Origin: Candidatus Zixiibacteriota bacterium | GTDB lineage: Bacteria; Zixibacteria; MSB-5A5; JAABVY01 | Length of the DNA: 44,253 nucleotides | Direction of reading: 5' to 3' | NCBI GenBank assembly: GCA_014728145.1 | Contig: WJMC01000087.1 | Span: forward strand, 1-44,253 | Shown: positions 1 through 44,253 of the stretch, piece after piece | Numbering within the stretch: position 1 is the stretch's first letter | How the letters are laid out: each line of letters begins with the position of its first letter | Position numbers and translations under genes: made by a program | The notes under the pieces: model-generated | What the model saw: the letters and a program-made list of their open reading frames with translations, nothing else | Databases searched by the model: none | Told to the model about the DNA's origin: nothing

Positions 1-12
1 ACTGGAGGAATG

Positions 13-942
13 ATGAAACTAATAAAGAAAAGCCTGCTTGTAACTGTTCTTTTGGGCCTGCTTTTTAGTGCCACGCTTACAGCTGATTTTGCGGTCAAGC
101 AGGAGATGGTTATGACAGGTATTCCTATGATGGGAAACCTGACCACCAAACAAACGTACCTTATTAAAGGGGATCAGCTGGCAATCGAGCAATCGATGCA
201 GAATCCGATGATGCCACAGATGTCTACCCGGACGAGAAGCATAGTCAAGGGCGGCAATCAGATCATCATCGTCAATTACATGGATTCGACATATTCAATG
301 CATGGCGAAAGCATGGTCGATTCGCTGGCCGATATGATGAGTATGCTGGATGACGTGGTCGACAGCATCAAGGAAATGGTGACCATCAAGAGTATTAAGA
401 TGGGTATGAGCGGAAAAACCAAAGACATCAAGGGCCACAAGGCCGAGGAGATGGCTTTCACTGCGGATGTCGATATCAAGGCCAAGATGATGGGACCGGA
501 GCCAATGCCGATGAACATCAAGATCGATGGCTCCTACTGGGGCACCACGGATTTTGATGACTACAAGAACTATAAAAAGCAGATGGAAGTAATGCAGAAC
601 CTGTTTTTCAAGAGTGGACAAGGCGGCTTGACCGGAATGACCCCGATTCTGGAAAAACTTGGAATTGATAAAGCTATGGTCGAAGAGGCCATGCAGTTCT
701 CGGAATATGTGCCTCTCGAAGGTACAATGAAAATCGTGGTTGATATGGAGATGACCGAGGAGATGAAGCAGGGCATGGGCCAGATGTTTAAGATGCCGAT
801 GACCATCAACATGAATACGAACCTGATCGAGGCGGCTGAAGCTGAGATCAATGCTTCCGAATTTGTCCAGCCGGAAGGCTTCGAAAAGGTAGACAACGCG
901 GCTATGCCGGGGGGCGGTGGATTCAGTCCGCTCGGTATGTAG
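13..942 (+). CDS. Exported methionine-rich protein of unknown function
   Basis: I do not recognise a named family; the layout resembles secreted DUF4412-like proteins, but only loosely. An N-terminal basic stretch followed by a hydrophobic core (about residues 6-24) reads as a Sec signal peptide ending near ATLTA, so the mature protein should be periplasmic or extracellular. About 40 of 310 residues are Met, clustered in runs such as GIPMMGN, NPMMPQM and EPMPMNI. Two ATGs lie in tandem at 10 and 13. The GGAGG at 4-8 is only one base from the first, so the second is preferred. The product is a paralogue of the next gene: the segments GIPMMGN/GIPFITE, DGSYWGTTD/DGVSWMTED and EKLGIDK/GLLGIDP align in the same order. 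It sits just upstream of the injection-system operon, but no role in it can be shown. Confidence 0.75.
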   Translation: MKLIKKSLLVTVLLGLLFSATLTADFAVKQEMVMTGIPMMGNLTTKQTYLIKGDQLAIEQSMQNPMMPQMSTRTRSIVKGGNQIIIVNYMDSTYSMHGESMVDSLADMMSMLDDVVDSIKEMVTIKSIKMGMSGKTKDIKGHKAEEMAFTADVDIKAKMMGPEPMPMNIKIDGSYWGTTDFDDYKNYKKQMEVMQNLFFKSGQGGLTGMTPILEKLGIDKAMVEEAMQFSEYVPLEGTMKIVVDMEMTEEMKQGMGQMFKMPMTINMNTNLIEAAEAEINASEFVQPEGFEKVDNAAMPGGGGFSPLGM

Positions 943-983
943 CGATTATAATGAAATAAAGATATATTTAGATACAAGGTTGA

Positions 984-1922
984 ATGATGAAAAAAGGTAT
1001 TACAGTCCTGGCAATGATCGCAACGATTTGGCTTTCAATGCTCGGCTTCGTGTACGCTGATATGACGATCGATATTAAGACGTCTTTGAGCGGTATTCCC
1101 TTTATCACCGAGTTCGAGATGAATCAATCCCAGTTAATCAGGGAAGGCGAAGTCGCTTTTTTTACGGATATGGAGATTGGACTGCCCTCCGAAACTGATA
1201 CATCCGTGAAGACGAAAGCCATGGTGGTTATGGATCTTCCCAATGATCGGCTTCTGTCCTGTGAGTGGGAAGAATCCAAGTGTCAGGATATCAGGATCGG
1301 TTCCTTGTACGAAACGATCAGGCCTGAAATGCTTCAGTGGATCATGGATACACTGAAATCTTATGTTCCAATGATAACGCAGTATTATGAGATTACCGGC
1401 TTTTCAATGGAAGTGAATAACGAGCTGAAAAGCATATCCGGTTATGATTGCTACCAGATCAAATATGATTTCGGTATCAATATCAATGTCCCCGTGGAGC
1501 AGGTGCCGGGTGAATTGCGTGTCAAGGTCGACGGTGTCTCCTGGATGACTGAGGATATCGAGCAGTACGAGCTGTTTTCGCGCAACTGGAACAGTATGAA
1601 AGAGACTTACTTTCCGGAAAAATATCATGGTTATATTAAAGAAGCTTTCGGATTGCTGGGTATCGATCCTGAGTTGATTGATAAATCCTGGGCGCTGGAT
1701 CCGGCAGTCGCTGTCGAGTCTTCGGTCAAAATATCCGTCGAAATATGGAACGAGGGCATGAGTATGCCATCCATGTCATTCAACCTTCTGGCGAATTCGA
1801 TCCTTCAGGATATCTCCTATGACGATATTCCGGATGAAGCCTTCATGGTTCCCTCCGGGTTCGAAGTGGAGGTGATCGACGCTTCCATGCTGAAGCCGCT
1901 TCTGGAGGAAAAATTTAAATAA
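984..1922 (+). CDS. Exported protein, paralogue of the preceding gene
   Basis: This 312-residue protein has a signal peptide (about residues 3-25, hydrophobic core TVLAMIATIWLSMLGFVYA) and the same overall plan as the gene before it, with a similar DG-x-W block near residue 186 and a LGIDP block near 230. It is far less Met-rich than its neighbour, so the Met enrichment is specific to the first copy. It also carries a pair of Cys residues near residue 90 (LLSCEWEESKC) that could form a disulfide after export. Tandem ATGs at 984 and 987 are both usable behind the AAGG at 976-979. It lies 41 bases after gene 1 and 26 bases before the sheath gene, so co-transcription with the injection-system operon is possible. 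Function unknown. Confidence 0.72.
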   Translation: MMKKGITVLAMIATIWLSMLGFVYADMTIDIKTSLSGIPFITEFEMNQSQLIREGEVAFFTDMEIGLPSETDTSVKTKAMVVMDLPNDRLLSCEWEESKCQDIRIGSLYETIRPEMLQWIMDTLKSYVPMITQYYEITGFSMEVNNELKSISGYDCYQIKYDFGININVPVEQVPGELRVKVDGVSWMTEDIEQYELFSRNWNSMKETYFPEKYHGYIKEAFGLLGIDPELIDKSWALDPAVAVESSVKISVEIWNEGMSMPSMSFNLLANSILQDISYDDIPDEAFMVPSGFEVEVIDASMLKPLLEEKFK

Positions 1923-1948
1923 TTGGGCAGTCTCATGGATGATCATTA

Positions 1949-3697
1949 ATGCCTGAGTACTATTCACCCGGAATTCACATAGAGAAAACCGGGCGTGAAG
2001 AAAAACAACTCGAAATAGTCCGAACCGATTGTGCCGTGTTTTTCGGTGTCACAGAACGCGGACCCGTTAACCGGGCAGTCGGGGTGAATTCGTTTACAGA
2101 TTTCAAACAGAAATTCGGACAGTTTCTGCCTTCGACATATCTGCCATACGCGGTCTATGGTTTCTTTCTAAACGGTGGGCGCAAATGTTATATCGTCCGC
2201 GTAGCTCATCTCAACCGCAGGGCAACCGAGGAAATCCTCACTCCCTCCTCGGTTCAGATAGACTCCGTTCGCAAAAAACCTCTCTTTGAGGTAGAAGCTG
2301 AATCGGGCGGAACCTGGGGCAACAGGATTTCGATCGAGCTTTCAAACAGCCGTCCGTTAGTGAGTTCATATCTGGTGTCCGAAGCTTCCCAATCAAGCGA
2401 TTCAATCAGTCTCGAATCGACACACAGGTTTTCCAGGGGTGATCTGCTTTATTTAAAAGGCGAGGAAAAGCGCGATTTTGTGCAGGTCGAGGCGATCGAG
2501 GGCAACCGGATCAGGATAGTACCGGGATCATTGAAAAATGAGTACTACGAATGGGATTCTGTTTCAGTCTATGCAATGCGTTACGATCTGGACATTAAGT
2601 GCGGTGACATCAAGGAAAAATTCAGGAATTTGTCACCGACAGCATCTGCCAGTCAGAGTATAGTCAACAGGATCAACAAAGACTCTCAGCTTGTAAATAT
2701 AGAAGCTTTGACTGCAGGCAATACAGTCCTGCTTCCCGCGATCGGGAGTTATCGGTTAAGCGAAGGTAAGGATGGTTTCTCGAGCCTTATCCCTGATGAT
2801 TATATCGGCTTAGCTGAGAGTGACTCATATACGGGGATGGCAATGCTGGATAGGATCGAGGAGGGCCGTGTAATCGCTCTGCCCGATCTGTACAGTCATT
2901 TGAACTTGCCCGGATTTGGCGGAGAAGAAGGTGTTCGCGCGGTAATCCGCAACGCGATAGATCGTGTCGAGAACGGTCGCTACCAGTTTCTTTTAATCGA
3001 TCCGCCACCGAATCTGAGTATCCGCAAGGCGATGAAATGGCGTGAAAGAATCGACAGTTCCTATGCCGCAACTGTATGGCCCTGGTTCAAGGCAAAAGTC
3101 TATCAATCCGAAGCTGTCCTGCCGGTCAAACCGGTTCCACCGTCGGGCTATGTAGCCGGGATGATCGCCAGGCTCGATATCGAAGGTGGCACCCATCATT
3201 CGTTTGCCAATCATGAAATCGAAGGTGTTGTCGACAGCGACAGCGAGCTGACCCAGTATGATACCGAGATGTTGAACCCGGAAGGGATCAACGCCGTGCT
3301 GGCATTTCCCGGGCGCGGAATTCGTGTCTGGGGAGCGCGCACTCTTTCGTCCGATCCCGCTTATCGTTATGTCAATGTGCGGCGGACTTTCAACATGATT
3401 GCCGAGTCGATCGAGAGTGGTACGCAATGGGTCGTGTTCGAACCCAATGATCCGTCGCTGTGGCAGGAGATCAAGCGCCACGTCAGCATTTTCCTGCGCG
3501 ATTTATGGCGCAAAGGTTACCTGCAGGGGGACAGCGTCGAGGAAGCGTTTTATATTAAAATCGATGAAGAAAACAATCCCGCTGAGATAAGAGACCGTGG
3601 CGAGTTGATCATTGAAATAGGTGTCGCGATTGTCAGGCCCGCGGAGTTCATTATCGTACGGGTGGCTCAGAAAACTATGGAGACCCAGAAGGAGTAG
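1949..3697 (+). CDS. Contractile tail sheath protein (phage/eCIS type)
   Basis: This is the contractile outer sheath subunit of a phage-tail-like injection system. The N-terminus (EYYSPGIHIEKTGR, then FFGVTERGPVNRAV and a FTDFKQKFG segment) is characteristic of tail sheath proteins of the Afp2-4/PVC group. The C-terminal core, about residues 448-582, contains INAVLAFPGRGIRVWGART, the DPAYRYVNVRRTFNMI helix and the final RPAEFIIVRVAQ strand, which form the conserved inter-subunit handshake fold. Residues about 110-260 are an insertion domain exposed on the outside in relatives. At 582 residues it is of normal size. It is the only sheath gene here, whereas Afp/PVC loci carry several. The Shine-Dalgarno is weak (GGAT at 1937-1940). 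It heads the 16-gene operon; the tube gene follows after 3 bases. Confidence 0.95.
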   Translation: MPEYYSPGIHIEKTGREEKQLEIVRTDCAVFFGVTERGPVNRAVGVNSFTDFKQKFGQFLPSTYLPYAVYGFFLNGGRKCYIVRVAHLNRRATEEILTPSSVQIDSVRKKPLFEVEAESGGTWGNRISIELSNSRPLVSSYLVSEASQSSDSISLESTHRFSRGDLLYLKGEEKRDFVQVEAIEGNRIRIVPGSLKNEYYEWDSVSVYAMRYDLDIKCGDIKEKFRNLSPTASASQSIVNRINKDSQLVNIEALTAGNTVLLPAIGSYRLSEGKDGFSSLIPDDYIGLAESDSYTGMAMLDRIEEGRVIALPDLYSHLNLPGFGGEEGVRAVIRNAIDRVENGRYQFLLIDPPPNLSIRKAMKWRERIDSSYAATVWPWFKAKVYQSEAVLPVKPVPPSGYVAGMIARLDIEGGTHHSFANHEIEGVVDSDSELTQYDTEMLNPEGINAVLAFPGRGIRVWGARTLSSDPAYRYVNVRRTFNMIAESIESGTQWVVFEPNDPSLWQEIKRHVSIFLRDLWRKGYLQGDSVEEAFYIKIDEENNPAEIRDRGELIIEIGVAIVRPAEFIIVRVAQKTMETQKE

Positions 3698-3700
3698 TCG

Positions 3701-4150
3701 ATGCCCGCTCTGGCGGAACGTGAAGATCACAATATATCGATTTTTTTCGCGGTTGAAATTGATGGTATCGCGGAAGCTTATTTTACCGAGGTTACCGGAA
3801 TGAGCCTTAAGCGTAATGTGGTTGAATACCATGAAGGTGGTGACAACTCCTCACCCCGCTACTTTCCCGGACACGCGGTGCAATCCGAGATCGTTCTCTC
3901 ACGCGGGATGATCAGTTCCAATTCACTTTTCAAATGGCTCTATGATTCAATAGAATCCAATGAGCCGGTTGACCGCAAGTCGGGATCGATAATACTTTAC
4001 AATGATAATATGGATGTGATTAAACGTTGGAATTTCCGCAGAGCTTTCCCGGTCAGCTGGAAAACACGGGGACTGAGTACGGATATCACGAAATTGATGG
4101 TTGAGAGTTTGACGATCATCCATGAAGGTATCGAGCTGGTGGAGATCTGA
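3701..4150 (+). CDS. Injection-system inner tube protein (Afp1/Afp5, gp19-like)
   Basis: This is the inner tube subunit that stacks as hexameric rings inside the sheath. The 149-residue length and the pattern ISIFFAVEIDGIAEAYFTEVTG, VVEYHEGGDNS, the LSRGMISSNSLFKWLYD block and the closing ESLTIIHEGIELVE are typical of the phage tail region protein family (TIGR02241/T4 gp19-like). The start at 3701 is set by AAGGAG at 3689-3694, which overlaps the end of the sheath gene. The stop overlaps the next start (TGATG), implying translational coupling. Only a single tube gene is present, so one protein probably forms the whole tube, including the layer touching the baseplate; many eCIS loci have two or more. 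Confidence 0.95.
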   Translation: MPALAEREDHNISIFFAVEIDGIAEAYFTEVTGMSLKRNVVEYHEGGDNSSPRYFPGHAVQSEIVLSRGMISSNSLFKWLYDSIESNEPVDRKSGSIILYNDNMDVIKRWNFRRAFPVSWKTRGLSTDITKLMVESLTIIHEGIELVEI

Positions 4151-7100
4151 TGGACAGGCACTGGATTGAAAAACTGAGGCAGTTAAAAGTCAAGGTGCAG
4201 AGGCACCTGATGGAAAAAAACGCCTTCGAATCCCGTCCCGCCCGAGCCAGCCTCGAAGATCTGCGTATGGGCCAGAAACTGCGTGAACAGGAGACGGCCC
4301 TCAAAAGTTATTTGGCCCAGATGACGGAGTTCGCGTCGGGGATTCCGGCTGACCGCTTTGAGTTCGATCTTGAAAGTAAATTCAATGTGATCCAGTTCGA
4401 ACATGGCAAGTTGTACCTTGGACCTGAGGCTTTGATTACGAGCGAACCGTATCTCAATTTCGATCCGCAGATTTACTTCGGTAGAGAAGATCAGAATATT
4501 GAAAAGAGCCGGAAATCCGAAAGCGCAACCATAAGCACAAAATCCAAAAGCGATCTTTACCACACGATAATAGAAAAATACAACCCGGGACAGTTTCTCG
4601 ATCCGGATAAGTTGAAGCTGAAGAAACTCGATAGTTTCGTGCGTGATTACGGCCACGAATTTGCGCAAACTCGCATGTCGCGGATTGAAGACCAGGTCAA
4701 ATCAATTATCGATCGGTATATATCCCCAGCCGGACAAACCGAGGAACTGCCGAGTTTGTTTATCTATGAGGGCCAGTTTATTTACCTTACCCGTAAGAAG
4801 CGCTGGAGCAAACGACGGATTCGTACAATCACTCAGGTCGATTATTTCGAGGGCAAACGATATGCGCTACCCCGCAGGATCAGGCGGATCGCTGTAGCCC
4901 CGGAACATGAACTCGAAGCTGAAATGGCGGCTGAACTGATCACCGAGGAGATGGCAGAACCGATCCGTTCGGTCGACAGCGATAAATTGTTAGGATACTT
5001 CATTCCAACCCGCAGGCTCGGATCTAAACAGGCTTCGGAGAGGATATCTGCTGATACGAAAACTCAAATATCCGGCCAGCAGACAGGTTCGCTCGAGCAG
5101 GTTCCATACGAGGTACCCGGAAGCCGGGAGTTTGCACTCAAAATCCAAACCGAGACTGCATCCGCAGGGGCGGCTCCTGAGGAACTCGGTCCCGAGATGA
5201 TAACTCATCAACAAAGACAGCAAAGCCGCGCTCTGGCGTTAGCACGCAGAATCAAGCATCATCTGCAACAACCAGAGAAATCGCCCTCTCAAAAAGCGGT
5301 GCTGTCGCTGTTACCGCAACTCGAAAAGATTTCCACCAGGTCAGAACCTGAAAGAGAAGAGCTTCCCTCGGCTGTAGATTTCGAGGGAAGGTTCGAGGAA
5401 ACAGTTTTGAGCCGTGCGCGGATGTTCATGACTTCGCAGAAAGCAGAGGAATTTTCCACAACTCAGCCGATTGTTTCACCTGACGAGGTAGCCAGTACGG
5501 CTCGTTCGCTGCGATCATTCACGACCGACCTTATTACGCGCCACCTGCCGGTTTATGCCTCACTCGAAGCTGACGAGATGGAGACAATCAGCCTCAAACC
5601 GTTTAAGACCGGAACACAGGCATTGCTCGATATTGGTACTTCAGATAAGCCGGTATCTGATCCGGTGTCTTTGGCAAAAGAAGTTTTCGCAAGTATCAAA
5701 AAGTCATTGAAGCAGGGTAAAGCCCGAGTTAAAAAAGCAGATGCTGAAACATCAAAATCGCGCAAAGCCGGATCAGCAGAGGGAATTTCCGGGCGGTTGC
5801 CCGCGATTGGTCGCATGCGCACGTTTATGAACGCGAATGTGGCTAAGATGATGCGTACGACGCTTCCTGAATATGCTCACAAGATTGTGGCTCAAATCGG
5901 CCGCAAACTGGACCTGGGGAGCTTTGAACCGATTTTCAAGGCCGACCTCCCGAAACTGGCTGTAAGCGAAGCCAGGGGGGCTATGAAGCTGTTTACGCGC
6001 AAGTTAGGACGTGAACGTGGTTTTGAGGCAACTGAATTGCCGGTTGAAATGGATAACCTGACTGATACGGTTATACCTGATCGTCCTGACCCGGTGCAGT
6101 TGAGGCAAATCCGCAGTCTTCGTGAGGGTGCCGAGCAGGTACTCGAAATTCGCAGGGAAGTCAGGAGACCGTCAGCAACCTCCCTCGCGAGCGGTTTGTC
6201 ACAAGGAAGATCGCGTTTGGCCGGATCTGCGATGGCTCTGGCCGGTCGTGCCGCAGAGATGACCGAATCCGCTGGAATGCCTGCGATTCCACAGATTGGC
6301 TCGTTCACTCCCGATCTCGAATTGTTCGATCGATCGCCTGTACAAAGCGGTATTGATATGCTGAATTTTGTTACACCACCGGGACAATCCATGTCTTTGC
6401 CTGCGGGAGCGCCACAGGCAGATTCGGAAGTTCCTCAATTGATTCCGGGAGCACCTTCAGCACTTGAATCCACTGCCGGCAGGTCAAAAGGATTTCTGCC
6501 TTCCCTGGTGAAGAAAGGAACGTCTGCATTTAAAGGAGCGGGAGAATCGCTGAGATCCGGTAGTCAGAAGATCAAGAGCCTGACCGGTTTCGGTTCGATT
6601 GCAGGTGGTGCAAGTATGATGTCTTCCGTTCAGCAGGGTGTGTCTTCTATGATCCCACAAATTGGCTCGATGACAGAAAGCGCTAAAGATCAAATTGGCG
6701 GTCTGATCAGCTCCGGCAGGTCTGCGCTTCAGAGGATGCCTTTGGGCGCGGGAAGTAAAGCTCTGGAGATGGCTTCTTCCGGCCAGATTCCGTCAAAGAC
6801 AGGTCTGCCTGATAAATTAAGTGCATTGCGCGGTATTGCAACACCCTCATTGCCCGAGCCGACTGTGAAACTGGCCGGTGATATCGAAAAACCGAAGGTG
6901 CCGGAACTGCTGACGAGTTTGATCAAGAGGACCGCGACTGGCAGGGAAAGTATGGCATTGACACCCTCAAAAATTAAAAAACCAGCGGACAGTGTTATTC
7001 CCGCAGTTGACAGGCAGGCCGATCTTCCGCGCGGATGGGACCGTCCGCCGTTCGAGGTCGGAACCGCTATTGGCAAACATCTGAAGCAGGATCTACCTTC

Positions 7101-7323
7101 ACAGGTAGGACAGATTGCGACTCGCAAAAAGAGCGCTCTGTCGCGATATGGTTTGACGGTTCTCGATCTCGAAGATGAAGAACTCGAAAATATACAATCA
7201 GGTAGGCAGACAGCAGAAGTATCAGAAGAAATAAAAATCGATGACCAGACTATTGATGATATATTTTTCAGGCTGAAGCGAATCCTGGAAACCGAGAGCG
7301 AACGGATGGGAGGTGAGCGCTGA
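4150..7323 (+). CDS. Large low-complexity protein of the injection system; possible tape measure
   Basis: I do not recognise the family. The protein has 1057 residues. A helical, charged N-terminal part runs to about residue 200, followed by a very basic patch near 215-250 (KKRWSKRRIR, RRIRRIAV). A long Ser/Ala/Gly/Pro-rich centre then runs from about 260 to 1000, with short recurring phrases (IPQIGS at two sites, MTESA at two sites), and an acidic helical tail ends in DDIFFRLKRILETESERM. No signal peptide, HExxH metallopeptidase motif or toxin motif is visible. It lies between the tube and the LysM tube-hub gene, overlapping both by one base. No other gene in the operon could be the tape-measure protein, so that is the leading guess. 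A baseplate-linked scaffold or a packaged cargo protein are alternatives. Confidence 0.6.
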   Translation: MDRHWIEKLRQLKVKVQRHLMEKNAFESRPARASLEDLRMGQKLREQETALKSYLAQMTEFASGIPADRFEFDLESKFNVIQFEHGKLYLGPEALITSEPYLNFDPQIYFGREDQNIEKSRKSESATISTKSKSDLYHTIIEKYNPGQFLDPDKLKLKKLDSFVRDYGHEFAQTRMSRIEDQVKSIIDRYISPAGQTEELPSLFIYEGQFIYLTRKKRWSKRRIRTITQVDYFEGKRYALPRRIRRIAVAPEHELEAEMAAELITEEMAEPIRSVDSDKLLGYFIPTRRLGSKQASERISADTKTQISGQQTGSLEQVPYEVPGSREFALKIQTETASAGAAPEELGPEMITHQQRQQSRALALARRIKHHLQQPEKSPSQKAVLSLLPQLEKISTRSEPEREELPSAVDFEGRFEETVLSRARMFMTSQKAEEFSTTQPIVSPDEVASTARSLRSFTTDLITRHLPVYASLEADEMETISLKPFKTGTQALLDIGTSDKPVSDPVSLAKEVFASIKKSLKQGKARVKKADAETSKSRKAGSAEGISGRLPAIGRMRTFMNANVAKMMRTTLPEYAHKIVAQIGRKLDLGSFEPIFKADLPKLAVSEARGAMKLFTRKLGRERGFEATELPVEMDNLTDTVIPDRPDPVQLRQIRSLREGAEQVLEIRREVRRPSATSLASGLSQGRSRLAGSAMALAGRAAEMTESAGMPAIPQIGSFTPDLELFDRSPVQSGIDMLNFVTPPGQSMSLPAGAPQADSEVPQLIPGAPSALESTAGRSKGFLPSLVKKGTSAFKGAGESLRSGSQKIKSLTGFGSIAGGASMMSSVQQGVSSMIPQIGSMTESAKDQIGGLISSGRSALQRMPLGAGSKALEMASSGQIPSKTGLPDKLSALRGIATPSLPEPTVKLAGDIEKPKVPELLTSLIKRTATGRESMALTPSKIKKPADSVIPAVDRQADLPRGWDRPPFEVGTAIGKHLKQDLPSQVGQIATRKKSALSRYGLTVLDLEDEELENIQSGRQTAEVSEEIKIDDQTIDDIFFRLKRILETESERMGGER

Positions 7324-7943
7324 TGTCTCTTGAAAAGGCTACTATTACCAATGTCGACACAAATGATACATTCCAGGTTCTCTTCAATCCGAGCGAATAT
7401 CAACTCAAAAAGGAAACCCCCTGGGCCGAGCAGCGAGTTTTGGGGCTCGATGCTCCGGCGGCGTCATTTACGACCGGTATGCGCATGGAGCTGTCGATGG
7501 AGCTTTTTTTCGATACCAGCGAAGAAAAGAGCGATGTCAGGACTCATACTGAAAAGATCGAGAAACTTCTGATGGTCGACCCGGATAAGCATCGCCCGCC
7601 TTTGACATTGTTTACCTGGGGAAATTTTCAGTTCAAGGGTGTTTTTGAAAAGCTCAAGCAGAGATATACAATGTTCGTCCAGGATGGTACTCCCGTACGG
7701 GCGGTCCTGGATGTGACTATTAAAGAGTACACGACGACTTTTGAGCAGTTACAGAGACAACCGAGGCAATCAGCTGATCGTGCCAAGCACAGGATTGTCA
7801 GGCGTGGAGATACTCTCAGCCTGATTGCTCACAGGGAATACAACGATGCCTCCGAGTGGCGTCGAATTGCGGAATACAATCAGATTGAGGATCCGCTCGA
7901 TCTCGAACCGGGACTCGAGTTGACGATTCCTCCAATCGAATAG
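7323..7943 (+). CDS. LysM-containing tube-hub protein (Afp7-like)
   Basis: This is a baseplate-proximal protein of contractile injection systems that links the tube to the spike hub. Residues 1-140 match the CIS tube N-terminal domain, including the diagnostic FQVLFNPSEYQLKKETPW near the start and the LTLFTWGNFQFKGVFEKLKQRY segment. Residues about 156-206 are a LysM domain (HRIVRRGDTLSLIAHREY, then WRRIAEYNQI, ending PGLELTIPPI). In T4 gp53 and in Afp7 the LysM fold mediates baseplate assembly rather than sugar binding, so its presence alone does not prove contact with peptidoglycan. The start overlaps the preceding stop as TGATG. Length and order match Afp7 immediately before the spike. Confidence 0.93.
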   Translation: MSLEKATITNVDTNDTFQVLFNPSEYQLKKETPWAEQRVLGLDAPAASFTTGMRMELSMELFFDTSEEKSDVRTHTEKIEKLLMVDPDKHRPPLTLFTWGNFQFKGVFEKLKQRYTMFVQDGTPVRAVLDVTIKEYTTTFEQLQRQPRQSADRAKHRIVRRGDTLSLIAHREYNDASEWRRIAEYNQIEDPLDLEPGLELTIPPIE

Positions 7944-7956
7944 GAGACAGGCTGAT

Positions 7957-8625
7957 ATGCCTTTACGAAGAGCTTTAAGCGGTGGTTCCAACAGTGAAAG
8001 TGATCAGACTCAGCGGTACTATGGTGTCGTGATCGGGGTCGTTTCCAACATCGATGATCCGGAAAACACCGGCCGTGTAAAGGTCCGTTTTCCGTGGCTG
8101 TCATCCGATGAGGAAAGCCATTGGGCCCGGGTCTGCCAGTTTATGACCGGCAACGATCGCGGGAGCTGGTTTATCCCTGAAGTCAACGATGAAGTCCTGG
8201 TGGCATTCGAGCATGGTGATGTGAACCATCCCTATGTCGTCGGGTCGCTCTACAACGGCCAGGATCAGCCACCTTCGGAGAACAGTCACAGCTCCGAGAA
8301 CAATATCCGCATGATCAAGTCTCGTAGCGGTCATATTATCAAGATCGATGACACTTCGGGATCAGAGCAGGTCGAGATCAAGACCTCCTCCGGGAAAAGC
8401 GTGCTGACCATGAAATCCGATGGTTCGATCACGATAAAATCTGACAATATTACGATTGAAGGCACGATGAAAATCGACCTGAAATCGCAGAATATAAATA
8501 TAGAAGCTAGTCAACAGCTTAAACTGAAAGGCACCTCGGGTTTTGCCGTGGAATCGACAGGAACAGGAAAAGTCGAGGCCTCCGGTCCCCTGACTGTCAA
8601 GGGAGCTGTTGTCAATATAAATTGA
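7957..8625 (+). CDS. Spike protein, gpV/gp5-like OB-fold plus beta-helix
   Basis: This is the central spike that sits below the tube and is driven through the target membrane. Residues about 20-100 form the gp5/VgrG OB domain (YYGVVIGVVSNIDDPENTGR, VKVRFPWLSS, FIPEVNDEVLVAFEHGD and YVVGSLYNGQDQPP). Residues about 120-222 are repeating beta-helix strands (GHIIKIDD, VEIKTSSGKSVLTM, GSITIKSDNITIEG, and so on). At 222 residues it has no N-terminal gp27-like hub domain, unlike Afp8 or VgrG, so it is closer in size to P2 gpV. No separate hub gene is evident in the window. RBS AGGAGACAGG lies upstream, and the PAAR tip gene follows 15 bases later. Confidence 0.93.
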   Translation: MPLRRALSGGSNSESDQTQRYYGVVIGVVSNIDDPENTGRVKVRFPWLSSDEESHWARVCQFMTGNDRGSWFIPEVNDEVLVAFEHGDVNHPYVVGSLYNGQDQPPSENSHSSENNIRMIKSRSGHIIKIDDTSGSEQVEIKTSSGKSVLTMKSDGSITIKSDNITIEGTMKIDLKSQNINIEASQQLKLKGTSGFAVESTGTGKVEASGPLTVKGAVVNIN

Positions 8626-8640
8626 GGAGAGGTTTCTTCT

Positions 8641-9036
8641 ATGGGAATGCCTGCAGCTAAGCAGGGTGATAAGATCACGGCGGTAGACATTCATATAATC
8701 CTGATACCGGCCGCGGCAGGTGTGCCGGTCCCGACGCCGTTGCCTCATCCGTTTATGGGCATTATCGATTCGAGTTGTTCGACGGATGTCAAGATTATGG
8801 GAATGCCGGCGGCGGTAATGGGTTCCGAGGCGACAAATACGCCCCCGCATATCCCGCAGGGCGGGCCGTTCCAGAAACCTCCGACCAACAGGGGCAAGAT
8901 AGTCATGGGTTCCCCGACCGTAATGATCAACGGTAAACCGGCCGCACGCATGGGTGATACGGCGATGACCTGCAACGATCCGGTCGATCTGCCAATCGGA
9001 CAGGTGATAGCGGCGGGAACTGTAATGATAGGATAG
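8641..9036 (+). CDS. PAAR-domain spike tip protein
   Basis: This caps the spike as a sharp metal-binding cone (Afp10-like). The 131-residue protein shows the PAAR features: GMPAAKQGD at the N-terminus, a VKIMGMPAAVMGS repeat near residue 51, then IVMGSPTVMINGKPAARMGD near residue 88 and a closing IAAGTVMIG. His and Cys residues (DIHII, HPF, SSCS, TPPHIPQGG, MTCN) are available for a zinc or iron site. It contains only the PAAR domain and no C-terminal toxin extension, so effectors, if any, are delivered by another route. GAGGAGAGG gives a strong ribosome binding site, and the gp25-like gene starts 8 bases downstream. Confidence 0.92.
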   Translation: MGMPAAKQGDKITAVDIHIILIPAAAGVPVPTPLPHPFMGIIDSSCSTDVKIMGMPAAVMGSEATNTPPHIPQGGPFQKPPTNRGKIVMGSPTVMINGKPAARMGDTAMTCNDPVDLPIGQVIAAGTVMIG

Positions 9037-9044
9037 GAGTTGTA

Positions 9045-9446
9045 ATGCCTCGTAAAAATTTCCTGGGTGTGGGATTTAAATTTCCGGTCGATGTCGACCG
9101 TCGTGGCGGTGTGGCGATGTCGCGCTATGAGGAATCGATCGAGGACGCAATCGTTTTGATTGTCGGCACCGCTTTTGGCGAGCGGCAGATGCGCCCTGAT
9201 TTCGGATGCGGTATCCATGATCTTGTCTTTGCTCCCAACAACGCCAACACCCGTGCCCTGGCGGTTTACCATGTCGAGGAAGCCCTGATAAAGTGGGAAC
9301 CCCGCATTGTCGAGGTCAAGGTGACCGCCGATACCGATCCCGAGCAACCGCATATAATCAATATAGCGATAGATTATAAAGTTCGTACAACCAACAATGT
9401 TTTTAATCTCGTGTATCCGTTCTACCTGCAAAAAAGTGAGGTCTGA
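9045..9446 (+). CDS. Baseplate wedge protein, gp25-like (Afp9)
   Basis: This protein initiates sheath assembly on the baseplate. It is a 133-residue member of the GPW/gp25 family. FGERQMRPDFGCGIHDLVF, near residues 47-65, and the WEPRI segment carrying the invariant EPR motif (E85, P86, R87) are diagnostic, as is the closing YKVRTTNNVFNLVYPFYL. In T4, T6SS (TssE) and PVC this EPR loop holds the sheath-baseplate contact. The start has an AGGAG ribosome binding site. The stop overlaps the start of the next baseplate gene as TGATG, so the two wedge proteins are probably made in a fixed ratio. Confidence 0.95.
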   Translation: MPRKNFLGVGFKFPVDVDRRGGVAMSRYEESIEDAIVLIVGTAFGERQMRPDFGCGIHDLVFAPNNANTRALAVYHVEEALIKWEPRIVEVKVTADTDPEQPHIINIAIDYKVRTTNNVFNLVYPFYLQKSEV

Positions 9447-12400
9447 TGCCAATAACTCCCCCAAATCTGGATGACAGGACCCATGCCGATATTATGGAGG
9501 AATTGCGTCGGCTGATTCCGCGTTATTGCCCGGAATGGACCGATCACAATCCTTCAGACCCGGGCATTACTCTTCTGGAACTGTTCGCCTGGTTGACCGA
9601 GATGAAAATCTACAAGCTCAACCGGATTACCGATAAGACCTATGTGGCACTTCTCGATTTGATCGGGATGTCGCTTCTGTTACCGCAACCGGCTCAATCG
9701 TACCTGACCTTTACACCCGGACAAGGGCTCGAAGAGAGTGTCGTGGTTCCAGCCGGTACCCAGATTGCCACCAGCCAGACCGAGGTGACCGACAGCGTGG
9801 TCTTCGAAACGGCCGAGGATCTGAGGCTGTCACCTGTAGATCTGGCCAGGGTTGTTACCACAGCCGGTGATTCGGTTTCCGACAACAGCAGTTTTATAAA
9901 TAACCCATCGCCGGACGGCTTTCCTGTGTTCGGGGGAGTATCACAGATCGAGAGAGCGGTCTTTGTGGGCGATGATAAATTTTCTGCGTTAACGGAATCG
10001 GCCAGCCTGTTTCTGCGTTTCAAAGGAGCCTCGGAGGAGGCGCGCGCGCTTTTAACGATGCTCGACTGGGAATATTTCAACGGCAAACGCTTCAAAGAAC
10101 TGAACACGAGATTGGTATACACCGAGACATTGGGTGAAAATGAGACCCTGATTGAAATCGCTGGTCCACTTGGCGACCTCGAAAAAACCGAAATCGACGG
10201 TGTTGAGACTTTCTGGTTTAAGGCTACACTGACCGCTATACCGTCGAGCGAGCAAATTACGGAACTGGACACGATCGCGGTCGAGGCCCGAATTGTCGAG
10301 GATGGTCCGACTCCTGAAGCCGGCTTCTCCAATATCGCAGGTTCGATCTTCCTGCCTTTGGATTTCTCTAAAAGCGTTTACCCATTCTCGGAAGAACCCA
10401 AGTACGATTTTGCTTTCTATATCTCCTCACCGGATATCTTCTCCAAGACCGAGGCGGAGGTGATCCTGGATATCGACCTGGCCGACCCCTCGGTTGTCGA
10501 AGCGCCGGTGGCATCTTCCGACCTTGAACTTCTCTGGGAATATTACAACGGTCGAAAATGGGTCGAGTTGGGTGCAACTTCGCCCACCGGGGTCAGCCGT
10601 CCGGCAGGAAAGTTCAACTTTACAGATTCGACACTTGCTTTCACACATTCGGGCGAGATCAAATTCGATCGTCCCGAGGATTTCAGCCCCACCAAGGTCA
10701 ACGGCCAGGAAGGTCACTGGATTCGGTGCAGGCTGATTAAAGGCAATTACGGTCAGGCTGGTCATTACGAACAGGTCGGTAAAAACTGGGTCTGGAAAGA
10801 TGATAACCCGCTCAGGCCACCCTGCATAAAGATGTTGACATTGCGTTACAACCAGAAGCCGGTGTTTGTTTCCAACCTGAAGTCCTATGCGGATTTCACA
10901 TATCGCGATTTCTCCGGGCTTATCAAAAAGGAATACAACCCATTTCAATTATTTGAAGAGCAGAGGGATCGTTCGCCCAGTCTCTATCTGGCATTTAAGT
11001 CGATCGCTGAAAAGGACAGTTACGGCATCTGCTTCATTGTCAAGGAAGACCAGCGGCTGCCTGTCGATGAGCTGACCACGCGTTATTTCGGGGATATTTT
11101 CGGAACTGAAAACCGGCAGGAACAGAAGTTGTGGTGGGAATACTATAACGGCAAGGACTGGGCAGACCTGATGCCGATCGATACTACCGAGAATTTTAAG
11201 TGTAGCGGACAGGTCAAATTCGATTTTCCGCGCGATTTCAAGCCGGTTGAAAAGTTCGGGCAGAAAAACTACTGGATTCGGTGTCGCTTTCAGGATGGCG
11301 GTTACGCTGTTGCGCCGATGCTCAAGGCGGTCCTGACTAATAGCGTAATGGGGCTCAACCAGTCCACGATAAGCGGGGAAATTTTGGGATCCTCAGACGG
11401 CACACCTGATCAGACTTATAAGTTTTCCAACCCTCCCGTTTTGGAGGGGCAGGAGATATGGGTTAGAGAAAACACTCCTCCTTCAAAAAAAGAAGAAGAA
11501 CAGATTAAGGCCGAAGAAGGTGACGACGCTATCGATACAGTCACTGACAATGCCGGCAATCCTTCCAAAATCTGGGTGAGGTGGCATGAGGTCGACAATT
11601 TCTATAACTCCGACGGCAGTGCGCGCCATTATATCCTCAATCATATCGAGGGCAAAATCAGATTTGGGGATGGTCGCAAGGGCATGAGACCCCCTTCGGG
11701 AACGAATTCGATCGTGGCCCGCCGCTATGCGACCGGCGGTGGTGAGCAGGGCAATGTCGGCAGTAAAAGCCTGACCATCCTTCGTCGGGCAAATCCAAAT
11801 ATAGCCTCGGTTATAAATTTCTTCCCGGCCAGTGGCGGGTCTGATCTGGAGACGGTCTCGGATGCCAAACAGCGCGCGCCACAGATTTTCCGCAACCGTT
11901 TCCGGGCGGTCACCCGCGAGGACTACGAATGGCTGGCTCAGAGAGCTTCGTCGCATATAGCACGTACGCATTGTATTGCCAACACACCAGCGGAGGGCGA
12001 GGTTACATTGATCGTAATCCCGAAGGAGACTCCCGAACAGCGTGCCCGGGCGGATAAGATCACACCTTCGACACAGCTTTTGAACCTGGTGCGCGATTAT
12101 CTCGAACCGCGTCGTCTGTTGACAACCAGGCTCCATGTCGAGCGACCATCGTATTTGGAGGTCTCTTTTGAAATCCGTTACCAGGTAACCGCCACCGGTG
12201 CTGATCCCGAGCGGATCAAACGCGATCTTGAGCAGAATATCCGGCGTTACCTGCATCCGCTCTATGGAGGCAATGACGGCCGGGGATGGTCGTTCGGAAA
12301 AGCCTTGGTCAAGACCGATCTTTATAGAATTGTGGAAGATACCGAGGGCGTCGAATATGTCGACCGCCTTGAAATATATGATGAACAACGTAAACTGTTT

Positions 12401-12481
12401 ATAGACAAAATGAGGGCTCTGCCTAATCAGCTTTTCTATGTTGTCGATGTGAACAGCTTCCAGGTCAGAAGAGAGTATTGA
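9446..12481 (+). CDS. Large baseplate protein, Afp11-like (gpJ/gp6 family)
   Basis: This is the main structural component of the baseplate ring. The first 80 residues (NLDDRTHADIMEELRRLIPR, then EWTDHNPSDPGITLLELFAW) are the signature of the Afp11/TIGR02243-type putative baseplate proteins. The C-terminal third (about 740-1011) has the gpJ/gp6-like segment: ILNHIEGKIRFGDGRKGMRP, TREDYEWLAQRAS and LLTTRLHVERPSYLEV. Between these lie three copies of a beta module opening with W-E-Y-[YF]-N-G near residues 206, 363 and 563; copies 2 and 3 both end in W-I-R-C-R. At 1011 residues it is within the range of long family members. It starts by TGATG coupling to the gp25-like gene and ends overlapping the next start. 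Confidence 0.93.
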   Translation: MPITPPNLDDRTHADIMEELRRLIPRYCPEWTDHNPSDPGITLLELFAWLTEMKIYKLNRITDKTYVALLDLIGMSLLLPQPAQSYLTFTPGQGLEESVVVPAGTQIATSQTEVTDSVVFETAEDLRLSPVDLARVVTTAGDSVSDNSSFINNPSPDGFPVFGGVSQIERAVFVGDDKFSALTESASLFLRFKGASEEARALLTMLDWEYFNGKRFKELNTRLVYTETLGENETLIEIAGPLGDLEKTEIDGVETFWFKATLTAIPSSEQITELDTIAVEARIVEDGPTPEAGFSNIAGSIFLPLDFSKSVYPFSEEPKYDFAFYISSPDIFSKTEAEVILDIDLADPSVVEAPVASSDLELLWEYYNGRKWVELGATSPTGVSRPAGKFNFTDSTLAFTHSGEIKFDRPEDFSPTKVNGQEGHWIRCRLIKGNYGQAGHYEQVGKNWVWKDDNPLRPPCIKMLTLRYNQKPVFVSNLKSYADFTYRDFSGLIKKEYNPFQLFEEQRDRSPSLYLAFKSIAEKDSYGICFIVKEDQRLPVDELTTRYFGDIFGTENRQEQKLWWEYYNGKDWADLMPIDTTENFKCSGQVKFDFPRDFKPVEKFGQKNYWIRCRFQDGGYAVAPMLKAVLTNSVMGLNQSTISGEILGSSDGTPDQTYKFSNPPVLEGQEIWVRENTPPSKKEEEQIKAEEGDDAIDTVTDNAGNPSKIWVRWHEVDNFYNSDGSARHYILNHIEGKIRFGDGRKGMRPPSGTNSIVARRYATGGGEQGNVGSKSLTILRRANPNIASVINFFPASGGSDLETVSDAKQRAPQIFRNRFRAVTREDYEWLAQRASSHIARTHCIANTPAEGEVTLIVIPKETPEQRARADKITPSTQLLNLVRDYLEPRRLLTTRLHVERPSYLEVSFEIRYQVTATGADPERIKRDLEQNIRRYLHPLYGGNDGRGWSFGKALVKTDLYRIVEDTEGVEYVDRLEIYDEQRKLFIDKMRALPNQLFYVVDVNSFQVRREY

Positions 12482-13377
12482 TGGTTACCGGACAGGCGAC
12501 AGCGTCAAAGAAGATGCCGAAACTAATCGGGCATGATCTCGAAAAAGCAGAGAAGATCTGCGCGCTGGAACAGATACCGATCCGTTCGATTGAATTCGAG
12601 GAACACCCGGCACGCGAAGGTACGGTCATGCACCAGAATCCCCGGCCGGGTGAGGATGTGCCTGATGGTGGTATTCGTATCGTGGCCGCGTCGAAGAGCT
12701 ACCTGAATTATCTGCCCAATATCTATCGCATGTATGATGTCCGGCAGGGGAATTTCCTGAAACGCTTTCTGTGGCTTTTCAAGCATCCCGATCTGCCGAT
12801 TGATCGGATTCTGAACCGGATTCACACTTATTTCGAGCCCTACAACACTCCCTCTGAATTTCTACCATGGCTGGCATCGATACTGGCACTACCTCTCGAT
12901 GAGAGCTGGGATGAGGCCAAGAAGCGCGAATTGATCGCCAATATCGTGAAGATCTATAAACTGCGCGGTACTCCCCGTGGATTGTCGCTGTACCTCAAAA
13001 TTTACACCAACAGTGAACCGGAGATTATAGAGAATTACTGGCCCTTTAACGGTTTCCAGGTAGGAGTAGCTTCCACGGTCGGGGTCGATTCGATCATCAT
13101 CGGCTATATCGAGAAAGCGCATTGCTTCACAGTGAGGATCCCGCGTACCGTCGACGAGACCCCGCTGGAGATGATCCGCCGGATTCATGCCATAGTGCAG
13201 GCCGAGAAACCGGCTCATACGAACTATTACATGATCTTTGCCGAACCTGAGGTCGAAGAAGCCGACTTTATGCAGGTCGGAGTGGCTTCCATGATAGGTG
13301 TGGAATCATGGGTCGGAGAAACTGATAACAATCTTGATGAAATACAGGAAGGTGAACGAGATGACCGAGGAGAATAA
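12481..13377 (+). CDS. Afp12-like baseplate protein with N-terminal PASTA domain
   Basis: This is a phage tail protein I (P2 gpI/TIGR02242) homologue that should pair with the Afp11-like protein in the baseplate wedge. The tail domain covers about residues 78-260: YLPNIYRMYD, LPIDRILNRIHTYFEPYNTP, LPWLASILALPLDESW and YKLRGTPRGLSLYLKIYT. Fused in front is a PASTA domain at about residues 11-72 (MPKLIGHDLEKAEKICALEQ, then GTVMHQNPRPGEDVPDGG). PASTA modules usually bind peptidoglycan or muropeptides, or act as spacers. I am not aware of them as standard Afp12 parts. A short motif, QVGVAS-x(2)-GV-[DE]-S, occurs near residue 194 and again near 264. The upstream TTG at 12478 is passed over in favour of ATG 12481, which overlaps the previous stop. 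Confidence 0.88.
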   Translation: MVTGQATASKKMPKLIGHDLEKAEKICALEQIPIRSIEFEEHPAREGTVMHQNPRPGEDVPDGGIRIVAASKSYLNYLPNIYRMYDVRQGNFLKRFLWLFKHPDLPIDRILNRIHTYFEPYNTPSEFLPWLASILALPLDESWDEAKKRELIANIVKIYKLRGTPRGLSLYLKIYTNSEPEIIENYWPFNGFQVGVASTVGVDSIIIGYIEKAHCFTVRIPRTVDETPLEMIRRIHAIVQAEKPAHTNYYMIFAEPEVEEADFMQVGVASMIGVESWVGETDNNLDEIQEGERDDRGE

Positions 13378-14902
13378 GGAATTTAAGCGTGTATCCTTTT
13401 TCCGGGGCTTCTTCGCTTCGGAGGACGATTTCAATCACCTGGTTGACTACGACCTGGAGAAACACAGGCTCCACAACCGGTTGCATCATTCACCGGGGGT
13501 GATGTTGAACTTCTCCGGCGAACTGCGGGTGATCGCTCGTGAGAAAGGCGATTTCTCGATCGAGATCGCACCCGGTTACGCAATCGATGGGTTGGGTAAT
13601 GATATCTTCCTGTGGGAGACTAAGGTTCTGGCGATAGATGTTTCAAAGTATCGCCTGCCTATCGTTGTTTACCTGGTGTTGAAATATTTTGATGAACCGG
13701 TCGATTTCATAACCAACAAGGCAAATCCACAATATAAGGGTCACAAACGTATCGCCGAACGTGCCAAGCTCGAGTTTTCAGCCACTCCACCGGAAATCAC
13801 GGAGGGTATCGAATTAGCACGGGTTCGTCTGGAGGAGGATCTCAAGGATGTCAAAAATCCTGCCGATCCCAGGGCCCCGCAGGCTGGTGAACTGGACTGC
13901 CGTTTCGCACCGATCGCCGGTTCGTTCGGTTGGTTTTTGTCACCCGAAATAAAGTCCCGGATTTTTACCGTGTATAACGACATGAAAGTCGTTTTCATGC
14001 AACTCAACAAGCTCTATGATTTGAAGTATTCGCTGGAAGCATACCAGGCCGCCCTGACTGCCGAAATGGTTTCGATCGGTGGTAAAATCGATTTCCGCAA
14101 CGCCTTCGAATTGATCAGGATAATTGTTGATATCGAAAAAGAAATCTCTGCCGAACTGGAGAATACTCCCAATCTCTCGCAACGCAAGGAGGTCGGCGAA
14201 TACAAGGATAATTTGCAGGCACTTTTGAACCTGACCTCGGCATCGGATATTACATCCGAGGACCTCAATAACCTGATTATCTATCAATCCAAGGCATCCA
14301 ATTCTCTAAAAAAGCTTCTGGCTCCGAAGGTGGCTGAAATACGATCGGAAATCGAGGGAGAACTGGAGGAATTCAAGGGCGAACGGTTGTCCATGGATGA
14401 GATCAAGATCTGGTCGAAGGAATTCCCTGAGGAGCTTATGGTCGATGAGGTGCGTTACAAGCTCGTCGATTGGATCGATATCCTAAATGATCAGTCAGAA
14501 AAAGATCACGAGTTCAAGCTGGGCGGGGTCAAAGAAGAGCTTCGCCAGAAACAGAACTTCTTCTTCCCCGATGGTACCCGGATGTCCGATCGGGGGCGAT
14601 TGCACTGGGAAGGATTTGCGCAGTTCAAGATCAAGAATCTTAAACCGGAGCTCGATATTCTTATGATCCGTCGGATCGACTATGCTTACGGCGGACTTAA
14701 AACTGATATCGAAGTCGATGGCGAGAAAGTCGGTGTCTGGGAAATCTCCGGTAATGACCGTAAGTATCGCTGGCGCAATATGCCGTACATAATAAATGGG
14801 AAATTCATTACCAAAGAGGAAGTGGTTGTAAAACAGACGGCTATCTCAGCGGAACGTGATGTCAATATGTTCGGTTACTGGTTTTACCAGGCGATCGTAT
14901 AA
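13361..14902 (+). CDS. Probable baseplate adaptor or fibre-related protein
   Basis: No name can be given with certainty. The N-terminal 90 residues (FFRGFFASEDDFNHLVDY, EKHRLHNRLHHSPGV, then IEIAPGYAIDGLGNDIFL) follow the pattern HNRxLHxxGV...PGYALDxxGNEI that I associate with poorly characterised proteins in eCIS and phage-like loci, at the position where fibres or adaptors attach. Residues about 205-365 look helical or coiled, and the last 100 residues are beta-rich. There is no signal peptide or transmembrane segment. ATG 13361 is chosen because AGGAAGGTG at 13346-13354 precedes it. This start overlaps the Afp12-like gene by 17 bases; a longer reading from 13298 would overlap it much more. 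The position after Afp12 corresponds to the fibre gene afp13. Confidence 0.7.
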   Translation: MTEENKEFKRVSFFRGFFASEDDFNHLVDYDLEKHRLHNRLHHSPGVMLNFSGELRVIAREKGDFSIEIAPGYAIDGLGNDIFLWETKVLAIDVSKYRLPIVVYLVLKYFDEPVDFITNKANPQYKGHKRIAERAKLEFSATPPEITEGIELARVRLEEDLKDVKNPADPRAPQAGELDCRFAPIAGSFGWFLSPEIKSRIFTVYNDMKVVFMQLNKLYDLKYSLEAYQAALTAEMVSIGGKIDFRNAFELIRIIVDIEKEISAELENTPNLSQRKEVGEYKDNLQALLNLTSASDITSEDLNNLIIYQSKASNSLKKLLAPKVAEIRSEIEGELEEFKGERLSMDEIKIWSKEFPEELMVDEVRYKLVDWIDILNDQSEKDHEFKLGGVKEELRQKQNFFFPDGTRMSDRGRLHWEGFAQFKIKNLKPELDILMIRRIDYAYGGLKTDIEVDGEKVGVWEISGNDRKYRWRNMPYIINGKFITKEEVVVKQTAISAERDVNMFGYWFYQAIV

Positions 14903-14922
14903 CAATAATAAAAGGCAGGCAG

Positions 14923-15384
14923 ATGAGACTAAATATTTTTGGAAAATTTTTTAGATTTGGACGAAAGGATGTTCCCAAAATGCCAAAGCGCGACAAGAAG
15001 AAATCTCAGGCTACGCGTGTTGTTGACGCGCGCGGCGCCGGACGAGGTAAGACCCGTGTGGTTGGTGTCGGCTCCACGGTGGAGGATCTGCCGGTTGTCG
15101 GCTGGCTGGTTATTATAAACGGTGAATTCAAGGGCCAGGATTATCGTCTCGATGATCGCAAGTACACGCTCGGCCCGACCGAAAACGAAGATATCGTCGT
15201 GCGTGACGATTATCTTTCTTCGCCCCATTGCGCCATCCGTTATGAAAACGGCAGTTTCTATATCAACGATCTCGGCTCTAAAAACAAGACCTATGTCAAC
15301 GGCGAGGTACAGACCGAGTGGGAACTGATCGACAATGACCATATCAAGATCGGCAAGACCGAGATGATCTTCAAATGTCTCTAA
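14923..15384 (+). CDS. Soluble FHA-domain protein
   Basis: This is a cytoplasmic phosphothreonine-reader protein of the injection-system operon. The FHA domain spans about residues 64-153: VIINGEFKGQDYRL, then the LSSPHCAIRYENGSFYINDL core and SKNKTYVNG. The usual Gly-Arg before the acidic loop is Gly-Pro here (YTLGPTENEDI), so the arginine that contacts the phosphate backbone is missing. The basic N-terminal tail carries two threonines in similar settings, ATRVVD (T31) and KTRVVG (T44), reminiscent of the phosphorylated tails of GarA/OdhI-type FHA proteins. An internal Met (MPKRDKKK) is an alternative start. It follows the adaptor gene by 20 bases. It is a likely kinase substrate and scaffold; in type VI secretion the analogous position is filled by Fha1. 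Confidence 0.85.
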   Translation: MRLNIFGKFFRFGRKDVPKMPKRDKKKSQATRVVDARGAGRGKTRVVGVGSTVEDLPVVGWLVIINGEFKGQDYRLDDRKYTLGPTENEDIVVRDDYLSSPHCAIRYENGSFYINDLGSKNKTYVNGEVQTEWELIDNDHIKIGKTEMIFKCL

Positions 15385-15398
15385 GCAGGAGGGGGGAT

Positions 15399-17618
15399 AT
15401 GCATAAAGACTTCAGGCCCGTTTGGATTCTGCTTTTCTTATTGTTATTTTGCGCGCAGGCTTCCGCGATTAAAGTAGAGACCCAGCCGCGCATCAAACTA
15501 CCTTCGGGTACCGGCGATACGGAGGTCTCCAATGTCAAGGCGATCTATGTCGGTCCCAAGGGAGAGATCTTTATCGGTTCGGCCCGCAACAACCGGGTCA
15601 AGGTCTATTCCTCCAACGGCCAGTACCTGCGCACCATCCCGTCCTCGGGCGACGATAATATCGACGTGCCCCAGGATATCGATATCGGCGTCGATGGCTC
15701 GATCTATGTCGTCGACCGTGACCGCGATGAGCTCAGTAAGTTCGATGAAAACGGTTTACGAATGGGTACTCTGGGCGGTGAAAAAGCATTTGATCGGCCG
15801 ATGTCGGTCTCGGTGGCGCGCGATGGCAGGGTGTATGTGGCCGATAAAGACAAGGAATCGGTACAGATATTCAATCCCTCCGGGCAGAAACTGGGAAGTC
15901 TGCAGGGAGCCGGTTTCGATGAGCCGATTGCGGTCGATGTAGACCACCAGGGCAGAGTCTTTGTGCTCGATAAAAAACGCAAGTCGGTACAGGTCTTCAA
16001 TTCTGACAATGAATTCCTCAAAGAAATCCGGATTGCCTACGCAGGTAAGGAAATCGACGAACCTGTCGATTTGTGTGTCAACCAGCATGGCGAGGTGCTG
16101 GTCCTCGACGAGGACGAGAAAGTGTTTTATTTTATGGCCGACTATGAGACCTCGGAATGGTCACGGCCGTATGGCGGAATGTTCGATAAGCCGATCTCAA
16201 TCGATGTTGTTGGAAGAGATATCGTCTATGTCCTCGACAACAAGGACGAGATAATTTGGAAATTTAAGCTCTCCGAATTGCCTTCTCTGGTCAAAGAAAA
16301 GACAGTCAAGGAATCGATAGTCAAGAAAGCTGTGATCTCGACCAACATCGATGCTGAAGCCAATGTCTATGTCAACCGTTTGCTTCCCGATGATGACATG
16401 GTTGTCCTGTCGGTATTTGAAAACAATCGCAATATCGCCACAGGTTTGATCGCTGAAAACTTTACAAGGGTGGAAGTCGATGGTGAAGCGCTCGATGTGA
16501 AATCAGCGGAGGCATTGTTCTCTTCCGGTGAGATCGATTTTATCTTCATTCTTGGAACCGCTGAGCTTCGTGCTAACGAGCTGAGTGAAGTACGTGAAAA
16601 AATCACGACGGAGTTTTTAAGCAAGCTGGATGAGTCCCGTCACCGCGTGGCGTTTTTTACCTGTGCCGGTGATGTTGAGATGGCCTTGCCGTTGGAAAAA
16701 TCTTTCTCAAAACAGAAATCAGCAGTAGAAAAGCTGGAGTTTGATGGCGATAAAGTGGTGCTCTATGATGGTATCTTGAGCGCATTATCGTACTACGATT
16801 CACTTCAAAGCGATACATATCCAATCTTCATAGTGTTCACTAACTCTGACGATAAATCCAGCCGCAACAGCTTTAATACACTCGAAAAGTACAAACGCTC
16901 GCATGGCCTTCCTCAGGTCTATACGCTGGTCTATGACGACAAAAAAGATCCTCAGATGCTTGAGGATCTCAAGAAGATCGCTGATTTTTCGGGCGGTTTC
17001 CTCTACTCTGCGGACAAGCGTGACATGATCTATTTTCTCTTCCGGCGGGCTGTCGCGCTCATCCGCGGTCAATACTGGCTGGCCTTAAACAACCTGCCCA
17101 CGGAGGGTGAACTCACTGTCGATGTCGATGTCGATCTGGATGGAAACGTCCTGACAGAAACTCATCCGTATTCTGAACCGAGTGGTGAAGAAGTTGATAT
17201 CAAGGGGAAATCGTTTTTTGAAAAATATGGCCTGATCCTTTTGATTATACTGCTGGTGATTATCCTGTTAATCATCATCATTATCATATTGAAGAAAGCT
17301 TCTGAGAAATCAAAGGCACCGATAGGCGAGGCACGGCTGGAAGTCAAGTCGGGCAGTGCATCCCAGAAAGAATACCGCCTGCGCAAAGGGGTTAATAAGA
17401 TCGGATCCGCAAACGACAACGATATCGTCCTTCAGGTAGAGGGAATCTCTGGCCATCATGCAATAATCGAGTTTGCCGGCGGTAAATATACGCTTGTCGA
17501 TTCCGATTCTACTAACGGGACCTATGTGAATCGTAATCGAATCGACCGGCGGATTTTGATCAACAATGATGTGATCAGTATTGCTTCTGTGGTTGATTTC
17601 GTGTTTAAAACCGGATAG
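15399..17618 (+). CDS. NHL beta-propeller / VWA-like / TM / FHA membrane protein
   Basis: This 739-residue single-pass membrane protein has an unusual domain chain. It has a signal peptide (WILLFLLLFCAQASA, cleavage near residue 23). Next come about six NHL-type propeller blades at residues 30-300, with repeats of the form DVDHQGRVFVLDKKRKSVQV. A Rossmann-like region at about 345-580 resembles a VWA domain but lacks a clear DxSxS site. A transmembrane helix (about 611-634, almost all Leu/Ile) precedes a C-terminal FHA domain at about 645-738. The propeller and VWA-like parts should face the periplasm and the FHA the cytoplasm. The FHA has IGSANDNDI in place of IGR, and SGHH at the Ser-x-x-His site. 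Start 15399 is set by AGGAGGGGGG at 15387-15396. It could transmit an envelope signal to the FHA/kinase network or anchor the machine. Confidence 0.85.
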   Translation: MHKDFRPVWILLFLLLFCAQASAIKVETQPRIKLPSGTGDTEVSNVKAIYVGPKGEIFIGSARNNRVKVYSSNGQYLRTIPSSGDDNIDVPQDIDIGVDGSIYVVDRDRDELSKFDENGLRMGTLGGEKAFDRPMSVSVARDGRVYVADKDKESVQIFNPSGQKLGSLQGAGFDEPIAVDVDHQGRVFVLDKKRKSVQVFNSDNEFLKEIRIAYAGKEIDEPVDLCVNQHGEVLVLDEDEKVFYFMADYETSEWSRPYGGMFDKPISIDVVGRDIVYVLDNKDEIIWKFKLSELPSLVKEKTVKESIVKKAVISTNIDAEANVYVNRLLPDDDMVVLSVFENNRNIATGLIAENFTRVEVDGEALDVKSAEALFSSGEIDFIFILGTAELRANELSEVREKITTEFLSKLDESRHRVAFFTCAGDVEMALPLEKSFSKQKSAVEKLEFDGDKVVLYDGILSALSYYDSLQSDTYPIFIVFTNSDDKSSRNSFNTLEKYKRSHGLPQVYTLVYDDKKDPQMLEDLKKIADFSGGFLYSADKRDMIYFLFRRAVALIRGQYWLALNNLPTEGELTVDVDVDLDGNVLTETHPYSEPSGEEVDIKGKSFFEKYGLILLIILLVIILLIIIIIILKKASEKSKAPIGEARLEVKSGSASQKEYRLRKGVNKIGSANDNDIVLQVEGISGHHAIIEFAGGKYTLVDSDSTNGTYVNRNRIDRRILINNDVISIASVVDFVFKTG

Positions 17619-17628
17619 GTGTGTGTAA

Positions 17629-19047
17629 TTGCAGATTATTGTCGAGTTCATCTCCGGTGAAAACGTCGGCAGTCGCAAGAGGTTTTCCGGAGATTCGGTG
17701 CTGGTGGGAAGATCGGGAAATTGCGATCTGGTGCTTGATTCCGATGTCGTCTCTTACCAGCACTGCCGTATAAATATCAAAGGTGACGGGCTGTTTTTGA
17801 CCGATCTGGGATCATCCAACGGCACTTATGTCAATGAATCTCCCCATGATAAGGGCTATATTGCCTTCGGTGACCTGGTTCGTTTCGGAGAAGGCGGTCC
17901 CGAGGTCAAGATTACCTATACCGATGAATCCGCGCAACCTGGCAAGCGTGCCAAAACCGAGATGGTTCAGCATGCTGACACAGTGCTTGTCCTGGAAGTC
18001 TCCGGGGATAAAACTTATCGTTATCCGCCCGGCAAGATAATTGTCGGAAGGGAAGTCGATTGCGACCTTCCCCTGGATCACCTGATGGTTTCCCGCGCTC
18101 ATGCCGAAATCAATTTCCGTCCGCCCGAGCTGACTGTCCGTGACCTCAACTCCACCAATGGTACTTTCATCAATGGTAAAAAGATTGACAGCGCGCGTCT
18201 TACTGCCGGCGATGAAATCGTCTTCGGAGATAATGGTCCCGAAGTAACAGTCGATTTTGGAGGTGACGGCGCGGTTAGTATTAAAAAGAGCGGTCGCAAA
18301 CTGGCTCTGGTCGCAGTCTTCGTGATTATCGCTTTGATAGTGGCAGGAGGATATTTTGCGCTTTACCGGCCCTACACGGAAAAGCAGGAGGTCGAGAAGA
18401 AATCTCTCAATGAATATGTCGCCTGGAGGCTGAAAGATCTTTCTGCCCAGATGGGCGATCCGCAGGACGAGATCCCCTTGATTTTTGTCGAAAGTGTAGC
18501 CGGTTATGTCGAAAAATTCACAGGCAATCTGCGCAACTGGTTTTCGCGCTCAATGGAACGTGCCCGGCCACAGCTCGGTATGGTCCGCAGGCTCCTGCGC
18601 GGTGCAGGTCTGCCAGAGCATTTCGCCTGGCTGGCGTTTGTCGAATCCGGTTATGATACGACGGTTACCTCCCATGCCGGCGCGCGTGGTTTGTGGCAGT
18701 TTATGCCCGCAACCGCGAGACAATTTGGTTTAAGAGTGGATGGGTCAGTCGATGAACGTATCTACCCTAAAAAATCGACACAAGCCGCTTGTAAATATAT
18801 TAAACAGTTGTATAATTTGTATAACTCGTATATGCTGGCTATGGCCTCGTACAATACCGGGGAAGGCAGGGTAGCCCGTGCATTGCGCAGAATCGATGTG
18901 ATCGGTGAAAATCGTTTCTGGTACCTGGTTAAAAGCGATATGCTTCACAACGAGACCATGGGGTATGTACCCAAGATCATGGCGGTGATGATTATCGCCA
19001 CTGATCCCGAGAGGTTCGGCTTCGAGAACGAGGATAGCGAACGATGA
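17629..19047 (+). CDS. Membrane-anchored FHA-FHA-lytic transglycosylase
   Basis: This is a fusion of two phosphothreonine readers to a peptidoglycan-cutting enzyme. FHA1 (about residues 1-100) has VGRSGNCDLVLDS and SYQHCRI; FHA2 (about 120-215) has VGREVDCDLPLDH and SRAHAEI. Both keep the Gly-Arg and Ser-x-x-His binding residues. A transmembrane helix at about 224-246 follows. The C-terminal SLT domain (about 310-465) has the catalytic Glu339 in FVESGYD, GARGLWQFMPATARQFG and MLAMASYNTGEGRV, as in MltD-type transglycosylases. The topology implied is FHAs in the cytoplasm and the enzyme in the periplasm. TTG 17629 is the only start that keeps FHA1 whole; AGGTGTG lies upstream. It overlaps the kinase gene by 4 bases. 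It could open the cell's own wall for the injection machine under phosphorylation control. Confidence 0.92.
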   Translation: MQIIVEFISGENVGSRKRFSGDSVLVGRSGNCDLVLDSDVVSYQHCRINIKGDGLFLTDLGSSNGTYVNESPHDKGYIAFGDLVRFGEGGPEVKITYTDESAQPGKRAKTEMVQHADTVLVLEVSGDKTYRYPPGKIIVGREVDCDLPLDHLMVSRAHAEINFRPPELTVRDLNSTNGTFINGKKIDSARLTAGDEIVFGDNGPEVTVDFGGDGAVSIKKSGRKLALVAVFVIIALIVAGGYFALYRPYTEKQEVEKKSLNEYVAWRLKDLSAQMGDPQDEIPLIFVESVAGYVEKFTGNLRNWFSRSMERARPQLGMVRRLLRGAGLPEHFAWLAFVESGYDTTVTSHAGARGLWQFMPATARQFGLRVDGSVDERIYPKKSTQAACKYIKQLYNLYNSYMLAMASYNTGEGRVARALRRIDVIGENRFWYLVKSDMLHNETMGYVPKIMAVMIIATDPERFGFENEDSER

Positions 19048-21704
19048 GCCTGCGCAAGATAATCGACAACCAGTACGAAATCCTGAGGCGGATAAAAACC
19101 GGCGGTTTCGGCACGATCTATTACGGCTGGGATATTACGCTCGATCGACCTGTGGCTATCAAGGAGGTAGCACAGTCGCTTTTGGGTGATAAGCAGTACA
19201 TGGATATGTTTGTCGATGAAGCGCTCAACACGGCCCGCTTGAACCATCCTAATATAGTCCAGATTTACAGCCTGCGCAGGACATCCGAGAACAACCTGTA
19301 TATTATCATGCAGTTCGTCGAGGGTATTGACCTGCGTGACCTGATCGAATACTTCATTGAACGTGATGGCCGGGTGCCGGAGAACCTGGCTGTGTTTATT
19401 ATTGGCGAGATCTGCAAGGCACTCGAGTACGCCCATAACCTCAAAGACCGCAGGACCGGTCAGTCCCTGAATATCGTGCACCGCGACATATCACCATCAA
19501 ATATAATGCTGTCAGTCGAGGGCGCCGTCAATTTGATTGATTTCGGGATTGCCAAAGCGCGTCATCGGGTGGCCCAGAAAACCCAGACCGGATTTGTCAA
19601 GGGCAAGGTGGCATATCTTTCGCCTGAGCAACTGGAGGGCAGGGATGCTACCCGCCAGAGCGATATCTTCTCTCTGGGTACGGTTTTTTATGAACTTTTG
19701 ACCGGATGCCAGGCGTTTGTGGGAGACTCCGATTTTTCGATCATGAAGAATATCATGTCAGGAAGGATCGATTTCAGCAGGTTAAATGATCAGGACCTCA
19801 CCCCTGATTTACGCGAGATCGTCAAGAAGTCATTAGCGCGTGACACCGCAGATCGTTATAAAACTGCAAACGAGATGTATGTCGATTTATATGAACTGAC
19901 CCGCAAGCATTATCCGGGTGAACCGATGTCCGACCTGTCAAGGCTCGTGCATGAAATTCATATCGGCGAGGACACTGTACCGGGAAGCGAACCCTCTCTT
20001 CCGCAGCCTGAGGACGAGAAGTCGGATCAGCAGAATATCAAGACACAGGTTCTCTCGGCCGGGGACAATCCGTTCGCCGAGATATCCGAGCCAGAGCAAA
20101 AACCAAAACCGGAACCAAAACCAAAACCGGAGCCTGAAGCTTCTGAGAGCGATCATCCCAAACAGAAGCCATCAGAAACACCTTCGCAACCCGGACCGGG
20201 CGAGGAAGCTAAAACACAGATTTTTAATTCCGAAGAGGCTCGCACAGTCGTTCACGACACCTCCAGCGCTGAAGCGCGCACAGTTATTCACGACACCTCA
20301 CAAGCAGGAGCCAGATCCGGCCGCGGAGGGTTTAATTTCAATTCGATTGCCGCCAATTTTAAACGTATCGACAGCCGGGTCTGGATATATGCGGGCGGAT
20401 CGCTGGGAGTCTTGATTTTAATCCTGATTTTAGCGCTGTTGCTTCGGGGGGGCGGTGAAAGCGGACCTGTGGGAGATTATCGTGTCTGGATCAACAGCGC
20501 GCCCGAAGGTGCCGAGGTCTATTTGAATGATGAACTCTATGGTAAGACACCGCTTCAACTGGTCGAACTCGAGGATGGCGAGTATGATCTGCGTCTTCTC
20601 CATCCGGAGGCAGATCCGATTGATACGCAATTTGTACTGACTGAAGGTTCAGAGGTGACTTTTCCAAATTTTGTCCTCACGAGAGAAGTCTATGTCAATT
20701 CGATTCCACAGGGGGCAGAAGTTTATGTCAATTCCAGAGAAACCGATCTGATCACTCCAGCGCTTGTCGATGTGCCGATTATGGACAGCGTTAACATCAG
20801 GCTCGAGCATGAAAACAGTAAATATCCGGTCAAGCTTGCCGGTTTTGAGATCGAAAGCGGTGAATTTCAGGCGGATGATGACTATATATGGGAAAAGCAG
20901 TTTAACGAAGATGATGAACGCTGGGAACTGACCGGGCGATTCTTAAAAGAGATCACGATTTCATCCAAACCACAGGGCGCGGATGTCTTGATAGATGGGC
21001 GCGAAACCCCGATTGGACAAACACCGGGCAAGATGATGATCCCGTTCGGATCGTCAAAACTGACCCTGGTAAAAGCAGGTTTTGAAACCAAGGTCAGAAC
21101 CGTCAACATCGCTTCGGATTTTAAGGGCTCATTGTTTTACGAGATGTTTCGCCAGGTAAAAATCAGCGCGGTTGATAAGAGTGATCCCGATGGTCCCGAT
21201 CTGAAAGCGACTGTCTACAAGATCGAAAGCGAAGGCAAGGTCTCACAGGTCAATGAGAAAACACCCTCTCAGATGCTTCTTTCCGGGGTCGAGCACAGGA
21301 TCTACCTGGCTAAAGACGGCTACCGTGATACGAGCCTGATTATCGGGGTCAACCAGAATGAGCTGGTGGCGAAGATGACTTCCAAAAGCGAAACTCAAGC
21401 GTCCGATCAACCAGTTGTCAGAAAACCAGAGGAAGATAAGGACAAGGCGCAATTACTGTTTATCTTTACCGATAGAAAAAGCAAGGAGCCCCTTGAAGGT
21501 GTCGATGTCGTGGCGGAAGAAAAGGATACTCGCGAACGGATTTTGCTGGGTAGTACTAATTCGGAGGGACGTCTCGAAGTCAGGCTGGCGGAAGGTAAAT
21601 ACAAGTTTATCGCCAACAAAGACGGCTACCGCGAATGGGATGATGGTGAAAAAATCAGTAAAGGGAAAAATTATAAATACAAAAAGAAGCTGAGAAGAGA
21701 TTAA
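19044..21704 (+). CDS. Transmembrane Ser/Thr protein kinase with PEGA repeats
   Basis: This is a Hanks-type kinase. The kinase domain at about residues 8-275 has the glycine loop TGGFGTIYYG, catalytic Lys40 (VAIKEV), HRDISPSN with Asp148, DFG at 166-168 and the activation-segment threonines in KTQTGFVKG. It is an RD kinase, the class usually activated by loop phosphorylation. A disordered Pro/Glu/Lys linker (about 310-440) holds four similar threonine sites, KTQVL (T334), KTQIF (T391), RTVVHD (T401) and RTVIHD (T413). A transmembrane helix at about 446-467 leads to three PEGA-type repeats (from about 479, 548 and 635) and a C-terminal carboxypeptidase-regulatory-like beta domain (about 802-880), all predicted periplasmic. 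It is the likely writer for the FHA proteins around it and is translationally coupled to both neighbours. Confidence 0.95.
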   Translation: MSLRKIIDNQYEILRRIKTGGFGTIYYGWDITLDRPVAIKEVAQSLLGDKQYMDMFVDEALNTARLNHPNIVQIYSLRRTSENNLYIIMQFVEGIDLRDLIEYFIERDGRVPENLAVFIIGEICKALEYAHNLKDRRTGQSLNIVHRDISPSNIMLSVEGAVNLIDFGIAKARHRVAQKTQTGFVKGKVAYLSPEQLEGRDATRQSDIFSLGTVFYELLTGCQAFVGDSDFSIMKNIMSGRIDFSRLNDQDLTPDLREIVKKSLARDTADRYKTANEMYVDLYELTRKHYPGEPMSDLSRLVHEIHIGEDTVPGSEPSLPQPEDEKSDQQNIKTQVLSAGDNPFAEISEPEQKPKPEPKPKPEPEASESDHPKQKPSETPSQPGPGEEAKTQIFNSEEARTVVHDTSSAEARTVIHDTSQAGARSGRGGFNFNSIAANFKRIDSRVWIYAGGSLGVLILILILALLLRGGGESGPVGDYRVWINSAPEGAEVYLNDELYGKTPLQLVELEDGEYDLRLLHPEADPIDTQFVLTEGSEVTFPNFVLTREVYVNSIPQGAEVYVNSRETDLITPALVDVPIMDSVNIRLEHENSKYPVKLAGFEIESGEFQADDDYIWEKQFNEDDERWELTGRFLKEITISSKPQGADVLIDGRETPIGQTPGKMMIPFGSSKLTLVKAGFETKVRTVNIASDFKGSLFYEMFRQVKISAVDKSDPDGPDLKATVYKIESEGKVSQVNEKTPSQMLLSGVEHRIYLAKDGYRDTSLIIGVNQNELVAKMTSKSETQASDQPVVRKPEEDKDKAQLLFIFTDRKSKEPLEGVDVVAEEKDTRERILLGSTNSEGRLEVRLAEGKYKFIANKDGYREWDDGEKISKGKNYKYKKKLRRD

Positions 21705-23035
21705 TGCCGAAGATAATTTTGCAAAAAGACGGCAGTATAGTCAACACTTTTGATTTTCCCGGTCGCGAGGAAATCAGTGTCGGGAGCTCATCCGGTTGTG
21801 ATGTCCCGATAGAAGATCCCGCTCTGGCATCGGAGCAGGCCAAAATAATATTGCGAAAGGATGGTTTCTACCTCCAGCTCGTGACCCATATACCAGCGGT
21901 CTTTGTGACTGGCGAAAGAGTCGAGGGGGAGGTTAAGCTCGAGGATGGCGATACGATCAATATCGAGGAATACGATCTGGTCCTCAATGTCCTTGATGAT
22001 GAGCTGGAGAAGATCGCTGACGCAGAACCCCGCCAGGAAAAACCGGTAGAAACAGAAGAACAAGAAAAGACGGAAGATTCCCAAAAGTCTGATGAAGAGA
22101 TTTCGATTGAAAAAGATGAATTGAAACCTGATAAGTTAGAAGAAAAACCGGCAGAAGATCAAGTTGAATCCTCAACTGAGAAAGTCCCTGAAACAGGACC
22201 TGAGGAAACAGCCGAAGTTAAACAGGATGAGGATGGGCCGGATGTCCCGGATGAGAAAGTACGGGTTGAGAAAACCGAGGAGTATCATACTCCGGAAGAG
22301 CCGGCGAAAAGCGAGGATGAGCCAGATAAAGTAGAAAAAGCGGTCGATAAAGCTATTGAAAAGGAAGAACCGCGCAAACCGACTCTTGAACCACGCAAAC
22401 CGACGATCGCTCCGCAAAAACAGGAACAGCCGATCGAGTCGGCAGAAAAAGTATCTGATGCGCCTGCTGAATCCGCTCACAAGACCAAGGTGCTGGATGC
22501 CGGGGATACCCCCGATGAGTCTGCTCATAAGAAACCTGAACCACAGCCTTTGAAACCTGATGAGGAAGATATGTGGCTGGTGGTGATCTCCGGACCATTA
22601 CAGGATCACAGGTTCAAGCTGATTAAGGGGCCTAACAGAATTGGCCGAGACCGCCAGAAAAATGATATAATCGTCCGCCTTGACCGCAAGGGTGAAGTTG
22701 ACACCTCGATCTCGCGAGAACACGCGGTTGTCGACTACACGGATGGAGTTTTCTACCTGAGCGATACAAAAAGCCAGATGCGTACTAAACTCAACGATCG
22801 TACGATCTCCACCGATGAGGTCCTTCCACTCAAGGAGGGCGACCTGATCGAGATATCCTCGGTGCGCGAGAGCACAGTATTCAAATTGGTGTCCGAGAAA
22901 AACATCGATGCTCCGGTAGCAAAGATAAAAATTGACGCGATTTCACCGGAGAAGTTACAGCGGTATCTGCCGTATATACTTGTCGGCGTGGGATTGCTGG
23001 TGATAATATTGATATTAATTTTGATTCTAAAGTGA
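21704..23035 (+). CDS. Tail-anchored double-FHA protein
   Basis: The N-terminal FHA-like fold (about residues 1-100) is degenerate: VGSSSGCDVPIED lacks the Arg, and ASEQAKI replaces Ser-x-x-His. A long acidic linker rich in Glu, Lys and Pro (about 105-285) includes AHKTKVLDAGD, with T261, nearly repeating a segment of the kinase linker (KTQVLSAGD). The second FHA, at about 288-400, is intact, with IGRDRQKNDIIV and SISREHAVV. The protein ends in a hydrophobic helix (LPYILVGVGLLVIILILILI) followed by one Lys, so it should be tail-anchored with everything else in the cytoplasm. TAATG links it to the kinase gene. It is probably a membrane scaffold that brings the kinase, the phosphatase and an FHA-bound partner together. 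Confidence 0.9.
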   Translation: MPKIILQKDGSIVNTFDFPGREEISVGSSSGCDVPIEDPALASEQAKIILRKDGFYLQLVTHIPAVFVTGERVEGEVKLEDGDTINIEEYDLVLNVLDDELEKIADAEPRQEKPVETEEQEKTEDSQKSDEEISIEKDELKPDKLEEKPAEDQVESSTEKVPETGPEETAEVKQDEDGPDVPDEKVRVEKTEEYHTPEEPAKSEDEPDKVEKAVDKAIEKEEPRKPTLEPRKPTIAPQKQEQPIESAEKVSDAPAESAHKTKVLDAGDTPDESAHKKPEPQPLKPDEEDMWLVVISGPLQDHRFKLIKGPNRIGRDRQKNDIIVRLDRKGEVDTSISREHAVVDYTDGVFYLSDTKSQMRTKLNDRTISTDEVLPLKEGDLIEISSVRESTVFKLVSEKNIDAPVAKIKIDAISPEKLQRYLPYILVGVGLLVIILILILILK

Positions 23036-23042
23036 TATTGCC

Positions 23043-24440
23043 GTGAAAATTGAATTTACCGCATTGACCGATGTCGGTCGGGTCAGGGAACTGAACGAAG
23101 ATAATTTCAGGCTTTTGCCGGAAAATGATCTGGCAGTTGTTTGCGATGGAATGGGTGGGCATGCGGCCGGGGAAGTTGCTTCCGAGCTGGCAGTTGAGAC
23201 AATTGGAGATGTGATCGCGGATTCATCTCAGTTGACTGATCCCCCGGATTCTCTGAAACTCGATAAAGGATTTTCGAAGTCCGGCCGTAAGATGGTGCAC
23301 GCGATTCGCCTGGCCAGTCGCAGAATTTATCTCAAGTCTGTGCGCAATGAGGAGATGCGGGGGATGGGTACCACGGTTGTCACCACTCTATTCGAGAACG
23401 ATAGCGTGATTATCTGTCATGTCGGAGACAGCAGGGTATACAGGTTCCGCAACGGCAATCTCGAACAACTCACCATGGATCATTCCTGGGTCAATGAACT
23501 GATCAACTCGAAACAATTAACTGAAGAAGAATCCAAGAGTTTTGTGTCCAAGAACGTGATCACCCGCGCGCTGGGGACAAGAGAAGATGTCAAGGTGGAT
23601 ATTCGTCAGGACAATACCTGCGATGGAGATATCTACCTGCTCTGTTCTGATGGTTTATGCGGATTCGTTTCCGATGGAGATATTCTCGCGGTCATGTCAG
23701 ACAACGGTCTCTCATTGGATCAGATGGCGCAAAAGCTTGTTGACATGGCCAACCAGGCGGGAGGTGAGGACAATATTACAGTTGCCCTGGCGAGGATTAC
23801 TGATCATGTTAACTGTGATGAAATCGACAAAAACTTCTCCCGCCAGACGGTCGATGTCGAATCTGATGCTGAACTGGAACATGAAAACGACGTCATTAAG
23901 AAGCTTTTCGATTCCAATCGATCTTCAGGAGAGCAAGTGACCGCGCGTGTGGATACAAGGCCTCTTAAGGTCCCGTCGAGAAGACGTTTTCGGTTTGGAT
24001 GGCTTTTACTCGTCTTGATTCTGATTGCCGGTGGGGTGGGTGCATGGGCTTACCTGAATGATTACAGGGACTTTCAATATACTGTCGATGGGTGGATAGA
24101 TGATGTCCGGCAGGTGATTTCCGGTCAAGAGGAACAAAAACCTGCACCTTCCGAAATTGTCGATGTGCCCCGCGGGACCGCCTACCTCAGGATCGGGGAC
24201 TTTCCGGATTCACTTCTGGGGTTAATCCTGTACGTCGATATGGTTCCACAGGGGTCGGTAAGACAGTATTTGAGTGAACGTCTGGGTCTCGATCCGGGAA
24301 TGCATACACTTCAACTCAAAGACGGGAATGACTCGCTTTATGCCAGCCTGAGGCAGGTTTTCGACAGCGGACAGGTCTTTCTCGACTACTCTGATTTTAA
24401 TTTTGTGCAACAAAAAAGCCCGCCTGAATTCGTGGAATAG
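23043..24440 (+). CDS. Transmembrane PP2C-type Ser/Thr phosphatase
   Basis: This is the eraser partner of the upstream kinase. Residues about 1-255 carry the PP2C/PPM motifs in order: GRVRELNEDNFR, VVCDGMGGHAAGEVAS, GMGTTVVT, HVGDSRVYRFR, LTMDHSWV, LLCSDGLCGFV and GGEDNITVAL; the metal-binding aspartates are all present. A linker leads to a transmembrane helix at about 321-341 (GWLLLVLILIAGGVGAWAYL). The periplasmic tail (about 375-460) has a PEGA-like look (AYLRIGDFPDSLLGLILYVD, then GLDPGMHTLQLKDG). GTG 23043 is the start that fits the conserved N-terminus; its Shine-Dalgarno is weak. It is the last gene of the operon. In type VI secretion PppA counteracts PpkA in the same way. Confidence 0.95.
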   Translation: MKIEFTALTDVGRVRELNEDNFRLLPENDLAVVCDGMGGHAAGEVASELAVETIGDVIADSSQLTDPPDSLKLDKGFSKSGRKMVHAIRLASRRIYLKSVRNEEMRGMGTTVVTTLFENDSVIICHVGDSRVYRFRNGNLEQLTMDHSWVNELINSKQLTEEESKSFVSKNVITRALGTREDVKVDIRQDNTCDGDIYLLCSDGLCGFVSDGDILAVMSDNGLSLDQMAQKLVDMANQAGGEDNITVALARITDHVNCDEIDKNFSRQTVDVESDAELEHENDVIKKLFDSNRSSGEQVTARVDTRPLKVPSRRRFRFGWLLLVLILIAGGVGAWAYLNDYRDFQYTVDGWIDDVRQVISGQEEQKPAPSEIVDVPRGTAYLRIGDFPDSLLGLILYVDMVPQGSVRQYLSERLGLDPGMHTLQLKDGNDSLYASLRQVFDSGQVFLDYSDFNFVQQKSPPEFVE

Positions 24441-24448
24441 ACGGGCTT
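24412..24448 (-). terminator. Intrinsic terminator of the rplS operon, inside the end of the phosphatase gene
   Basis: AAGCCCG (24416-24422) and CGGGCTT (24442-24448) form a 7-bp stem. Read on the minus strand the hairpin is followed directly by six T residues (24417-24412), as expected for termination downstream of rplS, whose stop is at 24468. On the plus strand no T-run follows, so it should not end the injection-system operon efficiently. The left arm and T-run lie within the last codons of the convergent PP2C gene. Confidence 0.75.
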
Positions 24449-24467
24449 AAAATCAATCTGTAAACAG

Positions 24468-24848
24468 CTATTTTTTCGCGCCTTTTTTCCCCTTGGGAGC
24501 TTTATCTTCTTTTTTCTCGGCGATGCGGGCCTGTTTACCGGTCAGGTTGCGCAGATAGTACAATTTGGCACGGCGCACTCTTCCGCGACGGGTCCGCTCA
24601 ATTTTGGTCACGTTGGGTGAATGAAGCGGGAACACTCTTTCGACCGCAACACCCGAGGAAACCTTGCGAACAGTGAATGATTCATTTAATCCGCTGCCAC
24701 GCTTTTTGATAACCGTTCCCTGGAATATCTGGATTCTTTCCTTGTCGCCCTCTTTGATACGCACATGAACTTTAACCGTATCGCCGGGGGAGAACCGGGA
24801 GACTTTCGGTTTTTTATATTCACTCTCTATCTTCGACAATAAATCCAT
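24468..24848 (-). CDS. rplS: 50S ribosomal protein L19
   Basis: L19 sits at the 30S-50S interface of the ribosome. The 126-residue product has the standard core: [55 protein letters not shown] and [20 protein letters not shown]. The C-terminal tail is Lys-rich ([15 protein letters not shown]), slightly longer than in model bacteria. GGAGGT lies at good spacing before ATG 24848. It is the last gene of the rpsP-khpA-rimM-trmD-rplS string, 20 bases after trmD, and is followed by an intrinsic terminator. Confidence 0.98.
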
Positions 24849-24868
24849 AGCAGACCTCCAACAGTATA

Positions 24869-25615
24869 TTAGAAATTGTTTTCTTCCTGTTTTATTTCGT
24901 CTAATAATTTCTCATCTTCAGCGTTCAACTCGACCTTTTCCAGAATCTCGGGTCGCTGTAACAATGTCTTTCTCAAAGCCTCTTTGCGCCTGAATACCCG
25001 GATCTTTTCATGATGACCGGAAACCAGCACCTCCGGAACTTTCAGGTCGCGGTAAACCTGGGGCTGGGTGTAGACCGGGTAACCCAGTATATCCCAGCTG
25101 TAAGAGTCATCTTCGGCCGCCTCGAGTTTGCCCATATAGCCCGGCTTCAATCGGCTGACCGCCTCGGTTATCACCAGGGCCGCAACCTCCCCGCCGGAGA
25201 GGACATAATCGCCGATAGAAACTTCCTCTATCGGGTAGAGCTTCTTGAGACGTTCATCGACTCCCTTATATCTTCCGCAGATTATAATCAAAAATTCTTC
25301 CCGCGCCAGCTTTTCCGCAAATTTTTGGTCAAATTTTTTTCCTGAAGCTGATGTCAGCATAATCCTGGCCCGATTCTTATCTCCTGTTTTTAGCAGTTGA
25401 CTTAAAGCCATATCGATCGGTTCCGGTTTCATGACCATTCCGGCGCCACCTCCGAACGGGGTGTCATCGACCGTTTTATGCTTGTCGGTTGCGAAGTCGC
25501 GGATGTCGATCGTGTCGATTTCTATGATTCCAGCCTCACGTGCCTTGCCCAGAAGGCTGGCCTTGACCGCGTTTTCGATGATCTCCGGAAAAATGGTCAG
25601 GATTTCGAATTTCAT
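24869..25615 (-). CDS. trmD: tRNA (guanine-N1)-methyltransferase
   Basis: TrmD makes m1G37 in tRNAs, using S-adenosylmethionine bound in a trefoil knot, which prevents +1 frameshifting. The 248-residue sequence shows [18 protein letters not shown] near residue 50, [16 protein letters not shown] near 112 and the knot signature [20 protein letters not shown] near 132, all conserved family features. The start at 25615 overlaps the rimM stop by 4 bases. The order rimM-trmD-rplS is the common bacterial arrangement. Confidence 0.98.
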
Positions 25616-26130
25616 TCAGCTTCAAATTCCATTCCGGGAAGAAGGACTACCTCCATTCGATCGTTTTCAATATCGACTTTTTTTATTGTCTCGCTGATGA
25701 ACGGGATCAACATCCGGCCTTTATCGGATTTGACGACTATTATATCGCCGGCGGGATACTCCCAGACATCGCTGATTTTACCGATTTTTTCAGCCCCAGC
25801 ATCGAACACCTCCAGACCGACTAATTGAAAATGATAGTAATTTCCCTCTGGAAGTTCGAACGTTTCGCTGGCGTCGATCTGCAAATAAGTGTTTCTGAGC
25901 CTGGCGGCTTCTTCTCTGTCGGAAATCTCCTTAAATTTAATCAGGACCCGACCGGAGTGCGGTCTGACCGCTTCGACGGTCAGGTCCAGATCTATTCTGG
26001 GGCCCGAAATATTAACTTTGCCAAGTTGCTTGAATCTCTGGGTGAAACGGGTCAGTGGTTGTGCTACCACCTCCCCTTTTACGCCCCAGGATTTATTTAT
26101 CAGCGCTATGGCAACCTTTTCTTCGGGCAC
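25612..26130 (-). CDS. rimM: 16S rRNA processing protein RimM
   Basis: RimM is a chaperone for maturation of the 30S head and binds ribosomal protein S19. The N-terminal RimM barrel (KVAIALINKSWGVKGEVVAQ) and a C-terminal PRC-barrel part (YYHFQLVGLEVFDAGAEKIG, IIVVKSDKGRMLIPFI) are both present, with 172 residues being the usual length. The start codon is GTG at 26130. It lies 4 bases after khpA and overlaps trmD by 4 bases, so the three are translated from one message. Confidence 0.95.
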   Translation of the reverse strand: MPEEKVAIALINKSWGVKGEVVAQPLTRFTQRFKQLGKVNISGPRIDLDLTVEAVRPHSGRVLIKFKEISDREEAARLRNTYLQIDASETFELPEGNYYHFQLVGLEVFDAGAEKIGKISDVWEYPAGDIIVVKSDKGRMLIPFISETIKKVDIENDRMEVVLLPGMEFEAE

Positions 26131-26134
26131 GGCA

Positions 26135-26365
26135 CTATTCTAATATTTCCAGAACGGCACGCTGGCCTTTTTTGGCGCTGATTGCCGCGATCAGTGTCCT
26201 GATAGATTTGGCGGTCTGGCCTTTTTTACCAATAACTTTGCCCAGGTCCCCGGGACCTACTCTGAGTTCGTAAACAGTAGTCTTGGAGCCCTGAACCTCA
26301 GTCAGGCGAACCTCATCAGGCTGGTCAACCAGATGCTTTACGATGGTTTCAATGAACTCTTTCAC
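26135..26365 (-). CDS. khpA: KH-domain RNA-binding protein KhpA
   Basis: This is a 76-residue single-KH RNA-binding protein. The GxxG loop that grips RNA is seen in GKVIGKKGQTAKSIR (about residues 43-57), preceded by the VYELRVGPGDL strand. The position between rpsP and rimM is the classic one for khpA, whose product pairs with KhpB/Jag in some bacteria to bind small RNAs and influence cell division. ATG 26365 has AAGGGAG upstream. No khpB gene is present in the window. Confidence 0.93.
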   Translation of the reverse strand: MKEFIETIVKHLVDQPDEVRLTEVQGSKTTVYELRVGPGDLGKVIGKKGQTAKSIRTLIAAISAKKGQRAVLEILE

Positions 26366-26400
26366 AGTACACTCCCTTGCAATGAGTGGGAAGATTGGTT

Positions 26401-26820
26401 CTACTCCTCTTTAGCCTCTTCAGTTTCGGCTGATTTTCCTTCTTCAGCTTTAGCTTCAGCTTCTTCTTCGGATGCACTGGCTTTCTTGGCACGCCTGGTT
26501 CTCTTCTTGCGTTCCTCAATGGTGTCCTTGACCTGGATATCATCACCGGATTCTCCAGCTTTGATCTTTTCCCATTTGTCCAGCACATTAATTTTTTTAA
26601 ACAGAGTCGCAACCGTCTCTGTCATCTGAGCACCGTTTTGGAGCCATTTGAATACCTTGTCTTCCTGAACCACCACTTTGGCAGGTTTTTCAATCGGATT
26701 GTAATAACCAAGAATCTCAATAAACCGTCCATCACGCGGAGACCTGCTGTCAGCGGCAACAAAACGATAAAACGGCCTCTTCTTCGCTCCCATTCTCCTC
26801 AAGCGTATGCGTACAGCCAA
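26401..26820 (-). CDS. rpsP: 30S ribosomal protein S16 with long charged tail
   Basis: S16 stabilises the lower body of the 30S subunit. Residues 1-85 are a normal S16 ([52 protein letters not shown]). The product runs to 139 residues because of a tail first basic ([13 protein letters not shown]) and then Ala/Glu-rich and acidic to the end. Such tails are known in some phyla, but this one is long. The start codon is TTG 26820, supported by AAGGAGG seven bases upstream and by the conserved AVRIRL that follows. It leads the khpA-rimM-trmD-rplS cluster. Confidence 0.97.
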
Positions 26821-26841
26821 AAAACAACCTCCTTAAATAGA

Positions 26842-28155
26842 TTAAAACAATCCCTTAGCAAAATCTTTCATCTGCCCGCGGGAAAACTTTTTTATCATTT
26901 TTTGCATCATATTGAACTGTTTCATCAAGCGGTTCACATCAACCACGCTGTTGCCGGACCCCTCGGCTATCCGCTTGCGACGGGAACCATCGAGGATATC
27001 GGGTTTACGGCGCTCTTCAGGTGTCATCGACTGGATGATGGCCTCGACCCGTTTCATGGCGGAATCATCGACGTTGATCCCTTTCAGGGCATTGCCGACA
27101 CCTGGAAGCATACCGACCAGAGATTCCAGTGGCCCCATCTTTTTCAACTGCTGTAACTGGTTATAAAAATCTTCGAGTGTAAATGTTTCCTTGCGAAGCT
27201 TTTTTTCCAGCTTTTCTGCCTCTTTGGCGTCCATTGTCGCCTGGGCTTTTTCAACCAGCGTGATGACATCGCCCATTCCCAGAATACGCGAAGCCATGCG
27301 GTCGGGATGAAAGACCTCCAGGTCGCTCAGTTTCTCGCCCACACCGACCATTTTTATCGGCTTACCGGTGACCTGCTTGATCGACAGGGCGGCACCGCCA
27401 CGGGCATCGCCATCCATCTTAGTCAAAAGCACACCGCTCAGATCGAGTCGGCTGTTGAATTCGCTGGCGATATTGACTGCATCCTGCCCGGTCATGGCAT
27501 CAGCAATCAAAAGCACCTCATCGGGATCGATTTCTTGTTTTATGTTCTCGAGTTCCTCCATCAGGGCATCGTCAATATGCAACCTTCCGGCAGTATCGAC
27601 GATCAGGACATCATGGTTGTTATCCCGGGCGGCCTTCAGCGCCTTTTTGGCCATCTCAGGAGGCTTGACATCTTCGTGAAACACGGGAATCTCGATCGAT
27701 TTTCCGAGAGTTTTGAGCTGATCGACAGCGGCCGGCCGGTAAACATCAGCGGCCACTAAAAGCGGTGACTTGTTTTTCTGGCGAAAATGCAGTGCCAGTT
27801 TACCACACATAGTCGTTTTACCGGAACCCTGCAAGCCTACCAGCACGATCACTGTGGGGGGCGCGGAAGATATCCTGATCGGATCCGACTCACCCCCGAG
27901 TATCTCGACCAGCTTGTCGTGCACGATCTTGATGATCTGTTGGCCGGGTGAAATCGATTGCAGTACTTCTGCGCCGAGCGCTTCTTCGGTCACGGATTTT
28001 ACGAATTTTTTGACAACCCGGAAATTGACATCGGCTTCCAGAAGCGCCAAACGGACTTCTTTCAAGGCGTCCTTGACATTCTTTTCGTTCAGCTTGCCAT
28101 GGCCGCGAAGTTTTTTAAAGACCGATTCTAATTTGTCACTCAACTCATTGAACAT
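26842..28155 (-). CDS. ffh: Signal recognition particle GTPase Ffh
   Basis: Ffh binds 4.5S RNA and signal sequences and delivers nascent membrane proteins to FtsY. The N domain (residues 1-90) precedes the GTPase motifs GLQGSGKTT, DVYRPAAVDQL, VDTAGRLHID and TKMDGDARGG. The M domain from about 300 holds SLVGMLPGVGN, the RNA-binding SMTPEERRKPDIL...GSRRKRIA region and a terminal Met-rich helix (FNMMQKMIKKF). At 437 residues it is slightly shorter than average. It sits just upstream of rpsP (21 bases), a common pairing, and has AAGGA before its ATG. Confidence 0.98.
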   Translation of the reverse strand: MFNELSDKLESVFKKLRGHGKLNEKNVKDALKEVRLALLEADVNFRVVKKFVKSVTEEALGAEVLQSISPGQQIIKIVHDKLVEILGGESDPIRISSAPPTVIVLVGLQGSGKTTMCGKLALHFRQKNKSPLLVAADVYRPAAVDQLKTLGKSIEIPVFHEDVKPPEMAKKALKAARDNNHDVLIVDTAGRLHIDDALMEELENIKQEIDPDEVLLIADAMTGQDAVNIASEFNSRLDLSGVLLTKMDGDARGGAALSIKQVTGKPIKMVGVGEKLSDLEVFHPDRMASRILGMGDVITLVEKAQATMDAKEAEKLEKKLRKETFTLEDFYNQLQQLKKMGPLESLVGMLPGVGNALKGINVDDSAMKRVEAIIQSMTPEERRKPDILDGSRRKRIAEGSGNSVVDVNRLMKQFNMMQKMIKKFSRGQMKDFAKGLF

Positions 28156-28183
28156 AAAAAAATATCCTTCAAGACAAACCAGA

Positions 28184-28211
28184 AATATATTACATATTTT
28201 CGGTTTGGCAA
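28184..28211 (-). promoter_or_regulatory. Candidate sigma70-type promoter for ffh-rpsP operon
   Basis: On the minus strand TTGCCA (28211-28206) is followed after 16 bases by TATATT (28189-28184), 28 bases ahead of the ffh start codon. Both hexamers differ from consensus at one position. The AT-rich 88-base gap between rpe and ffh holds no clear terminator, so read-through from rpe is also possible. Confidence 0.45.
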
Positions 28212-28243
28212 GCGATTTTTAATATAATGCGGGGAGCGTTTAA

Positions 28244-28906
28244 TTAGTTTTCGGCTTTGAGCGCCTTGATCTTACGTGTAAAATCCGCATAATCGCCCGA
28301 TTTGTAGAAGGCCGATCCTGCTACCAGTACATCGGCACCGGCTTCTATCACCCGGGGCGCTGTTTTCAATCCGATACCGCCGTCGACCTGGATTTCAATC
28401 GACAGATTGTGAGAATCGATATATTCACGAGCCTGGCGGATTTTGGGAACTACATCGCGCTTAAACTTCTGACCTGCAAAACCGGGATGAACCGTCATGA
28501 TCAAAAGCAGGTCACAGTATTGAAGCGGTTCGAATACCGCCTCAAATGCGGTGTGGGGATTGATCGAAAGCCCGGCTTTTTTGCCCAGCGACCGGATTTT
28601 CTTCAAAAGCGGGATTGTATCCATTTCAATTTCATAATGGATCGTGATCAGGTCGCTACCCGCTTCTGCGTAGATTTCGAGATATTTATCAGGATTGGAA
28701 ATCATCAGGTGTGAATCCAAAAACAGGTCGGTTCTGGAGTCGACATACTTGATGATATCCGGTCCGAAGCTGATATTGGGCACCATGTGCCCGTCCATGA
28801 TATCCAGGTGAATCCAGTCGCAACCGGATTTTTCAGTCAGCCTGATCTCATCTTCGAGATGGCCGAAATCGGCCGCCAGTATCGAGGGTGACAATTTGAT
28901 CATCAT
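28244..28906 (-). CDS. rpe: Ribulose-phosphate 3-epimerase
   Basis: Rpe interconverts ribulose 5-phosphate and xylulose 5-phosphate in the pentose phosphate pathway. The TIM-barrel protein has 220 residues with the family motifs LSPSILAADFGHLEDEI, WIHLDIMDGHMVPNISFGP, LLIMTVHPGFAGQKF and IQVDGGIGLKTAP; the metal-binding His and Asp residues (HLDIMDGH) and the C-terminal VAGSAFYKSGD phosphate site are intact. The start ATGATG overlaps the preceding PASTA gene by 4 bases. Confidence 0.97.
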   Translation of the reverse strand: MMIKLSPSILAADFGHLEDEIRLTEKSGCDWIHLDIMDGHMVPNISFGPDIIKYVDSRTDLFLDSHLMISNPDKYLEIYAEAGSDLITIHYEIEMDTIPLLKKIRSLGKKAGLSINPHTAFEAVFEPLQYCDLLLIMTVHPGFAGQKFKRDVVPKIRQAREYIDSHNLSIEIQVDGGIGLKTAPRVIEAGADVLVAGSAFYKSGDYADFTRKIKALKAEN

Positions 28907-29670
28907 TCTCCCGAGGGTACCACCACCAGAATCTGTGCCGAATCAAAGCGGACACGAGTTCCGGGTGGAGGATTCTGATAAGTTACGATTTTGGGTAACA
29001 GAAGCGGGTTGGTGACATATTCGATACGCGGTTCATTGAAACCCAGGCTGTCGAGCATCTCCCGCGCCTCCGCCAGGGGTTTGCCCAGGAGTTTGGGTAT
29101 ATAACCCTCTTCTTCAGTCGTTCCTCGATTTATATACAGATCAACTCCCGAGCCTTTTGGCACCAGTGCGCCGGCCGGGGGTATAGTGTAAGAGATTACA
29201 TCCCGGGCCAGGGTGTCAGTTTCAGTCCAGTAGTAGTTCTTAACTTTGAGACCGTTTTCAGGCAACTTCAGTTCCGCCTGGCGAATCGAGAAACGGCTCA
29301 GGTCCGGGACCTCACTCATAGATACCCCGGAGGAGACTATCACCTTGACTTCACGATTTTCCTTGATCATCGTGCCGGCTTTGGGCACCTGCGAAAGCAC
29401 CGTTCCTTCCGGGATGTTGGGTGAGGGTTGTTCGCCCCGGATCACCACCTGGAATTCATAAGCTTCCGCCAGACGCAGGGCTTCATCGTACGATTTGTTC
29501 AGCAGGTTGGGAAGTGGAAACTCGGTGCCGTGGCGGGTATATACCGGCATGAACACGTGGTCGAAAAGCAGGAACATGACCATGAAAAAAGCCAGAAAGA
29601 CCGCTCCATACTTGATGATTGTCCAGAGCGGTTTGAGCTTCTGCAGCTTATCTGATAATTCTAAGTCCAT
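28903..29670 (-). CDS. Membrane-anchored triple-PASTA protein
   Basis: A short cytoplasmic segment (about 19 residues) and one transmembrane helix (about 20-42, YGAVFLAFFMVMFLLFDHVF) are followed by three PASTA domains at about 50-116, 118-186 and 189-255, with typical phrases such as PEGTVLSQVPKAGTMIKENR and KIVTYQNPPPGTRV. PASTA modules often recognise peptidoglycan fragments. There is no kinase domain. In Firmicutes the PASTA kinase prkC lies close to rpe, and in several Gram-negative lineages a kinase-free PASTA protein is found at this site, so it looks like the sensor half of that arrangement. GAGG precedes ATG 29670. Its role could be wall sensing or envelope scaffolding; no direct evidence ties it to the kinase at 19044. 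Confidence 0.9.
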   Translation of the reverse strand: MDLELSDKLQKLKPLWTIIKYGAVFLAFFMVMFLLFDHVFMPVYTRHGTEFPLPNLLNKSYDEALRLAEAYEFQVVIRGEQPSPNIPEGTVLSQVPKAGTMIKENREVKVIVSSGVSMSEVPDLSRFSIRQAELKLPENGLKVKNYYWTETDTLARDVISYTIPPAGALVPKGSGVDLYINRGTTEEEGYIPKLLGKPLAEAREMLDSLGFNEPRIEYVTNPLLLPKIVTYQNPPPGTRVRFDSAQILVVVPSGE

Positions 29671-29756
29671 AACCTCATTGCTACTCCAAAAATGTTATAC
29701 AGCCAATAAATGCAGGGAGTCCAAATTTTCAACAATAAACTGAGAATTAGATTGTC

Positions 29757-32324
29757 TCAGAGCAGTTCAAATGGATCGAACCGTCTGCCATCCTCGAGAC
29801 GGAACATATTTTTGCGATGAATCGTGAAGCCCATGATCTCCTCTGTATTGAAACCGTAGCCGAATTCGAGAACTTCCTGAACCTTGACGAAACCAAGGTC
29901 GGCCATGGCGGTTTCTAATGTTAACAGGGTACTGGCTTCAGAAATTTTCTCGGCTTTAAGGTCGATAATTCCCCGGCGAATGTCTAATTCCTGCTGGCCG
30001 CTTTTAGTCTCACGCTGAATAGTAATTACGTCAGCGGTCAGGATCCGATCGGTTTTAAGAAGCAATTCATCAACAGGACGATCGACCTTGATCTGGTAGA
30101 CTGCCAGGTTCAACTGTGAAGACAACGATGTCGCTTTGCCAAAGACGGTCTTACTCTCATAGAGCTGAAAATCAGGTGGGAATTTTCGGGACAATTTTTC
30201 GAGCATATAGTTCTGGGCCGGGACTTCAAGCTGGATATCCAGGTATTCAGCTTCGGAGGTAAATCCAAGCGCCAGCGGGGGACCATAACTCAGCTTCGGA
30301 TGGGGTTTATGGCCCTGGGAATATGCAAGGGGCAGGTTGGCGCGCCGGAGTGCTCGTTCAATCGCGCGCATATTGTCGAGATGTGACAAAAACCTCGAGG
30401 GGCCGCTTCGCCCCCAGCGTATCCTGAGCCTGCTCTGCGGGACGGTTTTATCGGCCTGTGGCTTGAGGGCTTTGGGAGCCCGCCCGTAGCTGATACCGGA
30501 AGCTGAGGAGGCGTTCTCTGCTGATACTTTTTCCCCGCTTTGATTGTTATCGCGGTCGAGCGAGGTTACAACATCTGTCAAACCCCGCGAAACAGTCAGT
30601 TGTTTTATCAATGTCTCTTTGGATAAGCCTTTTTCGATATGATCCCAGGGCAGAGGTTGTGAAGTCGATTTCGCATTGAGATACATACACGGGTCAATCT
30701 GCTCATCTTCAAAAGCTTTCTGCCAGGTCTCGAATTGAAATGACTCGCTCCAGCCATCCATTTTCGCTCCCATACGGTAGGCCCGCAGGATAACTTTTCC
30801 GAGCCGTCGGTCACCCCGTCCCAGGACTCCCTCGAGCCAGGTGATATGAGGATCGTGAAATTTAAGGTTTACGTTTCTTCCGCGGATGGTCTTCTTCAAC
30901 AGCCTCTGCTTCTCATAGATCTCGTCGATCTCGGCCTGCCGTTCCCACTGCCAGGGAGTATGTGGTTTGGGACAGAAGGGGGATAGGGTGACATTGATGT
31001 TGCGTCGACCTTTGAATTTTCGGGAGATACGTGAGAGCTTGTTGAGCAGGTCGGTAATAGCCGTCAGGTCTTCATCGGTTTCAGTTGGCAGTCCAATCAT
31101 GAAGTACAGCTTGATCGTCATCCAGCCTTTGTTGAAAGCTTCCGTCAAGACGTCGACCAAAACTTCTTCTCTCAGCGGTTTATTGATCACTTTGCGTAAA
31201 CGATCGGTACCTGCTTCAGGCGCGAACGTCAGCCCGGTCTTGCGATTAGAAGTGACAAGTTCGGCCAGTTCTAACGACATACTCGAGATGCGCAAAGATG
31301 GTAGCGAGATAGTAATGCGATTCTTTTTGAGCCGTTTGGCAAGTCGTGCCACAAGCGTTTCTATATCGCGGTAGTCTCCCGACGATAGTGATAGCAGAGT
31401 GACCTCGTTGTAACCGCTGTTGGCAAGATTAACTTCGACCTGTCGTACGATGTCATCGACTTTACGCCTGCGGGCCGGTCGATATATAACCGTGGCCTGG
31501 CAAAACCTGCAGGCATGACCGCATCCGCGCATGATTTCTACTGCCAGGCGGTCATGGGCGACTTCGACCGCGGGGACCAGGGGAGTGGCGGGATAAAAAT
31601 CGTCCTTTAACTTTTCGACAGTACGAGCTTTGATTTTCGCAGGTGCTCCCTGCCTGATAACTTCCAGCCCGGCAAATTTACCGTCCTGGTCATAGTGTGC
31701 TGAATAGTACGAAGGGACGTAAACACCTTCGATTTGTGATAATTCGAAGAGTTTCTCTGATCTGTTTTTGTCACGGTTTGTTTTCAGACAATCGATGATT
31801 TCCGTAATCGCTTCTTCGGCATCACCGAGGAAAAAGAAATCGGCGAAGTCGGCCATCGGCTCCGGATTAAAGGCGCATCCACCACCGATCACAACCAGCG
31901 GATCGTTCTCATTTCGTTCAGGCGAGGTCAGAGGAATACCAGCCAGGTCAAGCATGGCGAGTATATTAGTTAAAGTCAATTCGGTAGCGGCGTTAAATCC
32001 GAGCAGATCAAACTCTTTAACAGGACGCTTGGATTCGAGCGAAAAAAGCGGTATATGCTTTTCGGTCATCAGCTCAAAAACATCCTCGGTCACCGCAAAA
32101 ACCCTCTCGGCTTGCCCGTTGGGTCTGCTGTTGATTATATGGTATAGAATCGATAAACCGAGATTCGACATCCCCAGGTCATACAAATCCGGATATGCCA
32201 GCGCGACCGAGATTTTATCATCACCGTTCGGCTCGACTGCGCCCAATTCGTTGCCTATAAGCCTTCCCGGCTTGAGTATATACGGGAGAAGCTCTGTGTC
32301 TATGCGTGTTTTGAGGTTTTCCAA
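29757..32324 (-). CDS. Two-part radical SAM protein (TIGR03960 plus DUF2344/TIGR03936)
   Basis: The 855-residue protein joins a radical SAM enzyme to a C-terminal DUF2344-type domain. The N-terminal part has KPGRLIGNELGAV, a B12-binding-like region (VALAYPDLYDLGMSNLGLSI, VIGGGCAFNPEPMADFAD) and the iron-sulfur triad in RGCGHACRFCQA, followed by TFAPEAGTDRLRKVINK. The C-terminal domain starts near residue 640 (RLRIRWGRSGPSRFLSHLDN, LPLAYSQGHKPHPKLSYGPP). Elsewhere this family neighbours rng, rplU and rpmA, and rplU is indeed nearby here. Its substrate is not known. The only start that keeps the conserved N-terminus is TTG 32324, which has no recognisable Shine-Dalgarno and lies just beyond a terminator hairpin. 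Confidence 0.9.
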   Translation of the reverse strand: MENLKTRIDTELLPYILKPGRLIGNELGAVEPNGDDKISVALAYPDLYDLGMSNLGLSILYHIINSRPNGQAERVFAVTEDVFELMTEKHIPLFSLESKRPVKEFDLLGFNAATELTLTNILAMLDLAGIPLTSPERNENDPLVVIGGGCAFNPEPMADFADFFFLGDAEEAITEIIDCLKTNRDKNRSEKLFELSQIEGVYVPSYYSAHYDQDGKFAGLEVIRQGAPAKIKARTVEKLKDDFYPATPLVPAVEVAHDRLAVEIMRGCGHACRFCQATVIYRPARRRKVDDIVRQVEVNLANSGYNEVTLLSLSSGDYRDIETLVARLAKRLKKNRITISLPSLRISSMSLELAELVTSNRKTGLTFAPEAGTDRLRKVINKPLREEVLVDVLTEAFNKGWMTIKLYFMIGLPTETDEDLTAITDLLNKLSRISRKFKGRRNINVTLSPFCPKPHTPWQWERQAEIDEIYEKQRLLKKTIRGRNVNLKFHDPHITWLEGVLGRGDRRLGKVILRAYRMGAKMDGWSESFQFETWQKAFEDEQIDPCMYLNAKSTSQPLPWDHIEKGLSKETLIKQLTVSRGLTDVVTSLDRDNNQSGEKVSAENASSASGISYGRAPKALKPQADKTVPQSRLRIRWGRSGPSRFLSHLDNMRAIERALRRANLPLAYSQGHKPHPKLSYGPPLALGFTSEAEYLDIQLEVPAQNYMLEKLSRKFPPDFQLYESKTVFGKATSLSSQLNLAVYQIKVDRPVDELLLKTDRILTADVITIQRETKSGQQELDIRRGIIDLKAEKISEASTLLTLETAMADLGFVKVQEVLEFGYGFNTEEIMGFTIHRKNMFRLEDGRRFDPFELL

Positions 32325-32334
32325 TGTATTATAT

Positions 32335-32369
32335 AATAAAAGAAAACCAAGAGTTTACCCCTTGGTTTT
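32335..32369 (-). terminator. Intrinsic terminator after the zinc-ribbon gene
   Basis: AAAACCAAG (32343-32351) and CTTGGTTTT (32361-32369) form a 9-bp stem with a 9-base loop. On the minus strand it is followed by a T-rich stretch (CTTTTATTAT). It lies 26 bases beyond the zinc-ribbon stop and about 20 bases before the TTG start of the radical SAM gene. Confidence 0.65.
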
Positions 32370-32394
32370 AAAAATTAAATCTGACTCGTTCAGT

Positions 32395-32589
32395 CTAAGC
32401 AAAAACCTCTTTTTCATTGCATTTGCAGAGACCGATGTTTTCATGTTTGAACTTATAGCCTTTGCCGTCGGGTCGCTCGACCGATTTCACGATCATAATG
32501 TTTTCAACTTCCGACTCGCAAACGGAACAAAACTTGGCCCGTTGCTTTTTCTTCTTGGCTTTATCTGCAAAGGTCTGTTTCTTTGCCAT
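32395..32589 (-). CDS. Small zinc-ribbon protein of unknown function
   Basis: This 64-residue protein has a basic N-terminus (AKKQTFADKAKKKKQRAK) followed by a likely four-cysteine metal site: CSVC near residues 21-24 and CKC near residues 55-57. Between them lies a beta-like segment (NIMIVKSVERPDGKGYKFKH). Its length and Lys-rich start recall ribosomal protein L33, but the L33 core is not present. It could bind nucleic acid or the ribosome; that is a guess from charge and size. A strong AAGGAGG lies ahead of ATG 32589, with a near-consensus promoter upstream and its own terminator downstream, so it appears to be a well-expressed single-gene unit. Confidence 0.75.
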   Translation of the reverse strand: MAKKQTFADKAKKKKQRAKFCSVCESEVENIMIVKSVERPDGKGYKFKHENIGLCKCNEKEVFA

Positions 32590-32612
32590 AATAATCCTCC
32601 TTAATTCGCTCT

Positions 32613-32642
32613 TTTATATAATCATTTTCGGATGATTGTCAA
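32613..32642 (-). promoter_or_regulatory. Sigma70-type promoter for the zinc-ribbon gene
   Basis: On the minus strand a perfect TTGACA (32642-32637) is followed after 18 bases by TATAAA (32618-32613). Transcription would begin about 15-17 bases before the ribosome binding site, fitting the gene at 32395-32589. Confidence 0.6.
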
Positions 32643-32714
32643 TAGTTTTTAATCACGACCCGTCACCGGTTGATTTTGTGATCAATTCGATCTGGTGCCG
32701 AATTGTAATAATTA

Positions 32715-33590
32715 TTAATCTTCAGCAATAGAATACATCAACCCGCTCAGCCAGAAATCGGTTTTTGAGCTGTCCGGATCAGCCAGGGTTTCATAATCAT
32801 AAACCTCCACGCCGGCGTAGAAAAACGGTTTGTCGAGCGGATTGGAGGAAATTCTCCAGCTCGCGCGATAGGTGTTGTTAGATCCTGAAAGTTTGTTCAT
32901 TTCGATACGCTCGGGCGTGCCGTCCTCGTTGATTGTAAGGAAAGCGATATCATCGGGACCGCCGGTATAAGTGACTGATATCAGGTCGCGTTCATTGAAT
33001 TCAACAAATTCCGAAAGCAGGATAACATCCTGATCAGCGATGATCTCACCTTTTTCCTGCGAAGTCCAGCTAAGGATCGGAAACGGCCGTACCAGATCGA
33101 AGCGCCTTGTTGTGCCCCAGAACAGCCAACCGCGATAGGTTCCGCCAGAGGAACCGAGCTGGAGCAGGTAATGGTTTTTATAAGCCTCATCGAGGTCGGT
33201 AACCAGTTGTTTGGTGGCCACGACGCTGTCCAGATTGCTCAGCCAAAGCGTATAATAGAGCTCATAATGAGATTCGGCCTCGGCTTCCCGCGCCAGCAGG
33301 TTGTTGACAGTAACCGCATCGCCCAGAAAGACTTCAAATGACGTCACTCCGGAATCGAGGATAAGCGCGAATCTGCGTGTCTGGAAATCGCCATCCAGGG
33401 CAGGATAAAATGTTAAAGTGTCGGGAGAAATAAAATCCGGATCGTTTGTAACCAGGGCATCCTCGTCCTGTTGCAACAGTTCGACAATTGCATCCGGGTT
33501 AGTCACCGGTGTATCCCCTTTTTTGTCGCAACCTGACAAAAACATTCCCATAACCAGTAAGTTTATCGATAAAAAAAGCTTACGAATCAT
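32715..33590 (-). CDS. Predicted lipoprotein of unknown function
   Basis: A 291-residue protein with a lipoprotein signal: basic MIRK, a hydrophobic stretch and the lipobox LSGC, so the mature protein begins with a lipidated Cys near residue 21 and is probably exported to the outer or inner membrane. The rest has no motif I recognise; it looks beta-rich with many acidic residues, ending in SGLMYSIAED. A longer reading from GTG 33596 exists, but AGAGGTGA fits ATG 33590 better. It follows uvrB on the same strand with a 41-base gap; nothing suggests a shared function. Two half-sequences near GRPFPILSW and WRISSNPL are Trp-rich, perhaps an immunoglobulin-like fold. Confidence 0.75.
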   Translation of the reverse strand: MIRKLFLSINLLVMGMFLSGCDKKGDTPVTNPDAIVELLQQDEDALVTNDPDFISPDTLTFYPALDGDFQTRRFALILDSGVTSFEVFLGDAVTVNNLLAREAEAESHYELYYTLWLSNLDSVVATKQLVTDLDEAYKNHYLLQLGSSGGTYRGWLFWGTTRRFDLVRPFPILSWTSQEKGEIIADQDVILLSEFVEFNERDLISVTYTGGPDDIAFLTINEDGTPERIEMNKLSGSNNTYRASWRISSNPLDKPFFYAGVEVYDYETLADPDSSKTDFWLSGLMYSIAED

Positions 33591-33631
33591 AGTCACCTCT
33601 TATGTATAAATTCAGCCAAAGTTCTAATCAT

Positions 33632-35635
33632 TTAACGTGTTTTTTTGGATTTCGTTCGCTGGGAACCGTCAAGTTTTCCGAGCTGGTCACGATAATACAC
33701 CGCCGCCTCGAATTCGAGATTGTCAGCGGCTTGTTTCATAGCCTGCTTGAGGAATTTGCGTTGTTGCGATTTTTCCAGGTGTTTGAAGAAGTCTGGTAGC
33801 AGAACCTGTTCCTCCTCTTTCGATTTGGAGTCGGCGAATGCTGTCGAACGGATGATTTCATCTCTGGACTTGAAGATCGTAGCAGGCTCGATGCCATGCT
33901 TTTTATTATATTCAAGCTGGATTGTGCGACGGCGGTTGGTTTCGTCGATCGCTTTTTTCATAGATTTGGTGATCTTGTCGGCGTAGAAAATCACCTGGCT
34001 GTTGACATTGCGGGCCGCCCGCCCTGCAGTCTGTATGAGGGACCGTTCGGAACGCAGAAAGCCTTCCTTGTCGGCGTCCAGAATGGCCACCAGCGAGACC
34101 TCCGGCAGGTCGAGCCCCTCACGCAGAAGGTTGATACCGACCAGGACATCGAACTCCGCCAATCTCAGGCCACGGATGATTTCGACCCGGTCTATCGAAT
34201 CGATTTCTGAATGCAGGTAGCGCACACGGATATTCAAGCCCTTCAGGTAATCGGTCAGGTCCTCGGCCATCCGCTTGGTAAGAGTAGTGGCCAGAACCCG
34301 TTCGTTCTTTTTCACACGCTTGCGGATTTCCTCGATCAGGTCATCGACCTGGTTAGCCAGCGACCTGACAAGTATTTCCGGGTCGACCAGCCCTGTCGGG
34401 CGGATAATCTGTTCTGTGACAACCCCCTCGCATTTTTTCAGCTCGTAATCTGCGGGAGTGGCCGAGACGAAAATGCACTTGTCGATCATGCCCTCGAATT
34501 CATCGAACAGAAGCGGACGGTTGTCCAAAGCCGAGGGCAGGCGGAAGCCATGTTCGACCAATACCATCTTGCGCGAGCGGTCCCCGGAATACATGCCGTT
34601 GATCTGGGGTATAGTCTGATGCGATTCGTCAATTATCATTAAAAAATCATCCGGGAAAAAATCTATCAAAGTATAAGGTCTCTCACCAGCTTTACGGCCG
34701 GTCAGGTGACGGCTATAATTTTCAATTCCGCTGCAATAGCCGATTTCGCGCATCATTTCAATATCGAATTGGGTACGTGATTCAAGCCTCTGGGCTTCCA
34801 AAAGCTTGTTCTGGCTCCGGAACTCATCGAGGCGAAAGTAGAGCTCGTTTTCGATGTCGCCAATCGCCCGCTCCAATTGATCCGGGCTGGTTATGAAATG
34901 CTTGGCCGGGTAGACGGTCTGATAACTCCGTTCCTCCTTGATTTCACCGGTGATATGGTCGATCGTGGTAATCCGTTCGATCTCATCGCCGAAAAATTCA
35001 ATCCGGACGGGCATATACTCATAGGCCGGAAAGAGCTCGATCACATCGCCGCGAACCCGGAATGTTCCGCGGGAAAAGTCGATATCGTTGCGGTTGTAAT
35101 GGATTTTTATCAGGTCTCGCAGAAATTCGTCTCTGTCGACAGACTGACCGACTTCGATCTGGACTATCTGGCGCTTGTATTCGGATGGTGAACCGATACC
35201 GTAAATACATGATACTGAAGCAACTATGACAACATCCCGACGCTGGAGCAATGATGATGTGGCGCGCAGTCTGAGACGGTCGATGTCTTCGTTTATATCG
35301 GTATCTTTTTCGATATATGTGTCGGTAGCAGGGACATAAGCTTCCGGTTGATAGTAGTCGTAGTACGAGATAAAGAACTCGACCGCGTTATTAGGGAAAA
35401 AGCCCTTGAATTCACCGTAAAGCTGGGCCGCCAGGGTTTTATTGTGCGATACAACCAAAGTGGGACGGCCGTAAGAGGCGATCACGTTAGCCATGCTGAA
35501 GGTCTTGCCCGAGCCGGTTACTCCCAGAAGCGTCTGGAAATCCCTGCCGGCCTTGAGGCCCTCGGTTATTTCTTTGATCGCACGGGGCTGGTCACCGGTC
35601 GGTTTATATGATGATACGAGCTCGAAATCGGACAT
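33632..35635 (-). CDS. uvrB: Excinuclease ABC subunit B
   Basis: UvrB is the damage-verifying helicase-like subunit of nucleotide excision repair. The 667-residue protein has Walker A GVTGSGKT at residues 38-45, the damage-probing beta-hairpin [12 protein letters not shown] near 92-103, the [10 protein letters not shown] box, helicase motifs [13 protein letters not shown] and QTAGRAARN, and a C-terminal UVR motif ([19 protein letters not shown]) that binds UvrA or UvrC. Full length and intact. Start ATG 35635 has no clear Shine-Dalgarno. A TTGACC at 35672-35667 could serve as a -35 element, but its -10 is poor. I saw no SOS operator upstream. Confidence 0.98.
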
Positions 35636-35775
35636 AATCTATTTAAATTAGTAATCCACATCCAGCGGTCAAGCAGAAAGCGAAATTCTTCTAAAAGAAA
35701 GGATATTGAGTTATGCTGGAACTGCAAAATGTTTTTTGTTTACAATAGTATGAGAATTTGGTAATTAAAATGATC

Positions 35776-35803
35776 TTGACATGGGCAATGATTTTCGTAT
35801 AAT
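35776..35803 (+). promoter_or_regulatory. Consensus sigma70-type promoter for rplU
   Basis: TTGACA (35776-35781) and TATAAT (35798-35803) are both perfect consensus hexamers with a 16-base spacer. The predicted transcript starts near 35810, giving a leader of about 28 bases with AAAGGAG at 35826-35832 before the rplU ATG. The leader is too short for an elaborate regulatory structure. Confidence 0.85.
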
Positions 35804-35837
35804 TCCGGCTTGATTTCGAGATTCGAAAGGAGAATCG

Positions 35838-36149
35838 ATGTACGCAGTTATTGAAACCGGCGGTCTGCAATTCGAGGTGGAAGAGGGAAAGTCCCTCCAT
35901 ATCCCCAGGCTTGCGTCCACGGTCGGCGACAAGGTGAGCTTTGACAAGGTTCTGCTGATCAGCGGTGATGAGCCGAAGGTAGGTAAGCCGTATGTCGAAA
36001 ACGCCACTGTCGAAGCCGAAGTGGTCAATCAGGGCAAAGAGGATAAGATAATCGTCTCCACCTACAAGCGCCGGACTAAATATCGCCGCAAAGCCGGACA
36101 CCGCCAGCCCTATACGGAAATCAAAATCAACAGGATTGCCGTGCCCTGA
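35838..36149 (+). CDS. rplU: 50S ribosomal protein L21
   Basis: L21 binds 23S rRNA in the large subunit. The 103-residue sequence is standard: MYAVIETGGLQFEVEEGKSL, VSFDKVLLISGDEPKVGKPY, ATVEAEVV and the C-terminal IIVSTYKRRTKYRRKAGHRQ signature followed by YTEIKINRI. It is preceded by a strong promoter and ribosome binding site. Normally rpmA (L27) follows directly; here bamA begins 28 bases later, and no L27 gene is seen in the window. Confidence 0.98.
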   Translation: MYAVIETGGLQFEVEEGKSLHIPRLASTVGDKVSFDKVLLISGDEPKVGKPYVENATVEAEVVNQGKEDKIIVSTYKRRTKYRRKAGHRQPYTEIKINRIAVP

Positions 36150-36177
36150 ACCTACCGGGCTGGATTCGGGATATAGG

Positions 36178-38472
36178 ATGAGTTCTCGTTTTCTATTATT
36201 AGGGATTTTACTATTCGCACTATTTTCATGGTCTTCCACGGTGGAGGCCCAAAACCTCACGATCTCCTCGGTTGAGGTGCGCGGCAACCTGACTGCCGAT
36301 CGCTCGCTCATCCTTTCCGTGGCTGATATCACCATCGGAGCGGTGCTGACCTCGACTTCGACCCAGGACGCGATCCGGGCTATCTATGGTCTCGGCCTGT
36401 TTTCCGATGTGCGCATCAAGGGCGAGGTGACCGACGAGCAGACGATCGACCTGATCATTGAGGTTGAAGAATATCCACGCGTCACAAGGGTGGAGTATTC
36501 CGGCAATGACAAGCTCGATGATGATGATATCAAAGAGGTTGATTCGATCGAGGTCGGACGACAGATTCCACCCCATGAACTGAAGCAGGCGACTGAACGA
36601 ATTCGCCGCAAATACCAGGATAAGGGTTATTACCTGGTAAATATCGAGACTGAATTGAAGCCCGTCGAGGGGAGTCAGCTAAATCATGAACTCCTGATTA
36701 AACTCGATGAGGGCCCCAAGATCCGTATCATGGATATCGTCTTTGAGGGCAACGACGTCTTCACAGATGACAAGTTGCGGGGAAAGATGGGTAACAAACC
36801 CAAGGGCTTTCTGCGTTCGGGGAATTTTGATCCGGAGAAGCATGAAGAAGACAAAGAAAAAATTATCGAGTTTTATCATGAGAAGGGTTATCTCGATGCC
36901 GATATTCTGCACGATACCGTAATTGTGCACGAGGACGATCCGCGCTGGATGACTGTCAAAATCGAAGTCTATGAGGGTATTCAATACCGCTATGGCGACA
37001 CGAAATTTACCGGCAATAAAATCTACGGCGACAAGCTTCTCCACAGCCGTTTGAAATACGACGAAGGCGACATTTTTAATTCCGAGAAATTCGAAGAATC
37101 GATTTCTGAACTGTATGCTGTCTACCAGGAAGACGGCTATATTCATGCCCGTATCTTTGAGAACATCAGCACGGTCGACAGCATCCTGAATATCGAATTC
37201 GAGGTTTCCGAGGGTGTCCCGGCCAAGATCCACAAGATCGTCATAAACGGCAATACCAAGACCAAGGAGAAGGTTATCCGGCGCGAGATGGCTTCACGAC
37301 CGGGTCAGGTTTTCCGCCGTTCGGCTTTGATGAGATCTGTGCGAAATGTGATGCTCCTGAATTACTTTGGCAAAGCTGAGCCGGATTTCAAGGTTCTTCC
37401 CAATGGCGATGTCGATCTGATTCTCGAAGTCGAAGAGAAGCCGACCGGGCAGTTCAACGCAGGCGCTGGTTACTCGGGTCAGGACAAGCTGGTAGGAACG
37501 GTTTCGCTGGGAATGCCCAACTTTCGAGGCAATGGCCAGACGCTTCAACTCTCGACCGAGTTCGGATCTCGTCGCAATTCGCTTTCACTGTCTTTCACAG
37601 AGCCCTGGTTGTTTGGAACGCCGACCTCCTTTTCGGCTTCGATCTACAATCTCAATCGTAAATGGTACGATGACTTCTGGGAAGGTCGCCGGGGCGGATC
37701 GGTACGCTTCGGACGACGCCTGAGATGGCCGGATGATTATTTCCGGGTCTACGCCAGTTATCGTCTGGAAGATATTCGCTATTATGATTTCGAGGATTCC
37801 GTCTATGCCGCCGATCCGAATTCGCTGGCGCGATTTAACGAGGATTGGCTCCGGACCTCTTCGGTGACATCGACATTGATGCGCGATTCACGTGATTTGC
37901 CGATGTTTCCAACATCAGGATCGGTTCACTCCTACACGGTTGAGTATGCCGGTGGTCCCCTGGGGGGAGAGTGGCAGTACCACAAGCACACCTTTGAAGT
38001 AAAACATTTTTACAAGTTGTTCTGGAAATTCGTACTCGCAGGAAAGTTGAAACTGGGTGTCGTTGATTCACCTGACGGTGACGACGGTGTACCTTTTACA
38101 GAGCGGTTTTCGCCCGGAGGAACTGATCCCGACGGCACACTTCGAGGCTATGAAGATGGTGATGTCACGCCCAAGGATGACGACGGCTACAATATCCGCG
38201 GTCGATCGATGCTGGTCTACAATGCCGAAATCCAGTTCCCGGTAGTCGAACAGCAGATCTATGGCTTGTTGTTTGCCGATGCCGGTAACAGCTGGCTGGC
38301 CGGATACCAGATTAGACCTTTTGACTTTAAGGGTGAGTTAAAGAGATCGATTGGGGCCGGTTTCAGGGTGGTTATCCCTGGAATTGGAATCCTTGGATTC
38401 GATTTCGCTTATGGCTATGACAAAGATGATCCCGGCTGGAAACCTCATTTCCAGATCGGTTCAACGTTCTAA
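36178..38472 (+). CDS. bamA: Outer membrane protein assembly factor BamA
   Basis: BamA is the central Omp85 insertase that folds beta-barrel proteins into the outer membrane. The 764-residue product has a signal peptide ending near TVEA (residue 23). Five POTRA domains follow to about residue 400, with repeated phrases of the type VEVRGNLTADRSLI, VEYSGNDKLDDDDI and IVINGNTKTKEKVI. The C-terminal barrel runs from about 420 and carries GGTDPDGTLRGYEDGDV, equivalent to the conserved loop-6 (V/I)RGF/Y region, with a terminal aromatic strand FQIGSTF. ATG 36178 is preferred to the earlier in-frame Met at 36136, which overlaps rplU and lacks a signal-peptide start. It is followed by ompH/skp and lpxD in the classic order. 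Confidence 0.96.
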   Translation: MSSRFLLLGILLFALFSWSSTVEAQNLTISSVEVRGNLTADRSLILSVADITIGAVLTSTSTQDAIRAIYGLGLFSDVRIKGEVTDEQTIDLIIEVEEYPRVTRVEYSGNDKLDDDDIKEVDSIEVGRQIPPHELKQATERIRRKYQDKGYYLVNIETELKPVEGSQLNHELLIKLDEGPKIRIMDIVFEGNDVFTDDKLRGKMGNKPKGFLRSGNFDPEKHEEDKEKIIEFYHEKGYLDADILHDTVIVHEDDPRWMTVKIEVYEGIQYRYGDTKFTGNKIYGDKLLHSRLKYDEGDIFNSEKFEESISELYAVYQEDGYIHARIFENISTVDSILNIEFEVSEGVPAKIHKIVINGNTKTKEKVIRREMASRPGQVFRRSALMRSVRNVMLLNYFGKAEPDFKVLPNGDVDLILEVEEKPTGQFNAGAGYSGQDKLVGTVSLGMPNFRGNGQTLQLSTEFGSRRNSLSLSFTEPWLFGTPTSFSASIYNLNRKWYDDFWEGRRGGSVRFGRRLRWPDDYFRVYASYRLEDIRYYDFEDSVYAADPNSLARFNEDWLRTSSVTSTLMRDSRDLPMFPTSGSVHSYTVEYAGGPLGGEWQYHKHTFEVKHFYKLFWKFVLAGKLKLGVVDSPDGDDGVPFTERFSPGGTDPDGTLRGYEDGDVTPKDDDGYNIRGRSMLVYNAEIQFPVVEQQIYGLLFADAGNSWLAGYQIRPFDFKGELKRSIGAGFRVVIPGIGILGFDFAYGYDKDDPGWKPHFQIGSTF

Positions 38473-38522
38473 ACAGGTTCGAAAATAAATCGGTAACATA
38501 AAAGTAAGAGAGTGGTGATGTC

Positions 38523-39053
38523 ATGAAGAAGACCATTATTTTTCTTCTGCTAGCTCTGATTGGAGTTCCCCAGTTCGCTTCTGATATGGTGGCCCAGAGT
38601 GGAAAAATAGTATATGTTGATTCTTACCGAATTCGCAGTGAGTACCGTGAATTCCAGTCCGCGCAGGAAGTTTTTGACAAGGATCTCGATGCCTGGCAGA
38701 AAGAAGCGATGGAAATGGAACAGGAGATCGACAGCCTCAAGCGTGATCTCAACGAGAAAGCCCTGCTTCTCTCAGAAGAAGCCCGTGCCAAAAAAGAGGA
38801 AGTGATCGCAACTAAAGAGGCCGCATTACAGAAATATATGGTCGAGGTGTTCGGCCAGGGCGGTCAGGCTGAACAGCGCAACCAGGAACTTACCAAGCCG
38901 CTTCTGGACAAGATAACCGCTGTTCTGGAAAAAATCGCTCAGGACAATAACTACGATTATATCTTCGATTCAGTTAACGGTAATATCGCCTATGCCAAGA
39001 AAAGCCTGGATATAACCGACAAGGTGCTGGACGAGCTCGAAAAAACGCAGTAG
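38523..39053 (+). CDS. OmpH/Skp-family periplasmic chaperone
   Basis: This protein carries unfolded outer-membrane proteins across the periplasm to BamA. The 176-residue product has a signal peptide (KKTIIFLLLALIGVPQFAS) and the family opening GKIVYVDSYRIRSEYREFQS after cleavage. A long helical hairpin rich in Glu, Lys and Gln (about 50-125) forms the tentacle region, and the C-terminus contains DYIFDSVNGNIAYAKKSLDIT, matching the OmpH core. The position between bamA and lpxD is the usual one. GAGAGTGGTG lies upstream of the ATG at 38523. Confidence 0.93.
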   Translation: MKKTIIFLLLALIGVPQFASDMVAQSGKIVYVDSYRIRSEYREFQSAQEVFDKDLDAWQKEAMEMEQEIDSLKRDLNEKALLLSEEARAKKEEVIATKEAALQKYMVEVFGQGGQAEQRNQELTKPLLDKITAVLEKIAQDNNYDYIFDSVNGNIAYAKKSLDITDKVLDELEKTQ

Positions 39054-39059
39054 TAAACT

Positions 39060-40097
39060 ATGGAGATTACAACAGGGCGCCTGGCTGAAAAGCTGGGCGC
39101 TGAACTCAAGGGTGATCCCGAAATCGTCTTGACCGGGATGGCTTCGATAGAGTCCGCCGGGACAGGTGACCTGGCTTTTCTGGCGAATAGTAAATACTAC
39201 AAGTATCTCGAGACCACCCGGGCATCCGCAATCATTGTCTCTCCCGAAGTCGTGGAAGCACCGGCTACCCTGATAGTTCATCCCCAGCCATATTTCATAT
39301 TTGCCCAGGCATTGCGACTGTTCTATGCCGACGGGGACCAGCATGAACCGGGAATTCATGATAGCTCTGTAATCGGTGAAAACTGCGAGATTAGTTCGAC
39401 GGCTTATGTCGGCCCGAGTGTAGTGATCGAGGACGGTGTCACGATCGGTGAGAAAACTCAGGTGCTGGCCGGTTGTTTCGTCGGCAGGGGATGCCTGATT
39501 GGTGCTGAATGCCGGCTGTTTCCAAACGTCACCCTGAGAGCAGGTTCAAAGCTGGGTGATCGGGTGCAGATCCACAGCGGGACTGTAGTAGGTTCCGACG
39601 GCTTTGGTTACGCTCAGGTAAACGGCCATCACCACAAGATTCCCCAGGTCGGGATTGTCGTGATAGAAGATGATGTCGAAATCGGATCCAATTGCTCGAT
39701 CGACAAAGCCGCTTTGGGGGAAACGAGGATAGGTCGCGGCACAAAAATCGACAACCTTGTGCAGATCGCCCATAATGTCAAGATCGGTCAAAACTGTATC
39801 GTTGTTTCTCAGGTCGGAATTTCCGGTTCGACCAAACTCGGCAACAATGTTATCCTGGCCGGGCAGGTCGGGCTCGTGGGGCATATCGAAATTGGCGATA
39901 ATGTTATGGTGGCGGCCCAGAGCGGTGTCAATAAATCGCTGGAAGCAGACAAAGCATATTTTGGCTCGCCCGCAACCGAGATTATGCACCAAAAGCGAAT
40001 CGAAGCCTCGACAAAAAAACTGCCGGAACTGATCAGGCGGGTTCGTAAACTCGAAAAACAACTGATAGAAAAAAACTCCGAAAAAACTAATGAATAG
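39060..40097 (+). CDS. lpxD: UDP-3-O-acylglucosamine N-acyltransferase
   Basis: LpxD adds the N-linked hydroxyacyl chain in the third step of lipid A synthesis. The 345-residue protein has the N-terminal uridine-binding domain ([39 protein letters not shown]) and a left-handed beta-helix of hexapeptide repeats from about 110 to 300. The catalytic His is expected in [11 protein letters not shown] (about residues 191-201), preceded by [12 protein letters not shown]-terminal helix ([16 protein letters not shown]) closes the trimer. Its presence shows the organism makes lipid A. It follows the chaperone gene after 6 bases and ends the outer-membrane cluster; fabZ and lpxA do not follow here. Confidence 0.97.
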
Positions 40098-40153
40098 GTC
40101 AGGACCCGTGATGCTCTCTTTTGTTTCGAGTCGATATTTTCTCTAAGAATCAA

Positions 40154-40603
40154 TCAAGCTTCGTGCTCGTGGCCTCCGCACTTAAAGTCTTTTAATACCT
40201 GCAGTTCACCTTTAATGTACTTATCTATGATAACGTCTATCTCGGCATCGTCATCGACAACATAAGCGCTTATACCGGCCTCCCGCAGGTCATTCATCAA
40301 GCGTTGACCCATCCCGCCGGCCAAGACAACCTGGCAGTCTGCGATAGCGTCAATCAGTCCCTTGTGAGAGTGGTTGTGGTGATGGTGACCATGCTTTTCA
40401 CCCTTGTGAGGTAATTCACCTTGTATCGGCGCACCCAGCTTAATCTCCTGCTGGCGGTGATGGGTGAACTTGTTTTCGATGATCTGCTTATCCTGGACGG
40501 ACTCGGGTGATATAGTATATATGGCGAAGTATTTGCACCGCCCGAGATGCTTGCTGATATGTTTCCGGTCGCTGGTTGCGACAGCAATTCTTTTTGTGTC
40601 CAT
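40154..40603 (-). CDS. NifX/MTH1175-family protein with His-rich insert
   Basis: This belongs to the dinitrogenase iron-molybdenum cofactor biosynthesis family, small proteins that bind metal clusters. The 149-residue sequence has the family opening RIAVATSDRKHISKHLGRCK and FAIYTI, then ADCQVVLAGGMGQRLMNDLREAGISAYVV, which is the C-terminal core. An insert near residues 65-80 reads GEKHGHHHHNHSHKG and, with CGGHEHEA at the end, gives a strong candidate metal-binding surface. No nif genes are nearby, so a role in nitrogen fixation is not implied. It lies 14 bases after the DUF134 regulator on the same strand and is probably controlled by it; this pairing recurs in anaerobes and archaea. Confidence 0.9.
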   Translation of the reverse strand: MDTKRIAVATSDRKHISKHLGRCKYFAIYTISPESVQDKQIIENKFTHHRQQEIKLGAPIQGELPHKGEKHGHHHHNHSHKGLIDAIADCQVVLAGGMGQRLMNDLREAGISAYVVDDDAEIDVIIDKYIKGELQVLKDFKCGGHEHEA

Positions 40604-40617
40604 AATATGGTCTCCGT

Positions 40618-41040
40618 TTATTCCGGCAGGTCGTTCTTACGTGAAGCTTTCGCCTTGTCGATAGAAGTAAGGGCCCGGTTGTTCTTCTTGTAACAGGATT
40701 GCGAGCCTTTTAACCTGCCATGTCGTTTCTTCAAATTTGTATTCAATTTATCGCGGTAATAATGACCACCATTAATAGTGAGTGCCTTGCCGTTAACCAG
40801 AAAATCAGCTACCTTGCTGTTAGCGCTGGATAGTATCCGGCCAAGTGTCTGGCGGGATATATCCATCTGGCGCGAGGCCTCCTCCTGGTAATGACCCTCC
40901 AAATAGCAGAGACGGATAGCCTCGAGTTCATCGCGTGTCAGTTCGATCGTTTCAAGATCGCTCATACGCACGCCTCTCGGCTTGAAAAATAATCGCTCCG
41001 GATCAAAACACACACGACGACGACGTGCTGGACGCGGCAT
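40618..41040 (-). CDS. DUF134-family DNA-binding regulator
   Basis: This small predicted transcription factor has the DUF134 opening MPRPARRRRVCFDPERLFFK, then TIELTRDELEAIRLCYLEGH, YQEEASRQMDISRQTLGRIL as a sigma-region-4-like helix-turn-helix, and DFLVNGKALTINGG. The reading could begin at 41055, but the family N-terminus and an AAAGGAG five bases upstream support ATG 41040. The Lys/Arg-rich end (LNTNLKKRHGRLKGSQ...) adds basic charge. An 18-base palindrome sits at its predicted transcription start, suggesting autoregulation. It is co-transcribed with the NifX-type gene; the family's signal is unknown, but metal or redox state is plausible. Confidence 0.9.
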   Translation of the reverse strand: MPRPARRRRVCFDPERLFFKPRGVRMSDLETIELTRDELEAIRLCYLEGHYQEEASRQMDISRQTLGRILSSANSKVADFLVNGKALTINGGHYYRDKLNTNLKKRHGRLKGSQSCYKKNNRALTSIDKAKASRKNDLPE

Positions 41041-41056
41041 CTGAACTCCTTTCAAT

Positions 41057-41074
41057 TATGAGCATATGCTCATA
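41057..41074. promoter_or_regulatory. 18-bp perfect palindrome, candidate operator
   Basis: TATGAGCATATGCTCATA reads the same on both strands across all 18 bases. It lies 16 bases upstream of the DUF134 start codon, at the predicted transcription start, where a bound repressor would block initiation. No second copy was noticed elsewhere in the window. Confidence 0.7.
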
Positions 41075-41080
41075 TGGGAG

Positions 41081-41109
41081 AATTTACTCAGCAAGTTTAA
41101 ATCTGTCAA
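41081..41109 (-). promoter_or_regulatory. Sigma70-type promoter for the DUF134-NifX pair
   Basis: On the minus strand a perfect TTGACA (41109-41104) is followed after 17 bases by TAAATT (41086-41081), four of six bases matching the -10 consensus. The start point would fall near 41074, at the edge of the palindrome. Confidence 0.65.
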
Positions 41110-41136
41110 GTGAAAACGGGGATTTTTAATCAAGCG

Positions 41137-42888
41137 TCAATCATCTTCGAGTATGCGAAGAGTTTGCTCGAACGTCAGGAGCAAGCCGATTTTTTCGGTG
41201 TTGTTTGCTTTCGATTCGATATGATCGTTCACTATCCTGTCGAGCATCTCCGTTTTTAGGTATTCGCGACTGAGGGTTTTATCTGAACAGAGCATATCCT
41301 TCAGCCAGTTTGCCAGCGGGTTTCGGAAAGCATCCGTGTAATCGAAGATGCCTGGCGGATGTTTGATTCTGGCGATGGATTCAATAAAGCGTGTGAAGGC
41401 AACCCTGAGAAGTGAGGCTGACAGGGGCAGGTTGGTTCTCTGGTAACGGATTTTACCTGCCTGCGGATATACGAAGCGCCAGATATGCCGGCCCAGTTTC
41501 ATCAGCAGTTTATATTCGGCGGGAACACTGAAATTAAACTTCATCAGTTCGTAGTCGAGGAAGATATTGCGGAATTCAAGAAGATCATTTTCGAGCCAGA
41601 GCCCGGCCATCATGTACTGACTGCCAACTTCAAAATGATCCATAGTTAAAAATGTCTGGAGGTAATCATCCTGACGGTTTTCACGAATAATCTGCATGAC
41701 AGCCCGCTCCAGGCTGTCATAAGGAAGATCGACTGTGCAGATGTTTTTCAGCTCGTCAATCGTGAAGCCGTTTTGATGCCAGTCCAGAAAATACTTGTAA
41801 AAGTCATCATCATGTCGGGCTTTCGAAAACGGAAGTATTTTCGTGCTCAGGTGCCCTACGAATTTGTTGCCCCACATTGCATTAACCACAATATCTGCGA
41901 ACTTTTTGACTTCATGGCGGATCGAAATACCATGGAAATTGATGGCGGAATCATAACCATGGGTGTTATAAACCGCTTCCTGCAGGTTCTCTGGCAAAAA
42001 GTCGGGTGTTATTACAAGCGGATGATGACGCAGATTGAAGGCTTTGCAGACATCCTCGGCAATCTCGATATCGCGACTGTTGCTCTGGCCGATAGTGAAT
42101 GCTGGCGGACGGTATCCCGCTTTGATCATCGAAATAGCCATCAGCCTCGAATCACTGCCACCAGAGAGAGATAGCGATATATTGCCCTCGGTCATGCGTT
42201 GCGCGGCATCGTGAGTCTTTTCCGCTAATGTCGTTGCGGCATCGTTCAGACTCATCTTTTCCGGCCTGTACTCGGCTTTAAAATAACGCGTGCGCTTGAT
42301 GCCTTTCTCTGAATAGACCAGGTAACGGCCATGGCGAAGTTTGCGAATATCCTCGCTGAACGATTGGTCACCCAGAATCAGACCGGTGCTCAGAAATTGT
42401 GGTATCACTTCCCGATTGATTCTGCTTTTACCCAGTACCTGGGCCAGAATCAGGGGGGAAGGGCTGAATACAAGCTGGTTGTTATATTCACAGTAATAGA
42501 GCGGTCGAGAAGCATAGATATCTGATCCCAGCACCAGTCTCTTCCGGCCCTCATCCCACAACACGAAAGAGTACAAACCGTTAATTTCCGACAGGCGATC
42601 CAGGCGGTCATGGAGGTAAAAATCGAACAGCGAGTGTGAAACCGATTGGTCATCAAACGGATCCGAAAAAACTTCACCCCAGAAGAACAGGATCAGGTGC
42701 ATTCTCTGTTCGAAGAAAGGCTGATCTATCATATCGATTATATTCAGCGTCTTGAAACCGAGCTGGACACAGTCGTCATGATAACTGTACACAGGGCTGT
42801 CAAAAGCGGAGACTTTCTTACCCAGTGAGTCGTATAATCTTGAATCAGGCTTTTTATCGAACGAAACTATTCCGTACAGTCCAGGCAT
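41137..42888 (-). CDS. Asparagine-synthetase-like protein lacking the glutaminase Cys
   Basis: A 583-residue relative of asparagine synthetase B. The C-terminal ATP-pyrophosphatase half has the PP-loop SLSLSGGSDSR near residues 237-247 and AFTIGQSNSRDIEIAEDVCK after it. The N-terminal half resembles the class II glutaminase fold (GLYGIVSF, LYSFVLWDEGRKRLVLGSDI, RPLYYCEYNNQLVFSP) but begins Met-Pro-Gly-Leu instead of Met-Cys-Gly, so the nucleophilic Cys2 is absent. It may use ammonia or act on a non-standard substrate, as beta-lactam synthetase and several amide-forming relatives do. ATG 42888 is chosen because the longer reading from 42909 starts inside a terminator hairpin. There is no clear ribosome binding site. 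No biosynthetic partner genes adjoin it. Confidence 0.8.
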   Translation of the reverse strand: MPGLYGIVSFDKKPDSRLYDSLGKKVSAFDSPVYSYHDDCVQLGFKTLNIIDMIDQPFFEQRMHLILFFWGEVFSDPFDDQSVSHSLFDFYLHDRLDRLSEINGLYSFVLWDEGRKRLVLGSDIYASRPLYYCEYNNQLVFSPSPLILAQVLGKSRINREVIPQFLSTGLILGDQSFSEDIRKLRHGRYLVYSEKGIKRTRYFKAEYRPEKMSLNDAATTLAEKTHDAAQRMTEGNISLSLSGGSDSRLMAISMIKAGYRPPAFTIGQSNSRDIEIAEDVCKAFNLRHHPLVITPDFLPENLQEAVYNTHGYDSAINFHGISIRHEVKKFADIVVNAMWGNKFVGHLSTKILPFSKARHDDDFYKYFLDWHQNGFTIDELKNICTVDLPYDSLERAVMQIIRENRQDDYLQTFLTMDHFEVGSQYMMAGLWLENDLLEFRNIFLDYELMKFNFSVPAEYKLLMKLGRHIWRFVYPQAGKIRYQRTNLPLSASLLRVAFTRFIESIARIKHPPGIFDYTDAFRNPLANWLKDMLCSDKTLSREYLKTEMLDRIVNDHIESKANNTEKIGLLLTFEQTLRILEDD

Positions 42889-42894
42889 ATCTAT

Positions 42895-42919
42895 AAAAAA
42901 CCCCGTCAAGGCGACGGGG
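42895..42919 (-). terminator. Intrinsic terminator of the fumarase operon
   Basis: CCCCGTC (42901-42907) and GACGGGG (42913-42919) make a 7-bp GC-rich stem with a 5-base loop. On the minus strand it is followed by TTTTTT (42900-42895), an almost ideal intrinsic terminator 20 bases beyond the stop of the fumarase beta-subunit gene and only 6 bases before the next gene's ATG. Confidence 0.88.
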
Positions 42920-42939
42920 TCAACAAAAGTTTGTATTTT

Positions 42940-43500
42940 TTAAGCAACTTTATATTTCTCAATACCTTCACGAAAGAGATTTCCGCCGTAACAGTCCATG
43001 ACCACGATTGCGGGAAAATCATTGACCGTTAGTTTTCGCACAGCCTCCGGTCCGAGGTCTTCATAAGCGATAACTTCGGCGGCTGTTATCGAGCGTGAGA
43101 TCAGCGCACCCGCTCCGCCAATGGCCAAAAAATACACACCTGTATGTTCTTTTAATTTGCCGGCCACCTCAGCAGACATCTCGCCTTTTCCGATTGCGCC
43201 CTTCAAGCCGGCATCGTACATAGCCGGAGCGTACTTGTTCATGCGATATGAAGTAGTCGGACCGGCGGAGCCGATTACCTTGCCCGGCTTGGGCGGAGTG
43301 GGTCCGGCATAATAGATCAATTGCCCTTTGGGGTCAAACGGTAACTTTTCGCCCTTGGCCAGAGCATCAGTCATGCGTTTATGGGCGGCATCCCTGCCGG
43401 TATAAATAGTGCCGTTTATCAGTACCTCGGTACCGATTTTCAGCTCCTTGACCAGGTCATCAGTCAGGGGAGTCTCTATCCGAATTTTATTGCTGTTCAT
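42940..43500 (-). CDS. Class I fumarase/tartrate dehydratase beta subunit
   Basis: This is the C-terminal half of an iron-sulfur hydro-lyase that interconverts fumarate and malate (or dehydrates tartrate) in the TCA cycle. The 186-residue protein shows GTEVLINGTIYTGRDAAHKR, YYAGPTPPKPGKVIGSAGPT, TSYRMNKYAPAMYDAGLKGA, AIGKGE and YFLAIGGAGAL, all standard for the beta family. The fumarate/tartrate choice cannot be made from sequence alone. GGAGG precedes ATG 43500, 12 bases after the alpha-subunit stop. Confidence 0.95.
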   Translation of the reverse strand: MNSNKIRIETPLTDDLVKELKIGTEVLINGTIYTGRDAAHKRMTDALAKGEKLPFDPKGQLIYYAGPTPPKPGKVIGSAGPTTSYRMNKYAPAMYDAGLKGAIGKGEMSAEVAGKLKEHTGVYFLAIGGAGALISRSITAAEVIAYEDLGPEAVRKLTVNDFPAIVVMDCYGGNLFREGIEKYKVA

Positions 43501-43512
43501 CTGATTGCCTCC

Positions 43513-44253
43513 TTACAGAACGATCGATTTGTGACGGGCGGCGTGACACTGCATATTGACCGCCACCGGGAAACTGGCGATATGGCAGGGATGAGCCTCG
43601 ATATGAACCGCCAGCGCGGTCACCCTTCCGCCCAGACCCTGCGGACCGACACCGGTCTTGTTGACAAGTTGCAAAAGCTCCTTCTCCAGCTCGGCATAGT
43701 ATGAGCTGGGATGAGTCGAGCCGACCTCGCGCAGGAGAGCTTTTTTGGCCAGTTGCGCGCATTTGTCGAATGTTCCGCCCACACCCACTCCGACTATCAC
43801 CGGCGGGCAGGGATTACCACCAGATTTTTCGACTCTTTCAACCACGAAATCCTTGAGCCCTTCGACACCGTCTGACGGCTTGAGCATCCTCACCTCGCTC
43901 ATATTTTCCGAACCGCCACCTTTGGGCGCGCACTGGATTTCCAATTTGTCGCCGGGAACGATTTCCAGGTTGATGATGCAGGGGGTGTTATCGCCGGTGT
44001 TCTTGCGTTCGAGCGGATCGGAGACGATCGATTTACGCAGGTACCCTTCAGCATAGCCCTGGCGGACGCCCTCGTTAAAAGCATCGTTAAAATCACCGCC
44101 CACCAGGCGCAAATCCTGACCCATGCGAACAAAGAAGACCGAGAAGCCGGTGTCCTGGCAGATCGGAACCTGCTCATCACGGGCGATTTCAGCGTTTTTA
44201 ACGATATCGTTTAAGATCGATTTGCCGAGCTCAGATTCCTCGATGTCGATAGC
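43513..44253 (-). CDS. Class I fumarase/tartrate dehydratase alpha subunit (partial)
   Basis: This is the iron-sulfur subunit, cut by the right edge of the window; the open frame continues from 44253 without an internal start being needed. The visible 246 residues include the cluster-ligand regions PICQDTGFSVFF, GNPCPPVIVGVGVGGTFDKC and a C-terminal IEAHPCHIASFPVAVNMQCH, with TGDNTPCIINLEIVPGD and GGGSENMSEV between. About 35-45 N-terminal residues should lie outside the window. It is followed by the beta subunit, the usual order in organisms with the two-subunit enzyme. Confidence 0.95.
   Translation of the reverse strand, partial: AIDIEESELGKSILNDIVKNAEIARDEQVPICQDTGFSVFFVRMGQDLRLVGGDFNDAFNEGVRQGYAEGYLRKSIVSDPLERKNTGDNTPCIINLEIVPGDKLEIQCAPKGGGSENMSEVRMLKPSDGVEGLKDFVVERVEKSGGNPCPPVIVGVGVGGTFDKCAQLAKKALLREVGSTHPSSYYAELEKELLQLVNKTGVGPQGLGGRVTALAVHIEAHPCHIASFPVAVNMQCHAARHKSIVL

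Follow-up and report, generated by a model that had tools for sequence, protein, structure and literature searches.

Recurring [KR]Tx[VIM] threonine motifs in the linkers of a membrane Ser/Thr kinase and of neighbouring FHA proteins probably serve as phosphothreonine docking sites in a self-contained circuit of kinase, phosphatase, and FHA proteins, whose genes lie immediately 3' of a contractile injection system (CIS) gene cluster. The window, i.e., the whole stretch of 44,253 nucleotides analysed, is an entire contig of Candidatus Zixiibacteriota bacterium. Six genes of the proposed circuit follow directly 3' of the CIS genes, on one strand and in this order:

1949 to 14902, + strand: CIS genes, encoding sheath, gp19-type tube, CIS tube/LysM, injector OB protein, PAAR, gp25, baseplate J, tail I, and a conserved unknown protein (13358-14902)
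14923 to 15384, + strand: FHA1, a soluble protein with a basic N-terminal tail and a single FHA domain (15163-15354)
15375 to 17618, + strand: NHL-FHA protein, with signal peptide, NHL repeats, a vWA-like region (labelled by sequence inspection, without a Pfam match), one TM segment, and a cytosolic FHA domain (17397-17582)
17629 to 19047, + strand: FHA-FHA-TM-SLT protein (lytic transglycosylase)
19044 to 21704, + strand: Ser/Thr kinase with a cytosolic linker (residues 305-440), a TM segment (448-466), and PEGA domains
21704 to 23035, + strand: tail-anchored FHA protein, with a degenerate FHA domain, a putatively disordered linker, a canonical FHA domain, and a C-terminal TM segment
23043 to 24440, + strand: PP2C phosphatase with a TM segment

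The catalytic core of the kinase is intact (Pkinase match of 148 bits; K40, D148, and D166 invariant), and the phosphatase gave a PP2C_2 match at E=4e-15, with invariant catalytic acidic residues (DGMGG, GDSR, SDGL, GGEDN). In a hydropathy scan, a TM segment follows the linker in the kinase, another separates the FHA pair from the SLT domain, and the tail-anchored protein has one at its C-terminus. From these positions the motif linkers should be cytosolic, on the same side of the membrane as the kinase domain.

The upstream genes comprise an extracellular CIS (eCIS) set (sheath, tube, gp25, baseplate J, spike, PAAR) within one cluster, where the sheath belongs to Phage_sheath_1 and the baseplate to TIGR02243. 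Models for the type VI secretion system (T6SS), with its TssB/TssC sheath, stayed below their cut-offs, save for a marginal TssF domain match in the baseplate J protein. As in eCIS of the Afp/PVC type, genes for sheath, gp19-type tube, CIS tube protein, gp25, baseplate J, and tail I are present; unlike in those systems, the SLT and TM-FHA proteins suggest a link to the cell envelope. No FHA/kinase module for an eCIS was found reported in the literature searched.

Eight threonines had been listed by the first-pass annotation, and every one was found at the residue given:

15010 to 15024, + strand: ATRVV (T31), FHA1 tail
15049 to 15063, + strand: KTRVV (T44), FHA1 tail
17953 to 17967, + strand: KTEMV (T110), disordered linker between the two FHA domains of the SLT protein
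20040 to 20054, + strand: KTQVL (T334), kinase linker
20211 to 20225, + strand: KTQIF (T391), kinase linker, array unit 1
20241 to 20255, + strand: RTVVH (T401), kinase linker, array unit 2
20277 to 20291, + strand: RTVIH (T413), kinase linker, array unit 3
22481 to 22495, + strand: KTKVL (T261), linker of the tail-anchored FHA protein

The [KR]Tx[VIM] pattern ascribed to all of them holds for seven, T31 (ATRVV) falling outside the strict [KR]T. Their common placement in disordered linkers was likewise borne out in part: in an AlphaFold2 model of the SLT protein's FHA pair (mean pLDDT 77), residues 100-116, including T110, fell below 50, the other sites being assigned to disorder from Pro/Glu/Lys-rich composition only. 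T31 and T44 lie N-terminal to the FHA domain of FHA1, whose own model (pLDDT 38) was too poor to use.

Seven strict motifs were observed in the four window linkers against 0.44 expected under per-linker shuffling (maximum of 5 in 20,000 shuffles; p<=5e-5), a post hoc value, as are all window p-values, the pattern having been derived from the same window. The kinase linker is the only individually strong one (4 motifs vs 0.075 expected, p=5e-5); taken singly, the SLT linker gave p=0.04, and those of the tail-anchored protein and FHA1 about 0.15, which is not significant. The pattern holds 7/25 (28%) of linker threonines and 11/566 (1.9%) of those in 29 other window ORFs (binomial p=4e-7). Folded domains contain the pattern too (T146 of FHA1, plus near-matches) and cannot be compared with the linker sites. 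The linkers of two orthologous operons provide a semi-independent test of the pattern, with 8 motifs against 0.35 expected in G001 and 8 against 0.43 in G002. A further candidate, KTQIS in the 4150-7323 protein, was dropped, as it was not seen in the corresponding proteins of the orthologues (the G001 copy is incomplete).

Three of the kinase sites form an array, spaced by 10 and then 12 residues in the window (T391, T401, T413) and by exactly 12 residues over four units in the orthologues (T378/390/402/414 and T370/382/394/406). Aligning the repeated units is ambiguous; the motif counts per genome are independent of it. The units have diverged in DNA, with 15-26 of 36 positions identical, and their Thr codons vary synonymously (ACA/ACC/ACG), thus the motif is kept at the amino-acid level and does not reflect a recent DNA duplication. 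Other kinases of the same genome, read by eye, carried no such threonine array.

Conservation was compared in four genomes of one family, the kinase, SLT, and tail-anchored linkers being available in three of these (two genera): the window, G001, and G002. In G003 the contig ends after FHA1 and the NHL-FHA gene, and neither a kinase orthologue nor, in this and other CIS-bearing genomes, the tail-anchored FHA protein was found. FHA1 occurs in only 4/132 genomes of the phylum (E<=1e-20), a contig scan with the conserved baseplate protein returned nothing beyond the family's three other members, and scans of viral contigs with FHA1 and the kinase gave no match. Alignment of homologues, the check proposed at first pass, came out as anticipated for the three linkers: 6/6 motif threonines were invariant across the three genomes, against 1/16 non-motif threonines (Fisher p=9e-5) and 60/311 non-motif columns. 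The hydrophobic residues at +2/+3 were conserved as well as the threonine, which was never replaced by Ser, Ala or Val. By these alignments, the motif threonines are under constraint while the surrounding linkers change, and they thus mark probable switch points of the circuit. Both FHA1 threonines are invariant in the four genomes, as are 38/47 other columns of the tail, so they cannot be singled out and were excluded from the test. Elsewhere in the linkers, VEKTEEY of the window's tail-anchored protein (residues ~216-221) resembles MKTEEI of two relatives, yet does not align with it, and the PP2C linker holds another conserved threonine, T-[VI]-D, around residue 269 in 3/3 genomes, possibly a further regulatory site.

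A complete phosphothreonine pocket, with canonical Arg and Ser as assigned by alignment to solved FHA structures, was present in only 3/6 FHA domains: both of the SLT protein (GR and SxxH; R28/S42 and R141/S155) and the C-terminal one of the tail-anchored protein (GR and SREH; R315/S337). The pocket Arg is replaced by Pro85 in FHA1 in 4/4 genomes, by Ser in the NHL-FHA protein (Ala in relatives), and by Ser in the N-terminal domain of the tail-anchored protein, where His and Asn are also lost. Three of the six domains being without Arg, the predicted competent readers are fewer than the first-pass annotation assumed. Loss of Arg alone need not end all binding, since in the Fha protein of Agrobacterium R30A or S46A singly lowers secretion, the double mutant abolishing both secretion and pTssL binding (PMC3953482).

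Further support came from beyond the operon. In G029 and G015, an NHL-FHA plus FHA-FHA-SLT pair (~36% identity) is found with no CIS or kinase genes alongside, and the T110 column retains Thr (ATKIL, ATRIL); as no operon kinase was seen beside the gene, the constraint there need not stem from such a kinase. A distant Zixibacteria unit, in G012, keeps the SLT-then-PEGA-kinase order, the FHA-FHA and SLT parts lying on two contigs. Its PEGA protein (L038:755-3028) is homologous to the window kinase through the PEGA part (E=1e-31), has no kinase domain by Pfam, and appears to be a pseudokinase in which HRD and DFG are not recognisable. The linker of this protein, with 71 residues and six threonines, has zero motifs, a natural control that consists of one genome whose FHA-FHA linker differs too. 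The window genome encodes another FHA-linker-FHA protein (C213; L044:3578-4270), which belongs to the core of the phylum and is found in 54/58 relatives. Its linker contains DGTM[VIL]L, in which G-T-M is strict in 30/30 sequences (alignment A12) with hydrophobic residues at +2 and +3, and Thr108 and Thr113 are both kept in all 30; outside this block mean linker identity is 49%. The N-terminal FHA domain has Arg, Ser, and His in 30/30 sequences, the C-terminal one being degenerate.

One close comparison is the T6SS threonine phosphorylation pathway (PpkA, PppA, Fha, TssL pThr14), in which a membrane Ser/Thr kinase, a PP2C, and FHA proteins are encoded with a contractile machine and Fha binds TssL pThr14 through the pocket Arg and Ser, R30/S46 (PMC3953482). 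The window likewise contains a kinase with intact motifs by the machine, a PP2C, and an FHA reader with Arg and Ser. It differs in having a Phage_sheath_1 sheath and a TIGR02243 baseplate instead of TssB/TssC, a kinase with PEGA domains and a site array, and four FHA proteins, one with an SLT enzyme. The array also recalls PknB/FhaA of M. tuberculosis, where, according to PMC12077195, which cites Roumestand 2011, the phosphorylated juxtamembrane linker of the kinase docks an FHA protein; sensor domains and context are unrelated, and a repeated array of similar sites is particular to the window. Juxtamembrane phosphorylation is known from StkP and PrkC as well as PknB, the last of which binds FhaA when phosphorylated (PMC12077195).

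GarA and OdhI (TTSVF type) and DgcB share with the window a disordered threonine, confirmed as such here for T110 alone, with hydrophobic +2/+3 residues by an FHA domain (PMC6733907). The FHA domain of DgcB binds the protein's own tail, K13-T14-S15-x-V17 (V17 at +3), and according to the authors the three tails have hydrophobic residues at -3, +2, and +3 in common (PMC6733907). The window motifs have the +2 and usually the +3 residue, and share with DgcB the Lys at -1. The window differs from these systems in the Pro at the FHA1 pocket and in the spread of sites over the kinase and its partners.

Cis switching of the GarA/OdhI kind, in which the linker threonine of each FHA protein, when phosphorylated, docks on the FHA domain of the same protein and shuts out partners, has precedent in GarA, OdhI, and DgcB (PMC6733907), and the layout offers candidates: T110 sits in a disordered linker with two complete pockets alongside, and T261 lies ~50 residues N-terminal to another. 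We consider it unlikely as a general account, given that FHA1, the protein nearest to GarA in layout, lacks the pocket Arg, and that the kinase has the most sites but no FHA domain, so that these must be read in trans. T110 was also left unplaced by AlphaFold2, a weak point since the model had no phosphate. For FHA1 itself, the GarA/OdhI self-binding analogy drawn at first pass was not supported, and such a self-switch is unlikely with Pro85 in place of the phosphothreonine-binding Arg in all four genomes.

The retention of three FHA domains without the canonical Arg, along with conservation of the +2/+3 hydrophobics as well as of Thr, would also suit short linear motifs that are bound phosphate-free by another partner, e.g., a degenerate FHA domain or the baseplate of the CIS. 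This is improbable, as no linker in the comparison, that of C213 included, shows Ser, Ala or Val in place of the Thr, and the genes alongside encode a kinase, a phosphatase, and three FHA domains whose phosphothreonine pockets are complete. Still harder to uphold is compositional chance in Lys/Glu/Pro-rich linkers combined with recent tandem duplication, which we regard as very improbable: two of the four window linkers do fall short of significance alone (p ~0.15), but composition-preserving shuffling gives 0.4 motifs against the 7-8 seen, the repeats differ at the DNA level yet retain the motif, and the threonines are invariant amid diverged columns.

Docking sites of a kinase/phosphatase/FHA circuit are thus the preferred reading. 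The idea that the motifs are the phosphosites wiring such a circuit is partly upheld in that they are constrained, predicted to be cytosolic, similar to known FHA-bound tails, and accompanied by an intact kinase and a PP2C; the part that relied on a GarA-type cis switch in FHA1 was not supported. In the circuit as we picture it, where phosphorylation and partner choice are what we infer from sequence, the membrane kinase would phosphorylate its own juxtamembrane linker at 4 to 5 sites, mostly in the 12-residue array, and also the linkers of the SLT and tail-anchored FHA proteins and the tail of FHA1. Binding of the marked sites, mostly in trans, would then fall to the three FHA domains with complete pockets and would build an inner-membrane complex, a peptidoglycan lytic enzyme included, which the PP2C would dissolve by erasing the marks. 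FHA1 is more likely a phosphorylated adaptor than a GarA-type self-switch, and perhaps links the CIS to the complex; that it bridges to the baseplate is conjecture, prompted by its gene position and pocket.

The FHA1 gene follows the CIS baseplate gene in 4/4 genomes of the family, and from this gene order, together with the analogy to T6SS control, we infer that the circuit may serve or control the neighbouring CIS. A tentative extension, which we think somewhat doubtful, is that a phage-tail-type CIS is placed under reversible threonine phosphorylation, where the kinase array would gather the FHA-FHA-SLT peptidoglycan enzyme together with the tail-anchored FHA protein, the phosphorylated FHA1 tail would bring the baseplate to that membrane location, and loading and firing would take place at a controlled envelope site and not by cell lysis. 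Post-translational control of CIS is known mainly from T6SS. If the proposal is true, such control would reach another class, that of a phage-tail-like CIS equipped with a dedicated kinase and phosphatase, a peptidoglycan enzyme, and proteins that read phosphothreonine, and this would bear on how CIS engage with the envelope. The invariant linker threonines, both in the operon and in the core FHA protein of the phylum, are concrete and cheaply tested sites, and they suggest a rule for finding switches in uncultured bacteria, namely a conserved Thr-x-[VIM] in a linker by FHA domains.

Some features of the CIS genes themselves were also recorded. Upstream of the sheath, secreted paralogous proteins are encoded (window 10-1922; G000:C240, L118). 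A second sheath copy lies on another contig, C240, since the CIS cluster is interrupted by the end of the contig, and in G002 extra sheath and tube copies adjoin the cluster. Between the tube and CIS tube genes lies a protein of 1057 residues without a Pfam match (4150-7323), the middle part of which varies strongly in length and sequence between genomes. The tail I protein (12478-13377) has a PASTA-like N-terminal match at residues 12-64, unusual in a baseplate protein, with 23.1 bits against the Pfam cut-off of 23.2. The protein at 13358-14902, of 514 residues and with no Pfam/NCBIfam match, shows 85% identity between genera, above most other proteins compared.

Follow-up and report, generated by a model that had tools for sequence, protein, structure and literature searches.

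A contractile injection operon with its own signalling genes

In the window, that is, the whole stretch of 44,253 nucleotides of contig WJMC01000087.1 from a Candidatus Zixiibacteriota bacterium, the forward strand carries all genes from position 10 to position 24440. The first two (10-942 and 984-1922) encode exported proteins of about 310 aa without a clear Pfam family, followed by genes which Pfam assigns to a contractile sheath (1949-3697), an inner tube of the gp19 family (3701-4150), a CIS_tube/LysM baseplate hub protein (7323-7943), a Phage_base_V spike protein (7957-8625), a PAAR spike tip (8641-9036) and a gp25 baseplate wedge protein (9045-9446). Between tube and hub lies a gene for a protein of 1057 aa (4150-7323), which is conserved towards both ends but differs strongly in the middle from one relative to another and is possibly a tape measure or a cargo-like part. 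Domain matches further point to a Baseplate_J/TIGR02243 baseplate protein (BpJ, 9446-12481), used here as query for locating related loci of contractile injection systems (CIS), and to a CIS12/Tail_P2_I baseplate protein with an N-terminal PASTA domain (12478-13377), an assignment that stays below the equivalog cut-off. A baseplate-region protein resembling CIS13 (D534, 13361-14902), 83-85% identical inside the window's family, is recognised by a weak match only (E 0.0035). The two exported proteins at the start belong to a family of exported proteins or lipoproteins of about 300 aa that was also seen elsewhere (L097, L235, L236): six paralogues are interleaved with sheath and tube genes in the CIS locus of genome G001, and one relative adjoins an FHA gene in G036 (L057). 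A separate protein with three PASTA domains is encoded downstream among housekeeping genes (28903-29670).

The second part of the operon, read from the same strand, encodes signalling proteins. Pfam and alignment identify a small soluble FHA protein of 153 aa (14923-15384), 87-89% identical across the family, and a protein composed of signal peptide, NHL beta-propeller, vWA-like region, transmembrane (TM) helix (about 620-638) and FHA domain (15375-17618), whose vWA domain is recognised by Pfam in the Myxococcota counterparts. Next comes the gene of main interest (17629-19047), for a protein of 472 aa which we call FF-SLT, and then that of a Ser/Thr kinase (19044-21704) with a TM helix at about 448-466, two PEGA domains (Pfam) and, by inspection, the VAIK, HRD and DFG motifs. 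The stop codon of FF-SLT and the start codon of the kinase overlap by 4 bp (ATGA), in the same way as in G001 and G002. The operon is completed by a protein of 443 aa with the order FHA-linker-FHA-TM tail (21704-23035; Pfam, alignment) and by a PP2C-type Ser/Thr phosphatase (23043-24440) of the Stp1 family, scoring above the NCBIfam cut-off, with a TM helix at about 316-334. Five of the signalling proteins are predicted to cross the membrane once. Kinase, PP2C phosphatase and FHA proteins thus form a set resembling PpkA, PppA and Fha, with the TagH equivalog cut-off not being reached. A canonical T6SS is unsupported, as TssM/IcmF (PF06744) was absent from the nine genomes searched, four of Zixiibacteriota and five of Myxococcota. 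Sheath, tube, CIS_tube hub, spike, PAAR, gp25, TIGR02243 and CIS12 resemble the parts of eCIS and related CIS, with a Pvc16-type part present as well; an AAA+ ATPase (CIS15) was not found among the operon genes scanned with Pfam, the upstream genes having been scanned in part.

A tandem FHA pair joined to a lytic transglycosylase domain

FF-SLT starts with TTG, preceded by GGATAGG, and combines two FHA domains (FHA1 about 6-98, FHA2 about 119-211), a TM helix (about 225-245) and an MltD-type SLT domain (about 305-465). Both FHA stretches together with the SLT domain score far above the Pfam cut-offs (FHA 7e-40, 135.7 bits against 20.7; SLT 1e-23, 83.6 bits against 21.3), and a single hydrophobic segment (about 225-243) separates them. 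The SLT part matches MltD of Pseudomonas aeruginosa (8rhe) in phmmer (E 4e-24), and the FVESGYD motif, which contains Glu339, is aligned to the part of that enzyme around its catalytic Glu; the GLWQ and AxYN motifs and the SLT fold are likewise present. At 93.6 bits the protein remains well below the 508 bits required for the MltD equivalog (PRK10783), and we regard it, judging by this score, as the carrier of an MltD-type domain and not as MltD itself. An AlphaFold2 model (mean pLDDT 71.6) consists of two beta-sandwiches, a helix (226-257) and a helical SLT domain, with pLDDT of about 80 in the FHA blocks, mostly 62-85 in the SLT domain (weak at about 342-352) and low values in the linkers; Foldseek relates it to the FHA structures of GarA, OdhI and FhaA and to MltD with bulgecin. 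The earlier note on this DNA had described two intact FHA domains, one TM helix and an SLT domain with catalytic Glu339 in one polypeptide, and this description is confirmed by Pfam, alignment and orthologues, the predicted structure being in agreement. Since the orthologues in G001, G002, G015 and G029 repeat the same domain order, FF-SLT is not an artefact of open reading frame prediction.

The TM helix has a Lys/Arg-rich flank on its N-terminal side and a signal peptide could not be recognised in FF-SLT, which suggests that the FHA domains reside in the cytoplasm and the SLT domain in the periplasm. As part of a best explanation in which our confidence, taken as a whole, falls a little short of even, FF-SLT is predicted to be a single-pass inner-membrane lytic transglycosylase carrying a cytoplasmic tandem phosphothreonine reader. 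The SLT domain might alternatively be an anchor that binds peptidoglycan rather than an enzyme; wall binding combined with FHA-type anchoring would suit a dock, and PASTA and LysM domains are also found in the baseplate genes, but none of the 15 homologues aligned departs from the catalytic Glu and the whole set of MltD motifs is conserved, which leaves this reading very improbable.

It is also conceivable that FF-SLT is a lysin serving an extracellular CIS: triggered by phosphorylation, it would cut the wall, and the resulting lysis would free the particles. The eCIS-like structural genes (CIS_tube, TIGR02243, CIS12, Pvc16-type) would fit, and eCIS are known to be released through lysis by dedicated lysins (PMC10598620). 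However, FF-SLT appears to be anchored in the membrane and shows no signal peptide, the operon contains no recognisable holin or spanin, the five single-pass signalling proteins suit a docked machine, and the architecture occurs also in organisms without CIS (see below), so that we consider a lysin improbable.

Readers and non-readers among the FHA domains

All FHA domains were aligned to one model, allowing the phosphothreonine (pThr) sites to be compared. FF-SLT turned out to be the only protein of the operon whose FHA domains have fully intact sites: Gly-Arg, Ser, His and Asn-Gly are kept in both domains, in the orthologues as well, and R28, S42 and H45 are invariant over the 15 aligned rows. 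In the 153-aa FHA protein the pThr-contacting Arg is replaced by Pro (GP) and the Gly of Asn-Gly by Lys, the propeller/vWA-TM-FHA proteins have Ser or Ala instead of the Arg (GS in the window), and in the 443-aa protein FHA1 is degenerate while FHA2 retains Arg and Ser and has lost Asn-Gly. The pattern extends to related CIS loci, where in 36 of the 40 cases that could be examined the CIS13-like gene (D534) has an FHA gene within 2 kb downstream. The Arg is absent from every one of these first FHA genes (0/36), occurs once among 29 proteins of the vWA-TM-FHA class and is kept in all 13 long proteins with an N-terminal FHA domain. Arg loss in the small FHA and vWA-TM-FHA proteins beside this CIS class spans phyla, and the distribution of lost and kept Arg across the FHA classes suggests scaffold FHA domains plus one reader per system.

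A possible ligand was noticed in the form of the motif [KRA]-T-x-[VIM]-[VILMF], located in linker segments: in the 153-aa FHA protein, at residue 109 of FF-SLT, at residues 333 and 390 of the kinase and at residue 260 of the 443-aa FHA protein. Within the operon it is confined to phospho-signalling proteins, it is conserved in relatives, and six copies were counted in the linkers where 0.14 would be expected, the motif having been chosen post hoc. Out of sample it is weakly enriched in Myxococcota, and we therefore treat these positions as candidate phosphothreonine sites in the sense of a working hypothesis only.

Occurrence with and without the contractile machine

Searching 133 Zixiibacteriota genomes, we found that three genomes of the window's family have the full FHA-FHA-TM-SLT architecture, always within the CIS operon; of the four Zixiibacteriota CIS loci, the three with a contig long enough to cover this position all include FF-SLT, the contig of the fourth ending before it. 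Two genomes of another family (G015 and G029 of f10; 93-99% complete) also have the architecture, retained as a pair with the propeller/vWA-TM-FHA gene. There are no CIS genes around this pair, and the genome-wide search, which in G012, G015 and G029 covered the sheath only, detected no sheath in either genome. In G012 the gene is split over two contigs (L095, G012:C324; L043, G012:C233) whose ends carry overlapping, similar sequence, so that it likely represents a single fused vWA-TM-FHA-FHA-TM-SLT protein. It is followed by a kinase-like protein with PEGA domains, the kinase half of which does not have the usual motifs, and a sheath was not found in this genome (74% complete). The fusion hints that the neighbouring vWA-TM-FHA protein and FF-SLT of the window work together. 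Exported proteins encoded beside it were compared with the two exported proteins that open the window, and the match was not significant (E 0.06). In G036, a cluster of FHA, kinase/PEGA and PP2C genes resembling that of the window (L238 9611-13450, G036:C41) has no CIS genes within 19 kb.

Genomes with related baseplate genes were likewise searched for FHA-TM-SLT proteins, which in Myxococcota contain one FHA domain instead of two. Among 195 Myxococcota genomes, 13 have an FHA-SLT protein, 12 have this CIS subtype and 11 have both (an SLT match in G184 without FHA was not counted); FHA-SLT thus occurs in 11 of 12 genomes with the CIS subtype against 2 of the 183 others (Fisher p about 3e-15, uncorrected for shared ancestry and with the co-occurrence concentrated in one lineage). 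The baseplate gene has one FHA-SLT copy 9-10.5 kb upstream of it, sharing its contig and strand, in four of these genomes (G137, G139, G161 and G187). In G148 and G149 FHA-SLT is located off the CIS contig, and so are the second copies of several Myxococcota, which belong to another clade. G207 and G213 have FHA-SLT, and neither sheath nor baseplate was found in these genomes. Most other Myxococcota CIS relatives and all Spirochaete ones searched have no FHA-SLT and at most a plain MltD-type SLT protein.

A conserved gene for a lipoprotein-like product of about 467 aa, without a Pfam family above cut-off, lies directly 3' of the CIS-linked FHA-SLT gene in Myxococcota (L192 10005-11411, L194 5654-7054). 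The CIS relative on plasmid pTRESU01 of Treponema succinifaciens (L098) includes two M23 metallopeptidase genes, which may point to a different wall enzyme serving such a related machine, and archaeal contigs of Methanosarcinales/ANME (L170-L176) carry baseplate relatives of 30-32% identity together with PAAR, spike, sheath and tube. Viral contigs searched with FF-SLT, D534 and BpJ yielded nothing apart from three unrelated SLT matches, and among plasmids FF-SLT retrieved SLT or FHA halves only, no record covering 80% of the query.

In a tree of SLT domains, the FHA-SLT proteins of the window's family (f1), of f10 and of Myxococcota occupy separate places. A single FHA-SLT clade is rejected by the AU test at p=0.037, with long branches in the tree; one common origin is to this limited extent disfavoured, and FHA and SLT domains may possibly have been joined more than once.

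These distributions bear on the main rival explanation, according to which kinase, phosphatase, FHA readers, vWA/propeller sensor and lytic transglycosylase constitute a general phospho-controlled module of envelope remodelling, independent of CIS, which entered the operon secondarily and serves wall growth or turnover, or merely the timing of CIS production or firing. The CIS-free pair in G015 and G029, the G012 fusion next to its kinase-like PEGA protein, the G036 cluster and the FHA-SLT proteins of G207 and G213 all speak in its favour, and from such occurrences it follows that the module also functions, or did so in the past, where this machine is missing. Yet by itself a general module leaves the co-occurrence and linkage in Myxococcota unexplained, where FHA-SLT is nearly restricted to CIS genomes. 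We regard it as somewhat less likely than the reading below, albeit as the strongest competitor.

A phospho-operated opening of the producer's wall?

The earlier note proposed that phosphorylation in the cytoplasm recruits or positions a periplasmic wall-cutting enzyme, letting the tube pass the producer's own wall; it also suggested that the enzyme would take the place of the specialised muramidases found in other secretion systems, which remains conjectural. We tentatively favour the reading of FF-SLT as a phospho-recruited, membrane-anchored lytic transglycosylase opening the wall for a membrane-docked CIS, though we put it just under an even chance. Membership in the operon, co-occurrence and linkage in Myxococcota, the invariant Glu and the missing TssM agree with it. 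That the architecture also exists away from CIS genes, an observation the note itself had named as adverse if widespread, holds for five genomes in which no CIS was detected (G015, G029, G012, G207 and G213), and together with the many CIS relatives that have no FHA-SLT this means that its interpretation is supported in part; the mechanism is nonetheless plausible and has gained support from the co-occurrence across phyla. In this scheme FF-SLT would be recruited through phosphorylation, would cut the wall in vivo and would take part in tube passage, and the CIS would be docked at the membrane as opposed to being released. With the PP2C phosphatase acting against it, the kinase would phosphorylate Thr sites in a neighbouring protein, candidates being linker sites of the small FHA protein, of the kinase itself, of the 443-aa FHA protein and of FF-SLT. 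Binding of pThr by the FHA pair of FF-SLT would gather the enzyme at the docking site of the CIS on the inner membrane, and a local cut in the producer's own peptidoglycan would then allow the tube or spike to pass. The Arg-less FHA proteins (the 153-aa and the vWA-TM-FHA protein) would be scaffold parts of the dock and not phospho-readers. Generalising further, Zixiibacteriota, Myxococcota and Spirochaetota might share a distinct class of membrane-docked CIS without TssJLM, with an inner-membrane dock made of non-reading FHA folds, much as the T3SS ring protein SctD has an FHA-like domain, and with an intact FHA-transglycosylase fusion as phospho-operated wall gate, an extension we judge to be rather more doubtful.

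Dedicated wall-opening enzymes are a feature of secretion systems, VirB1 and EtgA being examples. In T6SS the producer's wall is opened by the lytic enzymes TagX (PMC5061870) and MltE (PMC5841429), to which FF-SLT would be similar in purpose. In the parts of the sources available, no fusion to a phospho-reader is described for MltE, TagX, VirB1 or EtgA, whereas FF-SLT is of the MltD type, anchored in the membrane and equipped with FHA domains predicted to be cytoplasmic. With MltD (SLT family 1D) it shares the catalytic domain, 8rhe being the nearest solved structure; the matched MltD of the PDB has LysM domains, which FF-SLT lacks, adding FHA-FHA-TM instead. The regulatory side recalls the PpkA-PppA-Fha pathway of T6SS, in which a membrane Ser/Thr kinase, a PP2C phosphatase and FHA proteins are encoded with a contractile machine and secretion is activated by Fha reading pThr14 of TssL (PMC3953482), an FHA domain reading pThr at the membrane being also the switch proposed here. 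Unlike there, a TM helix connects the intact reader with a lytic transglycosylase domain, PEGA domains are part of the kinase and TssM was not found. Among CIS other than T6SS, CisA of Streptomyces is likewise a single-pass protein with a cytoplasmic N-terminus that ties the machine to the membrane, but its N-terminal region is unstructured and neither FHA nor transglycosylase is mentioned in its description (PMC12237407). Thylakoid-anchored CIS and eCIS have related sheath, tube, CIS_tube and TIGR02243 baseplate genes; anchoring of the former is attributed, in the part of the source available, to baseplate and fibre extensions, and a review of eCIS mentions no FHA, kinase or transglycosylase. 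Published FHA-SLT fusions or CIS of Zixibacteria/Zixiibacteriota were not found in the open-access literature, most subscription journals lying outside it.

A phospho-reader and a wall cutter, for which T6SS provides separate precedents, are, going by domain assignment, united here in one polypeptide. For CIS other than T6SS, neither the way in which the tube gets through the wall of its producer nor the licensing of firing is settled, and a single protein coupling cytoplasmic phosphorylation to periplasmic wall cutting would, if true, allow both to be tested through one gene. Its recurrence in two phyla, along with the division into Arg-less scaffold FHA domains and intact readers, leads to clear predictions.
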